Shown here: one piece after another, positions 1-64,000 of the stretch | How the letters are laid out: every line of letters begins with the position of its first letter | Numbering within the stretch: position 1 is the stretch's first letter | Origin: Arbacia lixula | Lineage: Eukaryota > Echinodermata > Echinoidea > Arbacioida > Arbaciidae | Length of the DNA stretch: 64,000 bases | NCBI GenBank assembly: GCA_963669155.1 | Contig: CAVLGW020000039.1 | Location: 20,736 to 84,735 of the forward strand | Direction: 5' to 3' | Notes under the pieces: generated by a model | Seen by the model: only the letters and a program-made list of their open reading frames with translations | What the model was told of the DNA's origin: nothing | The model's database searches: none | Position numbers and translations under genes: made by a program

Positions 1-100
1 TTTGCTTCCTGGGCCATGTTGCATATCGGTTTTCAATCATTGTAACTAAAAATCAATTGGTAACTATTAGCAATAATTGGTAAAGTACAAGACAATTGAC

Positions 101-170
101 TGTTGATCAGGGTTGGATTGAACCATCATTAGGTGTATCAGACGGCAATTCCTTGGTCATCACATCAACA
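101..170 (-). ncRNA. C/D-box snoRNA-like unit A1 (RBM33 last visible intron)
   Basis: On the minus strand: terminal stem TGTTGAT/ATCAACA, C box GTGATGA, guide CCAAGGAATTGCCGT, D' CTGA, variable linker, C' TGATGG, guide GGTTCAATCCAACC, D box CTGA, closing stem. All boxes are canonical or nearly so. It shares its upstream flank ACAAGACAATTGACTG with copy A8, which points to recent copying. The host exon is on the same strand. Confidence 0.8.
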
Positions 171-653
171 ATCCATCTCACACTACATGCATACAATGCT
201 TCCTTTATGCAATTTGAGTTGCCAACATTCATTTTGTTTTCTGGGGGTGTCTGATTTTTTTTTCAAACCTCCAATGCTGTGCTTATCCAATTATGAATCT
301 TTAAATTTTCTTTCCCTCTTAACACTCTGTGCCTCATCGCCTTTTTTTTTTTTACCAGTAAAACACAAACCATCCTATGTGAGCAGTCCTTTTTGTCATA
401 ACAGGAAGAATCAAATACAGTCCAATCTTGCTATAAGAAGCACAGAAACAGGACTTTGTTTTTTGTTAGAACAAGGCAATGCCCCCACCTCAATTTCAAG
501 TAATGCATGTGACTCTGAGTTCAGTAATCAGCATAAAAAGATAACTAGGTGTTTGGCTTGGTACCGAGCACATCGTTATAACAGAAGTGGACTGTACCAC
601 CATTCAAATAATGCACGCCATATTTTCTGGAGGATCCTGGGTATTATACTAAC

Positions 654-742
654 CTGTGGAACCTCTGCTGGAATATGTGGGCGTGCTCCTCATTCGGGAA
701 TCTGACGATGGCTTTCCTCTGCTGCGGAATCATCTTCAAAGA
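654..742 (-). CDS. RBM33: RBM33 exon: second half of C-terminal RRM
   Basis: Acceptor CTTCTCTGCAG, donor CACAG/GTTAGT, phase 0 to 2. Encodes SLKMIPQQRKAIVRFPNEEH and AHIFQQRFHR. The IPQQRKAIV-F motif is almost the same as vertebrate RBM33 LPQQRKAIAKF. The last exon(s), expected to encode the final RRM strand, lie beyond position 1. Confidence 0.87.
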
Positions 743-3700
743 CTGCAGAGAAGACAGGAACAAAATGTTGAGGAAACAATAATTTGATATGTTGATTGAC
801 ACATCAATTGATTGATTGATTGAATATGACAATGGCTTTCCTCTGCTGCGGAATCGTCTTCAAAGACTGCAGAAAAGACGGAAACAAGACAATGAGGGGA
901 TGACAATGTGATATGTTGAGTGACATATCGATTGAGTGATTGATGAAGATTGAATACGACGAAGGATCTCCTCCACTGCAGAATCGTCTTCAATGACTGT
1001 AGAGAAGACAGGAACACAACACTGAGGAAATAATAATTTGATGTATAGATTGAAATATCAATTGAGCAATTGATTGATACATTGAATCTGATTAAAGCTC
1101 TCCTTTTATCATTATAGGCACTTTTTCTGTTAATTGCATTCATTTATGGAGATGTGTAATAAAGTTTAATGGAATTGGCTTACTGAAATTGGTCCCACTG
1201 AATTGAGCATGCCAGCCAGGCTGTCCTGGGAGGTGGAGGGTGCTAGACCCATGACGGCCACCGTCGCCCCTCCACCACCCATGAAGGGGGGCTGCTGGGT
1301 GGCCCCCAGGGGGATCACAGTTCTCTGCTTCATGGCTGGCGGGGTCTGGCCCGGGGACGGGTGCTGCCTGCACCACGGGGGAAGAGTGATGGGGAATTTG
1401 GGGAGGGGGGGGGGCAGGTAGAGAGAGAGAGAGTTGCATGGCAGTTACGGACAAGGGAAAAAGGAGGAGGGGGAGGGGGGAAATGAGGAGGGGGAGGGGG
1501 GAAAGGAGGAGGGGGAGGGGGAAATGGAGGGGGAGGGGAAGAGAATGGGAGAGGAAGTGAGAGAAGGGAAGAAGGAGGGGGAGGGGGAAAAGTTAGTCAA
1601 ATGGAAGTTGAAAATGGATGGGGCAGTTGAAAGGAGTGAAGGAGTGTAAGGAGTAGAGGAAAGAGAGGGAAAAGGAGGGGGAGGGGGAACAGGTGATTGA
1701 AGTGTGGTGAAGAGGAGAGGATCGAGAGAGATGAAAGGGTAAACAAATAGGTGTTATACAGAGCATAACGTGCAATACAGAAAGGAGTGGGAGGAGAGGG
1801 ACAAGGTTTTAGCGACTTGAAAAGTATTTAAGAGGGGCGGAGACAATAAGATGGAGTAGTGCAGAGGAAATGGAGGAGAGATGAGAGAGAAGGGATAGGG
1901 GGTAGTTTAGGAAAAGAAGGTATAGAGCAAAAAAATTTACTGGTACCATCACAGTTGTAAACATTTTAACAAATATATTAAATCTGCGCTGCATTACAGA
2001 GCTGAACACTATCAATCATAAAACAGTCAATAACAGAATACAGTGTTGTGTTATTTATTCCTTCAGCGCTCAAGGCATTGGCACTCACCACAGCCTATAA
2101 AACCTGGTAACATTTATGACGGGTCAAACAGTTGATCAGGGTTGGATTGAACCATCATGTCTTGTGTCAGACGGCAATTCCTTGGTCATCACATCAACAG
2201 TCATTCTTATCGCACTTCCTGCTCTAAATAATCACTGCACGCAAAGGAAATTTGAGCACCCTGAAATTAAGGGGAAATATTGCAAACGTTGAAGTCAGGA
2301 GCCAGATTTCTAATGTTACATATTGCATCATATATACATATAGGTAGAAAAGTTTTCGCCCAGTGCTTATTTGAAATGTTACATACTGCATCATATATAA
2401 AGGTAAAAAATAGTTTCCCTCTAGTGATTTATGTATGGAAACTCTAACCTGGTAAGTGGTAAGTTCCTCTAACCTGTAGGACCCATCTCAACTTCCAATC
2501 CCTTCCACATACCTGATGATTGTCCTCTGAACAGGTGGGGAGTGCATGTCCTCCATGGGCGGCTGATGTTGATGATGTTGTTGCTGTGGTGGCTGGGAGA
2601 GACGACCGTGTATCCCCCCTCCTCTTCCACCCCTGCCTCTTCCTCTTCCCCTCGTTGGCCCTCCTCGTCCTCCTCCCCTTCCTCCGCCCCTCATGTTGGG
2701 GTTGCCTCCCATCGGCGGCTGCATACCACCCCTCTGGGCCGACATGCCCCCTCTCTGTCCATGCATTCCGCCTCCCCGGGGGGTGTGCATACCCCCTCCT
2801 CTTGGTGGCTGCATGCCCCCTCTATGCCCACCACCACCACCCATGCCCCCTCCTCGATGTCCCTGCATGTTCCCCCTGCCGGCAGGGTCATGCCCGCCCC
2901 TCATGTTTCCTCTCCCTCTCATCGCACCCCTACCCCCTCGCTGCCCCCGGCTCCCCCTCTGGCCTGGGGGAGCACCCCCCCTGCGGTAGCCCTCCATCCC
3001 CTCGTTCTGTGGGTGATAACCCTGTGGCATGATCACTGTCCTTTCTTGCGGGGGGCTCTCCTGGTGGAAGAGTTGCTGCTGGTCACTGGGGTGGGGACCT
3101 GGTGGTCCATGCTGAAATCCCTGGGCAGGGTGCCCGCCATGGGCACCACCAGGAGGGCCCAGGCCCTGCTGGAAGCCTTGCTGTGGATTCATGTCATGTT
3201 GTTGTTGAGGTGGAGGCATATGTCTCTGATTTGGCGAGGGCCCACGTCCTCCTCCTCGCATTTGACCACGACCCCTGTCCCTGCCACGACCTCTGACCTG
3301 ACCTCTTGTATTGGACTGGCCCTAAAGGTGCGATAAGAAATTGGCTTTTATTATAACCAGTTTAACTTCAGGGTGGACTTTCCCTTTAACCATAAGAACA
3401 AAATACCTCTAGTCTGTGTTTGTTGGTCAGGGTTGGATTGAACCATCATTTATTATGTCAGACGGCAATTCCTTGGTCATCACTTCAACTCATCACAGAA
3501 ATTGGTGTTAACGTCATGAAGCTGTGTCTGCCAATGTACAGGAAATCAGAATTTCATGCCCAGTTCTACAGACAATGTAACAACTCAAAATGAGAAAGAT
3601 AGGCACACAACAGACAAATGGGGAGGAAGAAGAAAAGAACAGAAAGAATGACGTGGAGGAGAAAGAAAAAGAAAGTTTGGAAAGATGAAAACGAAAGATA

Positions 3701-6700
3701 CGACATAGGGAAAACTATCGAGGAAAAGATAATAAGAAATGGAAAGAATATGAGGGATGGACAGGGCAGGTCCAAAACGTGAGGAGAAATAGGAAAATTC
3801 AAAGGCACAAATGAAGGAACAGGAACAGCAACCAGAAGATGAGGGGGAAAAGAAGGGAGGAGAAAGACAAAGAAAATGAGTAGTACAATTCTCAATACCG
3901 CATAAAAGGAAAAGTCGTACCACGGAGCAACATGCAGCCACATTCAGATTTTGTTCGCAGCGGTATCCGCTTCCAGACTAGTGTAGAAGTGTATGAGACC
4001 GAAAGCAGAGATGACTACAAACAAAATCTGGATGTCGCTGCTCTGTGTTCTATGGGACGGCTTTCCCCTACATGCTGTAGGGAGAGAATAACTGTATAAT
4101 GTAGGACACAATTTACTAAAATACCATTGGACACTTACCCTTCCTCTCTGTGGTTGGCCGGTTCCTCCCCCTCTGGAGGGGGCGGGGTGCGTCATGCGCT
4201 GCGGCCCCCCTCCCAGGGTGGGGATCGGCTGCCCCTGTGGGGGGCCGTCAAAATCCTGGCTAGGCCCGGTCAGCACCTAGGGGATGACCAACACAAGTTC
4301 AGTCTTAAATTCATAATATATACCCCAGGGAGGTTATTTTTTTAAATAATCGGGGGCCTTCTTTTTTTAATTAGATGTCATGAAATGGACATCCTGGGGG
4401 TGTTTCACCAAGCTTCAGCTTCACAATGATTTTGATTTCAATTAGCTGCAGTTGAAATCTGATATGTAGAGATCAAATTAGTTGTTGTTCACCAGCGTCT
4501 GAATTCGAACTTAATAATTTGTCAAATTTAATTGGGATTTAGGAAATTCACTTCCACTATGTTCAAACAGGAACAAAAATCTAATTTAGCAGAACAACAA
4601 GTCACCAGTCATGCATAAAGTCATGCTTAACTTACAGCTTGGTGAAACACACCACTGAACCATGTTATATATATATACACCCGAAGACGATTTTTTTTCC
4701 CCCATCTTCATAGGTGCTCTCTTGTTACTCACAGAGGGTATTTTTACTTAGAGGGTTAATTCACCCTAAGCCCCCTTGTATCTTGACACTGTAATTTGTT
4801 TTTATTCTTATGCTTAGTAATTATCTCTCTCATAATGAAAATTATTATTTAATTTTAATCGTTTGCCTCTGTGATTGTTCATCAGGGTTGGATTGAACCA
4901 TCATATATTGTGTCAGACGGCAATTCCTTGGTCATCACATAAACATATCACAGAATTACATTTTTTCCTATTGTGTGTTAAAGATTTTTTTTTAGCAAGG
5001 TACATCAAACTTTCAACAATTTGATGACATATCTGTTCATTTTCTCTGCAGGATGAAACATATACCGGCACATTGGTCCAACGTCTCTAATCATACTTTT
5101 ATTTCTATACCTATCCAGTCTTTTTAAGGGAGTGTGGATATACTGACCTTGACATTTCCCTGTTCAGTCCACTGCTGAGCATGGGGAGGGTAGCCCCCAC
5201 CAGGGTGGTGGAATGGGGGAGACCCCTCGTCTACAAATTAAATAAATATAATCCCATGACAATCGGCCTGCTAACATTTAGAATGCATATTATCCTCCCC
5301 ATGCAATCATGTGACAATCAGTCTGATTACATAATTTTGTGCAACTTATTCACACCACACGAACAGGCATCTGATCATATGATTGTATAATTGCCATCTA
5401 CGAGAACTACTGAAGCAATAGCTAATTCATCAGCGCTCATTGGCTGCTCCGTTCGTAGTTGCAATTGTAGGCTACAATAGCTGTACAGCCATATGCAACC
5501 CAGTCCTGGGTCACATTGCATTAAATTACTGTAACTGGCAGTGGAAAATGTGGCAGAAAGAAGAATAATACTCAGCGCTCATTGGCTATTTCCATGGTAG
5601 TTCAATCATTTGTAAATCATAAATCACATGGTCCTGAGCAATTTTTAATCATTGTAACTGAACATCAGTGGTAACTGCTATGGAAAGAGGCATAATACTG
5701 GCTGTGCTTTGGTCATCCCAGTAAGTGACAACAGCGTGCTTCTGGGGTGTGAATGTTGATCAGGGTTGGATTGAACCATCAGTTGTTTTTGTCAGACGGC
5801 AATTCCTTGGTCATCACATCAACATAGCACAGCCCTCCCTTCAGGGAGTAATAAAACTCTCAGGGAAAAATGGAAGGAATGGTAAAGACTACCAAATCAG
5901 GGCCCTGTTGCATAAAACTTACCATTAATAGTAACACTGTCATCAGTGGTAATTACCATATCGCTCAACAGCCAATCAAATTCAAGATTTTCATAGAAGT
6001 TGTCATTGGGAGCAAAGTTACCATCAATGGTAAGTTTTTATGCAACAGGGCCCTGTAATCAATGGAGTGCCATTCAGCCATGATCATGGGTCCCAGGGCC
6101 ATGTTGCATAAAACTTGCCATTGATGGTAACTTTCCTATAAATGGCAACTTCTATGGAATCCTTGAATTTCATTGTTCTTCTTCTGCTCTTTCCCCAATA
6201 TTCTGAAACAATCTACCAACATCCATCCATGAAAAGTCTTCTACACTCTTTTTTAACCCTAATACTCCCGGGGGGGGGGGGGGGGGGGCCATTATGGCCC
6301 CCCCCCCCCTGTTGAAGTTTTGTCGGTACTTCCTAACGCCTCAATATTTCGAAACGAAATTTCTTGACTATTTTCTCTGATCCTTCCCGCACATTTTGAT
6401 ACCAAATTTATGGCGATCGGACCTACCGTGCGGGTGTCAGATTACGTTTACCGAACACATGTCACTGAAATTTCGCATTTCTCTATGTGACTGTGTATAA
6501 CCCTATGGATAAAATCAGCTTTTCCAATTTATGTAAATACTTTTCTAATAAGTGTTATCATTGTTTCATATAGTGTAGATAATTACCACACACACACACA
6601 CACACACAAACACACACCCACACACACACACCCACGCATACGCATCTGAATCACAACGAAAAACAAAGAAATACATAAGAAAATTGAAAAACAATAAAAT

Positions 6701-9700
6701 ACATAAGAAATAATTACCGCAACCTATCTTTTTCTTTCAAGAATTGATGAGGGAGTTATGAAAGACATTTGTACCAAAAATTGCTATTCCTGAGGCTTTA
6801 TTTAGTGAGAAATACAAAAATCTATGATTTCTCGCATAAATTAGCATAAATTAATTATTTAAAAAAAAATAAAAGGACTTTCGTAAATTTTGCTATACAA
6901 CTTTGTAGATTACATAATTCTTTACCCTTGTGCAAAATTTTGAGGCAATCGGGCGACCCATGGCCGAGATCTCAGGGGGGGGGCCATAATGGCCCCCCCC
7001 CCCCCCCCCCCCCCCCGGTAATAACAAGCTTTGAAATACCCCGGGAGTATTAGGGTTAAGACCCTTCTCATCTCTTTAGGCAATTATTGTAAATCTACAT
7101 GTATGTACAGTCAAACCAGTCTATAGCGGCCGCTCAAGGGAAACCACAAAAGTGACCACTATAGACAGGTGACCACTATAGACAGGTCGGCGGCCATTTT
7201 GATTTTGAGCATGGATATGTTTTGCACTATGTAACCTTCATGCTGCAACATAATTTATTGCTTACGAATGATATACATACATTTTATTTTTATGTGATAT
7301 GTTAATAGTATTTTATCATGTTTTCGTTCAATGAGAAATATGAATAAACCTGAAGGCACATTTTCGTTATCTGTGTATTATTTCTGTGTGTGCGATTTTG
7401 TGAGAGATCTGTGTATTATTTCTTTTGTGCCCTGAAAGGGGCCCAACCAGTTGGCACGGTAAAGGGTCATGAGCATCCAAGGGTATGTTTGTTTAGTCTA
7501 GATCTGCAAAAAGAAGAATGAAACACAATATCATGCCATAAATTTGTCTTCAGTGTTCGAACAAAAATGAATAATCAAGCAGATCACTCATAGAAAGTCA
7601 TTTTATGTAAACTGTATCAAATGCGTCCTTATCAGATGAATATCTTAATTCAATATCATATTTTCATCGGCTGTCTCAACTCCCGCGAGTCTAGGTGATA
7701 AATGCTATGTTAGATATCTTACGCCAAGAAAGACAATTTCTATTTTAACTGATGAAATAAATGTGGTTTAGCAGAGAAAACACATGTTATCGGATTTCTT
7801 TAAAATCTCAAGTTAAAGGGCATATACTGTACTGGGAAGGCAAAAAAGCCTTCAAAAGGTAATTGTTAGCAATCTTCTTGCCAATGGACTTCAATTCATG
7901 TATTGTCCATTTTAGAAGCTTGCTGAAAGTTATTTGCCCTGAAATGATCCACATATGGAGTAATTAATTATTAATGATTAAATCCTCAAAATGTTCGGCC
8001 CGAACATTTTGAGGATTTGTGATTTAATCACTCATTACTCCAAATACAGATCATTTGAGGGCAAATAACTTTCAGCAAGCTTCTAAAATAGACAATACAT
8101 GAATTTAAAGACAATCAGACCCGGCGCTCAAGAGGGCGTTATTCCATGTAAGCGCATGAGCGGACAGTACGTGTTGTCCAATGACGGCAATGTTATTCGA
8201 TAATTTCACCGGTTACGCAAATGCCATGTTCCGAATGCCCGAAGAATGTCGATTCTCAATCTAGGTATGCCGAAATACAGTTCGGCTCATGATTCGGCGG
8301 CTGTTCCCTGCTGGCTCCGCCCACGTACATGTACATTACGCCGTTTACGGTATGCACAAACGTGTACTGGCATAGCTCGCTCGGCTAGCGCTCACAACGT
8401 ACGTGAAAGGGCAAGCAACGCATATCCGCAATCTACCAGTTTGATTGACAGCGTTACTCGTCAAACGTCGGAACTAAGATGGCGATGACTGTGACGTCAT
8501 CCAACAGCGCCCTCTTGAGCTCCGGGTCGAAATTCCTTTAAGACCATTGACAAGAAGATTGCTAACAATTACATTTTGAAGGCTTTTTGCCTTCCCAGTA
8601 CAGTATATGCCCTTTAATGTGCGTTTAGTTTCTTACGTTTGGGATGTTCATAATGTCTTGACCATGCAGCACTGCACGACCTAGTACTGCGAGGAACCAC
8701 ACGCATACATTAGTACGGGCGGGCGTAAATCGTTTAAAACTTTGAACAGAATTGTTAACTTTGTCAAATAAACAGAATCTTGAATTGAAATACCCTTCTG
8801 AAAAAAACAGGAAACATTCGTTCATTACAAGAATGGGCAACTTATTCATGTCCACATTTTGAAAAGAAGAGAATGGACCTCCACCGGCAGCCTACCGGAT
8901 ATTAGAAAAGATACATGTAGCAACAAGGGCTGCATATGATGGAAAGCCCGCTTGCTTGGGGGCATTGGCGTTGCTTTGAATAGTGAATAAACGGCATAAC
9001 AATTTCAAAAGAACGACAACTTGCCGAAAACAGGATCTTGAATTAAAATACCCACGTTAATGATAATCAAGTGTTCTCTTTTTCGTTGTTAGTAAGAATC
9101 TCCTCATCTTCGTGTCTATGGTTTCTCTCTCCGATCGATTGACAGCTAGTGCAAGTGCCGTGCATAGTGCACTCTTACTTCGTCTAAGGTAGCACGATAA
9201 ATATTAATTTCAATTAATAAAAGAAAAAAATATATACGGCTACAAATGCACATTAAAATATATCTTCTATCTTGACATATTTCATCTAATCGAGAAATAT
9301 TCTTTATCGTGTCTTTTAAAATATTTTTGCCTCAATAATTTCCGAACGGGAGTTGATTGAAGTAAGCAGCTTATTCCATAGGGGTAGGCATATCGATGAG
9401 TTTCGAGTTCCTGTGTGCTTCTGAGATTGCGAACGCTGAAGAACCGCGCGCTGCTGCCAGCTTGCAGTAGCGCATATCGCGGATCCAGATTGGTCTGGGC
9501 ATGGGCTGAGAGCGCGTGCGAACCTGGGCTGCGCTGGCCTCGGGGCCGAGCGAGGACCCGGGGTATTATTCATCACAACAATAAAAGCATGGGATGCAGA
9601 GACTCACTAAAACAAGAACAAAAAAACACCGGACATCGGGATTTCATTGATTAGGGTAATCAAGTTAAGATCCTGCTTTTTGTTTGGCAAGGTCTCTTAC

Positions 9701-12700
9701 AAGTTTCATACATTTCGAGAATGTGTTAATGAGCTGTATTACGTCATGCAGCTAGAAAGCAGGCTTTTCATGCCTCTAGCTTTTCACGGCCGTTTAAGTT
9801 ACGTTGCATCGCAAAAAGCCAACTTTCCATGCCGATAGGGACGGGTGATTTCAGAATTGGTGGCCGCTATACACAGTAAAATTTTGGCCGAGGGAGACAA
9901 AATGGGTGGCCGCTGGCCGCGTTAGCCAGGTGGCCGCTATATCCAGGGTCTTTAACACTGAATTTCTCTGCGGAGGAGTCGAAGGTGGCTGCTATAGGCA
10001 GGTGGCTGCTGAATCCAGGTGGCCGCATAGCCAGGTTTGACTGTACCTCTTCCACCTGTCCTTTTAACATAGATTATCATGATGGTGATGATGATAAAGA
10101 TGAAGAGTAAATAGTCTGTGCTTACCATGGCTGGCATTCTGGTTGGTGTTGAAAGGCTGTCCCTGGTAGTGGTTGCGGTGCTGGGGGTGCCCCTCCTGGA
10201 ACTGAGGGGGTGGGGTCTGGGCAGGAGGGGACATCACCCCGCCCCTCCCCCTCCCCCTCTCCTGCTGCTGCTGCTGCTGCTGCCCCCCTGCACTCCCCCT
10301 CCGACCCTTGGGCGGGGTGGGCTTCTTGGCGGGTGGGGCGGAATCAGCCTGGGAAGGAATTACATCAAGGGGGTTATTCTCTGTTTCCTCATCATTTTTG
10401 TGTTGACTCTTACACTGTCAACAAACACTATAAACATGATCTTTTGTTTCACATACAAACTTTGAAAGGGACCCTTCGAAATTTTGTCTCCGTAACAAAA
10501 GACCATGTTCATAGTGAAATACGTAGCTGCCAACTTCCTTGTCCTAATGTCAGTATTTTGCTTTAAAAAAAAGCATTCTGAAGAGAAAATTGGACTAAAA
10601 TAAAGTATAAGGTGTGTGATTTTTTTCAGAGTGAAAAACTACCACCAAAAAAGTAACAATTAGCTGCTTTCTTTGAATTATTCATCTCATTCATTTGCCC
10701 GAGAATTATTTTCCAGATAAGCAAGCAAGAAAGACTACAGTTGTAGACTGAAGAGTATGGCTATTGGCTACATTTGGATTACCACATCAAATCATTGTAA
10801 CCAGCAACATCATATTGATGAATCTGAATATGAAATAAATATTGAAGCACATGAACAGCCCTTTTTTTCTGTGATTGGTGATCAGGGTTGGATTGAACCA
10901 TCACTTGGTATATCAGACGGCAATTCCTTGGTCATCATTTCAACACATCACAGAACACAGTGCAGGAGGGCGTTTCATGAATATTTTTCGTCTGACAAGC
11001 TGTCTTTCTCCGACAGTTACCATAGTAACAGTCAGAGGCTAGTGCCTCTCGGCCCATCAAAACCAAGGATTTCACTGAAGATGTCAGCACTGATCATTTG
11101 GTCAGTGTTGACAACGTTCATGAAACGCCCTCCTGGAGTTCACAGTCATCTCTTCCATCGGCACCTCTTGCCCTATCTTACCTCTCCGCTCTGTTTCTTC
11201 TGCTCAGCAATTCTCCGTTTCAGGTCGGTCTGTTTCTGGAGGGCCTGCTGCTGGCGCCGTTCTTCCTTGCGCTTCATGATGGCTTCTCGCAGCTTCTTCT
11301 GCTCGTCCAGCATGACTCTCAGTCGCCTCTCTTCCGCTTCTTCATCAATCTGGGTAATGAACAATTTGAAGGAATGTTCTTCATAAATTGGGCACTTAAT
11401 GTAGTCTAATGTTTTTGTGGGATGATGTTACATTTCACTCTTGTATTTTTCTATCCTCCTTCTCTTCTCTCTCAAGAGCAGTAATAGTCAAACAAACTGT
11501 CACCCTAGCATTAGGTCTATTGCCATGTGGGTAGTTGTAGAAGCATGAAGCAGTCATACACATAGTTGTAGATGACAGACATTCTAGTACAAGAAGTAAT
11601 AAAAGTCGTAGTAGTTGTAGTAGTCATAGTCATAGAAGTAGTAGTGGCAGTGGTAGTAGTAAAAGTAGTGGAAGTAGAAGTGATAGTAGCAAAAGCAGAA
11701 GTAGGAGTGCGCATAGAATAAAGAAAAAGGAGTAGTAAGATTTATGGGTAGTAGTTGTATATCAATCAGTATAAGTATTATAATATGAGATGCAGAACTA
11801 CTTCCTAAAAGTTACCTCTCCACTTGGTTTGGTCGATGTCTTCTTGGCCAGCACCTGCCTCAGGTCATTGGGTGGTTTACTAGCCGCCTGCTTGATCAGC
11901 TGACTAGGAGGGGCCACAGCCTTCTGGTTACTAGGGGACAAAGGTCAAAGGCCACAGATCAACGGTTACTAATTAACCATCATAATGCACCAACTAAATC
12001 AACACTATAATCATTAGAAACTCTGCTTACAATGACAGTCTCTAGATGGTTTCATTAACAACATAGATGAAGAAAATAAAATGGTACCTAATAACACCCA
12101 ACCCCCCTTGAGAATTGTAAGGGCAAAGGTCAAAGATCAACTGTAATGAATTAACCATCATTACGATTATCAATCATTCAAAAACTTGGCTTATATTTCC
12201 TGTCTCTTCATGATTTCAATAACCGCATGGAGGGGGGGGGGGGGGAATAGAATGTTCCTTCATGTTAAATCTCACTGCTTTTTTTATGTCTATACGTACC
12301 TTGAGGATTGTGGTCCCTTCTGTGTCTGTTGCTTGACTGGTGTCCTCTGCCCTGGCATTGCTCCTCTGTCCAGTAAATCAACAAGTTTGGCAATTCAACT
12401 TGGTTAACTCTTTATCTGCCATTGGTGCATTTTAGCACAAATAACACACACAGAACCCATAGAGCTCAAATTTGTCTGGCGTAAAAAGGATTAAACCAGT
12501 CTACTGCACTATATCATTTGTCAATCATGAAGATATGGTTTGATGTTGCTGCTAATAAGTTCAAACATGTTCGGGATTTGTGATCAGGGTTGGATTGAAC
12601 CATCATATTTCATGTCAGACGGCAATTCCTTGGTCATCATATGAACACATCACAGAATTCCATGCGTGGTCCCACTTCTATAAACAAGGCATTAGCAATA

Positions 12701-15700
12701 TTGTGTCTCGCCCACTTGCGAAAATAACCAGAAATATCGCGATCTCCGTTGCTACGCAAAAGAAAACTGAAACAAATAAATAAGCAACTTTAAACAGACA
12801 ACATCAAAATCAGGTGCAAAATAGTGACTTTGAATAAATTTGCATAAATGTGCATGAGTAATGTTTGCCTAAATCTACATCAGTAATGCTCACACATGCT
12901 CACACAATTCTGTGCACAAGTTAGGAAGCCTTCACCAAGAGTCTTGCAAGTAAACTTTAATGTATGACCTCAAATTACCTTTGACCTTATCATGTGACCT
13001 CTTACAGCACAATAACATGCAGGTGCCCCCAGTGCATCCATCATCCAAGTTTGATTGCCATTGTAGCAACATGTGATGAGTTATGTGTGATAAGAGAGTC
13101 TTGCAAGTAAACTTTAACGTATGACCTCAAATGACCTTTGACCTTATCCTGTGACCTCCAACGGTACCATAACATGTAGGTACCCCCAGTGCATCTATGA
13201 CCCAAGTAAGGTTGTAATCCAAGCAACCTATGTGAAGTTATTTGTCAAAAGAGAGTCTTGCAGGTAAACTTTAACGTATGACCTCAAATGACCTTTGACC
13301 TTATCCTGTGACCTCCAACAGCACCATAACATGTAGGTACCCCCAGTACATCTATGACCCAAGTTAGGTTGTAATCCAAGCAACCAATTTGTCAAAAGAG
13401 AGTCTTGCAGGTAAACTTTAACATATGACCTCAAATGACCTTTGACCTTATCCTGTGACCTCCAACGCCACCATAACATGAAGGTACCCCCAGTGCATCT
13501 ATGACCCAAGTTAGGTTGTAATCCAAGCAACCCATGTGAAGTTATTTGTCAAAAGAGAGTCTTGCAGGTAAACTTTAACGTATGACCTCAAATGACCTTT
13601 GACCTTATCCTGTGACCTCCAACGGTACCATAACATGAAGGTACCCCCAGTGCATCTATGACCCAAGTTAGGTTGTAATCCAAGCAACCCATGTGAAGTT
13701 ATTTGTCAAAAGAGAGTCTTGCAGGTAAACTTTAACGTATGACCTCAAATGACCTTTGACCTTATCCTGTGACCTCCAACAGCACCATAACATGAAGGTA
13801 CCCCCAGTGCATCTATGACCCAAGTTAGGTTGTAATCCAAGCAACCTATGTGAAGTTATTTGTCAAAAGAGAGTCTTGCAGGTAAACTTTAACGTATGAC
13901 CTCAAATGACCTTTGACCTTATCCTGTGACCTCCAACGCCACCATAACATGAAGGTACCCCCAGTGCATCTATGACCCAAGTTAGGTTGTAATCCAAGCA
14001 ACCCATGTGAAGTTATGGATCATAAGAGAGTCTTGCAGGTAAACTTTAACATTTGTGACGGACGACGGACGACGGACGGACGACGGACGGACGACGGACG
14101 GACGCCATTTGGATCCCTTAGTCTCGCCTTCACCTCCGGTGGGCGAGACAAAAACAGGAATATCAATGGAGACCAATGGGAGTTAGAAATATTCCAATGA
14201 TCTACAGACCTAAGAGCACTCAAAATAAAATCCACTGAGCCCATACAGACACATACAATGATACCTGTAACCTGCGCAGTGTAAAATACTGTGTGACTTT
14301 ATAACACCAATTTTTATCTTGTGAAAAAAGCAATACATGGTTTAATAAGGATTACTATTTCTTCTTGAAACTTGAAATATTTGTGTATTGTTCCTCCAAA
14401 TATCAATTTGAACTCTGATTTGAACTCTCATCATGATAAAATTAGCATTCCATTCAACAAGAGATCAGAGCACAAAGGAAAAGATACTACAATTCAGTCA
14501 ACCGGCAGCGCTCGCTCGTTCTATAGAAATCGTGAGCGTTTTATTTTTCGTCTCGCGAAATCTCACGCGCAGATTTTGCTGCACCTAGATTATGAAGGAA
14601 TTCGACATGCTCGCGAGATCTGTTGCTGGTGTCTTCTGTAAGCATACTGATCAGGAATTTTTTAGGCAGGGATTGAGATTATATGTTTCTTAATAAATGT
14701 TTTCATTTTTTTCCGAAATCCGCAAAGGAGTTTTTATGTCATGTGCTTTCAAATACAGGCCTCAATTTTTTTTTTGAAATATGTAAGCTCTCAGACCTTG
14801 CTGGATCCTGACCCTTCTATGGGTTGTACGGCAACGACAGTTACGGCTCTAAAAAGCCAATACTTCAGCGGAGATTTTGATTCAAATATTGCTTGGGCTC
14901 AAAAATAAAACATTTTTGCTATTCGTCTTCAAAGTGACGCGAGATTTCAGAAATCGTACGGACTTCGCAACCGATATAAATGTAAGCTCTCAGACTTTGC
15001 TGGATCCTGACCCTTCTACAAATTGGACGGCAACACCAGTTACAGCTTTGGAAAGCCAGTACTCTAGCGGAGAATTTGATTCCAGATTTGTTTGGGCTCG
15101 AAAATAACACATTTGTGCAATTCGTCTTCAAAGTGACGCGAATTTTCAGAAATCATACAGACTTCACAAACGATATTCGTCCGCAGGCAGCAGAAAACAC
15201 GGGATTTTATTTTCAGCGAGGTAGTCGTGACCTTCATTTGTCCTCTAGAACCGCGGAAAACGTCTCCTTTTCAAACTGCGATATCTTCATGAACATACCA
15301 TATTTCGTACGCTTTCTTTTGCAACTGTATGTTGGAGGTCGAAATTTACCAACTATGAAGAATCATTTCATTAAAATAGGCAGAAAAATATTGTAAATTC
15401 GAGATAAATATGTGGTTCTAATTAAATAAAGAAAAATGAATATAAACTCTATATTTCAATGTCAATCGCTTTTAAGCCCCTAACATTTAGAGGTCATCTG
15501 AAGCGGAATGTATTGTACTTTATGAAGGTACCATTATTTTTCAACCTCCCCACATAGAAGGGTCAGGATCCAGCAAAACATCAACCATGTTCAAATCCAA
15601 AATGAGCGAGATATGACGAAGTTGTGAGCGATCATAATCAGCCAATCATAGTCCGCGACACTTGAATCGCCGGTAGTATTTTGTTATTATCGTGGACTAT

Positions 15701-18700
15701 GATTGGCTGGGTAGGATCGTTCACAACTTCGTCATTTCTCGCTCATTTTGGATTTGAACATGGTTGATGTTTTGCTGGATCCTGACCCTTCTATGGGGGG
15801 AGGTTGAAAAATAATGGTATCTCCATAAAGTACAATAAATTCCGCTTCAGATGACCTCTAAATATTAGGGGCTCAAAAGCGATTGACATTAAAATATAGG
15901 GTTTATTTTATTTTTTTTTTTTTCATTAGAACCACATATTTATCATGAATTTACAATATTTTTCTGCCTATTTTAATGAAATGTTTTTTCATAGTTGGTA
16001 AATTTCGACCTCCAACATACAGTTACAAAAGAAAGTGTACGAAAATATGGTATATTTATGAAGATATCGCAGTTTGAAAAGGAGACGTTTTCCGCGGTTC
16101 TAGAGGTGAAGTGAAGGTCACGACTACCTCGCTGAAAATAAAATAAGCGTATTTTCCGGTGCCTGCCATTTGGCTGAATCATGCAATAGAGTGGCAAGTC
16201 ATTGGGCCCTGATACCATGACGCTGTACATTCTATAACACAGAGATAGCCTGCGCTAGACCGCGGTACCTCCATCCGCCTGAACAGCCTCACCATCACGA
16301 GAACAAGTTAACCTACCTGACTTGATGAGCCTGGGGTGCGTTGGTTGGGGGCTGTCTCTCCTTCCTACCCCCTCTTTGCTGGCCTGGCTGCACCGGATGG
16401 GGCTCCCTGAACTGCCCCCCAGGCCCGGGCCCCTGCTGATGGTATGGCCCTGGCCCTGGCCCAGGCCCAGGGGGTCTCTGCTGCCCCCCTGCAGGTGGTG
16501 GAGAGGGGAACCGAGCACCTGGCTGGGCCTGCTGCTGGGGAGGGGGTGGTCCCTGAAACTGCTGGTTGGGGTGGTGGTGTGGGGGCGCTTGATCGCCCAT
16601 GAGTGGTTGTGGGGGGCCCTGCAATTTGTTGGGTTAAAAATATTGGGGAAAAGGTTACTTTATTTACTGGAGTTTTTTTATTTGGAATAGCGGTGTTGCA
16701 GTATGAGATACATTTCTTTCTAGCTGCTTTTTGCGTTTCACCCTAGGGAAGCTATCGCAGTGTTGCGGCAGACTTGAATTTCTGTTGATTTGCCCAAACC
16801 GTAGGAAATTAAATGTTCGGGTCCGGTGCGGCTACCGAGAATCTAACGTTAGGCATATCGTTAAATCTAACGTTAGACCATATTCTCGTTATTGGAGGGG
16901 GGAGGGGGCTACGAACAACATGACGGTACAGTACAAGGTGAAGTTCACTTACCTGAATCATGTTGCTGTTGTGCTGATAAATGGGCCATTTTGATTGAAA
17001 TGTGACTGTTGTAAACACGAACTGTACATAGGCTACACATGTACGCGTACATATGTACCCACGCCCGGCGCAGCGCGGTAAAACCACAATTTTTTTATTA
17101 CAGGGCACCGTCTGCGCCGAGCTACTTATTGATAGTTCGAGTGTAATGCACTTTTATTTCGCGCGTACTCAAAATATTGATCACGCGTTAGGACAGTGAA
17201 GAGTGAAGAGATCAGCGAAACCACAAAGTACTATTACCTAGAGTGTAACAAACTTTTCTTCTCAAGTGATCAAATGGGAAAAACTATGCTTCATCACGTG
17301 ATCAACTGATCATATAGCAACATTCTTAGTATGTGGCATGTAATATTTCTTAATCGGAAAAAACATGAATAAAGTCAATGTACAAAAGGATAATCTCCAT
17401 ACCTGGGGCTGTGAGTACTGGTTGTGTTGTTGATGTGGTATACCACCTTGGGGATGTTGCTGCAACAAGAACAAAACCAAAACAAAACTTGTGAATAAGA
17501 TTTGTCTACTGTTGGGCATCAAAGAATAATTTCTTCCTTTTGAAAAGATGCACAATGTTGTGGGGTCTTTACGACAATAGTAATTTTATTTTGCAGAACA
17601 TCTATGCTGAGATTTCTATTGAATTGCAGGGATGGTTTACCCAAGAAGAAAGTTGATTCTTGAAAGGAAAATAAAACATCAATTAGGGAGTGGTCAAGAA
17701 TTCAATGTAGTGTGAGATCTAATAAATTCTTTGACTGACAAAATTATGTGATGTCATGCACGAAAAACGAAATTGGACATCAAAGGACTTGGGCTTTCCT
17801 TCTTTCTTTAATTCATATTATTGTTTTGAAAGACATGTTAGTACAAATTAAAACAAAGGATAATTTAAGGGACCACAGAAAACAATTGAATCTCGAAATG
17901 CAACAAGAAAGTTTGTGTATGTTTTGAACATTTAGACGTAAAACAAATACTTACGATACCTTCTTACTCAAATCAATAGCAACTTATCAAATAATCTTTC
18001 CTTGGCCATGTTGCACACAAGTGTTTAATTGTTGGAACTTACCATCAATGGTACAGTTGGGCCTGAGATCAACGTGACAGCTGATTGCAATCTATTGCAG
18101 TCAGACTGCAGTAAATGTATGGAGCTGATTGCATTTGACTGCAATCAGCTGTGACGTTATCTCAGGCCGTATTGTAACTTCCATTGCAATAGGTGCAATA
18201 ATGAGAGCTCATTGGCTGTTGCCATGATAGTCATAACTGAAGACCTATATGCAACATGGCCCTTGTCATGAGTAAAGACAATTGAAACCAGAGAAGTCTT
18301 ACTTGTGGCTGAGAGTGAGGCACATGATGAGGGGCTCCTCCCCCATGGAACTGTTGCTGAGGGGGCGGGGGTCCACCCCCTCCACACGGCCGGTGCTGGG
18401 CAGGAGGTCCCCCAGGGTGTGGCGAGCTGGTGTAGATAGGTGCTGCAGCAACAAGGGCAAGGCAGATAGATGTCAGAGACACAATTAATACTAACAAAAA
18501 TTCTCGGTAACGCAAATATCTACAAAATATCACTTTGCGTGGTACTTTCCAGATTTTGGTCTTTTAAGTTGCTAACTGAGCACTCCTGAATATATTAGTA
18601 GGTCAGCTCCCATTACCAATGACATTTTCCTGGTAACCCACTTTCCCACAGAAATTTGTCCAATCTGCTACTATACTGTAATATAGAGGGTTTGTACGAA

Positions 18701-21700
18701 ATGTTTCAGAAGATAACTGAAGTCTACAAGACTGGAAGGGTACAGGTCAACAAATTTTGCTGGAGAGCTGATATCCCATGACAGGACAGCACAAGACAAT
18801 TGACTGTTGATCAGGGTTGGATTGAACCATCATTACGATATCAGACGGCAATTCCTTGGTCATCACTTCCAACAGTATCAGCCTTCTTGTATTTAACTCT
18901 TGTGTACAACGTTTACTCTTGCTCCATGTGGACAAACCAGGAATTGTTTTGGGGATGATTAAAAAAATTGTTGACACAGAAAATGTTGCTATGTTCTTTT
19001 AAATTCAAGGCAGCAATGAACCAACCCCATTGCACTGTTCTGGCCCTACTATGACAAAAGGAAGCATGTGGCAAATCACTCAAATTTGAGTTATTGGTTC
19101 TCTTGAAATTGTTCCCAGCACTCCCTACATACTGACACAATCTGGAAATGAAATGTTCATCTTGCTGCAAGATATTCAATCTAACATAATGTGGTAGTGC
19201 ACTGATGCAAATTCAAGTGACAGACACATTTTGCTCATTTACGAGAAAAGCTAAAAAGTTGATTAGGTGCTTCCTTTTGTGAAGAAGGAGATATGACATT
19301 CTTTTGACAGCTGCTTGCAGGGATTTCTTAATACCTGACATAGCTATTGTTCGCAATGGATATAATATACAACAATGACAAATAACATGCTGCGGCGCTG
19401 ATAGCTCCCACTCACCTGACTGCTGTTGTTGTTGGTTCTGCCACGCCCCCTGGGGTGCAGAGTGAGGTGGCTGCTGCTGACCCCACCCTGGGGCAGACGT
19501 GGGCGGGGGACCGCTGACTGGAGGTGGGTGCTGCTGCTGCTGGTGAGGGTGGGGCGGGGCAGGGTTGGCCTGTGAGTGGGGCTGGGGCCATGGCTGTGAA
19601 GGTTGGTGCTCCTAGAATTGACCCGGAATATAAACAAAGATGGACAACAGTCAATATATACCAATCACTATAGTCGACCAGAAATGGGCTGGCGGTTATA
19701 TCGCTGCCTGGTAAGCAGTAGATTGCAGGTTCAAATCCCTCTGGTTCCAAGATTTTTTTCTGTTTTTCATTTATTTACAGGATGGAGCATGTTCTCCTTA
19801 CTACTGGGCATTTCCCTGAAAACTTTTCAAAATTGCTATGTGGGTTGTCTACAGTAAAGGGATATTTTTTGGCACAACTGAATCATTTGAAATTATGACC
19901 ACCTTGCACCACCAAAATAGATGAGTGTGTTACAAACTCGTCTGTCCTGTTACCAACCTGCTATGGCAAATTTGTACAGGGCAAATTTTCTGAAGCATAC
20001 AAAACCTTGTAAAGTGCAAATAAATAAATTTCTTTGATATTTTATTATTATTGGCGGGTTTATTTAAGAGACAAAAATTAACACCTGAGTATAGTGACCA
20101 CATTCGTTGTCTACCTTGAACAATGTTTCTCATTGAAACCTATATTGAAGTAATCTATACTTTTAAGACCATCTCCTCATAAAGATAACATTTCACGTCT
20201 CCCTTGAGCGATCTTTCTAAACAGTTTTTACGATATTCATGACATTTCTACTAGCAGTATAAATATTACATTATCACAATATTACAATATTACATTATCT
20301 TACAGATAGGCAGATGAACGTTGTGACAACCGTCATTTACCTGGTACTGGTGTGGGGGATGTTGTCCCTGTTGGGGGTGTGGGTGTTGCTCATGTTGCTG
20401 CGACCCATGGTGGGGTTGTGGTGGCGCAGATTGTGGCGGGGGTTGCTGAGCACTAGCTGCTATGGACAGTGGCAACAACAACAACAATGCAATTAGTTGC
20501 AGGATCCTACTTCACAACAGCTTTAGTAAACTCCACAGATTATGCAAACACATACATGAAAGTGGTTATATGGGACTTAATTGATTAAATCCTGTTGATC
20601 AGTCTACGTTACTATCACCACTGGAAATCATGAACAGCGATTCTTGGAAACATCATATCAACAGGTTTATTCACACAAAAGGTTGCAAAACATGTAAAAA
20701 ACAGTACAGTCACAGGCAGGTAATTGTGAAAAAGATCAAATCTGTGGGTAATTTATAGCCTTAGCAAGGTTCAATGACCTTTGACCTTACAAGTTTCATC
20801 TCTTTGAAATGATCCAGCTTTTTTGTACTATGTTTGGTCAAAAATTTGGCTATTTGATGAAATCTGAATGTTGGAACAATTTTGAGCTAATTTCATTGAC
20901 CTTTGACTTGTGACCTTTCAAGAGTTTTTCTCTAGGTTGAAGCAAATCTGCTGAATGATTTTCAAGATATTGCGTGCACGGATTCGGGACGGATGGACGG
21001 ATAACATTAACCCCAAAACACAATGCCTCCATAGCGGAGGCGGAGGCATATATAAGAAATCGCACAGGGAACCGTTATAGCTATAATGCGCTATATAAGC
21101 TTTAATTATTATTGTAATTAAGAGAAGGAAAGGAAGACAGGGCTACTCACATGTCTGTGGGGGCACCTGGACCTTCCCTTTAAAGTGGGGATTGATGAGG
21201 ATCTTCTTGGGCCCACCGGGCTGGGCTTGGCTCTGACTCTGACTGGTGGGAGGTGGTTGCTGCTCAGCGCGGGGTGCTGGTTGCTGCAGCATGGGTTGTG
21301 GTGGATGTTGTTGCTGCGGTTGCTGCTGCTGCTGTTGTGGTTGCGAGTGTGGTACTTGCTGCTGCTGCTGTGGCGGCGGGAGACCCGAAGGGGGTCGACC
21401 GTCTCTGGTCCGGTCCGGACTGTTTCGGAAGAGTGTTACTGCAGGGGGTGGTATCTGCTGCATCTCCTGACGCACATGTTGCTGCTGTGGCTGCTGATGT
21501 TGATGATGCGGCGGGGGAAATCGCTGCCTTACATTGTCCATGTGGTAAGGTGGCCTTCCACCGCCACCACCACCACCCCAAACAGGCTGGGGACCAAGTA
21601 ATCCAATTCTCGGCTCAAAGGGGAATCTCATTTGCGGGCCACCCATGAAAGGAGGCCCACCACGTGGGGGTCCCATATGATTGGGGAAAAGGGGGCGCAT

Positions 21701-24700
21701 CTGTTGATGGAAGCCTTCCCTGGGTCCCGGGCCGGGCCCACCGCCTCGGAATCCGCCCCTTCCTCTATCTCTGCCACCACGCCCGCGATTCCGTCCATAC
21801 CTCTTCTGCCTCTCTTCTACCTTCTGTCGCTCAAAATCTTCTATCTGCTTCTGTGCTTCCTGGGAAATTTCTACATTTTGAAAAAAAAAAAAAAAAAAAA
21901 ATCAAGGTTATAACATATGTCTGACTTAGGGCACGGGATAGAAGTGGGAAGAAATGTTTTCTTCCAAAAAGTGCTAGATTATGCCCACACCTCTATGCGG
22001 TGTAAATGAGAGCATGTGTATAATATCATTACACTGTTAATGCCGTCTAGCCAGATTGCAGGTACCGGGTAGGACTGACAAGCCTAAAAAAACAAGAAGA
22101 ACCTATGACTTGAAATGTTTTGAATTGATATGCTCAGCATGTCCTTTAGATAAGCCGTAATGTAGCGTAATCTGTTGATAAATTTTCAATTCTTTTAGAC
22201 CTTGATACCACCATATGCATATCACTTTGAGATGCTTCACTTCTGTGACAAGTTCGAAGATAAAAGAGTTGTATAGAATAGCAGTGGAACAAAATAGAAA
22301 ACTCTCGAGCCAAATATTGATCTCTGTGTATTAAGAAGAGTAACAAAGGTGAAAAATTGATCAAATAGACTGAGCATAGTTTAGAAAACAGGAGAGCGAT
22401 ACCTATCTCTCATGGTTTGCCCCATGCAGAAATTTAAGCCTAATAACAGTATTGCCTCAACACTGAAAGGAGTTTTAACAAATACGAAAGAGAATTTGAG
22501 GCTTACCAAGTGTGTCCGGAATGTCCCTTGTTCTTGATGCTTTGAGGGAGACCGTGACCGCTTGTCGCTCGGACCGGAATCTCCCCCGGCGGTCATCTTC
22601 CTCTTCTTTCTCCTCCTCCTCACTGTCGCTAGTTTCCACTGTGGTCTGGGTGTTATCTTTGCTCTGTCAAAATGAGAGAGGAGACAAACTAGCATACAGG
22701 GAGCGTTCTTTAACATTCTTTAAGGTTTGTGAAAATCAATTGTTTCTTCACACTTCATGCACTTAGTGTTGTATTTTTAAATCAGTGCTACATTACACAC
22801 ACACACACCCTAGAAAGTGGAATTTTGTCTAGCACAAAGGAATTGAACAGACAATGTCATCATTTATATATGTGTACTTATTTTTGTACTTACAAAAATC
22901 ACACCTCGGTTAAAATATTTCTATGCAATGAATGCTGCAGCCTTTTTATTACATGGCTCCTAGTTCAATCTCCTTTTGCTACCCATGAACATGAAGAGAA
23001 CTGTGCACCAAATATTTCTCAATATGCATTCAATATGTATATACACTTACGACGCACAATTCAATTTCAATTCATCAAAAGCCAGTTTAAACAATCCAGT
23101 AAACATGATTTGGCTGCGCTTTTTGTTCAGTAGCCCACCGAGTTCCCAGAGAACAGCATTTTGATTTTGATTTCATGTTGATCTGATAAGGTTTATTGCA
23201 TAAAAAACATAATTTTGTCCAACAATCAGATACACAAAAGTGGTAAAAAGGATTAATGTCTATCCACTCTCATTCCTACCTCTGGTTCATCTTCCTCGTC
23301 TTCTTGTGATGTGACAGCAATCTCTGTCTCTTCCTTCTCCGCTATGAAAGCTTCCGGTTGCGTCTGGTCGAGATGTGGTGAGCTCGGCTTGGGCTTCTCA
23401 CTCTTTGGAGTGGTGAGTGGGGTGGACACCGTCCCAGGCTGGGAAGTAAACGAGTTCATCTCTGCAGTTGTGTTGAGGTCATCGACCAGGCTGTCATCTG
23501 GAATGTCGAGGTCAAGGACGTCTGCTGAGTCATCAAAGAGCTCCAACCCTTCCTCCACCTCTAACCTACAAGGTACCATATCAAAGGATACATACATAAA
23601 TACATGCATGGTGTATCAAAGCAAGTTTAGATGAAATAAACAAGTCAACAAATGGATAATTGAACATGGGTGCCAATTATTTTCTTTACTTCAGGATAGG
23701 TATATGAGCTGGTTGACAAACAAAACACCTGAAAATTTGGCTTGTCAACTCTACAGAGTTGTTAATCTTACCAATCATGATATCATGATCTTATCTTATC
23801 TTGTCAGTAACATTTCCCTTCACAAAATCATTGATCAGTTAACCTCCCTGATACCTCAAACAGCGTTATACACTGCAATAAAATCCAACAAAAAGATGTG
23901 TCTGCCCATTAAGAGATTTTTGTCCTGTTGATCAGTCTAGGTTACTGTCACCATTGTGAGTCATGAACAGCGATTCTTGATAACATCACATCAACAGGTT
24001 CTTGGAACAAACGAATTGTCACTACACAAAAAAGATAAAATGAGTTTGCAATGCAAGTTCATGTAAAATGCACACACACATAGTCATCATTGTTTACACT
24101 AAATAGAGTAGTGGTCAATCTACTTTGATCACAACAACCCAATGCTAAAAATTGAGGCAATATCTTTATTTCCAGTAGAAGTAATTTCTTTCTTCAATTT
24201 GCAAGGGTATAATTACATGTGATATTACACATGCATTAAATTGGAGTTATTAATGAACCACTTGTTTCTGCAGTGAAAACTTACCCTTCATGTGTCTCTT
24301 CTGTTCCTTCTTTCCAATCTTCCGTTCCTTCTTCTCCTTCGTGCCATTCTTCTTCCCCTCCTTCCTCCTGATGCCAAGATTCTTCTTCTCCTCCATATTC
24401 TCCTTCCTCTCCTCCTACTCCTTCTTCTCCTCCATACTCCGCTCCTCCTCCTACTCCTTCTTCTCCTCCATACTCCGCTCCTCCTCCTCCTCCTTCTTCT
24501 CCTCCATACTCCGCTCCTCCTCCTCCTCCTTCTTCTCCTCCATAATCTGCTCCTCCTGCTCCTTCCTCTCCTTCATACTCAGCACCGCCTTCTCCTCCCT
24601 CTTCAAAGCCTCCTTCTGCTTCTTCGTAGCCTTCTCCTTCATGGTATCCTTCTTCTGCGTACTCCTCCCCAACATACTCCTCTGCTCCTTCTGCATATTC

Positions 24701-25133
24701 TTCTTCTTCCAATCCTTCCCCTCCTCCTCCTTCCTCTAACAACTCCTCCTCATACCCCTCTTCCTGCTGTCCCATGTCTTCGCCATAGCTGTAATCCTGT
24801 AATCCTTCCGTCAATCCAGAGTCATCTGGGTTGTCTTCTCCGTCGCTGTTTCCAAGCAGCGCGTCCTCGTCCAACTCTTCCTCTTCTTCCAGGGTTTCTT
24901 TCACCTGAAAACACAAATTAGAAATGACAATTAAAGACAAGATGTCCCTTTTGGAGGTTACATGTATATCATGACCCCAGGGTATTTCTTCACTGCACAA
25001 AAATGAAAATCTGTCAGGGAGACGTCAAAAATACCTTTTTTGAAGGACTCTCTTCTTGTAGAAGCTCATCATCGTTATCCCACGATGCATCAGCAGACCG
25101 CCTCTTCCTTTCTCCCTTCTCCATGTCTGCCAT
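654..25133 (-). CDS. RBM33: RBM33-like RNA-binding protein, 19 coding exons, 3' end off the window
   Basis: Joining coding exons 25133-25035, 24904-24285, 23565-23280, 22663-22507, 21870-21151, 20459-20341, 19611-19416, 18442-18303, 17459-17403, 16618-16317, 12365-12300, 11930-11816, 11349-11182, 10348-10126, 5230-5148, 4276-4139, 3321-2513, 1367-1184 and 742-654 gives 4571 nt (about 1523 codons) with GT-AG borders and matching phases at every junction. Order: basic/acidic N-terminus (RRSADASWDNDDELL), Glu/Gly-rich repeats, a block containing SLKASRTRDIPDTLE, an RG-rich coiled-coil start, a very long Pro/Gln/His/Gly-rich low-complexity region, a basic coiled coil (RRLRVMLDEQKKLREAI), RGG repeats, and a C-terminal RRM (VMGLAPSTS...NSVGPI, SLKMIPQQRKAIVRF). 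This order matches vertebrate RBM33, about 1170 aa in human, so this protein is longer. Family knowledge: RBM33 is a nuclear RNA-binding protein linked to m6A/ALKBH5 function and mRNA export. Orthology is by remembered sequence and not by search. Confidence 0.88.
692..1085 (-). repeat. Two partial tandem copies of the RRM exon and its acceptor
   Basis: The acceptor region and first ~45 nt of exon 742-654 recur at about 829-866 and 958-996, at spacings of 124 and 130 bp. Copies still encode SLKTIPQQRKAIVIF-like text but lack the second part of the exon and a good donor. The units are joined by TTGATTGATTGA-type sequence. Confidence 0.75.
1184..1367 (-). CDS. RBM33: RBM33 exon: first half of C-terminal RRM
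   Basis: Acceptor GTGGTGCAG, donor TTTCA/GTAAGC, phase 2 to 0. Encodes a Pro-rich lead, MKQRTVIPLG, then ATVAVMGLAPSTSQDSLAGM and LNSVGPIS, i.e. beta1-alpha1-beta2 of an RRM. It resembles the remembered vertebrate RBM33 motif RVEGLSSSTT...SVGPIQ. Confidence 0.85.
1410..1760. repeat. Purine-rich GGAGGG low-complexity tract
   Basis: Repeats of GGAGGGGGAGGGGG on the plus strand, i.e. CT-rich on the gene strand upstream of the RRM exon acceptor. The open frames here are artefacts of composition. From 1760 to 2130 I see nothing else. Confidence 0.8.
2131..2198 (-). ncRNA. C/D-box snoRNA-like unit A2
   Basis: Same architecture and same two guides as A1 with a perfect GTTGAT/ATCAAC stem; only the D'-C' linker differs. 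It lies in the intron between the exon at 2513-3321 and that at 1184-1367. Confidence 0.8.
2513..3321 (-). CDS. RBM33: RBM33 exon: large RGG / Met-Gln-Pro low-complexity domain
   Basis: 809-bp exon, acceptor CACCTTTAG, donor ATCAG/GTATGT, phase 0 to 2. Opens GQSNTRGQVRGRGRDRGRGQ, then Gln/His/Pro text, then many RGG/MRGG/QRGGM repeats (about 2600-2960), and ends SPPVQRTIIR. RGG boxes commonly bind RNA, including G-rich structures, and are Arg-methylation targets; that role is inferred. Confidence 0.85.
3422..3488 (-). ncRNA. C/D-box snoRNA-like unit A3
   Basis: C box GTGATGA, D' CTGA, C' TGATGG, D CTGA (reads CCCTGACC). The stem is slightly degraded (GTTGGT versus TTCAAC) but an outer CTGTG/CACAG pairing flanks it. 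It ends about 100 nt before the acceptor of exon 3321-2513. Confidence 0.78.
4139..4276 (-). CDS. RBM33: RBM33 exon: Pro/Gly-rich
   Basis: Acceptor ATCCCCTAG, donor GGAAGG/GTAAGT, phase 0 to 0, 46 codons. Begins VLTGPSQDFDGPPQGQPIPT and ends GTGQPQRGR, leading into the RGG-rich exon. Confidence 0.8.
4399..4652. mobile_element. MITE with TGTTTCACCAAGCT terminal inverted repeats
   Basis: TGTTTCACCAAGCT at 4401-4414 and its reverse complement at 4636-4649 bound an AT-rich 250-bp segment without coding capacity. Confidence 0.7.
4877..4945 (-). ncRNA. C/D-box snoRNA-like unit A4
   Basis: Both guides and all boxes conserved. The inner stem is weak but an outer inverted pair CTGTGAT (4869-4875) / ATCACAG (4947-4953) extends the terminal stem. 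Confidence 0.78.
5148..5230 (-). CDS. RBM33: RBM33 exon: Pro/His/Gly
   Basis: Acceptor AATTTGTAG, donor GTCAAG/GTCAGT, phase 1 to 0. Encodes DEGSPPFHHPGGGYPPHAQQ and WTEQGNVK. The intron upstream is 4.9 kb and full of transposons. Confidence 0.75.
5755..5823 (-). ncRNA. C/D-box snoRNA-like unit A5
   Basis: GTTGAT/ATCAAC stem, canonical boxes (C' reads CTGATGG), both guides unchanged. A further inverted pair GGCTGTGCT / AGCACAGCC lies at about 5699 and 5826. It sits in the large intron upstream of exon 5230-5148. Confidence 0.8.
5898..6055. mobile_element. 158-bp foldback element (GGGCCCTGTTGCAT family)
   Basis: CAGGGCCCTGTTGCATA at the left end is mirrored exactly at the right end, and the arms continue as TTACCAT-AATGGTAA palindromes. 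Related copies or halves occur at about 6097-6160, 36152-36272, 43872-44030 and 44199-44290. Confidence 0.8.
6253..7059. mobile_element. TTAA-flanked piggyBac-like non-autonomous element
   Basis: Flanked by TTAA on both sides (6253-6256, 7056-7059), with perfect inverted ends CCCTAATACTCCCGGGG. Just inside, G and C runs surround CCATTATGGCC at both ends. TTAA targets and CCCT-beginning ends are typical of piggyBac-type elements. No transposase is seen. A CA microsatellite lies at 6588-6640. Confidence 0.7.
7106..10045. mobile_element. Pogo/Tigger-like element with TA target duplication, 2.9 kb
   Basis: CAGTCAAACC at 7108 and GGTTTGACTG ending at 10043, each flanked by TA. The subterminal sequence carries repeated 'gaccactatagacagg' and 'ggtggccgctat' motifs, as in CAGTCAAACC-ended Tc1/mariner-pogo elements. 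No intact transposase was found; other elements are nested inside. It fills most of the intron between exons 10348-10126 and 5230-5148. Confidence 0.65.
7813..8617. mobile_element. Nested foldback elements inside the Tigger-like element
   Basis: Outer inverted arms TTAAAGGGCATATACTG (7813) and its complement ending at 8617 continue for about 75 bp. Inside are an almost perfect palindrome centred near 8000 with arms of about 105 bp (7896-8105), and a second unit at 8118-8528 with ends GACCCGG-GCTCAAGAGGGCG. All are non-coding. Confidence 0.75.
10126..10348 (-). CDS. RBM33: RBM33 exon: poly-Gln and RG repeats
   Basis: Acceptor TTCCCAG, donor CATG/GTAAGC, phase 0 to 1. Encodes ADSAPPAKKPTPPKGRRGSA, seven consecutive Gln (CAG repeat near 10260-10282), an RGRGRG run and a Gln/His-rich end. 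Confidence 0.83.
10877..10943 (-). ncRNA. C/D-box snoRNA-like unit A6
   Basis: C box AATGATGA, D' CTGA, C' GTGATGG, D CTGA, both guides unchanged. Outer stem TTCTGTGAT / ATCACAGAA flanks the unit. Located in the intron between exons 11349-11182 and 10348-10126. Confidence 0.8.
10965..11133. mobile_element. MITE with GGAGGGCGTTTCATGAA inverted ends
   Basis: 17-bp perfect inverted ends bound a 169-bp segment next to snoRNA unit A6 and about 50 bp from the donor of exon 11349-11182. Confidence 0.72.
11182..11349 (-). CDS. RBM33: RBM33 exon: charged coiled coil
   Basis: Acceptor ATTACCCAG, donor GGAGAG/GTAAGA, phase 0 to 0. The 56 residues (IDEEAEERRLRVMLDEQKKL and on to AEQKKQSGE) form one charged helix rich in Arg/Lys/Glu/Gln. 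A very similar EEQKRLREEIL-type helix is remembered in vertebrate RBM33. Confidence 0.87.
11517..11730. repeat. Degenerate AGTAGT trinucleotide repeat
   Basis: GTAGTAGTAG-like degenerate microsatellite in the intron between exons 11930-11816 and 11349-11182. No gene is seen. Confidence 0.7.
11816..11930 (-). CDS. RBM33: RBM33 exon: Lys-rich linker before coiled coil
   Basis: Acceptor TCCCCTAG, donor GGAGAG/GTAACT, phase 2 to 0. Encodes NQKAVAPPSQLIKQAASKPP and then NDLRQVLAKKTSTKPSGE. Confidence 0.8.
11935..12200. repeat. Imperfect ~180-bp intronic duplication
   Basis: The stretch GGTCAAAG..AGATCAAC...ATTAACCATCAT occurs at about 11942 and again at about 12125, with diverged text between. 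Non-coding. Confidence 0.5.
12300..12365 (-). CDS. RBM33: RBM33 small basic exon
   Basis: 66 bp, acceptor CTGGACAG, donor TCAAG/GTACGT, phase 2 to 2. Encodes GAMPGQRTPVKQQTQKGPQS. It lies 3.95 kb from its upstream neighbour because of inserted elements. Confidence 0.72.
12578..12646 (-). ncRNA. C/D-box snoRNA-like unit A7
   Basis: C box ATATGATGA, D' CTGA, C' ATGATGG, D CTGA, guides unchanged; inner stem partly degraded, outer ATCACAG half present on one side. It lies about 210 nt before the acceptor of exon 12365-12300. Confidence 0.76.
12693..14151 (-). mobile_element. Satellite-carrying transposable element, copy 1
   Basis: In minus orientation: GTCTCGCCCACC end (14151), a subterminal hairpin GTCTCGCC/GGCGAGAC, a CCGTCCGT-type tract, then about seven 157-bp tandem units (13095-14030), then a right end GCAAGTGGGCGAGACACAAT (12693-12720). 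One unit is shortened. Each unit contains AGGTCA half-sites. No coding capacity. Confidence 0.8.
14782..15179. repeat. 199-bp tandem duplication
   Basis: TGTAAGCTCTCAGAC begins at 14782 and 14981 and the two units stay aligned to the end, including CTGGATCCTGACCCTTCT and TTCGTCTTCAAAGTGACGCG. The same CTGGATCCTGACCC motif also occurs inside the adjacent foldback. Confidence 0.8.
15183..16165. mobile_element. Giant ~980-bp foldback (inverted repeat) element
   Basis: The arms 15187-15659 and 15690-16160 are reverse complements with few mismatches. They contain AGGTAGTCGTGACCTTCA, ACCGCGGAAAACG, TAGGCAGAAAAATATTG and CTGGATCCTGACCCTTCT in mirrored order around a centre near 15672. Non-coding. 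It lies in the intron between exons 16618-16317 and 12365-12300. Confidence 0.85.
16317..16618 (-). CDS. RBM33: RBM33 exon: Pro/Gln/Gly-rich
   Basis: Acceptor AAATTGCAG, donor GTCAG/GTAGGT, phase 0 to 2. Starts GPPQPLMGDQAPPHHHPNQQ and ends NAPQAHQVR, the last Arg completed by the next exon. Confidence 0.8.
17403..17459 (-). CDS. RBM33: RBM33 small Gln/His exon
   Basis: 57-bp exon, acceptor CTTGTTGCAG, donor CCCCAG/GTATGG, phase 0 to 0, encoding QHPQGGIPHQQHNQYSQPQ. Because it is symmetric it could be skipped without a frameshift. Confidence 0.72.
18000..18266. mobile_element. Foldback element with a second one nested inside
   Basis: Outer ends CTTGGCCATGTTGCA and TGCAACATGGCCCTTG. Inside, 18060-18168 is a palindromic unit with GGCCTGAGAT and ACAGCTGATTGCA arms. 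It lies just before exon 18442-18303's donor side. Confidence 0.7.
18303..18442 (-). CDS. RBM33: RBM33 exon: Gly/Pro/His linker
   Basis: Acceptor TTGCTGCAG, donor CCACAA/GTAAGA, phase 1 to 0. Encodes APIYTSSPHPGGPPAQHR through VPHSQPQ. The junction codon with the preceding exon is Ala (G+CA). Confidence 0.77.
18805..18874 (-). ncRNA. C/D-box snoRNA-like unit A8
   Basis: TGTTG/CAACA stem, C box GTGATGA, D' CTGA, C' TAATGATGG, D CTGA, both guides unchanged. It lies in the intron between exons 19611-19416 and 18442-18303 and has the same upstream 16 bp as A1. Confidence 0.79.
19416..19611 (-). CDS. RBM33: RBM33 exon: Pro/Gln/Trp linker
   Basis: Acceptor CAATTCTAG, donor AGTCAG/GTGAGT, phase 0 to 1. 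Starts EHQPSQPWPQPHSQ and ends GAWQNQQQQQS; a low-complexity segment with sparse Trp. Confidence 0.78.
19682..19830 (+). mobile_element. tRNA-derived SINE-like unit, copy 1
   Basis: TRGCNNAGT-like A-box region, CCTGGTAAGCAGTAGATTGCA, then a B box GGTTCAAATCCC, then the shared tail TTCCAAGATTTTTTTCTG and TTTACAGGATGGAGCA. Antisense to RBM33 in its intron. Confidence 0.65.
20341..20459 (-). CDS. RBM33: RBM33 exon: Gln/His/Pro-rich
   Basis: Acceptor GTCCATAG, donor TACCAG/GTAAAT, phase 1 to 0. Encodes SASAQQPPPQSAPPQPHHGS and onwards to HPPHQYQ, low-complexity linker of the RBM33 middle region. Confidence 0.78.
20591..20665 (-). ncRNA. C/D-box snoRNA-like unit B1
   Basis: Second type: perfect 9-bp stem CCTGTTGAT/ATCAACAGG, C box ATGATGTT, conserved segment CAAGAATCGCTGTTCATGA, C'-like GTGGTGA, D box CTGA. 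The 3' guide differs from B2 at two positions. In the intron between exons 21870-21151 and 20459-20341, about 130 nt before the acceptor. Confidence 0.68.
20760..21060. repeat. Repeat with AGGTCA motifs and GCCTCC/GGAGGC palindrome
   Basis: Contains TGACCTTTGACCTT (DR1 on the other strand) at 20770, a second TGACCTTTGACTTGTGACC near 20900, and ends with GCCTCCATAGCGGAGGC. Probably an interspersed repeat fragment. Non-coding. Confidence 0.5.
21151..21870 (-). CDS. RBM33: RBM33 exon: coiled start, RGG box, poly-Gln/Pro
   Basis: Acceptor AAAATGTAG follows a run of 18-20 T on this strand; donor ACAT/GTGAGT. Begins EISQEAQKQIEDFERQKVEE, then an Arg/Gly-rich block (about 21740-21800), then Pro/Gln repeats made largely of CAG/CAA codons, and ends GGPKKILINPHFKGKVQVPP. 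LINPHFKG is recalled as a vertebrate RBM33 motif. Phase 1 to 1. The plus-strand open frames here are shadows of this CAG-rich exon. Confidence 0.86.
22507..22663 (-). CDS. RBM33: RBM33 exon: conserved RDIPDTLE block
   Basis: Acceptor TTTTGACAG, donor CTTG/GTAAGC. Encodes a Ser/Glu-rich start (SKDNTQTTVETSDSEEEE) and then VTVSLKASRTRDIPDTL. Joined to the next exon it reads RDIPDTLEISQEAQ. Phase 0 to 1. Confidence 0.83.
23280..23565 (-). CDS. RBM33: RBM33 exon: acidic DVLDLDIPDD segment
   Basis: Acceptor CTTGTAG, donor GAG/GTAGGA. Begins LEVEEGLELFDDSADVLDLD and ends SQEDEEDEPE. The DVLDLDI motif resembles DVLDIEI of vertebrate RBM33. Phase 2 to 0. Confidence 0.83.
23924..23998 (-). ncRNA. C/D-box snoRNA-like unit B2
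   Basis: Copy of B1 with the same 9-bp stem, C box GTGATGTT, identical central CAAGAATCGCTGTTCATGA segment, and D box CTGA. It lies in the intron between exons 24904-24285 and 23565-23280. The internal D' box is unclear (CTGT or ATGA). Confidence 0.68.
24285..24904 (-). CDS. RBM33: RBM33 exon: Glu/Gly/Tyr acidic repeats
   Basis: Begins VKETLEEEEELDEDALLGNS after TTTTCAG, ends GAAGG before GTAAGT (phase 0 to 2). It encodes an acidic segment and then four to five tandem 12-residue units of the type GGEEGGGGGAEY (36-bp period, about 24400-24560). Vertebrate RBM33 also has a long acidic Glu/Tyr-rich segment here. The unit number is likely to vary between alleles. Confidence 0.85.
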
Positions 25134-25177
25134 CCTCGTCTCATGTGCTTACCACATACTGAATGTCATGTGTGGAG
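25035..25177 (-). CDS. RBM33: RBM33 exon with start codon
   Basis: Coding part is 25133-25035 (33 codons, starting MADMEKGERKRRSADASWDN). It ends in AAAAAG before GTATTT, phase 0. An acceptor (GATATTGCAG) places the exon 5' end near 25177, leaving about 44 nt of 5' UTR. An upstream ATG in another frame precedes the start and would overlap it. The Trp-Asp-x-Asp/Glu acidic stretch resembles the N-terminus of vertebrate RBM33. Confidence 0.8.
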
Positions 25178-25282
25178 CTGCAATATCAGAACAGAAAATT
25201 CAATTGCAAAATTAAATGCCATGTTAAAATTAATATGCATCCGTTACACTTAGACTATAGACTTTTTTACCTACATTTCAGA

Positions 25283-25430
25283 AGTTGTCACATGTCTTGC
25301 ATGCAAAATTACAAAATGCTGGTAAATCCAGATTAAAATGAACAGAAACATTGAAAACTGCACCAAATGAGATAGTTATTCCCGTCAAACCTGTGTGTGT
25401 AGTTGTCGCAGTAGACTAGCCTTTTTTGTC
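25283..25430 (+). repeat. Duplicated 150-bp segment, copy at 25.3 kb (mate at 27340-27490)
   Basis: CAAAATTACAAAATGCTGGTAAATC through CGCAGTAGACTAGCC is shared with 27340-27485 with few differences. Here similarity stops exactly where the satellite-carrying element begins (after GACTAGCCTTTTTT), so the other copy resembles an unoccupied left border. Confidence 0.7.
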
Positions 25431-26385
25431 TCGCCCACCGGAGGTGAAGGCGAGACTAAGGGATCCAAATGGCGTCCGTCCGTCGTCCGTCCGTCGTCCG
25501 TCACAAATGTTAAAGTTTACCTGCAAGACTCTCTTTTGACAAATAACTTCACATGGGTTGCTTGGATTACAACCTTACTTGGGTCATAGATGCACTGGGG
25601 GTACCTTCATGTTATGGTACCGTTGGAAGTCACAGGATAAGGTCAAAGGTCATTTGAGGTCAAACGTTAAAGTTTACCTGCAAGACTCTCTTTTGACAAA
25701 TAACTTCACATGGGTTGCTTGGATTACAACCTAACTTGGGTCATAGATGCACTGGGGGTACCTTCATGTTATGGTGCCGTTGGAGGTCACAGGATAAGGT
25801 CAAAGGTCATTTGAGGTCATACGTTAAAGTTTACCTGCAAGACTCTCTTTTGACAAATAACTTCACATAGGTTGCTTGGATTACAACCTAACTTGGGTCA
25901 TAGATGCACTGGGGGTACCTTCATGTTATGGTACCGTTGGAGGTCACAGGATAGGGTCAAAGGTCATTTGAGGTCATACGTTAAAGTTTACCTGCAAGAC
26001 TCTCTTTTGACAATTGACTTCACATGGGTTGCTTGGATTACAACCTTACTTGGGTATAGATGCACTGGGGGTACCGTCATGTTATGGTACCGTTGGAGGT
26101 CACAGGATAAGGTCAAAGGTCATTTGAGGTCATACGTTAAAGTTTACCTGCAAGACTCTCTTTTGACAAATAACTTCACATAGGTTGCTTGGATTACAAC
26201 CTAACTTGGGTCATAGATGCACTGGGGGTACCTTCATGTTATGGTACCGTTGGAGGTCACAGGATAAGGTCAAAGGTCATTTGAGGTCAGGGATACAATT
26301 CTTTTGCGTAGCAACGGAGATCGCGATATTTCTGGTTATTTTCGCAAGTGGGCGAGACACAATATTGCTAATGCCTTGTTTGGAT
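25428..26385 (+). mobile_element. Satellite-carrying transposable element, copy 2
   Basis: Left end GTCTCGCCCACCGGAGG with hairpin, CCGTCCGTCGTCCG tract, five 157-bp units, right end GCAAGTGGGCGAGACACAAT. Units carry AGGTCA A AGGTCA TTTG AGGTCA (25640-25662 and equivalents). It lies in the 5' UTR intron proposed for RBM33. Confidence 0.82.
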
Positions 26386-26848
26386 TAGTAAACTTAAACT
26401 TTTAATTTTATAAATTAGTGAATTTAACTTGTTGTAAGCATGTTGTTAAGCAAACACGCCAGAACAGACATGACCATGATGACAGACCCAGTAAATTGTT
26501 TTTGATAATCAATTCCTTGATATTATAATACTAATACATCACAAATAATGGCAGTACAGACAGTGCAACCAAATAAGTTTGTCGCGCTAAAAGCCCACGC
26601 GGTGCGGACGTCGAGTCGCACGCAAGTGGCTACTAGTACCACGCCATTGGAACTGCATGGGCATTGTCACCCCACTAACTCGAACTCGCACTGTATACTA
26701 TCACACACACATCGGTCGAGTCCATCCGGCGTGTCTCTCGATCTCTCTGACAGCAGCCTCAAACACACTTCTTTCATACATTTACCCTTCCTTACCCTTA
26801 TTAAGTAAAGTTAAGGACTTCGGTTCCCTCGTTGAGTTAAAAACTTAC

Positions 26849-26935
26849 AAAAATGGCGGTGAAGTCAACAATTCTACAGATGTTTTTGCCTTTCCTTGAA
26901 TCGCCATTTGTCTAAATTGTTTTAGTCTCATCGCA
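26849..26935 (-). promoter_or_regulatory. Candidate RBM33 promoter and non-coding first exon
   Basis: On the minus strand CACCGCCATTTTT is followed directly by GTAAGT, so a donor would follow position 26849. CCGCCAT-TT is the YY1-type element that often lies just downstream of the start site in TATA-less housekeeping promoters. The flanking 26.58-26.74 kb is relatively CpG-rich. No start-site data are available; the 5' end given here is a guess. It would splice to the acceptor ending at 25178. Confidence 0.4.
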
Positions 26936-27493
26936 AGAGGTCGCTAATTAAAACAATCCACAGGCTGGGGTACATTTATATGCACTTTTAATTTATTTAA
27001 AATTACCATACCTAAGAAGTTTCCTTCAAAATGTATGTATTTTATGCCCTTATGTATTTAGTGATCTCTCTACATATGGATTTATATAAGCATGTACATG
27101 TGTCTCTATAATTATGTATCAACTCACATCATCTATCAATCTAGCTAATTAATATAAACACAGCAAAAAAGTAAGCCCCCCCCCCCCCCAAAGCAAAATA
27201 ACATAACTTTTTATCTTTTATCCGAGAGGTTTTGAGTAACATAACTTGGCAGGATTACCTTCACTTGTTGTGAAAATCACGTTAATCCACTCAGTCACGC
27301 ACGAGTGAGCACGCATTAAAAGCAAAATTGTCATCTTTCAAAAGTCACATGTCTCGCACGCAAAATTACAAAATGCTGGTAAATCAAAAATTAAAATGAA
27401 CAGAAACTTTGAAGATTGCACCGAATGAGATGGTTATTCACGTCAAACCCGTGTGGGTAGTAATCGCAGTAGACTAGCCCTTTTTTTGGAGTT

Positions 27494-29339
27494 TTCAAAA
27501 GTCACAAGGGTAATTTGTCTATGCCGTTTAAAAGTATAGTTTGGCATTTCTTGTGCGGTTTTTAAAGTGTATTCACTCAACTCATCATCATCATCATTAT
27601 CATCATCATCAGGCATTGTTCAACCATGAAGCCCTCCTCAATCAGTTTCCAACTTTCCACTTGCTTCTATTTGCTGTCATTCTGTTCCATGTTGCTGTGT
27701 TTGTGTACGATGATATTTCGTCTCTCCACCTTCTCCTTTGTCGACTCCTTCTTCGCTTGCCTGTTCTTGGTTGACACTCTGTGAGTTTCTTGGTCCATCT
27801 GTTGTCTCGTGTTCTATATAAGTGTCCATCCCATCTCCATTTCATCTCTTTAATTTTTACTATGATATCTTTGACCTTCGTTTTCTCCCGTATGTCAGTG
27901 TGTTCACTTTGTCTAGAAATGTTAAATCAAACATTCTTCTTTACATAGGTCTTTGTGTTGTTCTCAATTTATGTTCCATTTCTTAAGTTGTTGACCATGT
28001 TTCTGCTCCATACGTCAATGTTTTAAGATGCACTGGTCAAATATCCTTCTCCTCATTGCAAGTGGTATTTCCACATCCGTTTAAGTTCTCTGTATATATT
28101 AAAACATCTCCACCCTCCTTTAATCCTTGTCAATACTTCTTCTCTTGTATTATCCTCCATTTTTCAAGGTTTGGCCTAAGTATTTGTAACTGTTGACTTT
28201 CTCTAACTGATGATGGTCTATTTTTATTTCCTCTGCTGTTTCAAAGTTAGTCATGAATTTTGTCTTTCCCATAATTATGCATTTGCAAGCCAATTAACCT
28301 ATTTGCATTCTACGTTCAGACTTTGCAACTGTTCTTCCATATCTTGTACAGAGGTTGTGATCAATGCCACATCGTTTGCAAATCGTAGGTCAGATAGTTT
28401 TTCTCCATCTATGTTGGTTCATTTTTGTTCAATGTTGGACTTTGTAAACACGTCATGCAATGCTGCTGTGAAAATTTTGGGTGATAATGTGTCCCCCTGT
28501 CTGACACCTCTATTTATCTTCACTTCTTTTGAAATATTATTATCGATGTGGATTCTTGCAGTAGCATCTGTGTATATGTCTTCCAAGCCATGTAATCTTC
28601 TTCAATTCCTATATTTCTTAGAGCATCAAACATGTCCTTATGTTCTATGGAGTCGAATGCTTTCTGGAAGTCTACGAAGCCTAGACAAAGCTTGAGCTGG
28701 TACTCATTACAATGAGCTGATTGGTTGATTGTAGATGATCTGTTGTTGAGAAACCTCCTCTAAATCCTGCTTGCTCCCGAGGTTGATTCCGGTCTAATAT
28801 CATCTTGAGCCGGTTTTGAATTACGTTGGTGAATATTTTTTAGGTATGAGATAAAAGGCTGATCGGTCGGTACTTTATTTTTATGTCTACCTTTTCCTCT
28901 TTCTTGTGCAGGAGAATAATTTTTGCTTCCTTCCATTCGGTTGGGAATTTCTTTTCTTTTTCTTTTTCTTTTTCACTCAACTATGACATGAAAATGACTT
29001 CTTATGTTCACATAACAGGTCATGTTACATCTTTGTCAAAGTATCCAAAGTTTTATTTTGTTTTCACAAAAATAAAGTTTTTTTTTAAAGTTTCAAACTG
29101 AAGAAGGATGAATATTTTTTAAACTGTGTTAAAAAATAAAGTTTGTTTTAAGTTTCAAACTCAAGAGATATGAATATTTTTTAAACTGTGCACACTCAAC
29201 CAGAACAATGGGTTAAAGGTGTAAGTGCGTCGAGAGATGGATGATAAACAATAAAAAGACATAAATTATGCACCAGAGATGGAATTCATTAAAAATTCAT
29301 ATGACAGAATCCCAAAATTACCCTTGTGACTTTTGAAAA
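27494..29339. repeat. Repeat block bounded by 25-bp inverted repeats
   Basis: TTTTCAAAAGTCACAAGGGT at 27494 reappears inverted at about 29315-29339. The block encloses the RTE-like fragment and AT-rich text with a local duplication (TAAAGTTT..AAGTTTCAAACT at 29075 and 29140). Confidence 0.6.
27560..28935 (-). pseudogene. Broken RTE-type non-LTR retrotransposon (reverse transcriptase 3' half)
   Basis: Minus-strand fragments in shifting frames read IPTEWKEAKIILLHKKE (about 28935), FVDFQKAFDSIEHKDMFDAL (about 28660), INRGVRQGDTLSPKIFTAAL (about 28510) and DNRWTKKLTECQPRTGKRRR...RRWRDEI (27840-27700). These are reverse-transcriptase fingers/palm landmarks and the C-terminal motif of RTE-like elements. 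Frameshifts and stops break it; the catalytic YADD region is not seen as an intact frame. A GAT microsatellite tail lies at 27580-27612. Confidence 0.82.
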
Positions 29340-29366
29340 GTGACAAATTTTCCATTAATGTGTGCT

Positions 29367-29566
29367 NNNNNNNNNNNNNNNNNNNNNNNNNNNNNNNNNN
29401 NNNNNNNNNNNNNNNNNNNNNNNNNNNNNNNNNNNNNNNNNNNNNNNNNNNNNNNNNNNNNNNNNNNNNNNNNNNNNNNNNNNNNNNNNNNNNNNNNNNN
29501 NNNNNNNNNNNNNNNNNNNNNNNNNNNNNNNNNNNNNNNNNNNNNNNNNNNNNNNNNNNNNNNNNN
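29367..29566. other. Assembly gap (200 N)
   Basis: Run of N of exactly 200. The right flank (29567-29603, AAGAAGAGGGAGGAGATG...) is repeated at 29748-29787, with a 58-base C run (29616-29673) between, so the local assembly is doubtful. Confidence 0.99.
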
Positions 29567-29614
29567 AAGAAGAGGGAGGAGATGTGGATAAGAATGGAAA
29601 ATAACACCCTCCGC

Positions 29615-29615
<1 letters not shown>

Positions 29616-29673
<58 letters not shown>
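29616..29673. repeat. Poly-C run of 58 bases
   Basis: Uninterrupted C homopolymer next to the gap. Open frames through it are meaningless. Confidence 0.95.
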
Positions 29674-29675
<2 letters not shown>

Positions 29676-29879
29676 CGAGGGCCCTGGAAGGGTAGGAGGA
29701 AAAGTAGAGAAAGATGAAGAAAGAATCAAAATTATAGGATGAAAAAGAAGAAGAGGGAGGAGATGTGGATAAGAATGGAAAATAACAAGAACAATGAAAG
29801 AAAAAAAAAGAAAATTGAATAGAATTATGAAATGCGATTTTCCCAAATTGTATTGTAAGATTAAAGAAATTGACAATTA

Positions 29880-30350
29880 TTAATTAAAGTTGAAGAAAAC
29901 AGGCATGTACCAACAAATTCTGCCCCTCATTAACTCCTGTTAGATACCGATGACATGTATTCAAATGACCAAACAACCTCAATACATCTACAATGTATAC
30001 CCCATGACCCGGTGGTGTGATGCTATTGTGTACGCATACTTTATCATTAAATACAGTTATTATGGTATGAGTCATAATGGGACCTACCCATTTCGCCATT
30101 GTTCCCATTTCACAATGGTGTGTGTCTAATATACCGGTTATGCATACAAGGCTACGTATATATGCACTTGTAGGCTCCTCAACAACATGCATACATCGAG
30201 AGTCTGTAGCCCCATATGTTTGTCTGGATGTAGGGTTGTTTCCCTGATGAGGAATGTTGAAGTGTACTGACAGATGGCCAGAGGGGCATAAGATCAATAT
30301 ATCTATTTATGACATCATTGGGTAAACTGTAACCTTTGTTGTACACGGAA
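29880..30350. other. Non-coding stretch, nothing recognised
   Basis: AT-balanced sequence without exon-like frames, repeats or RNA motifs that I can recognise. Confidence 0.5.
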
Positions 30351-30355
30351 GAGGG

Positions 30356-30357
<2 letters not shown>

Positions 30358-30386
<29 letters not shown>

Positions 30387-30524
30387 GGCAGAGAGTTTGG
30401 TAGTGGTCATGGTGGTGGGGGAGGGAGATACAGAGAAATACAACCGAATCGTAGCTTCATGAACCAATATGGATACATAATTAGAAAGGGAATGAGAGGA
30501 AGAGAATGAGATGAAGAGAGGGAG

Positions 30525-30562
<38 letters not shown>

Positions 30563-30885
30563 AAGACAGAAAGAGAGAGAGAGAGATGATCGAGAGAAGA
30601 TGAGGAAGGGGTGGAGCAAATGGGAGAAAATGAGGGGCGGTGAGAGGAACAGAGAGAGAATGGGAGAAGAGTGAAGGGAGAGGGAGAGAGACTGAGTTTA
30701 GGAGAAAGACAGTGAAGGGATGATGGTGTTGATGGAGGGTGGGGGTGAGATGTAAAACATGCATAGAAAGGGAGAGAGAAGGTGAGAGGTGGAGGTACAA
30801 TTCTTGAGTATCACAGGTACATGTATTAATAGAAGGTCAGGTTTATGTTTTTAACATAATGGAGGACTCAGAGAAAGACAGAGAA

Positions 30886-30982
<97 letters not shown>

Positions 30983-30990
30983 GGGAGGGC
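30358..30990. repeat. GA microsatellite cluster
   Basis: Several (GA)n tracts at 30361-30387, 30520-30590 and 30875-30985, separated by GA-rich text. Confidence 0.9.
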
Positions 30991-32590
30991 AGTTACCTGA
31001 AAAATCATATTCAGGAGGTTACATGTAGCACTCTACAATTCACAGGCACACTCAACTGAACCAAGTATAAGATAGTCATTCAAACACAACCCCAAAGTGC
31101 AAGACAGTGCAATGAATAGGTGAATGACTGACTGTGCATGACTGATTATAAAAATGTCTGGAATGATTCTCAACAACATAAAACACAATGATGATGTACG
31201 GCCACATGATATTGTGTCCATATGTATGTCATTGACATGAGCTGATACAGGTAGCTGTTCGGAGTCATGGTTTTACTGTTTTCTTCAGATAATTTTTGCA
31301 GCCTTCATTAGATTAATCTCAGAGCCAGGAATACTAGAGTGAAGATTCATGGTCAGATATTATGGACATACTGCGTTGAACAGGATACATGTCCTCAAAA
31401 GTCTGTGAGCTTTGATATGCACAACATGTTCTCATGTATACATGTACAGTAGCAGTACTAAAGGCACACTGACTGTATGCATGCACAAACATTTCATTTA
31501 TTTATTTTCTGCTTGACATCTAAAACATCAAATAAAAATACAATTACGTTTTCGTAATGTATTCGCGACTTACTCCCTAACTGCATACTAACGCATTACG
31601 TTCACCTGTATTTCGTGATTCATTTTCAATGGGTAGAACGCACTCTGAATTATTAGTTGTTGCTACTCGGACAAACCTTGGACAAGCTTTGGGGTTACCG
31701 TTGGTGAAGTATTGTGTGAGCAATGTACATAAAATTTTCCTACAGTATGTAACAAAAATGGTCTATGGCAAATACATGGATATTTGTTGCATGTTATACA
31801 GAAAGCATATAGTACATTGCGCAGATATTCTTGAACAATTGAAACAAAATGAAAGAAATGCAAATAAAGTACCTTTCTTAATAAGCGAATGTGAAATATA
31901 AACAAAAACACAAACACTGCATGTGCCTTTATACAGGTTAGAAGTTTGCATGGTACTTTGGGAGTGTCCATACATGTAGAGAAAGAAAAGAATAGGAAAA
32001 CCTGGTGAAAATATGGAATGAAATAAAGGTTATGGGAGAGAGTTACACTGTGGTGGTGGTTTCTGCTGAAGCTCAGCATGATATACTAGCCATAGGACAT
32101 CAGGTCAGATGATAAATAACAGACCTCGGATCACCTGCGTGACTACTGCTGCGCCACACAATAAGAAGACTCCATACCTCTGGTTATATATAGGCTAGTT
32201 TGGCTTCTAGGCTGCCGGACATTTTTCATCCAAACTGACACATAGGGTCTCATACTCATCAGACTAATTGCTTTTATTTTATTTGTATCATTCTCCCGTT
32301 TTCTCAGTCGGTCCCACAAGCCAGAGAAAACAAATGTGGGTTATTAGTGTACTGCAGCCTGATCCTTTGTTGAATAGTTTGGTTTAGAAATTCCCAACAG
32401 CCTGAAATGGAAACCAGCCTGTATATAGGCACACAGTATGGAACATACCTTACATTGGAGATACTCAGTTTATCTGCACACTTATGAAGGCTTCCTTTTG
32501 TAGTTCACTGTTGTTGTTTTTCCATCACTCTGTCCGTCACGTTATCATGTTTTCTTCTCGTTCATCACCCTGTTTGCCTAGTTCACATCC
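30990..32590. other. Intergenic stretch, no gene recognised
   Basis: Short open frames only, without family motifs or paired splice sites. No repeat was recognised. Confidence 0.5.
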
Positions 32591-32595
32591 TTTTT

Positions 32596-33656
32596 GTCTC
32601 GAGGTGAAGGCGAGACTAAGGGATCCAAATGGCGTCCGTCCGTCGTCCGTCCGTCGTCCGTCCGTCGTCCGTCATCCGTCACAAATGTTAAAGTTTACCT
32701 GCAAGACTCTCTTATGATCCATAACTTGGCAACTGTTACAGCAATGGCAGCCACACTTGGTTGATAGAAGCACTAGGGGTATCTTCATGTTATGGTGTTG
32801 TCAGAGGTCATGTGATGATGTCAAAGGTCATTTGAGGTCATATATTAAAGAGTATGTGCAAGACTCTCTTTTTCTATGTTAAAGTTTACCTGCAAGACTC
32901 TCTTTTGACAAATAACTTCACATAGGTTGCTTGGATTACAACCTAACTTGGGTCATAGATGCACTGGGGGTACCTTCATGTTATGGTACCGTTGGAGGTC
33001 ACAGGATAAGGTCAAAGGTCATTTGAGGTCATACGTTAAAGTTTACCTGCAAGACTCTCTTTTGACAAATAACTTCACATGGGTTGCTTGGATTACAACC
33101 TAACTTGGGTCATAGATGCACTGGGGGTACCTTCATGTTATGGTACCGTTGGAGGTCACAGGATAAGGTCAAAGGTCATTTGAGGTCATACGTTAAAGTT
33201 TACCTGCAAGACTCTCTTTTGACAAATAACTTCACATGGGTTGCTTGGATTACAACCTAACTTGGGTCATAGATGCACTGGGGGTACCTTCATGTTATGG
33301 TGCCGTTGGAGGTCACAGGATAAGGTCAAAGGTCATTTGAGGTCATACGTTAAAGTTTACTTGCAAGACTCTCTTATCACACATAACTCATCACATGTTG
33401 CTACAATGGCAATCAAACTTGGATGATGGATGCACTGGGGGCACCTGCATGTTATTGTGCTGTAAGAGGTCACATGATAAGGTCAAAGGTCATTTGAGGT
33501 CATACATTAAAGTTTACTTGCAAGACACTTGTTACATTCTATGGCAGATATTTCACAATCAGCCAGGGATACAATTCTTTTGCGTAGCAACGGAGATCGC
33601 GATATTTCTGGTTATTTTCGCAAGTGGGCGAGACACAATATTGCTAATGCCTTGTT
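32596..33656 (+). mobile_element. Satellite-carrying transposable element, copy 3
   Basis: Left end truncated (GTCTCGAGGTGAAGGCGAGAC, lacking the middle of the hairpin), CCGTCCGT tract, a diverged first unit, then 157-bp units, and the same right end as copy 2 (GTGGGCGAGACACAATATTG). Copies 2 and 3 have the same right flank for a few bases (CTAATGCCTTGTT), so the element end lies there. Confidence 0.8.
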
Positions 33657-33659
33657 CTT

Positions 33660-34205
33660 AACATTTCACCTTCTTCCTTTTCTTTTTGCTTCACCCATTA
33701 CGTTCTTCCATATTTACAATGTGCTCCCTCTGCTCCTATCTATCTAGTTTTCTTCCTCTTCTCCCTTTTTGTCCTTCCTTATTTCTCTGGTTCTTCTTTT
33801 TGTTTTTTTCAGTAATTAACCATTTCTTGATATCTTCCACAAAATAAGTTTTTTTTTCAAAGACTTAACTACGAGATTACTGTTTCTTTAAAGTGTATGA
33901 AGGATAAGGGTGGGGTAAGGCTCACATGAGACATTCAATACATCAGACATGCAATGATAAGAGAATATATTCCTCTAGACACTAATGAAATGCAGAATAG
34001 ATTCAATATGTAGAACGCTACATATTCATGTAGTTTTTATGTCACCCATTTCAGAACTAAATCTCAGTGATTACCTGATCACTGTCAATGAAGTCTTTGC
34101 ATTTAACATCTCAACAGCTATACATGTTGATATCATTGTTCTTCTTTAGAGATCATTATCGAAAAAAACAGCCTAGTTTTCAGGCTGTAGTACATTTCTT
34201 ATTCA
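33660..34205. other. Intergenic stretch, nothing recognised
   Basis: T-rich then AT-balanced sequence with no exon, RNA or repeat signature that I can support. Confidence 0.5.
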
Positions 34206-34208
34206 AAC

Positions 34209-35083
34209 TACAGGGAAACCCCGTTATAACGAGGGGGACGGGACCCACACTTTTTCCTCGCTATAGCCGATTGCTCGCTATATCAGTACATGATCAAAAC
34301 ATACAGAAACAAATGCATCTATAGGACTTTACAAACAATAACATATTTACCGCTAGGACTGTAATATAAATGGCTTTGCAAGCATTCTAAACTGTATTCA
34401 TGACCTAAAAATTCACTAAAATATCTAACAGCACAGTTGAAAATGTAAAGAAATGACACTTCCAACACCTCCGTTTACCGACAAATGAAGCAGCGAGGAG
34501 GCCCAGTTACCCCGGCCGCGCCTGCCGTCATGACTGCGTGTTAGCAATGAATGATCATTGAACGCAATCTTCATGCATGCGCGGCCGCGGTCGTACACGC
34601 GTGGTGTCACACGTGTTTAAAGGCTTCTGCCATGTAAGTGCCTGAGCGGGACTGTGTTGATTGTTGCGCGCGGGGGCGTGCAGTACCTAGAGCCGTATAG
34701 AGATACGGCTCTGGCAGTACCGCACGCATGTAATGTGGACATATGCATGTGTGGTTGTGTGTGTGTGTGGATTCTTGAACAGTGTGTGTGTGATCAGCGT
34801 TTAACGGCGCGAAGAAAATTGCCTGTGCTGTTGTTGCATTTCCCTCGCTGGGCGGCGTGGCTGAAGGGAGTTCTCGTAATAACGGAGTCAATTTCCTTTC
34901 TTTTTCTTTATTCTTGGGCTGGGAATTTGCCTCGCTATAGCAGAAATTTCGCTATAGCCAATCTCGTTATATAAAAACAGAATGCACAGAGGTCTATGGA
35001 AGAAAAATCGGCACCCAAGAAATGTCCTCGTAATAGCAGGGTTCTCGCTATACCCGTGCCCGTTATAACGGGGTTTCCCTGTA
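34209..35083. mobile_element. Pogo/Tigger-like non-autonomous element, 871 bp
   Basis: CAGGGAAACCCCGTTATAAC at 34211 and its reverse complement ending at 35081, flanked by TA on both sides. Subterminal CTCGCTATA repeats are typical of this element type. The middle (34480-34880) is GC-rich and has no intact transposase. Confidence 0.78.
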
Positions 35084-35682
35084 TAACAGTGCAATTAGGT
35101 CTAGTTTTAACAAGACTAAGTCTGGACTCCCAGTCCATTGGTGATTAACTTAAGAGGGATTAGTCTTCTTCCCCCATACTTATTGTAGATCAGCAGTATT
35201 CCGTTCAATGTCCATCATTGTAAAGTTTGGAGCCGAAATATAGATCAGCCTATAAACAAGGCTAGGTCAGGCAGAAGACATTGATTTGATGAAAAAGTAG
35301 GAAAAATCAACATTTTCGACCTGCTTCTCCCCTTAATGAGATCGAGATCAGTGGCTTCAGTGCGAATATTTGCGTTGTCAAGCTGGTAAGTTTGCAAGGT
35401 ACATTTTTCCTGTCATTGTACAATGTGGACTGAGGAGGTCGAATCAATTTACCCAGCGGATGTTATTGTTTACTCGTGTGGACTGAAAAAGCCTGCTCAG
35501 AAAATACAGGTAGTGTCGTTCTCACGCGGATTGATAATTGTAATCTTGTTTAAAATTTTCAAAACTTTGCTTGTTTCTTTTTATTCATTTTTCAATCTAG
35601 AGATCAACAAAATGAGAGAAACTGAAATGAAATGAGCATTAATCAGTCATCTTCTCTCTTTTACTTCTTTATTTCACTACAG

Positions 35683-35770
35683 AGGCCAGAACCCAGCACA
35701 GGCAGAGACCACGTACCTGAACAAAGCCAAGTGGCTAGAGATGTATGGAGTGGACCTACATCACGTCCAG
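35683..35770 (+). CDS. FERM gene exon: F2 lobe end
   Basis: Acceptor TTTCACTACAG, donor GTCCAG/GTGTGC. Encodes [20 protein letters not shown] and YGVDLHHVQ, the conserved helix of FERM F2 as in EPB41L5/L4B. Phase 2 to 0; the two nt before it come from an unseen upstream exon. Confidence 0.85.
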
Positions 35771-38700
35771 GTGTGCACTTGACCTCAAGTTTTAAGTTGG
35801 ATTTCATGTCATTCATCATATAAAAAACGGCTTAAAACAACATGATTGTCTTAGGAATAGAAAAGATATTTAACAGCATATAAGGAAACATTTACAAAGA
35901 ATATGAGAATGAGGAAGCAGGAAGACAGAACGTAAAGTCTTATAAACGCTTATCCGTTTTATTGCATATCAGGGTCAATTTTACACTTTGCAGCAAAAAC
36001 AAATCATGATTTTCCTAAGCCTCCAGCGAAAAAGTGAAGTTACTTCTCCCAAACACAGCTTGCTCTGGAGTATGATTTCTCTTTTAAAAAATAATAATTT
36101 GCAATTTTTTTTTGCAAGTGTAAATGGTGGCACACAAATAATTCGATTTTGGGCCCTGTTGCATAAAACTTGTTATTGATGGTAACTTTGCTGCCAATTT
36201 CTATGAAAACCTTGAATTTGTTAAGTGATGTTACCATGGTAGTTACCATTAATGCAACGGCGCCATGTAGATATAACATATTTGGAATTTCAGGTTTTAT
36301 GGCAAAAATTGTTGAATACGAATCTGAAAGAAACCCTTGGCACTAGTGGGGTTAACTTGTTTTTTCCCTTGGACTCCATCCACAGGGGCGAGATGCCAAT
36401 GACTACCAGCTGGGCCTGACGCCCACAGGAATCCTGATCTACGAGGGTGAGAACAAGATTGGCCTGTTCTTCTGGCCCAAGGTGACCCGGCTGGACTTCA
36501 AGGGAAAGAAGTTGCACCTGGTGGTGGTGGAGGATGATGAGCAGGTGAGTCCAAACATTCTTTCCCCCTTTTTCCCCCTCTCCCCTCCTTCCCCCCTCCT
36601 TCCCCCCTCCTTCCCCCCTCCTTCCCCCCTCCTTCCCCCCTCCTTCCCCCCTCCTTCCCCCCTCCTTCCCCCCTCCTTCACCCCCTCCTTCCCCCTCCTT
36701 TGATCTCTCCATGTGATAATTGACGCCAAACCTGTTACAATGATAGTATAAATGATGGACCTCACTTTCCAGGCATTGGAGGATGACATTTTTATAGGAA
36801 CTGTGCAGGAAGGTTGAGGCGTATCAGGAGCACTTCATTTTGCTGGCCCATATCCCAGGACCCAACACTCTGGTGTGAAAAATTATGCAAAACAAGTCAG
36901 AAAAGTCCCAAAGCTCTGTGTCTATCTAGCTACCGATCATTATCGTGCGGTGGTCGAAATAACATCACATGGTACAGGCAGACCATTTAGTGTGTTGTAG
37001 CTAACAGTGACAGAGTGTCGCCGGATACAACAATCAATAACAAACATTGGTAATGATGACCAGCTGGGCCTGACGCCCACAGGAATCCTGATCTATGAGG
37101 GTGAGAACAAGGGATACAACAATCAATAAAAAACATCAAAATGTTTGCGTGTTGTTATTTTCATGATCTGCTCTTCATTCGTGAAATTCACGAAAATTAA
37201 AACAACAAAATATACCACATTTACAGAACATATCTAATTCTTGATGTGTTTTGTCTCGTGACAGGGTCATGAGCAGCATCACACCTTTGTCTTCAGGCTG
37301 GAGTCACACCAGGCATGCAAGCATCTCTGGAAGTGTGCCGTAGAGCACCACGCCTTCTTCAGGCTGAGAGGACCAGTCAAACAACAACAGGGCAGGCAGG
37401 GCTTTATCAGGATGGGGTCACGCTTCAGATACAGGTATGGGGGAGGGGTGAGGGCAGGGTGGGGGAGGGGTGGGGAGTAGGGTGGGGGAGGGGTGGGGAA
37501 GGGGTAGGGGAGGGGTGGAGGGTAGGGTGGGGAAGGGGAAAGGAGAGGAATGTGCTGTAGAGCACAACGCCTTCTTCAGGCTGAGAGGACCAGTCAAACA
37601 GCAACAGGGCAGACAGGGCTTCATCAGGATGGGGTCACGCTTCAGATGCAGGTATGGGGGAGGGGTGGGGAGTAGGGTGGGGGAGGGTGGGGAAAAGGAG
37701 GGATGTGTAAAGTGTGCGGTAGAGCACAACGCCTTCTTCAGGCTGAGAGGACCAGTCAAACAGCAACAGGGCAGGCAGGGCTTTATCAGGATGGGGTCAC
37801 GTTTCAGATACAGGTATGGGGGAGGGTTGGGGAGTAGGGTGGGGGAGGGGTGAGGGCAGGAAGGATGTGTAAAGTGTGCAGTAGAGCACCACGCCTTCTG
37901 CAGGCTGAGGGGACCAGTCAAACAACAACAGGCCAGCAGGGAGCAGAGTGAGGAGGGGTGGGGAGGGGTAGGGGAGGGGTGGAGGGTAGGGTGGGGAAGG
38001 GGAAAGGAGAGGAGTGTGCAGTAGAGCACCACACCTTCTTCAGGCTGAGAGGACCAGTCAAACAGCAATAGGGCAGGCAGGGCTTTATCAGGATGGGGTC
38101 ACGCTTCAGATGCAGGTATGGGGGAGGGGTGGGGAGTTGGGGAGTAGGTTGGGGGAGAGGAGGGGGCAGGAGGGGTGGGTGAAGTTTTCGTTAGAGCACC
38201 ACGCCTTCCTCACACTGAGGAAACTTGTAAAATTGTAACAGTTTGGTAGCGTGCCATACCCTAATAACAGCTGTAATAAGAGAACAGAGACAGTTATCAA
38301 ATATGCTTTGTCACATTATCTCAACATGCTCTTGGGATGTTATTATACCATCAAAAAATGAACAAATCCCATCAAGCGATAATCTGCCTGGTGCAAAAAG
38401 CTTTTAACTCTCTTATTTGTCGTGTTCTGTAGCGGGAGGACAGAGTTCCAGTCGGCCAGGAATCCCAGATCGAGACGGTCCATGCAGTTTGAGAGGCGGC
38501 CCAGCCAGAGGTTCTCACGGAGACCCTCGTACGCACAGAAGAAAGGTCAGGCTTAGTCTCAGTTCCAGACCTTATTCTTTATCCCCCCCCCCTACGCACA
38601 AATACACACATTCACACACTGATACTCTCAGGTTACAATGGAGCTGGTGATAAACACCCAAGCATGATTGCAGTCATTTGCAATCAAATGTTGCATTTAT

Positions 38701-41700
38701 GCTCAACTTGTGGGGCCAGAATGAGGCTTTGGAAATGTGTGTCAAGTTGAAAACAGGGTTGGGCCCATACTTACTTTTGTTTAAAGGCCAATGTCAAACG
38801 TACAAAAAGGTGCGTTTAAGATTGTTTTTTTTTTCACCCAAAACATGGTACATGGGGAGGCATAAGCACAACATCTCTTTTAAAGATGTTTGTATGAGGT
38901 CATATCTGACATTGGCGATTGACGTCAGCGTTTCAACAAAAGTAAGCATGGACGCGACCCTGTTTTAAAGTAAACTTGTTTAAAAAGCCGCCGTTTATGA
39001 TGAATGTTTTGTATGAGCACTTTATATTGCTCATTTTGCTTATGCAAATTGAGCATAAACGTGCACAATGGCAGGCAGCTGGATGTGTTGTGATCTCAGT
39101 TCCACTTTATTCTTGATACCAAATATAGGCTGTAAAGTGTATTTTGCATTCCTCAATTTGGTAATCTTTGCAATGAATCAAATAGATATTAACCCTACAC
39201 TGTGCATTAAGAAAGTGCGACTTTAGCATACCTAATCTTGATAATTTAATGAGGCAACCCTTAAAGAAAGAAAATAACTTTACTTACATTACAAATTAAT
39301 CTTTTGGTAAAAAAGTTCTGTTACCAGGACAGCATAGAATTTCCAAACATGTCTATTTCTTTTATGTCTGTGTTCTATCAATTTACTTCAAAATTTTATT
39401 TTTTTACAAATTTATTTTATAGCGGCTGAGATGGCAGCAAGACTTCACAACTCATCACCCTCAGCAAGCGGGTAAGCTGACCATCCTATGTTTTTTTTTT
39501 TTTTTTTACATTTGCACTCTTGTACTCTTGGAGGGAAATGTTCAAGTCGATAAATTTTCACACATTTTAAAAAAGAACAACACATGATATTATATCAAAT
39601 TTTACAATATTAGCAAACATGGAAGGAAAATGTTGAAATTCATATCATGTTCACTCATTTATAAAAATACCAATGTGATATTGATGTAACAGTCTCAACA
39701 TTGACAAAAAAAATGAAACAAGGATACAAAAGGATAAAGTTCATACAGATGTTGAATGAATGTATTAGCAAAAAAAGGCACAACTTGTTAAGTTAATGCC
39801 TCGATAAATTAGTGCAAGATGATATTCATAAACAGACGCGAACAAACACAAATTTTGCTTTATTCATTTTCCGCTCCAAAAATTAAAAAATCATTCACCA
39901 AGTACAAACAGTTTTGTGCATGACGTTAGTGATGTACAATGCAGATGAATGCTTACTTACAAATTTATTCATAATAAACAAAGTCCTTTTTTTAATCTTT
40001 TCATGATGAAAGCAGTATGTATTCAGGCAGATGCTATGTTAAATCTTGGAGGTTTTTTGATCTCCAAACCACAATATTATGCAAAAAAGTGCAAAAATGG
40101 TTTTCCTGGTATTTTCCCCCTATATATTAACCCTCTCAGTGCCAGAGGTGCATGAAATGTCTGATACGTGATTGGGCTTTTCCTGGCATGGTATTGATAG
40201 AGTTCAAAATTATGTTCATTAGGCAATGCCAAGAAGAGTGTCCTCACATATTGAAAATGGTGTCATGAAGTTTCTGACACCAGCTTAATTTGAACAAGAT
40301 GACCAATGGATGATGTAATAGGTCAGGTCTGGTTGAAGGAGAGGGCAAGAGGAAGCATACATTGATTCTTGGGAGGCCACTTTCCTGTCTTCAGCGTGAT
40401 GTTCACAAAATGTTATGAGAACAAAGAGAGTTGTTAATCACAGCGGAGCCTCTGATACTTAGAAGCTTGACTTGCTATGGTGATTGTGATGAGATAATGA
40501 ATCTTCATATTGTTGTGGTACGTGTAGTGATATATATTTTCCTAACCTTGTGCCCTTCTTCTCATCCTTGTTTTCCTTTCCTCATTTACTCTCTCCTGCT
40601 CTCCGTCCTCCTCACTCTCCTTTCCCAGTATCATCTGCCTGTACTCAAGTGTGTTGTTTTTTTCTCATTGTCCAATATTTTTGTACTTTTAAAAATCAGA
40701 ATTTGCATTATTTCCTCAACATAACTCACATTAAAAAATTGTATGAAATTGCTCTCACCACTGATTTCCATTATCAGTGCATTTGCATGTGTGCATATTT
40801 CTTATACTTGTAGAACTTAATTTTATCTCAATTCTTGATAGAAAATGTCAATCTTTATGTGTTTGACCTCCCGGTGCAGCTTCCAATCAGAGGGCACCAA
40901 ACATCACTCCCCCCGTAAGGCCTCCCCCAGGGTCCCGCCCCAGCCCCCTGGGCGTGTCGCAGCCAACGCCACCGTGCACGTCCCCGGCACCACCCCCTCC
41001 CCCGCCGCCCCCACCCCGTCCCTACCCGCGGGGGTCCTCACCGAAACGAATATCGACACTGGAGCGACGGCGGAGGTGATTATCGGGAGGGGCGTGGAGA
41101 AACCGAAAGTGGGCGGCACGGGGCTGACGGTGTCGCTGACGAGATCGATTGAGGACTCAGGAGAACACAGTTTTACAGGGAGTCTTAGTAAGTCAGGGGC
41201 GAGCTGTCCTCCTAAAAGCTGCCAATAGTTTGTTATCAATATAGCTGTCAAATTCTGTTTGAGACCCATCTGTAAACAAAGGGAAGGCCCTTAGCCGTGA
41301 AACAACCGATGGTTGCAAAATTGGTGTTATTTTACATTAGAGGATATAAGCTAGTGGACTGATGCATACAGTCTCCTCTGACAAATGACAAGGATTTGAG
41401 CTTATTCCCAGATTGGAGTTCAGTATCTCTGTGGCACTCAACTTACTTTTGCTATCTGTACTATCTGTAAACTTATTTACATGTACAGCAATTGAATTTG
41501 GGATGACCACCTGAACATTCAATTTGTAATAGAATGATTGATTTTATTTATCTCCCTACTAGGGACTCTTGAACACAAATAAGCAAAAGAATGGAAGTCT
41601 TGTGTATTGGTTTCTTATACCCTTTTCTCACTAGGTTTTCTTAGCCCCGTACTATCCTTAGCCCCGTACTATTTTTGAAGCATTTCACACTGGCATTTCT

Positions 41701-44700
41701 TAGCCCCGTACTATTTCTTAAACCCGACTAGCTGTTCTCACTCGAAATCGTTAGCCCCAGACTTTCTCGACAGCTTATGAATGTTTATGAGTGTACGTCT
41801 TGCACATCTGCTCTTTACCACTCCGCATCAAGGTCACTCGCCCGTCGGGCATTATCTGATTGGTCCCGGCATTTCGGCCTTGAGAGCTGACACCGCATTT
41901 CCATAGCCCCGTACTATTTTTCGTTTCTGTTCTCACTTGCGCTCTTAGCCCCGGACCATTTGGCTTGGCCCTGCAATTGCGGGGTTAGCCTTGCTTTTTT
42001 GCACGGCCAAATAATCCCGGATTATTGGTGGGGCTAGTCCACTTTGCTAAAAACTAGTGAGAACAGAAAGTGGTCTAAGCTTAGTCCCGTACTATAGGTG
42101 GGGCTAAGGCCCTCTTAGCCCCACCTATAGTACGGGGCTAAGGACATTTTTGCCAGTGTGAAAAGCATAATAATATCTTTTCATTATCATTAGCTAAGTG
42201 ATAGCTTAGTGGATAGTGACGTTGCCTGGCAAGCAGTAGATACAGGTTTATGTCCCCACAAGGTCTTCCTTTTCTCTGCTTACTTTTCTGAAAGACAAGT
42301 CAGTCAAGCTTATCACTTTGGAAAGTAACAGCTAAAGAAAGATGATATCGCTAGTGAAAGAGCATTCTGGGGGTAATTTCAACTTTACAAATAAATTTTA
42401 GGCATACACGTAGTAGTGAGGATAGCGTGTTCCATCCTGTAAATGAATGAAAAACAAATCAGAAAAAAATCTTGGAAGCAGAATCTTCGAACCCTTTCAC
42501 TAAAATCTAGCCGAATGGTCCTTAGGGCAGACTACTCATGACTATTAATTAGTCAGCACTAAATGAGACTCTTCAGTATTTGTTTACATGTTTTGATCAT
42601 GTCTTGATCCACGAACTAGAAATAGCTTGCACGGTTAAGTTACTGCCCGGTAAGCAGTAGATTACAGGTTAAAATCCCATCTGATTCCAAGATTTTTTTC
42701 TGACTTGTTTTTCATCCATTTACAGGATGGAGCACACTTTCCTTTCTCCTGGTTGTTTGCCTTAAAATTTCTTTGTAAAAACGATGATATAATTTGTTTT
42801 GTATTTTCTTGTCCTGTGTTTGATTGTCAGATGAAGCCGACAGGGCACAGGCCAAGCTGAAGGGTCTGGAGACAGAAGTCTGCCACATTCAGTCGAACAC
42901 AGCCGCCAGGGCCATGATGGCGGGATCGGGACACCATATGACGTCACCGTCCGCCTCGTCGACCCACCAGGCCACGACGCCGCCGCAGAACAACCAGCAG
43001 CAGAAGCCGGTCAACCGGGCGCAGCTCTCGGCAGAGCACATGAAGGTCAACCCGCTCAAGGTCAGACCTACAGGGAGTAATGGCGTATTTGGGGGTCATG
43101 TTTTAAAGGGGACCACCATGCAGAGACATAGCTCTCTGATTGTCAAAGCCATCCCGAATGAACATACAGAACCACTTTATGATCCTAAAATCTTTTCTAC
43201 ATCGCCAGGGAATTACATAAACCTGTCAGTCATTCTGTCAGAGACTTTACAATAACGATATCACATAACAATCCTCTTGTCCATAGCAACTGCGATATAT
43301 ATCGCAACTAGCACAGAAAATCCCTAAGATCACTGTATGCCATATTATTGCACAGTTGATACAACTATTGTTATGCAATAAATTGCACTTTCTCTTTTAA
43401 AATGTACATGTACATGTACATGTATCAAGCATTCATGCTTGTTATTTACTTGTTATTTACCCATACAACGCAGAAAGAACACAAGGACAAACCGCACAAA
43501 TCAGCATGGAAATGCCTAGCAATTAAGAAAAAAAAGACATTGATAATTTTGTAAGAGGGATTTCTTATGATTTTTAGTTTGTTTTTTTCTGTTTGGTGTA
43601 GGCCATGATGGATGAGAAGAACAGAATGCCCAGCACGCACATGGAGAAAGTCACTGACAACAAGTACAAGCTGCTGCAACCGCACCAGAACATCGACCTC
43701 GACTTCGATGAGGAGGGCAACTTCAGGTAGGTGTCAGCTTGACCGTGTGTAGCCTTTTAGCGATAATGACCATTTTTATGCAAATATGTAAAATAGAGGA
43801 CATAATTTTACTTTGAAAGATCCTCAGGATTATACAGGACAACAGTTGCTAGGATTCAGCCAAACAGTCCAGGGCCCTGTTGCATAAAACTTACCATTGA
43901 TGGTAACTTTTCTATCAATGGCAACTTCTATGGAAACCTTGAATTTGACTGGCTTTCGAACGGTGTTAGCATGGTAGATAGCATTGATGACAGAGTTACC
44001 ATTAATGGTAAGTTTTTTTTGCAATGGGTTCCTGGTGAAAAGGTCTAGTATTAATGATCGGTTCTAATGTGAGCGTGTAAAATAGATGGCAGAATTAACT
44101 CAGTCAGTCCCACAGGATATGAAGGACAATAGTTTGCAGGCTTCCCATAAACAGTGAAACCTTCTTTAGCGACCACCTGTATAGCGAGCCCACATGTGGG
44201 CCCTGTTGCATAAAACTTTGCCATCACTGGTAACTACCATGGTAAATAGCGCTTCACAGCCAATGAAATTTGAGGTATTTCCTCATAGAACACAGAACAT
44301 GTCCAGAATAAAACTAAACAACAAATACCGGTATGCAAGTTATCGAAAGGACCCTGGAGAACCGGAGAATCTTCCTTGGCAATGTATTAATCACTGATAT
44401 ATCACAGTTATATTATATTCAGTTAATGATATTTGACAGTTAAAATGTCGTAAGGCAGGAAGATATGGAGTAGGAATGTGTGTGAGAATTTACAGCAATT
44501 TTGTCAAGACATTTTAAATGTGATATTTCCCTTCTTTTATGGTTCATGCTTCATTCTATTAATAGTGTCGTGGTATTTGTGTTCATTGATTGCTTAGTTG
44601 CATGCTTTTGTATATGGCTTTGATATCCCATTTGGTTGTATTTCATTGTTGTGCTGCATGCTGTTGCAAACATTGCCAGTTGTTAAGTTGGTATTTATTG

Positions 44701-47700
44701 AGAATATGATCTCATTCTCTGCTTTGCACTACATATATGTACATGTTTACCTATATACAGTATATGTTCATTATGTTAAGGGTTATAATGAGTTGTGGGA
44801 TGAAGGTAGTCGTTGTATGATTTAATCAACATTTTTTTTGGTTTAGTATTTTTACTTATTTATTTGTTATTGCATGAATTTGATTGTTCAATATTTGTTT
44901 CTTTATTGTTTTTAACATATTATTGTAATTAAAGGTAATTAAAGTAAAATTACATGTCTGTAATATAAATTCTTAATGTTAAGGTGTGCTTTCACATCAA
45001 ACCTGAAAGGAGAAATATACCTCACTTATTCTGAATTATTGTTGTTGTGTGGGGAGCCGAAATAGCTCATTGGCTTCTGCTGCTGTTTTTTTTCAGCTAT
45101 AAACTTATTCAGGGGATTCAGAAATTAACTATTGTTGTCATGGAGACTATTTTGTATTTTCGTGGAGACATCATTGTCATTCGCCGCATGCTACTGACAT
45201 ACTGACATCGCAAGACGTGCAAGCACAGCCTGCTCCTGCCCACCCGATCCCTTTTGCCTATGCTTATTGCTTTTATCAGCTTAACAGCTGTTTTGCAACC
45301 CCCTTCCCTTTCCCATGTTTCAATCTCAAACTGAAATTGAAAACCCTTAAAAATTAGAATGATCCTTAATAACCAACCTCCCAAAAATATGTGATTTCCC
45401 CTTAAGTGGGATAATATTTTATGAGCTTGCCCCATCCTCTCACCCCCCTTCCTCTCTCACCTTCTCCTAGTGTTTCTCCTTCCTTCTTGCATGATCTTTC
45501 CTTGAGAATCTTCATCTTAAAACTTGTGAACTAATCTTTACTAACTTGCATCAAATTCATACTAATTCGAATTCCATTTGCTAATGGCTTGTTGCAATTT
45601 TACTCATTGATATTTGACTGATTAAAGTAAACTAACGAATGTGCATCTTTTCGTAATCAAGTTTCACATTAAACTGGCATTTGGATGACAAAACTTAATT
45701 TAATGTTCGGAATGATAAAATTATTAATAATTTTGTTTAAAAATTGTTTTTTCTTCAATGATGCTGAATATATAAGATTAGATGCAAATTTATTATATCA
45801 AGAAGAGAGAAAGAAATTAAATCAATTGCATGCTAAGAATTGCAACCTTGTTTGGAGTTAGTGTCCATCAAATTTCATCTGAAAACAGATTTTGTTATAT
45901 AAATTTCTTTTCAAATAAGGTATTTGTTATTTGATTTGGAACTGTGATTGTTCATAATGAAATAGTTTCTGACTAGGTCTCTCTTCTCTGTACCATCTCC
46001 TCTCTCTTCCTATCCCTTTTCGCTTCCTTTTGACCTCCTTTTTGACTTCACTCCAATTATTGTATCCTGCCATCGACTCTTTCCTTTCTTTACAAACCTA
46101 CCCCCTATCTTGTTGTCCTTTTGTTTTCACTATCCATCTTTCTCCATCCTCCTCTCACCCACCCCCCGTTTTCTCCAACTTCCACCCTCACCACACACCC
46201 ATTTCTTTCCCGATTCCTAATTTCTTTTTTCTCCCTACCCTCTTCTCTCTACCCCTCCTTATCACATACCCCCCATTCTACACCTTTTGTTACACCCCAA
46301 CCTTACCCCACCCTACCTCTCTCCAAACCCCTACCTGACCCACTACCATTCTCACCGTACACCCCTCTCTGCCACTACTACTACCCCAACCCCTACTACT
46401 CTCACCATACACCCCTCTCTACCACTACCACCGCCCCAACCCCTACCACTCACACCTTACACCCCTCTCTACCACTACCACCACCCCAACCCCTACCACT
46501 CTCACCATACGCCCCTCTCACTACCACCATCCCTACCCCACTCATCATACACCCCTCTTTCCTACTACCACCATCCCTACCCCAATCACCATACACCCCT
46601 CTCTACCACTACCACCACTCCAACCTCTACCACTCTCACCATATACCCCTCTCTACCACTACATTTGTACCACCACCCCTACCCCACTCACCATACACCC
46701 CTCTCTACCACTACCACCACTCCAACCCCTACCACTCTCACCATATACCCCTCTCTACCACTACATTTGTACCACCACCCCTACCCCACTCGCCATACAC
46801 CCCTCTCTACCACTACCACCACTCCAACCCCTACCACTCTCACCATATACCCCTCTCTACCACTACATTTGTACCACCACCCCTACCCCACTCGCCATAC
46901 ACCCCTCTCTACCACTACCACCACTCCAACCCCTACCACTCTCACCATATACCCCTCTCTACCACTACATTTGTACCACCACCCCTACCCCAATCACCAT
47001 ACACCCCTCTCTACCACTACCACCACCCCAAACCCTACCCCACCCACTGTCACTCTCACTATACACCCCTCTCTACCACCACCACCACCTCCACTGCCCC
47101 ACCCCAGACGTCACAACTCTCTGCCCCCTCCCTCCAGTGACGCTCCCCTGCGTGTGGAGCCGCGGGTCACCAAACAGTTCTCTAGCATGCGGAATGTGTA
47201 AGTCTTTCCCTACTGGTATCACCCTCCCCATAAGGGAACTAGGTTTATCCAAGTGGTCTACAAGTGAACTTCTGAAAATCTAGTACAAATTGATTATCTG
47301 TGTCATGTGCAGGACTATTCTATATTCTTTGTATGGAAGGTGCATTACCACGGAAGCAAATTTGCTGCTGCAGCTTGCAGGCCGTAGTCTGTCATGGGTG
47401 AACAAGGCAATGCAAGAGGAAGGCTGAATCAAGCAATGTTACGATAGTCATGAGTGGTGAGAATGTGTGAACGAGCCAATATAGGATTGCTATAATAGAC
47501 AAGTAGAGAATGTGTGAATGAGTCACTATAGGGTTGCTATAATAGACAAGTAGAAAACGTGTGAACGAGCCAATATAGGATTGCTATAATAGACAAGTAG
47601 AGGACGTGGGAATGAGCCAATATAGGATTGCCATAATGGGCAAGTGGCAAAGACAAACCACTTCAGTGTAAATATTGGTTGATTTAGGGAGAGTACTACT

Positions 47701-50700
47701 GTGGCACTTGATGTGCAATCAGTCATGTCTGCCTAAAATGGCGCCCTCTACCGGGTGAGTCTAGTTAGTCTTCCACTTGAGTAAGAAACAGAATTAACCA
47801 TGAAATACCCTTTCAAGTTATAGTCAGTTTGCTTTGGCAGATTTTCTGATGTTTTCAAAGCATTCAATCAATATTTTTCAACAAATTATAGATTAATCGA
47901 TTAGTTTTTAGAAACAATCAATCAATCAGTGAAATGTCAATTTTGGGCCTGGAACCAACACGACACTCGTGCGTATCCTTTTTGCAGTGGGTGCTTTAAT
48001 GATGTAAACTAGTTTTTTTGACGACTATTTAGCATGCTTGGGCTGATCAAATGTTGCAGCTTCTTATTTTTTCTGTTAATTCTTACAAATTAATACTGCA
48101 CTAATGAAATGATCCTGGCTCTTAATTGCGCATGGCCAACAGTTTTTGCATTAAAATTTGTTTTAGCAGGAAACATTTTTGTTTTTACATTTTCTCCGAT
48201 AATGAATCTGATGAAACAAAAATTTGGAAACTGTCTAGACTCTGCCACAAGAGGGCTCTCTATCAGTATTTTGAAACATTCAACCTTGTGGAGGCTGGGG
48301 AAGTGGGCCGTCAAAGAGTTTCACATTATCAAATTTTCAAGATCCAGAAAGTCTTTTTATTTAATAAAGAAAGGAAATAACTCAATAACTCTTTGATGTT
48401 CTCCAGCATTTCTTGATATTAGCCGTGAAATTGTAACACCAAATTGTTTCATATTATACAATTCTTGAGATCAAGAAAGTCTGTTTTTTTATATTTTATT
48501 TCATGTTGTTTCTCAGTACATTCCCAAAAGCAATCATAAGGGCAACAAAAGTGGAATGCTGTATTTTTGTCCAGGCAAAAGTCTAAACCAGGACAAAATG
48601 CTGCTTTAGGGGATTTGTTTGAACTCCCTGGGTGAAAATATGTCAATGACATATATAGAGTTAGTACTGCTTTGGTGCAATCAAAGTTGCATTTCAAAGG
48701 AGCCATCCAATTTTTTTTTTCACTAGAAATGAACACATGCTCAAGATTTGCCTATTAGAGACATATCTGTGTGTGATTTTACAATTTTAGTGCAAGTAGG
48801 TATATAAATATGTACTGTATTAAAGGGGAAGTTCACCCTGAAATGATTTTGGTTTCAATAAAAAGAGACAAATGAAGGAAACATATGAGTGAAGGTTTGA
48901 CGAAAATCGGTCAAAGGAAAAAAAAGTTATTTGATTCTAAAGTTTTTATTTTGTGACGTCACATGCGAGGTGCTCTCCCATATGTTGTGTACAATTTTTT
49001 TCGAAAATGTGCATTTTCTCACAAAGATATGCATCCTTTTACTTGTGCGTTTGATACATTATCAGAAATACGTTTTTACACACATTCCTGTACAAAAAAA
49101 AATCATTCCGTTGTCAAAAACAGAAAAAAAGCAATTTATCGACTTATTTTGTACACAATATATGGGAGAGCACCTCGCACGTGACGTCACAAAATCAAAA
49201 ATTTTAAAATCAAATAACTTTCTTTTCCTTTGACCGATTTTCGTCAAACCTTCACTCATATGTTTCTTTCATTTGTCTCTTTTTATTGAAACCAAAATAA
49301 TTTCAGGGTAAACTTCCCCTTTAAGGCAGCTGGGGCCGCATTCATGAAACATTACTTAGCCTAACAAGTCATTCAAGTGCATTCAACTACATGCATTTTT
49401 AGCAACTAACTAGGCCAGAATGGTTTCATGAATATGGCTCCTGGTTTATGCAAAAGTTAATTAAAATATCAAGAAGATGAAATTCTTGCAAGACTTGATT
49501 AGTAATCTAATAAATCATTAACAATTCTGGCTCAAAATGCTTAGCTGAATGATTGGGAATTATTTTGTACAATATTTTTGGAAACATTTGATAATTTTGT
49601 TTAAGATTCCATTTGAATTGTATGCTATGGTTCATGTACAAACAGGTTCATGCAGTATTAAGCATTTATATTGCCGGCTCAAGTTACAATGTAATTTGTT
49701 TTGGTCACATGACATTTAGGGCTCCACAACATTTTTTCTTATATACAGGGTTGGGATACTCTTTGTAGGGATTTTGTGTTTAGGTCTCATTTACCAGAAA
49801 TAAGGGCCTTTAGATTTTTTTGGAGCCCATGTGTACTGGGCATGTGCTAGTTTCAACTCTGCTGTACCTAAACTGCACAAAGAAATGCATGTGATTATCC
49901 CATTGATTCTGTGTATAGAGCCACATTACATGTACAATGTATTTTTAGCAATTGTCTTGTGCTCTTTAGTTATTTGCAGTCTAGTATATGTTACATGTTT
50001 GTATCTACCACATGTGGAATGATTTACATGTATGTAGCATTGTTGGCAAAGGCATTAATTCAGAGGTATAATTTTTATCAGTTTTCTTCCTGTATTCAGT
50101 ATGATTTTGTAAAAAGCAAGTGACGGTGAATTTGTACTTTGAATTACATTGTAAAGAGAGTAAAGAAACTGAAGCGTGGTATGATACCTTGTTCTTGCAA
50201 GATTGTTCCATCTGTGTTTTTTTTTTCTTTGATAGGCTATGTATAACAGTAACTTTTAGTATTCTGTAGCCACATTCAGATATTTTGTCTTAGCAGATGG
50301 TCATTTTCATTAATGGTAATATAATAGAGCTTGTATGAAGCTATTGAAATATAAATTAATAAATGTGTTTGAATATTCACCCTATTAATGGACCGAGAAT
50401 ATTCATTTTCATGCTTTGTTTTTGTAACGCATCATTTCTATAAAAAAAACAAATACTTTATAACTTGTATTGTTTCTATGGTAATAGGGGTTCTGATGAG
50501 AAAGGTAACGAGCCCTTGAAGGGAGCCACCAATGGCCCGATGCAGAACAGTCAATACCAGTACTCGCCGCTCAATGGTGGCATGGTTGCCAATGGCAACA
50601 GCAATGCACGCAGCAAGAGCAATGCTGACCTGGATGGTGGAAGTCCGAAGTTGCCTCTGAGAGTAAGAACAAATATGATTCTGTAATTTATTTGAATATT

Positions 50701-53700
50701 CATCCATTTTTAAATTTTAGATATTTATTCAAGTACATGTATTGGTATTCGTATAAGTTGTAATAAATTGTAATGAGTTTTATTTTTGCGTTGTTATCAG
50801 CTGAAGCAATTAATAAGATTCAATATCGACCTCTCTATTTTCCCAATGTTACTTATGTACCACATATTTTAAACCCACTAATTTAGATGTAAAGCTGGTC
50901 CCACATATACGGTAGTTGCTAACCAGCGAAACATCAGAAAAATGTTAGCTTAAGATATTAAAGACTTGAATAAACTCCCTCCAGCTTCCATATAATCTAA
51001 ACATACCTGGGCTTTTCTAAGAAGACAGGCAAACTAGTTCTTTTAACATAACTATATTGGTAATGTACTTGCATGCTGCTATTCATATGCACTTGTCAAA
51101 AAAGTTTACAGTAATCAATTTTTGTGCAACTGGTCATTATTTACATAGTTGACATGTCGAAATTTGTATGTAAGTATTCATCAGTCTCCATCGGGGATTT
51201 TTGTTTGTGTTTTTTATGAGCTCTTTATTTGGTGAATTTTTATTTGAAGACAAAATATGGTAACCTGAGCAGAGAAGGAGAAAATAGTCTTGTTTCCAGG
51301 CTGTTTGGGCATTTCTTATCCAAACTAAAATTGTTGAGTTCTTCTCAGGTTCACCCATGGTGGACTGAGAAATGACGAGACAGATCAAGTGATTAGTATT
51401 TCAAACAGAATACTTGTTGCTAGTTACAATAGTTTGTCTCGCAATATATGGTCAACAAGGAATCTATCAAGATCAGGACGTTTCGTGCGCCGCTGCAACA
51501 CTTTGTCAGGTGTGATACAAAATTGAGTGAGCAGGGGTTTTAATACCCTTTGGTCAGTGCTGCGCACCGACCGAAAACCGCTCCTAAACGGTCAAAGGAC
51601 GAACATTTTGTATCACACCTGACGAAGTGTTGCAACAGCGCACAAAATGTTGTGATCTTTTTAGATTCCTTGTTGACCATACATTTTGAGTATCACTAGC
51701 GATTTATCCGCAATGAGTTGCATATTTAGCATTAGAATACTTGTTATTTTTTAGTTTGGATTTGATATGTCCTAAAAGCGTGGAAGTCAAGCTTGCCAAA
51801 TAAATAGATTCTATTTTGCTTGTGTATATATGAATATGATATACTGCATGCACTATATGAAAGGGAGTGTACAGTTTAGTTGAATGGGTATTGCAAACCA
51901 TGATCAATGCTTTGATATGCACTATAAACATGCAAGGATAAGTCAACAAAATTTTGTCCACAATTGGAAGGATATGCTGTGTAATTTACGATGCTGATGT
52001 CAGTTTCAGCAAACGAACATTTTCTGAATGCCCATGAATGCTAACTCTACATTCCCTTTAAAATTTATCTAAAATCAGGGGGCAGGAGGTTGTAATTCTG
52101 GGGGTTTTTTTCAAGGTAGTTTTAAAGGTATTAACCTAGTTTCTTGTAATGTATAATATACCTTTTACATATACATGTAGTAATCCCATCCCCAAGTAGT
52201 TATTGTATAAAGTGAATGGTTGTGGATTTGATTTTGTTCTCCTGTTGCGTAGCCAGAAAGAAATGGATGCATTATTTTGGGGGCTTTTGAGGGAAAAAAA
52301 CACTTTTGTTTGCAGGTCCTATCAGTGTTGTTACTTTATATATGTGGAATATTGTCTGTGATTGGTTTTGTTCTGAGGATTCCGATATAAAAATGAATAT
52401 ATTTTTGTACTTATTATTTTGTAGCTGTGCATCATATCAACTTTTCTTATGTTTGCTTCATCCAAGACATTCTTCAAACCAACCCTTTTCTCCCTTAAAT
52501 CCTGGCTGATTCAACATTTAGATTCATCTTTATTCTTTATTCATTTCTTATCTCAAATGGAACAACTTTCGGTGCAGTGCTAAGGTACTATATGTCTACG
52601 ATATGGCAGGATTCCAACCAGTCAACATTAGTTAGTTACTGTGCATTATTTACAACGAGATGTAAATCAAACAGGTTTGACAAGACATATTGAACCTGCA
52701 ATCAATTTCATGAAATCACACTTTCTTAGCCTCCCAGATGTGATGGAATATGTTTGTTTCCCAGTTTTTCATGTACTAGCACAGTACCTATCTGTTTTGT
52801 ATTCACCATATATATGCTGATAAAGTCCCATAGTGCAAACATTTTCACGTGAACTTCAGTAACCCCCAAAACATTGATATTTGTATTCATAAAGAAAAAT
52901 GGATATTGGAACAAATATGAAAGAACAAATGCATTACACATACACAATAATTGCATTCTTGTTTCAGTGTTATGATGATCAACATGATCAACAGGTAACA
53001 ACTCATTTTTGTCCCATATATATCTACTTATCTTTTTATATATTACACTTAGTCTAGCAAGTTATAAATCTTTCCTGATTATACAGAATCCAACAACGAT
53101 TGGATCACACCATCTCTATTCACTCCAATATGATTCCTAATGTATTTTCAAACATCTCAAAATGGAAATTGGTTTTCATCTTTTTCACTTCTCAAATTCT
53201 GGAATTATGTAAACGCACATCATATACATTTAGTGCAGAATGCACATTTGCAAGATACATATTCAGGCACTATATCAGCAGATATTTCGAGTCATGCACA
53301 TTTGTCTTTATATGAATTGTATTCCAATACAGTTTCTGTTTCACTTTCAAACACCTCCAAGTCCACGCAAAACAGTTGTCTCACTTGGTTTACACACATT
53401 CACACACACATGTACATACATTGATACACCAGTCACATTCATGCGAGAGATATATGTCAATACGTCCTTGTACCATTAGGTGGATATAAGTACCGGTATG
53501 CCCATTCATATGTCAATATATATATATATACACATATATCCCCTATCAGTCTGGCCTCGCCCCTCAATCACCCCCCTCGAGTGACCTCGCCTCTCCAACA
53601 TCACCCAAAGTCAGTAACCATGACGCCGCCCTAATGCAGTGTGGCAAGACCAGTGCCGAGGCCCCACCACTAGAGGGGGCTATTGCGTCTGAATATGGTG

Positions 53701-56206
53701 TCTGCTCCGGTGCCGCTAGTGGTGAAGGGGTGGTTGGTTTAGGGGCTGCAGCCCTTGTGGTACGTTACCGGGGATCTCTGTCCCTCCCCTTCCTTCCTCC
53801 TTTCATCCATCCATCCATCTGTCCATCCATCCATCTGTCCATCCATCCATCTATCCATCCATCCATCTATCCATCCATCCATTCTTTATGCTTCATTCCC
53901 TCGCATTCCTTAGGAGCATCTATGCAGTATGTACACAATCACATGCGCCCCAGGGCGATTAAGCCCCCCCCCCCCCCCCCCCCCCACAAACAAGCAAAGT
54001 GCCCTCATGGAAATGATATTTCATCAAAAGCAGGTACAATAATCCAAAACATATTTTACGTTTTTTTTTTTTTTTAAACCAGGCTTGAAATGCTGTCCCA
54101 GTAAATCACTATTTTTCCTTACTGATGCACACAGTGAAAACAAAGCTAAGAAAAAAAAAATGGCATCACAATGTGCTTTGCATTCTGGGAGGTCTGCTCT
54201 CCAACATGACTGGATAGGTTTTTCAAACTACGTTTTATGGAATTTTGTTTTTAAGATCATCAGCAAATTATTATTGCTAAATTCAATTTCAGCTGGTAAA
54301 CAAATTCAAAATACATTATTGTCAGCAACAACAAAGGCGAACTTGTAAACTATATGTTAAAGATTAAAGATATTGTAAGAAGAAACGTTATGAAGGTATA
54401 GAATTATTTTTGTCCCGCCAAAAATCACTCCACTTCAACTCTCCCTTTTGACAATTTATAGGCCTACGTGTACATATTATATAGATGCTCCTTTCTCTTT
54501 TTAATGCATGGTTTTGATTTGAAAACATGTTTGTTTGTCATGTTTGTTTTTTCATGCTGTCCATATTTTTACATTCTAGGTCTTTGGCTTCCATTGTTAT
54601 ATTTTGTTCTCGTGGTTTCTTTCGTTATGAGCTTTGTGTTCTAAATTAGTTGTAGTTTGAACCTTTGTGCTGTCAATTTCATTGTTAAAACCTTAATGAT
54701 ATCGTAAAGTGTTCACAGTAAGTTTAAACCAGCTACTTTCGCATATTTCTGTGCTTCATTTTGAGCTGACCTTGTCTGTCTAATAATGTACTTCAAAAAC
54801 AGTACAGTATTTGCTTCTAGATTTCGAAAGCAAGGTAGATTAAAATGTTTATTCCGTTCTTCAAACCTCACTGGTGAGTAAATACCTACACAAATGTCAA
54901 GCATATTGCCAAATGTTGTACTCTGCCCGTATTGTTCATGCAAGGGCATTATAACTCTCAGTGTATTCCCCCGCCCTCCCGATTCAATTGGATAGACTAC
55001 AGATGACATTAATGTATTTTGCCTTATTAGGACTTTGAATAGTGATGCATAAAGTATAAATGTTATCTAAATAAAGCAACTTAACTTCTTTAACTTATGA
55101 TAGCTTGTTTCTAGTTAATAATTGTCATTAGTATTCTCTGAGTGCTCTCCCATTGCCATTGCATAGTCTGATTTATCATCAAATCAGTCATGTTTAAGTG
55201 AAGTGCCGGTCCACAACTTTATGTCATTATAGCATGTGAGGTTTTGAAAATCATATTTCAAAACATTGTTGTTTTTTTTACCTCAAAATGATACCTGATT
55301 TGAAAAGACATCTGAGGGGTTTTGAGTCTTTGTTTATGCCTTATTCAAATTCATCAGAGTTTGTTTAAGTATTGTGGACTGATATAATGATATTCATTGT
55401 ACAGTCGTGCATGAGATTCAAGTATATTACTTGATGATGATAATTGTAAAAAATTTGCATGTGGATGTGGATGAAATTAATTGTTTATGACGGACAAACA
55501 TGTGTAGGAATTTATCAGTAGTTCTCCAAATACCTTTAATATTTTTTAAGATTGTTTTTCCTGCTGAAATATTCTATGCAGGAATGTTTTTCAAGAAATT
55601 GACAGCTTAAAGACTGGTTATGAGAATGTGGTTCAATAACATATCACTTTATGCATTTAAGTGAATTATATTGTTAATACTCACACACTTTAACCATATT
55701 TACTGCCATTTTTCACCTCATTTTCAAGTGGTTTGTTGTTCTTTCCTCCCGTTCACAGTCTACGCCTTCAATAACATCCGCTTCAGCTAGTCCAACGAGT
55801 AAACTGGAAGTAGGTTCATTGACTAACCAAGTGATTGGGAGAGGGGGAAGAGTGAGGGAAGAGAGGGAAGGGAGAGGAGGGAGAAAGAAGGGAGAGGAGG
55901 GAGAAAGAAGGGAGAGGAGAGAGAGGAGAGAGAGATGAAAGAGGAGAGAGGAGAAGGGTGTGGTGTATCAGGGAAGGGGAGGAAGGGATGGAGATGAGGA
56001 TAGAGAGTGTGGGAGAGGGGATGGGGTGGAGACGGGAGAGAGAGAGAGAGAGAGAGAGGGATGAAGGGAGGGGATGGAGGGAGGGACATACACATGTACA
56101 TAACTTCCATCAGGCTAAACAAATGCTGGAAATAAATTCCCCTGCTTTCCAAGATATGGGGAGGGGAAGGTAGTTGGAAGAGAGGGGTTGAGAGAGAGAA
56201 AGAGAA

Positions 56207-56264
<58 letters not shown>

Positions 56265-56677
56265 AGAGGCGGAGGGGAGGGGAGGGGAGACGGACAAAAA
56301 TACAATCGGGACAGAAAAATGAAGAAATGATTGTAAGTGAGATTTGTGAGGGTGAAGACTGAAATACATACATTTCAAAATGGGATGAATAGGAATTTAT
56401 AAAAGAAAGAGAATAGAAGAAAAAATAGGATAAGGGAGTTAAGAGAAACAGCCCTACAGTGGAATGTAGTGGGATACCTGTTGGTGTTTGGTGAATAGGC
56501 TAGATATTGGACATGTGACTGTCTGATAACTTTAAGAAAGAGAAAGTAATTCAGAGAAGAAAAACACAAGAGGAAAGAGGGGTGTAAAGAGGGAAAGAAA
56601 AGAAGAGTAGCCAAGAGAGATTATATCTGATAGAGGAAAGAAGTCACACTTCACAGGAAAATGAGAGAGGTACATCG

Positions 56678-56764
<87 letters not shown>

Positions 56765-59700
56765 AAATGGAGCGGAGAAGGGGAAAAGAAGAGATATAGA
56801 AAAAATGAATGTTTCGAAAGAGAAAAGAGAGTGATTAAGAAAAATGAATTATTGGGACAGATGGGGAGAGCTAGGGAAGCAAGGTAGAGAAAGTGAGATA
56901 AAAAAAATGCTTGTAGAAGAAACGCATGAAGAAAGAAAAGTAGAGGAATAATTTCATTGAGCTATTTAAATATTTGGATTTTCAAACTAATAATCTAACA
57001 ATGAACTCCTCATAGGAGGTCTTTTGATTAATAAACACTTTAAAAATAAATCAAAAAAGCTTTTAACAACTCAAGCCATGTAATCATTCCTCTATTTCAT
57101 ACTGCTTTGCACTGTGTTTACTTTGATTTGTCTTTGTTTCACCATAACATTATTTGTGCACATAGTAATATAGCATGTGTGAATGTTCCTCACATACAAT
57201 AACACTGTAATTGCATCACTTCACATAGTTACTAATTCTTGATATCACTAAAAAAAATGTACATTTCCCTTTTTTTAAAGGAGCTTTTCTGTATTTGATG
57301 GCACAGAATTAGAGGATACTACAACCTGTATTATCAGTAGCAGTGCAAAACATTGGTATTGAACATGGCTCTGTATGCCTGGCATGTTGAACTATACTCC
57401 TCTTTTGACAGAACAGATTTTTTTTGTATTCATAAAGTGAACTCTGCATCTAAGAAATACAGATTTATATTATCTGTGAAAGTCAGAGTGTCCCATTTGC
57501 AAAAGTCATGAAACTCTGTCGGATTGAGCAGTACACCCTAACAAAAACGTGTATGATATCTCACAGTCTTCACTTTTTTTCAGGAAAAGTTAAAAACTGT
57601 CATTGTTTACATTTGAACTGTACTGACCATGCGTGTCTACAATCATAATTGCATTATCAGTGCTTAGTGTGCTATGCATGTATTACTCCCAATTAATGCA
57701 TGCACTGGAGGGCAGACCATAGCACACAGCGGTCTCTGGTCTCAAGTCTCTCTGCTATAGGTTTCGGACGATCCACCCAAAACCTCAAAATCCAGCGATC
57801 GATATCAGTTCGCTTAAAGTCAGTTTCCAGTCGTATTATTGGAAGGGAGGTTCTAATACAGGATCTGTTCCATTTTCCAAGGGTTTTTACCAAAAAATAT
57901 ATTTTTAGAATACGGTTTAAAAGCTGATGATACAAGAGATTTGTGCTTGTTTTATAAAAGTGTCTGCGATTCTGTGCATCTACTTACAGTAAAGCTCCTT
58001 TGAATAAGTGCAAAGTTATAGCCGAATGTGTGTGCATTGAACATCTTCAATAATAACTACAGTCAGGCCTGTCTATAGAGACCTCACTCCCCCAGGGCAA
58101 CAGAGAAAGTGGTCTTTATGCGCAGGTGTTTTTTATACCTGTAGATGGATGCAATTCTCAATATCGCAAATAACTATAAAATATCAACTTTTCAGCCGAA
58201 TTTGTTGAACTGTTTACTTCTGGTCATATAGTCTGGCACAAAGTGCTTTGCATTGTTACAAGGAACCTCTCTTTTAGTCAAGAAAGTTCTAAGCTTTACT
58301 ACACTTATCTTCTGAAACATTTTGGAAAAATTTTCCATCTTCCAGTTCAGTAGCAAATATAGGAGGAATTTCTGTGTGGAAATGGATTAGAAATGGAAAA
58401 TGTTTATGGTAGTGCGATCGTCTGCGCTGATAAACTTGTATAATAGAAAGTCTCATGTTCACTTCTTTACATGTCAAAAATTAGAGAAGTGCTAGAGCAC
58501 CATGCGCAGTGATATTTTATTATTATTTACGATGTTGAGAATTACATGCATACTGCTTTAAAGGATCATACAGGTGGTCTTTATAGACAGTGGTCTTTAT
58601 AGACAGTGTCCTGTTATACAGAATATTATTTGGTACTACTTTTCATTTTTTTTTTGTGATAACTTGTTCTGATTTATTTTTTTAGCTGTTATGTTCTTGT
58701 GTTTCTCAGAAGAAAAAAATGAGAAAAAAAAGTGAAAATGAGAAAAATATCAGTCAGAGAGAGACACTAATATGGAGGATATGTGCATGGTACTGTAGTG
58801 ATGCATTGTGGGTATAAAAGTGTTTAGTGAGTACTTGTACCTTGTGATACATTGTTGAATGTCTGCTGTCTTCGCTACTCATCAAAGCAAAGCATGTGAA
58901 TGCGCATGCAGTTAAACAGGCCTGGGTCTGCCAGGAGAAAGGTCTGATGTAAGCAATGACAGAAGAATCAGTGAGATAGATACATAAATTGAAAGTTTGC
59001 GCAACAGAGTTGCATGTAAGAATGTTTTCAAGATGTCTAAAGAAGACATTGACAACAATGGTCAAAGTGCTGTACAGAGAAGACAGTAGTATTTGTGTTT
59101 TTATATTCATTGTACAAATACAATTAAAAGCTGCTCCTATAGGATATCAGGATTATGTTGCCAATTTGAAGAAGGGGGAATACAGGTAGTTACATTGATT
59201 TAACATGGTGTGTAAAAGAAGGCAGTCAAAAATTGGCAGTTGGTGATGTATGGGTGGTCATGAACAATTAAAAACGACAGGCAACATTTTTTTTTCGAAT
59301 TTATTATTACTGGGCCAGATTTATTCAATCTTGCGCTGCTCAACTTCTGTATTTTTTGTATTGAAAGCAAAATGTTTATGTAAGTGGCCTTATTTGGTTG
59401 ATAAGGATTGTAACTGTAGTTGTGTTTGTTATGATGACTCTAATACTGTGCGTTGTCTGCCTCTCAATAGCAACTGGAGAAGCAGCCAAAGAACGTCAAC
59501 GGCTCCAGCAACGTGCGGAAGATCTCCGGCCTGACTCGCAAGATCTCGGGCTCCTACTCCCAGAGTAACAACGCCTCGGCCGCTGCCTCACCCCAGGCCC
59601 ATAACGGAGCCAGCATGGGCGTGGGCGCGAACGTCAGCGTGTCCCCGTCGGCATGGCAACCCGTCAACAGCAACGCGAACATTATCGGTGGCGGCGGTGG

Positions 59701-59794
59701 CAGCGTGCATGGCTACCACAATGTTTCTCCCGGTGGTGGTGCGGCCGTGACCACGACGTCGACGAAGCGATGCACGCTAACCACAGAACTATGA
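35683..59794 (+). CDS. FERM-domain band 4.1-like protein (EPB41L5/EPB41L4B/Yurt group), 5' exons not found
   Basis: Thirteen exons join in phase: 35683-35770, 36386-36544, 37265-37434, 38433-38545, 39423-39471, 40880-41187, 42831-43060, 43602-43726, 47138-47197, 50488-50662, 53550-53759, 55759-55809, 59471-59794; 2062 nt, about 686 residues plus stop. The first three encode the end of FERM F2 ([18 protein letters not shown]) and the F3 PH-like lobe ([40 protein letters not shown]). Exon four is the FERM-adjacent region ([20 protein letters not shown]). The rest is a Ser/Pro/Asn-rich tail ending TEL. EPB41L5/Yurt proteins act at the cortex of epithelial cells, bind Crumbs and limit apical membrane; that role is family knowledge. 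EPB41L4B cannot be excluded, so no symbol is given. The N-terminal half of the FERM domain is missing from view. Confidence 0.85.
36152..36272. mobile_element. Foldback fragment, GGGCCCTGTTGCAT family
   Basis: Left arm GGGCCCTGTTGCATAAAACT, degraded right arm ...TTACCATTAATGCAACGGC. Same family as 5898-6055. In the first visible intron of the FERM gene. Confidence 0.65.
36386..36544 (+). CDS. FERM gene exon: F3 lobe, first part
   Basis: Acceptor CATCCACAG, donor GAGCAG/GTGAGT, phase 0 to 0. Encodes [20 protein letters not shown], then [17 protein letters not shown] and VVVEDDEQ, nearly identical to remembered EPB41L5/L4B F3 sequence. Confidence 0.9.
36550..36710. repeat. CCCCCTCCTTC minisatellite after an exon
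   Basis: About ten tandem units of CCCCTCCTTCC immediately after the donor of exon 36386-36544. Confidence 0.9.
37023..37135 (+). pseudogene. Fragment of F3 exon 36386-36544 inserted in the next intron
   Basis: About 60 bp (ATGACCAGCTGGGCCTGACG to GGTGAGAACAAG, encoding [18 protein letters not shown]) is a nearly exact copy of the exon's middle. It is bounded on both sides by the direct repeat GGATACAACAATCAATAA-AAACAT. It has no splice sites of its own. Confidence 0.78.
37265..37434 (+). CDS. FERM gene exon: F3 lobe, last helix
   Basis: Acceptor TCGTGACAG, donor ATACAG/GTATGG, phase 0 to 2. Encodes [20 protein letters not shown], then [16 protein letters not shown] and IRMGSRFRY. The [11 protein letters not shown] motif is the F3 C-terminal helix of band 4.1 proteins. 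Confidence 0.9.
37440..38235 (+). repeat. Tandem partial copies of the F3 helix exon
   Basis: The 3' ~100 bp of exon 37265-37434, including its donor, recurs at 37551-37651, 37711-37813, 37871-37941 (truncated), 38013-38115, and degenerately at 38181-38235. Units are separated by GGGGAGGGGTGGGG minisatellite. The first, second and fourth copies still read [20 protein letters not shown] text and keep GTATGG donors. Confidence 0.85.
38433..38545 (+). CDS. FERM gene exon: FERM-adjacent basic region
   Basis: Acceptor GTTCTGTAG, donor AAGAAAG/GTCAGG, phase 2 to 1. Encodes [20 protein letters not shown] and [18 protein letters not shown]. The RRS-x-FERRPS motif matches this subfamily and is a likely phosphorylation target. 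Confidence 0.86.
38750..38967. mobile_element. MITE-like inverted repeat
   Basis: AAACAGGGT...TTACTTTTGTT near 38750-38780 is mirrored by AACAAAAGTAAG...ACCCTGTTTT at 38934-38966. Non-coding. Confidence 0.6.
39423..39471 (+). CDS. FERM gene small exon
   Basis: 49 bp, acceptor ATTTTATAG, donor AGCGG/GTAAGC, phase 1 to 2. Encodes [16 protein letters not shown]. Confidence 0.65.
39480..40870. other. Intron sequence, nothing recognised
   Basis: AT-rich intron with a T run at 39491 and no convincing repeat, exon or RNA signature. Confidence 0.5.
40880..41187 (+). CDS. FERM gene exon: Pro/Thr/Ser-rich tail
   Basis: Acceptor CCGGTGCAG, donor GTCTTA/GTAAGT, phase 2 to 1. Encodes [20 protein letters not shown] through [21 protein letters not shown]-rich codon use unlike the flanking introns supports coding. 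Confidence 0.8.
41628..42170. mobile_element. Inverted-repeat element built of TTAGCCCCGTACTA motifs
   Basis: CTTTTCTCACTAG...TTAGCCCCGTACTAT at the left (repeated three times), and mirrored TATAGTACGGGGCTAAG...CAGTGTGAAAAG at the right. Looks like a foldback or MITE with internal motif repeats. Confidence 0.65.
42195..42330 (+). mobile_element. tRNA-derived SINE-like unit, copy 2
   Basis: A-box-like TAGCTTAGTGG, then TGCCTGGCAAGCAGTAGAT and a degraded B box ACAGGTTTATGTCCC. The tail differs from copy 1. Confidence 0.55.
42405..42505 (-). mobile_element. tRNA-derived SINE-like unit, inverted copy
   Basis: Reverse complement shows GGGTTCGAAGATTC (B-box region), TTCCAAGATTTTTTTCTG and TTTACAGGATGGAACA, the same tail as the copies at 19682 and 42615. 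Confidence 0.6.
42615..42790 (+). mobile_element. tRNA-derived SINE-like unit, copy 3
   Basis: CCCGGTAAGCAGTAGATTACA, B-box-like GGTTAAAATCCC, tail TTCCAAGATTTTTTTCTG and TTTACAGGATGGAGCA. It ends about 40 bp before the acceptor of exon 42831-43060. Confidence 0.62.
42831..43060 (+). CDS. FERM gene exon: [14 protein letters not shown] segment
   Basis: Acceptor GATTGTCAG, donor CTCAAG/GTCAGA, phase 1 to 0. Encodes [20 protein letters not shown], a short helical segment recalled from EPB41L5-type tails, then a Gln/Pro-rich part ending EHMKVNPLK. Confidence 0.82.
43602..43726 (+). CDS. FERM gene exon: acidic tail segment
   Basis: Acceptor GGTGTAG, donor CTTCAG/GTAGGT, phase 0 to 2. Encodes [20 protein letters not shown] and [20 protein letters not shown]. 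Confidence 0.78.
43872..44030. mobile_element. Foldback element, GGGCCCTGTTGCAT family
   Basis: Begins AGGGCCCTGTTGCATAAAAC and ends TTACCATTAATGGTAAG...TTGCAATGGG. A half copy follows at 44199-44290. Confidence 0.75.
46120..47136 (+). repeat. CCACTACC-type minisatellite with 102-bp higher-order unit
   Basis: Units of CACCATACACCCCTCTCTACCA. From about 46560 to 46990 they form a 102-bp higher-order repeat, marked by ACATTTGTACCACC at 46661, 46763, 46865 and 46967. 102 is a multiple of three, so long frames stay open (Thr/Pro/His/Leu-rich). Confidence 0.9.
47138..47197 (+). CDS. FERM gene small exon beside minisatellite
   Basis: Acceptor CCCTCCCTCCAG, donor AATGT/GTAAGT, phase 2 to 2. Encodes [19 protein letters not shown]. 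The upstream sequence is a pyrimidine-rich minisatellite. Confidence 0.75.
48820..49324. mobile_element. TTAA-flanked foldback MITE (AAAGGGGAAGTTCACC family)
   Basis: TTAAAGGGGAAGTTCACCCT at the left and its complement at the right, both with TTAA. Arms of roughly 150 bp include GTGACGTCAC and TTTTCGTCAAACC. Non-coding. Confidence 0.82.
49333..49442. mobile_element. Short MITE with CATTCATGAAAC inverted ends
   Basis: GGGGCCGCATTCATGAAAC and GTTTCATGAATATGGCTCC bound about 110 bp directly after the preceding element. Confidence 0.65.
50488..50662 (+). CDS. FERM gene exon: Asn/Gly/Ser-rich
   Basis: Acceptor GGTAATAG, donor CTGAGA/GTAAGA, phase 2 to 0. Encodes [20 protein letters not shown] through [15 protein letters not shown]. 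Confidence 0.8.
50700..53540. other. AT-rich intron; one foldback (51446-51686)
   Basis: Within it, TGGTCAACAAGGAATCTA...AGGTGTGATACAAAA (51446-51522) is mirrored at 51611-51686, arms of about 75 bp around a 90-bp loop. Nothing else was recognised. Confidence 0.65.
53550..53759 (+). CDS. FERM gene exon: symmetric Gly/Ala/Ser cassette
   Basis: 210 bp, acceptor CCCCTATCAG, donor CTTGTG/GTACGT, phase 0 to 0, open throughout. Encodes [20 protein letters not shown] through [11 protein letters not shown]. Because it is in phase and a multiple of three it could be an optional cassette. Confidence 0.68.
53805..53882. repeat. TCCA tetranucleotide repeat
   Basis: CATCCATCCATCTGTC-type microsatellite right after exon 53550-53759; a C run follows at 53967-53985. 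Confidence 0.92.
55759..55809 (+). CDS. FERM gene small Ser/Thr exon
   Basis: 51 bp, acceptor CCGTTCACAG, donor CTGGAA/GTAGGT, phase 0 to 0. Encodes [17 protein letters not shown]. Also symmetric, so possibly alternative. Confidence 0.68.
55830..56340. repeat. GA-rich tract with (GA)n
   Basis: GGGAGAGGA text and pure GA runs at 56039-56056 and 56214-56260. The Ser/Leu-rich minus-strand frames here are artefacts. Confidence 0.92.
56681..56762. repeat. (GT)n microsatellite
   Basis: About 40 uninterrupted GT units. Confidence 0.97.
58060..58640. mobile_element. Possible pogo-like element remnant
   Basis: TACAGTCAGGCCTGTCTATAG at 58060 and repeated GGTCTTTATAGACAGTG at 58575-58610 resemble the subterminal text of the 7.1-10.0 kb element, but matched ends were not found. 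Confidence 0.4.
59471..59794 (+). CDS. FERM gene last coding exon
   Basis: Acceptor CTCTCAATAG, stop TGA at 59792-59794, 107 residues. Encodes [20 protein letters not shown], an Asn/Ser/Gly-rich part, and a C-terminus [12 protein letters not shown]. The final T-E-L fits a class I PDZ ligand (S/T-x-hydrophobic). GC-rich codon use stands out from the flanks. Confidence 0.84.
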   Translation, partial: QLEKQPKNVNGSSNVRKISGLTRKISGSYSQSNNASAAASPQAHNGASMGVGANVSVSPSAWQPVNSNANIIGGGGGSVHGYHNVSPGGGAAVTTTSTKRCTLTTEL

Positions 59795-62700
59795 TGGCGC
59801 TGTATTATTTGAAGCTCCTGCTTCGTGGTGCCTCAGAGATGCGCAGAATGATCTCTTGTGCAGGAACTACTAACTCTGACATTGGGGTCAATAATACTTG
59901 ATCATGTATTCAATAGAAGAATGTTCCATAGTATCGTGACACACAGCCCTTTCAGATTTCATGTCGATGCCTCATACGCTCGTACAGACTTCATATGCAA
60001 ACTGTTCCGGTGTATCTTTGGTGCACGAACCACCTGAAATCTTCTGATCACATGGAACTTAGCAAGTGCAGACACCCATGTCTTAGCCACATATGGGGTC
60101 TGTGTGCATAGGAGCTTGCAAAGTCTGTAACGTGGTGTACGGTATACACGTTTAACTAAGATGTGTTCCCACTGTCAAGGCTGGTTAGTGCGCAGCCCCC
60201 TCCGATCCATCTCACCACACATATCCAATCACTTATCACAAATTTAAAAAAGAGCGTTTCCATTGCCTGGAGGGTTGGATGCGCGGCCCCTCTGATACAA
60301 GTGCCACAACACAACAGCTACGGTAGCAGTGTGAACTCAGTACCACAACGATTGCGCCCAACACTTCCCCATGCCTTGGTGGTCATGCTTGAGTACACCA
60401 TTGCTGCTAGTTCTTGGTGACTCAACTCGTCCTCTCATGTGAACCTTCCCAGGCTCCCTCTGAGATGAGGGGGAAGGATTTACCGAGGATGAGCTTGTCT
60501 GCGCCCAGCAGCGAAACAAGCCAGTCACCTAACAAGCCAGCGCCAGGCAAACAACATTGGATCAAAGAAGCGTTTTTAAACAAGCCAGCAGCAGTATAAA
60601 AAAAAAGCCACAGTGGATTATAGTAGAGTTTTGTGGTTAAGTTGCTGTTTTAAGCTAGTAATGACTGGTCAGTTAAGGTGTATAGGTAAATGGTTAACTT
60701 CTGGAGAGTTAAAAATACAACTGAAACAAGTTTACTACATTTATTGCAACTATCAGTTAGTACGATCAAGCAGAAGTCCAACAGCTCCGTATAGAGTTGA
60801 ATTGATCGTAACATTTTTCATCAAGCTGCTGTCTTCAGGTAGTAATGAAGGTACTGGTTATATGATTTTTTAAGATGATTGTATCAATTCTGGAAAGTTT
60901 GACAAACAAGTTTTACAAGAAATGAGTTCAGTCCACAAATTAGTCAAATATGTGACAAAGTGGAATGTGTCTAATGATAAACTTCAATGACCCGAGTGGC
61001 TTGTAAATGTGTTGCCACGCAAATTGTGTGCTCAGCTTATTAAAACTAGGATTCTTACCATCAGAAAGCTAATGTCAAGACTTACACCACAGAATGCAGG
61101 ATTGTTTGATTGATATAGACAAGGTGAATAATGGGTACCGGTATCTGTATTTTTAAACATATATATCTTTCTATTGCAAGCTGCCATTCAGATACTACCA
61201 GTCAATGAAGGAAAGAAAGAAAAAAACTTGAAATTCTCCAGCATTTCTTGATTGTAGCCCTAGAATTGTGGCATCTTTGCCTAATTTCAAGCCTTGAGGA
61301 AATGCAAAAAAAACACCATTGCTCTAATTTGTGTGCTGTCACATTGTCAGTGAATTTGGTCAACTCAATATTTCTGGAACTAAATCCTTCATATAAAATG
61401 CCAAAATTGCACTAACGATACAGCTTTATATGTAAGTAGTTTTGACCAAAGTTTTAAATGGTTAATCTATCTGGTGAGTTATTCAAGTGGCCAAAATATT
61501 TTTGTTTGACTGTCATTCCTTTTTTAGTATCTCTTGATTTAAAACAAGAGTGATAATTTTTAGAATGTCCTTCTGTCCAAATCAGCTTGTCATGAGGGTT
61601 TTGCCATCTCTTTAGCAAGGCTTACAAACATACCAATGACACTGCACCACATGCGTGTCGTGTGTCATGTACATGTTGGTGTTATTCTGTATTGTGAATA
61701 CGATTTTATCTTCATGCTGGGCACTACAGTGTGATGATTGATGTACTTGGTGATCAAATTTTCAACAAACATATTTTTATACATCTTTAGAAACATTGTG
61801 TGTAAAGAAAACTGTATTCCTCAATATTACTTGATCCGTTTTGATCTTTATTACAAGCGTAGAGAAATTAATCGCGACTATTCCTTGTACATGCCTGAAA
61901 CTGAGTACATATGATGTTTTGTTTATATCTATCGCGTATGATGGTTTATCTTTGTAAATATATAGCTATTTCAGGGAGGTAGGGAGAGACTGTGATGGGG
62001 ATAGTAGTTTATTTCAGCTCTGGTGATTTGACAGATGAGTTTGATTACTTTGGAATGGACAACCGTTGCTATGACGATCATCAGGCTTTGTCCATGTGTG
62101 GAGAGATATGTTTGTCCCTGTGCGTACCAGATCTTCTTGACTCCATTGCTAGGATATAGGGATCGCTTGAGTAACATGTATACAGAAATACGTGTATAGA
62201 AGGATGTGATGGGACAGAAATTAAAAAAATAAGAGTGAATTTCCCATGGACCCAGGATGATAGGAATCAAGAATTTGCAAGAGAGAAGGAAAAAGTGGTA
62301 CAAAATTTAATGGAATGGAGATTTGAGAAAGCAAAAGATGTGTACAAAAAAACACAGAGGATGAACAGGAATTCTTGATGGAAGGTAAAATTATTCTCTC
62401 ATTCCATCGGCAGCCAAAGTTGGGTCACATTTTGCTCAAGACAAGGGCCATAAAATGACTTACAATTCACTTTTCCAACCACTCCCCCAACCCCCCATAT
62501 GTTGTATATTGCTACTGTATGTATTTCATATTGCTCTGTATAGTAACTGGAAATCCGTGATTATTGTGGTTAATGTACATTTGTTCATACTAATACAAAT
62601 TTTCATAAGAATATTTAAAATTCCTTGTCTTATTCAACATGTATTCTTCTTCTTTTTTCAAATCAGAGATGTACATTTTCTTGATGAATCGTTGAAATGA

Positions 62701-63650
62701 TGATAATGAAATATGTTTGATTGTCATTGATTAATCCTCATTGAGAGTGACACTTCTTGTCAGATGTCAGTGATAATCATATGGTTGCCTTGTATTTAAC
62801 TATGTGCTGGTATTCCAGAAAGTACTACCTAGATTATGTTTAATGGAGCTGCCTCTTGTAGCGTTATAGTCGTCATGGTAATCTGTAAGCTTGTGAGAGT
62901 AGTGTACCAGTAAGTATTGTGCTAATGGTATTCAAAGCGTTAACCTACTTAAGAACATGAAAATGTGGTGTATTTATGAAATTGTGACAAATCCTGTATT
63001 CAGTTACAAATTTAAATAGTGTCTACTCAGCTTCAATATGGACTCAAGACATGTTATCTCGTTTCTACAAAGATCATTTTCTACAAGAATGTTTTCGTAC
63101 AAATTCAGACAAGTGTCCTGGGGAGTCAAGAGAAGGCTTATGCTCTGACGTCTTAAAAAATCAAAATATATACTTTGTGGGGTATATCCTTAAATATTCT
63201 GTATTCATGTACAAATTGCAGCATATGACCTTCTTATACCTCCAAATAAGTGTGTCATATCTAAATGTGTCTTTTCATTGAAGTTCAAAACGCATACCCC
63301 TGTACTTTGAAAGATTCACAAACTCAAAATGTGTTATATTCATCAAGAAATTCAAACCTGTGGCCTTATGAGATTGAGTAGACTTGTATTCTAGAACATG
63401 TTCGCTTATCTCTTGTGGATGTTATCCACTTCATCATGTAAGAGGCCCTCTTCTGCCTAAAAAGAGTGTTGTTTGCTCTTTACATTAAATTTGACCCTGT
63501 GACCTTCCCTAGCTGTCCTTATCCTCTCTCCGGTTATGAATGACATGCTGCCACCTAACGCAAAAATTATACCTTGACAAACACCAACTCAAGATGTCAT
63601 GCCTGTTTGGCACCTCTTTTGACTTTATGCGCCCTGTCCTTCTCTTCCAA
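59795..63650 (+). other. 3' UTR and downstream flank of the FERM gene
   Basis: Begins after the stop codon. No further exon with paired splice sites was recognised and no clear AATAAA site could be assigned, so the transcript end is unknown. The remainder is AT-rich with no recognised gene. Confidence 0.5.
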
Positions 63651-63659
63651 AATCAATAA

Positions 63660-64000
63660 TTGTCTATCTCCTCCCCTCTCTCTGCATCCCCCCTCTCTCT
63701 CTTCCCCTCTCTCCCCTTCCCTCCCCCTCCCTCCCCCCGCCCCCTCTCCCCCTCCCTCCCTGTCACCCACTCTCTCTCTCTCTCTGCCTCTCTCTGTGCC
63801 TTTCTTCCCCTCCCTCCCCCTCCCCCACTCTCTCTCTCTCTCTCTGCCTCAATCTGTGCCTCTCTCCCCCTCTCTCCCCCTCTCTCCCCTCTCTCCCCTC
63901 TCTCCCCTCTCTCCCCCTCTCTCTCCCTCTCTCCCCCTCTCTCCCCCTCTCTCCCCCTTTCTCCCCCTTTCTCCCCTTCTCTTCCCCTCTCTCCCCTTCT
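63660..64000. repeat. CT-rich simple sequence (CTCTCCCC)n
   Basis: Tandem CTCTCCCCCTCTCTCCCC-like text to the window edge. Confidence 0.95.

Follow-up and report, generated by a model that had tools for sequence, protein, structure and literature searches.

Eight box C/D snoRNA-like units with unchanged guides in the introns of an RBM33-like gene of Arbacia lixula

A short sequence that recurs eight times along one gene may be a set of box C/D snoRNA genes or a repeat, and in the former case it should be asked which rRNA nucleotides its guides would reach. To address this question, we analyzed a window of 64 kb, by which we mean the whole stretch of 64,000 nucleotides from Arbacia lixula, together with the assembly to which it belongs (607 Mb, 590 contigs). 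All genome-wide pattern counts given here should be considered as lower bounds. The contig carrying the window is a short 84.7-kb piece beside chromosome-sized contigs. A preliminary description had listed eight copies of one C/D unit, and all eight were recovered on the minus strand, with no difference among them (8/8) in either guide or in the boxes D', C' and D. Each is given below from C box to D box, with the folding energy of its closing duplex.

107-163, minus strand: C/D unit 1, closing duplex -18.7 kcal/mol
2136-2192, minus strand: C/D unit 2, closing duplex weaker, -10.2 kcal/mol
3427-3483, minus strand: C/D unit 3, closing duplex -13.1 kcal/mol
4882-4938, minus strand: C/D unit 4, closing duplex -18.4 kcal/mol
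5760-5817, minus strand: C/D unit 5, closing duplex -19.6 kcal/mol
10882-10938, minus strand: C/D unit 6, closing duplex -17.9 kcal/mol
12584-12640, minus strand: C/D unit 7, closing duplex weaker, -10.7 kcal/mol
18811-18866, minus strand: C/D unit 8, closing duplex -15.9 kcal/mol

Judged from their sequence, these units are most likely functional box C/D snoRNAs. All eight carry a C box RTGATGA and a D box CTGA, with the internal boxes D' CTGA and C' TGATGG. The C box, described as (G/A)TGATGA, begins with G in six copies (GTGATGA) and with A in two (ATGATGA), and its variation is confined to this first base (184/196 pairwise identities). The remaining layout, boxes and both segments, also stood as claimed, except that the second segment as delimited there has GG in common with the C' box. 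The first guide segment, CCAAGGAATTGCCGT, has 8 exact matches in the 64-kb window, all on the minus strand, and when up to 3 mismatches are allowed the count stays at 8 (8/8 exact), compared with a mean of 1.60 for shuffled sequence and with 0/100 shuffles that reach 8. The second segment, GGTTCAATCCAACC, likewise has 8 exact matches in the window on the minus strand, at a start-to-start distance of 31-33 nt downstream of the first segment. With up to 3 mismatches it has 10 matches in the window (8 exact and 2 with 3 mismatches), a count that is not above chance, as 24/100 shuffles reach 10.

Pairwise comparison of the eight units gave complete identity for the D' guide (420/420), the D' box (112/112), the C' box (168/168), the D guide (336/336) and the D box (112/112), that is, for 1148/1148 comparisons together. 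Beside these unchanged guides, the D'-C' linker had been reported to vary, and it does so, with an identity of 122/259 (47%); for the outermost flank, the value is 65/196. Over 48 nt, unit 8 and its 3' flank (18788-18835) are 98% identical to the corresponding stretch at unit 1 (84-131). This match takes in the end of the unit, and the flank sequence common to units 1 and 8 would be consistent with a local duplication.

The closing stem, which had been described for most copies, was obtained by duplex folding in 8/8 units, with energies of -10.2 to -19.6 kcal/mol, and is weaker in copies 2 and 7. When counted without gaps, the closing stems of the eight units retain 7-11 of 12 pairs. In fixed alignment columns copies 2, 7 and 8 retain only 7, 9 and 5 of 14 closing pairs, so that the register of the stems differs among the copies. 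When both strands of the 64 kb were scanned ab initio for C/D units, with an exact C box and five or more closing pairs as requirements, 5 units were detected, 5/5 of them among the eight; the other three, in which shorter uninterrupted stems adjoin the boxes, were missed. A covariance search, proposed in the preliminary description, gave weak matches to C/D families of Rfam, but no family reached its gathering score in the window. The best scores there were 24.4 bits for SNORD69 and 23.7 bits for SNORD49, both below the gathering score of 37, and other C/D families score similarly (SNORD41, 25.5 of 41 in the window; SNORD36, 20.8 of 30 in copy 1). As no unit passes a gathering score, such genes escape standard annotation.

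The host had been named RBM33, and this name is supported: two joined exons are 54% identical to 'RNA-binding protein 33-like [Strongylocentrotus purpuratus]' (E 2.7e-18), and RRM_1 scores 21.2 bits, against a cut-off of 20.7, on the two joined exons nearest the window's low end. A protein search with a single exon fragment gave no match, and Pfam, applied to nine translated ORFs from the window, yielded nothing above a curated cut-off; it was the two joined exons that identified the host. Our gene model comes from splice-site scoring, exon by exon, on the minus strand, and small exons may be missing from it. No phase-consistent automatic chain through all host exons was found, and motif inspection for the last RBM33 exon downstream gave nothing convincing. 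The exons of the model are as follows.

654-742, minus strand: RBM33-like exon, second half of the RRM (splice sites; RRM_1 with the preceding exon; RBM33-like match)
1184-1367, minus strand: RBM33-like exon with the first half of the RRM (its upstream limit, set by hand, is approximate)
2513-3321, minus strand: host exon between units 2 and 3 (splice-site scoring)
4139-4276, minus strand: host exon between units 3 and 4 (splice-site scoring)
5148-5230, minus strand: putative short host exon between units 4 and 5, the least certain separating exon
10126-10414, minus strand: host exon between units 5 and 6 (splice-site scoring)
11182-11349, minus strand: host exon between units 6 and 7 (splice-site scoring)
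16317-16618, minus strand: host exon between units 7 and 8 (splice-site scoring)
17403-17459 and 18303-18442, minus strand: further host exons between units 7 and 8 (splice-site scoring)
19416-19611, minus strand: host exon upstream of unit 8 (splice-site scoring; others further upstream)

On this splice-site model there is one unit per intron, sense to the host, in agreement with the earlier account, and units 4 and 5 lie in separate introns only if the putative short exon 5230-5148 is real.

Several other features of the window were recorded. The RRM exon 742-654 is overlapped by a tandem array at 698-1074, made of three copies of ~123 nt that are 80-84% identical to the first, and the two outer ones resemble degenerate exon duplicates. 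The intron of unit 7 holds, at 12938-14169, six register copies of a repeat with a spacing of mostly 157 bp, and similar translations recur near 25854-26388. Long hairpins at 15616-15732 and 18061-18167 give weak matches to miRNA models (39 bits for a gathering score of 95, and 28.4 bits for one of 68) and are perhaps short inverted-repeat transposons. A long minisatellite-like stretch at 46046-47283 is repetitive and open in three frames, and 29367-29566 is an assembly gap of 200 N.

The distribution of the units over the assembly bears on the question of a repeat. The full D' guide with its D' box has at least 8 exact matches genome-wide, all in the window, and at least 5 with two mismatches, 3 of which are relatives, compared with 3 for the reversed control. 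The D' core TGATGNNNNAGGAATTGCCGTCTGA has at least 12 exact matches in 607 Mb, namely the 8 in the window, 3 on contig C11 and 1 on contig C12; among the matches listed, none has 1-2 mismatches and 6 have 3 mismatches, compared with 4 for the reversed-pattern control. For the D guide with its D box, GTTCAATCCAACCCTGA, only the eight RBM33 units appear among the matches listed at up to 1 mismatch (reversed control, 3). The longer pattern TGATGGTTCAATCCAACCCTGA (C' box, D guide and D box) has at least 8 exact matches genome-wide, all in the window, and at least 7 further genome matches with 3 mismatches, compared with 0 for the reversed control. Three of these 7 are one repeated sequence, and none of the 7 carries the D' guide around it. 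Further copies at up to 3 mismatches were absent from 20,000/20,735 contig bases beyond the window, and the remaining 735 bases fall within the genome-wide D' guide search.

The three units on C11 lie within an ornithine decarboxylase (ODC) gene, sense to it as judged from exon translations, and Pfam Orn_Arg_deC_N was found in 3/4 ORFs tested from this gene. In all four relatives, three in ODC and one on C12, the D' core is intact and 11-12 of 12 pairs of the closing stem are formed. ODC copy 3 (L031:9009-9090, minus strand) has 12/12 closing pairs and the strongest SNORD49 similarity (30.1 bits, E 1.1e-5, gathering score 37), and its D guide, TCAACCAAATCC, differs from that of the RBM33 units. 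The ODC copy L013 scores 27.7 of 63 with plasmodium_snoR28, 26.4 of 30 with SNORD36, 21.2 of 52 with snoR77Y and 19.2 bits with SNORD49. None of these families reaches its gathering score with copy 3 or L013, and no good site for the D guides of the ODC copies was found in the own 28S fragment or in a comparison set of rRNAs. As for the C12 relative (L034:7-31; G000:C12:11545007), its wider flanks match those of the ODC intron copy L013, and it was therefore probably duplicated as DNA with its surroundings.

Copies of this kind do duplicate, as the flanks common to C12 and ODC indicate, and a transposed repeat family without function would account for these, for the flanking sequence common to units 1 and 8, and for the 7 further TGATGGTTCAATCCAACCCTGA matches at 3 mismatches, three of them one repeated sequence, where the reversed control has 0. 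Nonetheless, eight copies lie in one gene and only four elsewhere among the matches listed, where degenerate copies with 1-2 mismatches are also absent, and all copies are sense in both hosts examined; we consider this explanation to be very improbable. A dispersed repeat or transposon was rejected, as at least 12 exact D' cores were found genome-wide and not many scattered copies in both orientations. It had been argued from the outset that this is no random transposon, and the transposon idea is now close to refuted: hundreds of scattered copies were not found, and the exact D' guides, at least 8, are all here.

If the units are snoRNAs, the D guide is the more readily assigned. Together with its D box it forms the 17-nt sequence GUUCAAUCCAACCCUGA, which, in the alignment of copy 1, agrees at every base with the Rfam consensus of SNORD69, presumably the same RNA as HBII-210. 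As this identity includes bases that are unpaired with 28S, it points to common descent and not to convergence. For pairing, we used a 28S fragment that this assembly contains (L074 1053-2028, G000:C9; 976 nt of the 3' part, RF02543 719.8 bits), which was the only exact match of the pattern search among the matches listed and may be a pseudogene. It holds both vertebrate sites, 38 nt apart, as does human 28S, of which the piece used has the expected base at 10/10 further listed sites checked. On the own fragment, the best site of the D guide is exactly the G4464 equivalent, with 9 bp. The pairing score is not significant, as 29/500 shuffled guides are as good on the own fragment and 40/200 on the comparison rRNAs, and the case for the G4464 target is thus made by the SNORD69 identity and not by the score. 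It should be noted that two numberings are in use: SNORD69 is assigned to G4494 and SNORD49 to C4456 in the accessible text of PMC12288042, while G4464 and C4426 stand in the human methylation list of PMC10657414. The latter are each 30 below the former, with a spacing of 38 in both numberings. We take both to name the same two 28S sites, in agreement with the constant offset. For 18S, a pattern search of the assembly did not find the species' own sequence, and human 18S stood in for it in the pairing tests; viral and prokaryote collections, scanned for eukaryotic rRNA as a stand-in, yielded one 28S end only.

The target of the D' guide is ambiguous, as three rRNA sites compete, and the likelihoods that we attach to them should be read as shares within the snoRNA reading. 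The D' core AGGAAUUGCCGUC is one base from the guides of SNORD49, ceN22 and Plasmodium snoR28 (Rfam alignments), and its part GGAAUUGCCGUCUGA is one base from plant snoR77Y. The site that we put first, tentatively, is a lineage-specific one, the 28S C marked in ACGGC*AAUUCUGCUC, which belongs to the hairpin immediately 5' of the sarcin-ricin loop (human 4558 equivalent). This position is not among the 28S sites in the accessible part of the human list of PMC10657414. It does offer the longest pairing, with ACGGCAAUUCU of the own 28S, in 10 Watson-Crick pairs and one G-U that are contiguous from position 1, and the human sequence there pairs worse with the D' guide. A second own-28S site of this guide scores 14.5 compared with 18.0. 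Scores as high as at the 4558 site were reached by 39/3000 shuffled guides, by 6/472 window 15-mers before CTGA and, in an independent run, by 6/500 shuffles; this is a chance of ~1.3% on 976 nt, which over all rRNA is not decisive. In addition, guide base A12 is unpaired there yet invariant in 12/12 copies, and the supporting 28S fragment may be a pseudogene.

Somewhat less probable, and doubtful in our view, is 18S U627, the conserved site of yeast snR77, plant snoR77Y and human HBII-135, which we take to be SNORD65. It is the top match on human 18S, at position exactly 627, with 11 contiguous pairs, and the guide core departs from the snoR77Y consensus at a single base; moreover, a search of the assembly for TGGAATTACCGNCNGA, made in one register, gave no exact match (reversed control, 2). 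Two of the pairs are, however, G-U wobbles, one of them at the nucleotide to be methylated, and 20/200 shuffles score as high. Other sites in the comparison set are close (U4 snRNA, 15.0 vs 17.0), and the 18S sequence was human, as the own 18S was not found in the assembly. The site itself is conserved in Dictyostelium, yeast, human and Arabidopsis, according to PMC8817022 and PMC3511168.

The third candidate, which we judge to be unlikely, is that the D' guide is the SNORD49 guide and acts on 28S C4426, 38 nt from the D-guide site. ODC copy 3, with 30.1 bits and an E of 1.1e-5, has ATAGGAA-TGCCGTC in common with SNORD49, copy 1 matches SNORD49 with an E of 0.0045, guide base A12 would be paired, and a search of the assembly for an exact guide that carries G, as SNORD49 does, at the changed position gave no match. 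The own 28S has the human sequence at this site, and as it is the guide base that changed, two adjacent mismatches arise at guide positions 6-7; on the own 28S, the D' guide does not pair with C4426 in the manner of SNORD49. The ODC copy L013 also speaks against this target, as its SNORD49 score of only 19.2 bits is below those of plasmodium_snoR28, SNORD36 and snoR77Y.

The D' guide was also considered as an orphan or base-acetylation guide. On human 18S, C1337 would be unpaired opposite D' guide position 6, and pairing flanks it on both sides (pairs read by hand). Yeast acetylation guides, however, hold a 9-11 nt bulge and a non-canonical D' (accessible text of PMC5464676), and after this comparison the acetylation idea was set aside; of all the readings, the orphan or acetylation guide is the most improbable.

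We return to methylation-guiding snoRNAs. The boxes, their invariance, the copy number, the host, the guide identity to SNORD69 and the pairing with the own 28S were observed directly. Invariant guides, a diverged linker, closing stems, one sense unit per intron and the 17-nt SNORD69 identity, all of them properties of the DNA, support the functional interpretation of the guides that had been put forward. We consider it quite probable that the units are intron-encoded C/D snoRNA genes, with a D guide for the 28S G4464 equivalent and a D' guide that is a second guide of ambiguous target. The RNA would be freed from the spliced RBM33 intron, by a pathway that is established for the C/D class; the closing stem would join the C and D boxes, the core C/D proteins would bind, and fibrillarin would methylate whichever rRNA nucleotide pairs with the guide at its fifth base, counted upstream from D or D'. 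Like SNORD69, the D guide would target the 28S equivalent of human G4464 for 2'-O-methylation, and the D' guide would act as a second guide, with the 28S C in ACGGC*AAUUC, 18S U627 and 28S C4426 as candidates. Both guides pair with rRNA over at least 9 bp (9 bp for the D guide, 10 Watson-Crick and one G-U for the D' guide), which by score alone could be due to chance. We infer that the units are expressed and guide methylation, and that dosage is why there are eight of them. It is possible, though we advance it with caution, that a double-guide snoRNA, present eightfold in one host, serves both the peptidyl-transferase A-loop region (the SNORD69 site) and a lineage-specific methylation beside the sarcin-ricin loop, and that guide and rRNA changed together (ACGGCAAUUC here vs AUGGUAAUCC in human).

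The preliminary description knew of no account of RBM33 as a multi-copy snoRNA host. The host was indeed not found described, but the D guide is known, relatives occur in ODC, and multi-copy hosts are described in the accessible text of PMC8178906, where multi-copy C/D families in one host are explained by cis recombination. Among the matches listed that name snoRNA and RBM33, titles and abstract openings do not present RBM33 as a snoRNA host. Among those listed for echinoderm snoRNAs, a combination of RBM33 host and guide was not seen described in the accessible text, which is no proof of absence; for sea star, no public snoRNA data existed in 2011 according to the accessible part of PMC3247247. 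The RBM33 host, the high copy number and the two-guide combination look new, while the intronic C/D gene type is well known. The units thus provide a snoRNA set for an echinoderm genome that is undescribed as far as the literature was searched, with one RNA that combines a SNORD69-type guide with a second guide. The eight copies in one host and the ODC relatives offer a natural test of snoRNA dosage, and also of how guides and rRNA coevolve close to the catalytic centre of the ribosome.

Compared with known systems, the closest is SNORD69 (RF00574), which has the identical 17-nt D guide and D box, the same 28S site and the C/D architecture. Its consensus, however, is without AGGAATTGCCGT at D', the units score at most 24.4 of 37 in Rfam, and eight copies are present here. 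SNORD49 (RF00277), nematode ceN22 and Plasmodium snoR28 resemble the units in the D' guide AGGAA-UGCCGUC, whose register relative to D' is unchanged, but a G to U change at guide position 7 breaks the pairing with the 28S C4426 region here, and the D segment is another one. In the SNORD65/snR77/snoR77Y group (Rfam clan CL00057), the D' core GGAAUU-CCGUCUGA is one base from the snoR77Y consensus, and the changed base faces the nucleotide that would be methylated, giving G-U instead of A-U. Human multi-copy C/D families, such as SNORD58 in RPL17, likewise place one family in several introns of one host, whereas here eight copies lie in RBM33 and relatives in ornithine decarboxylase.
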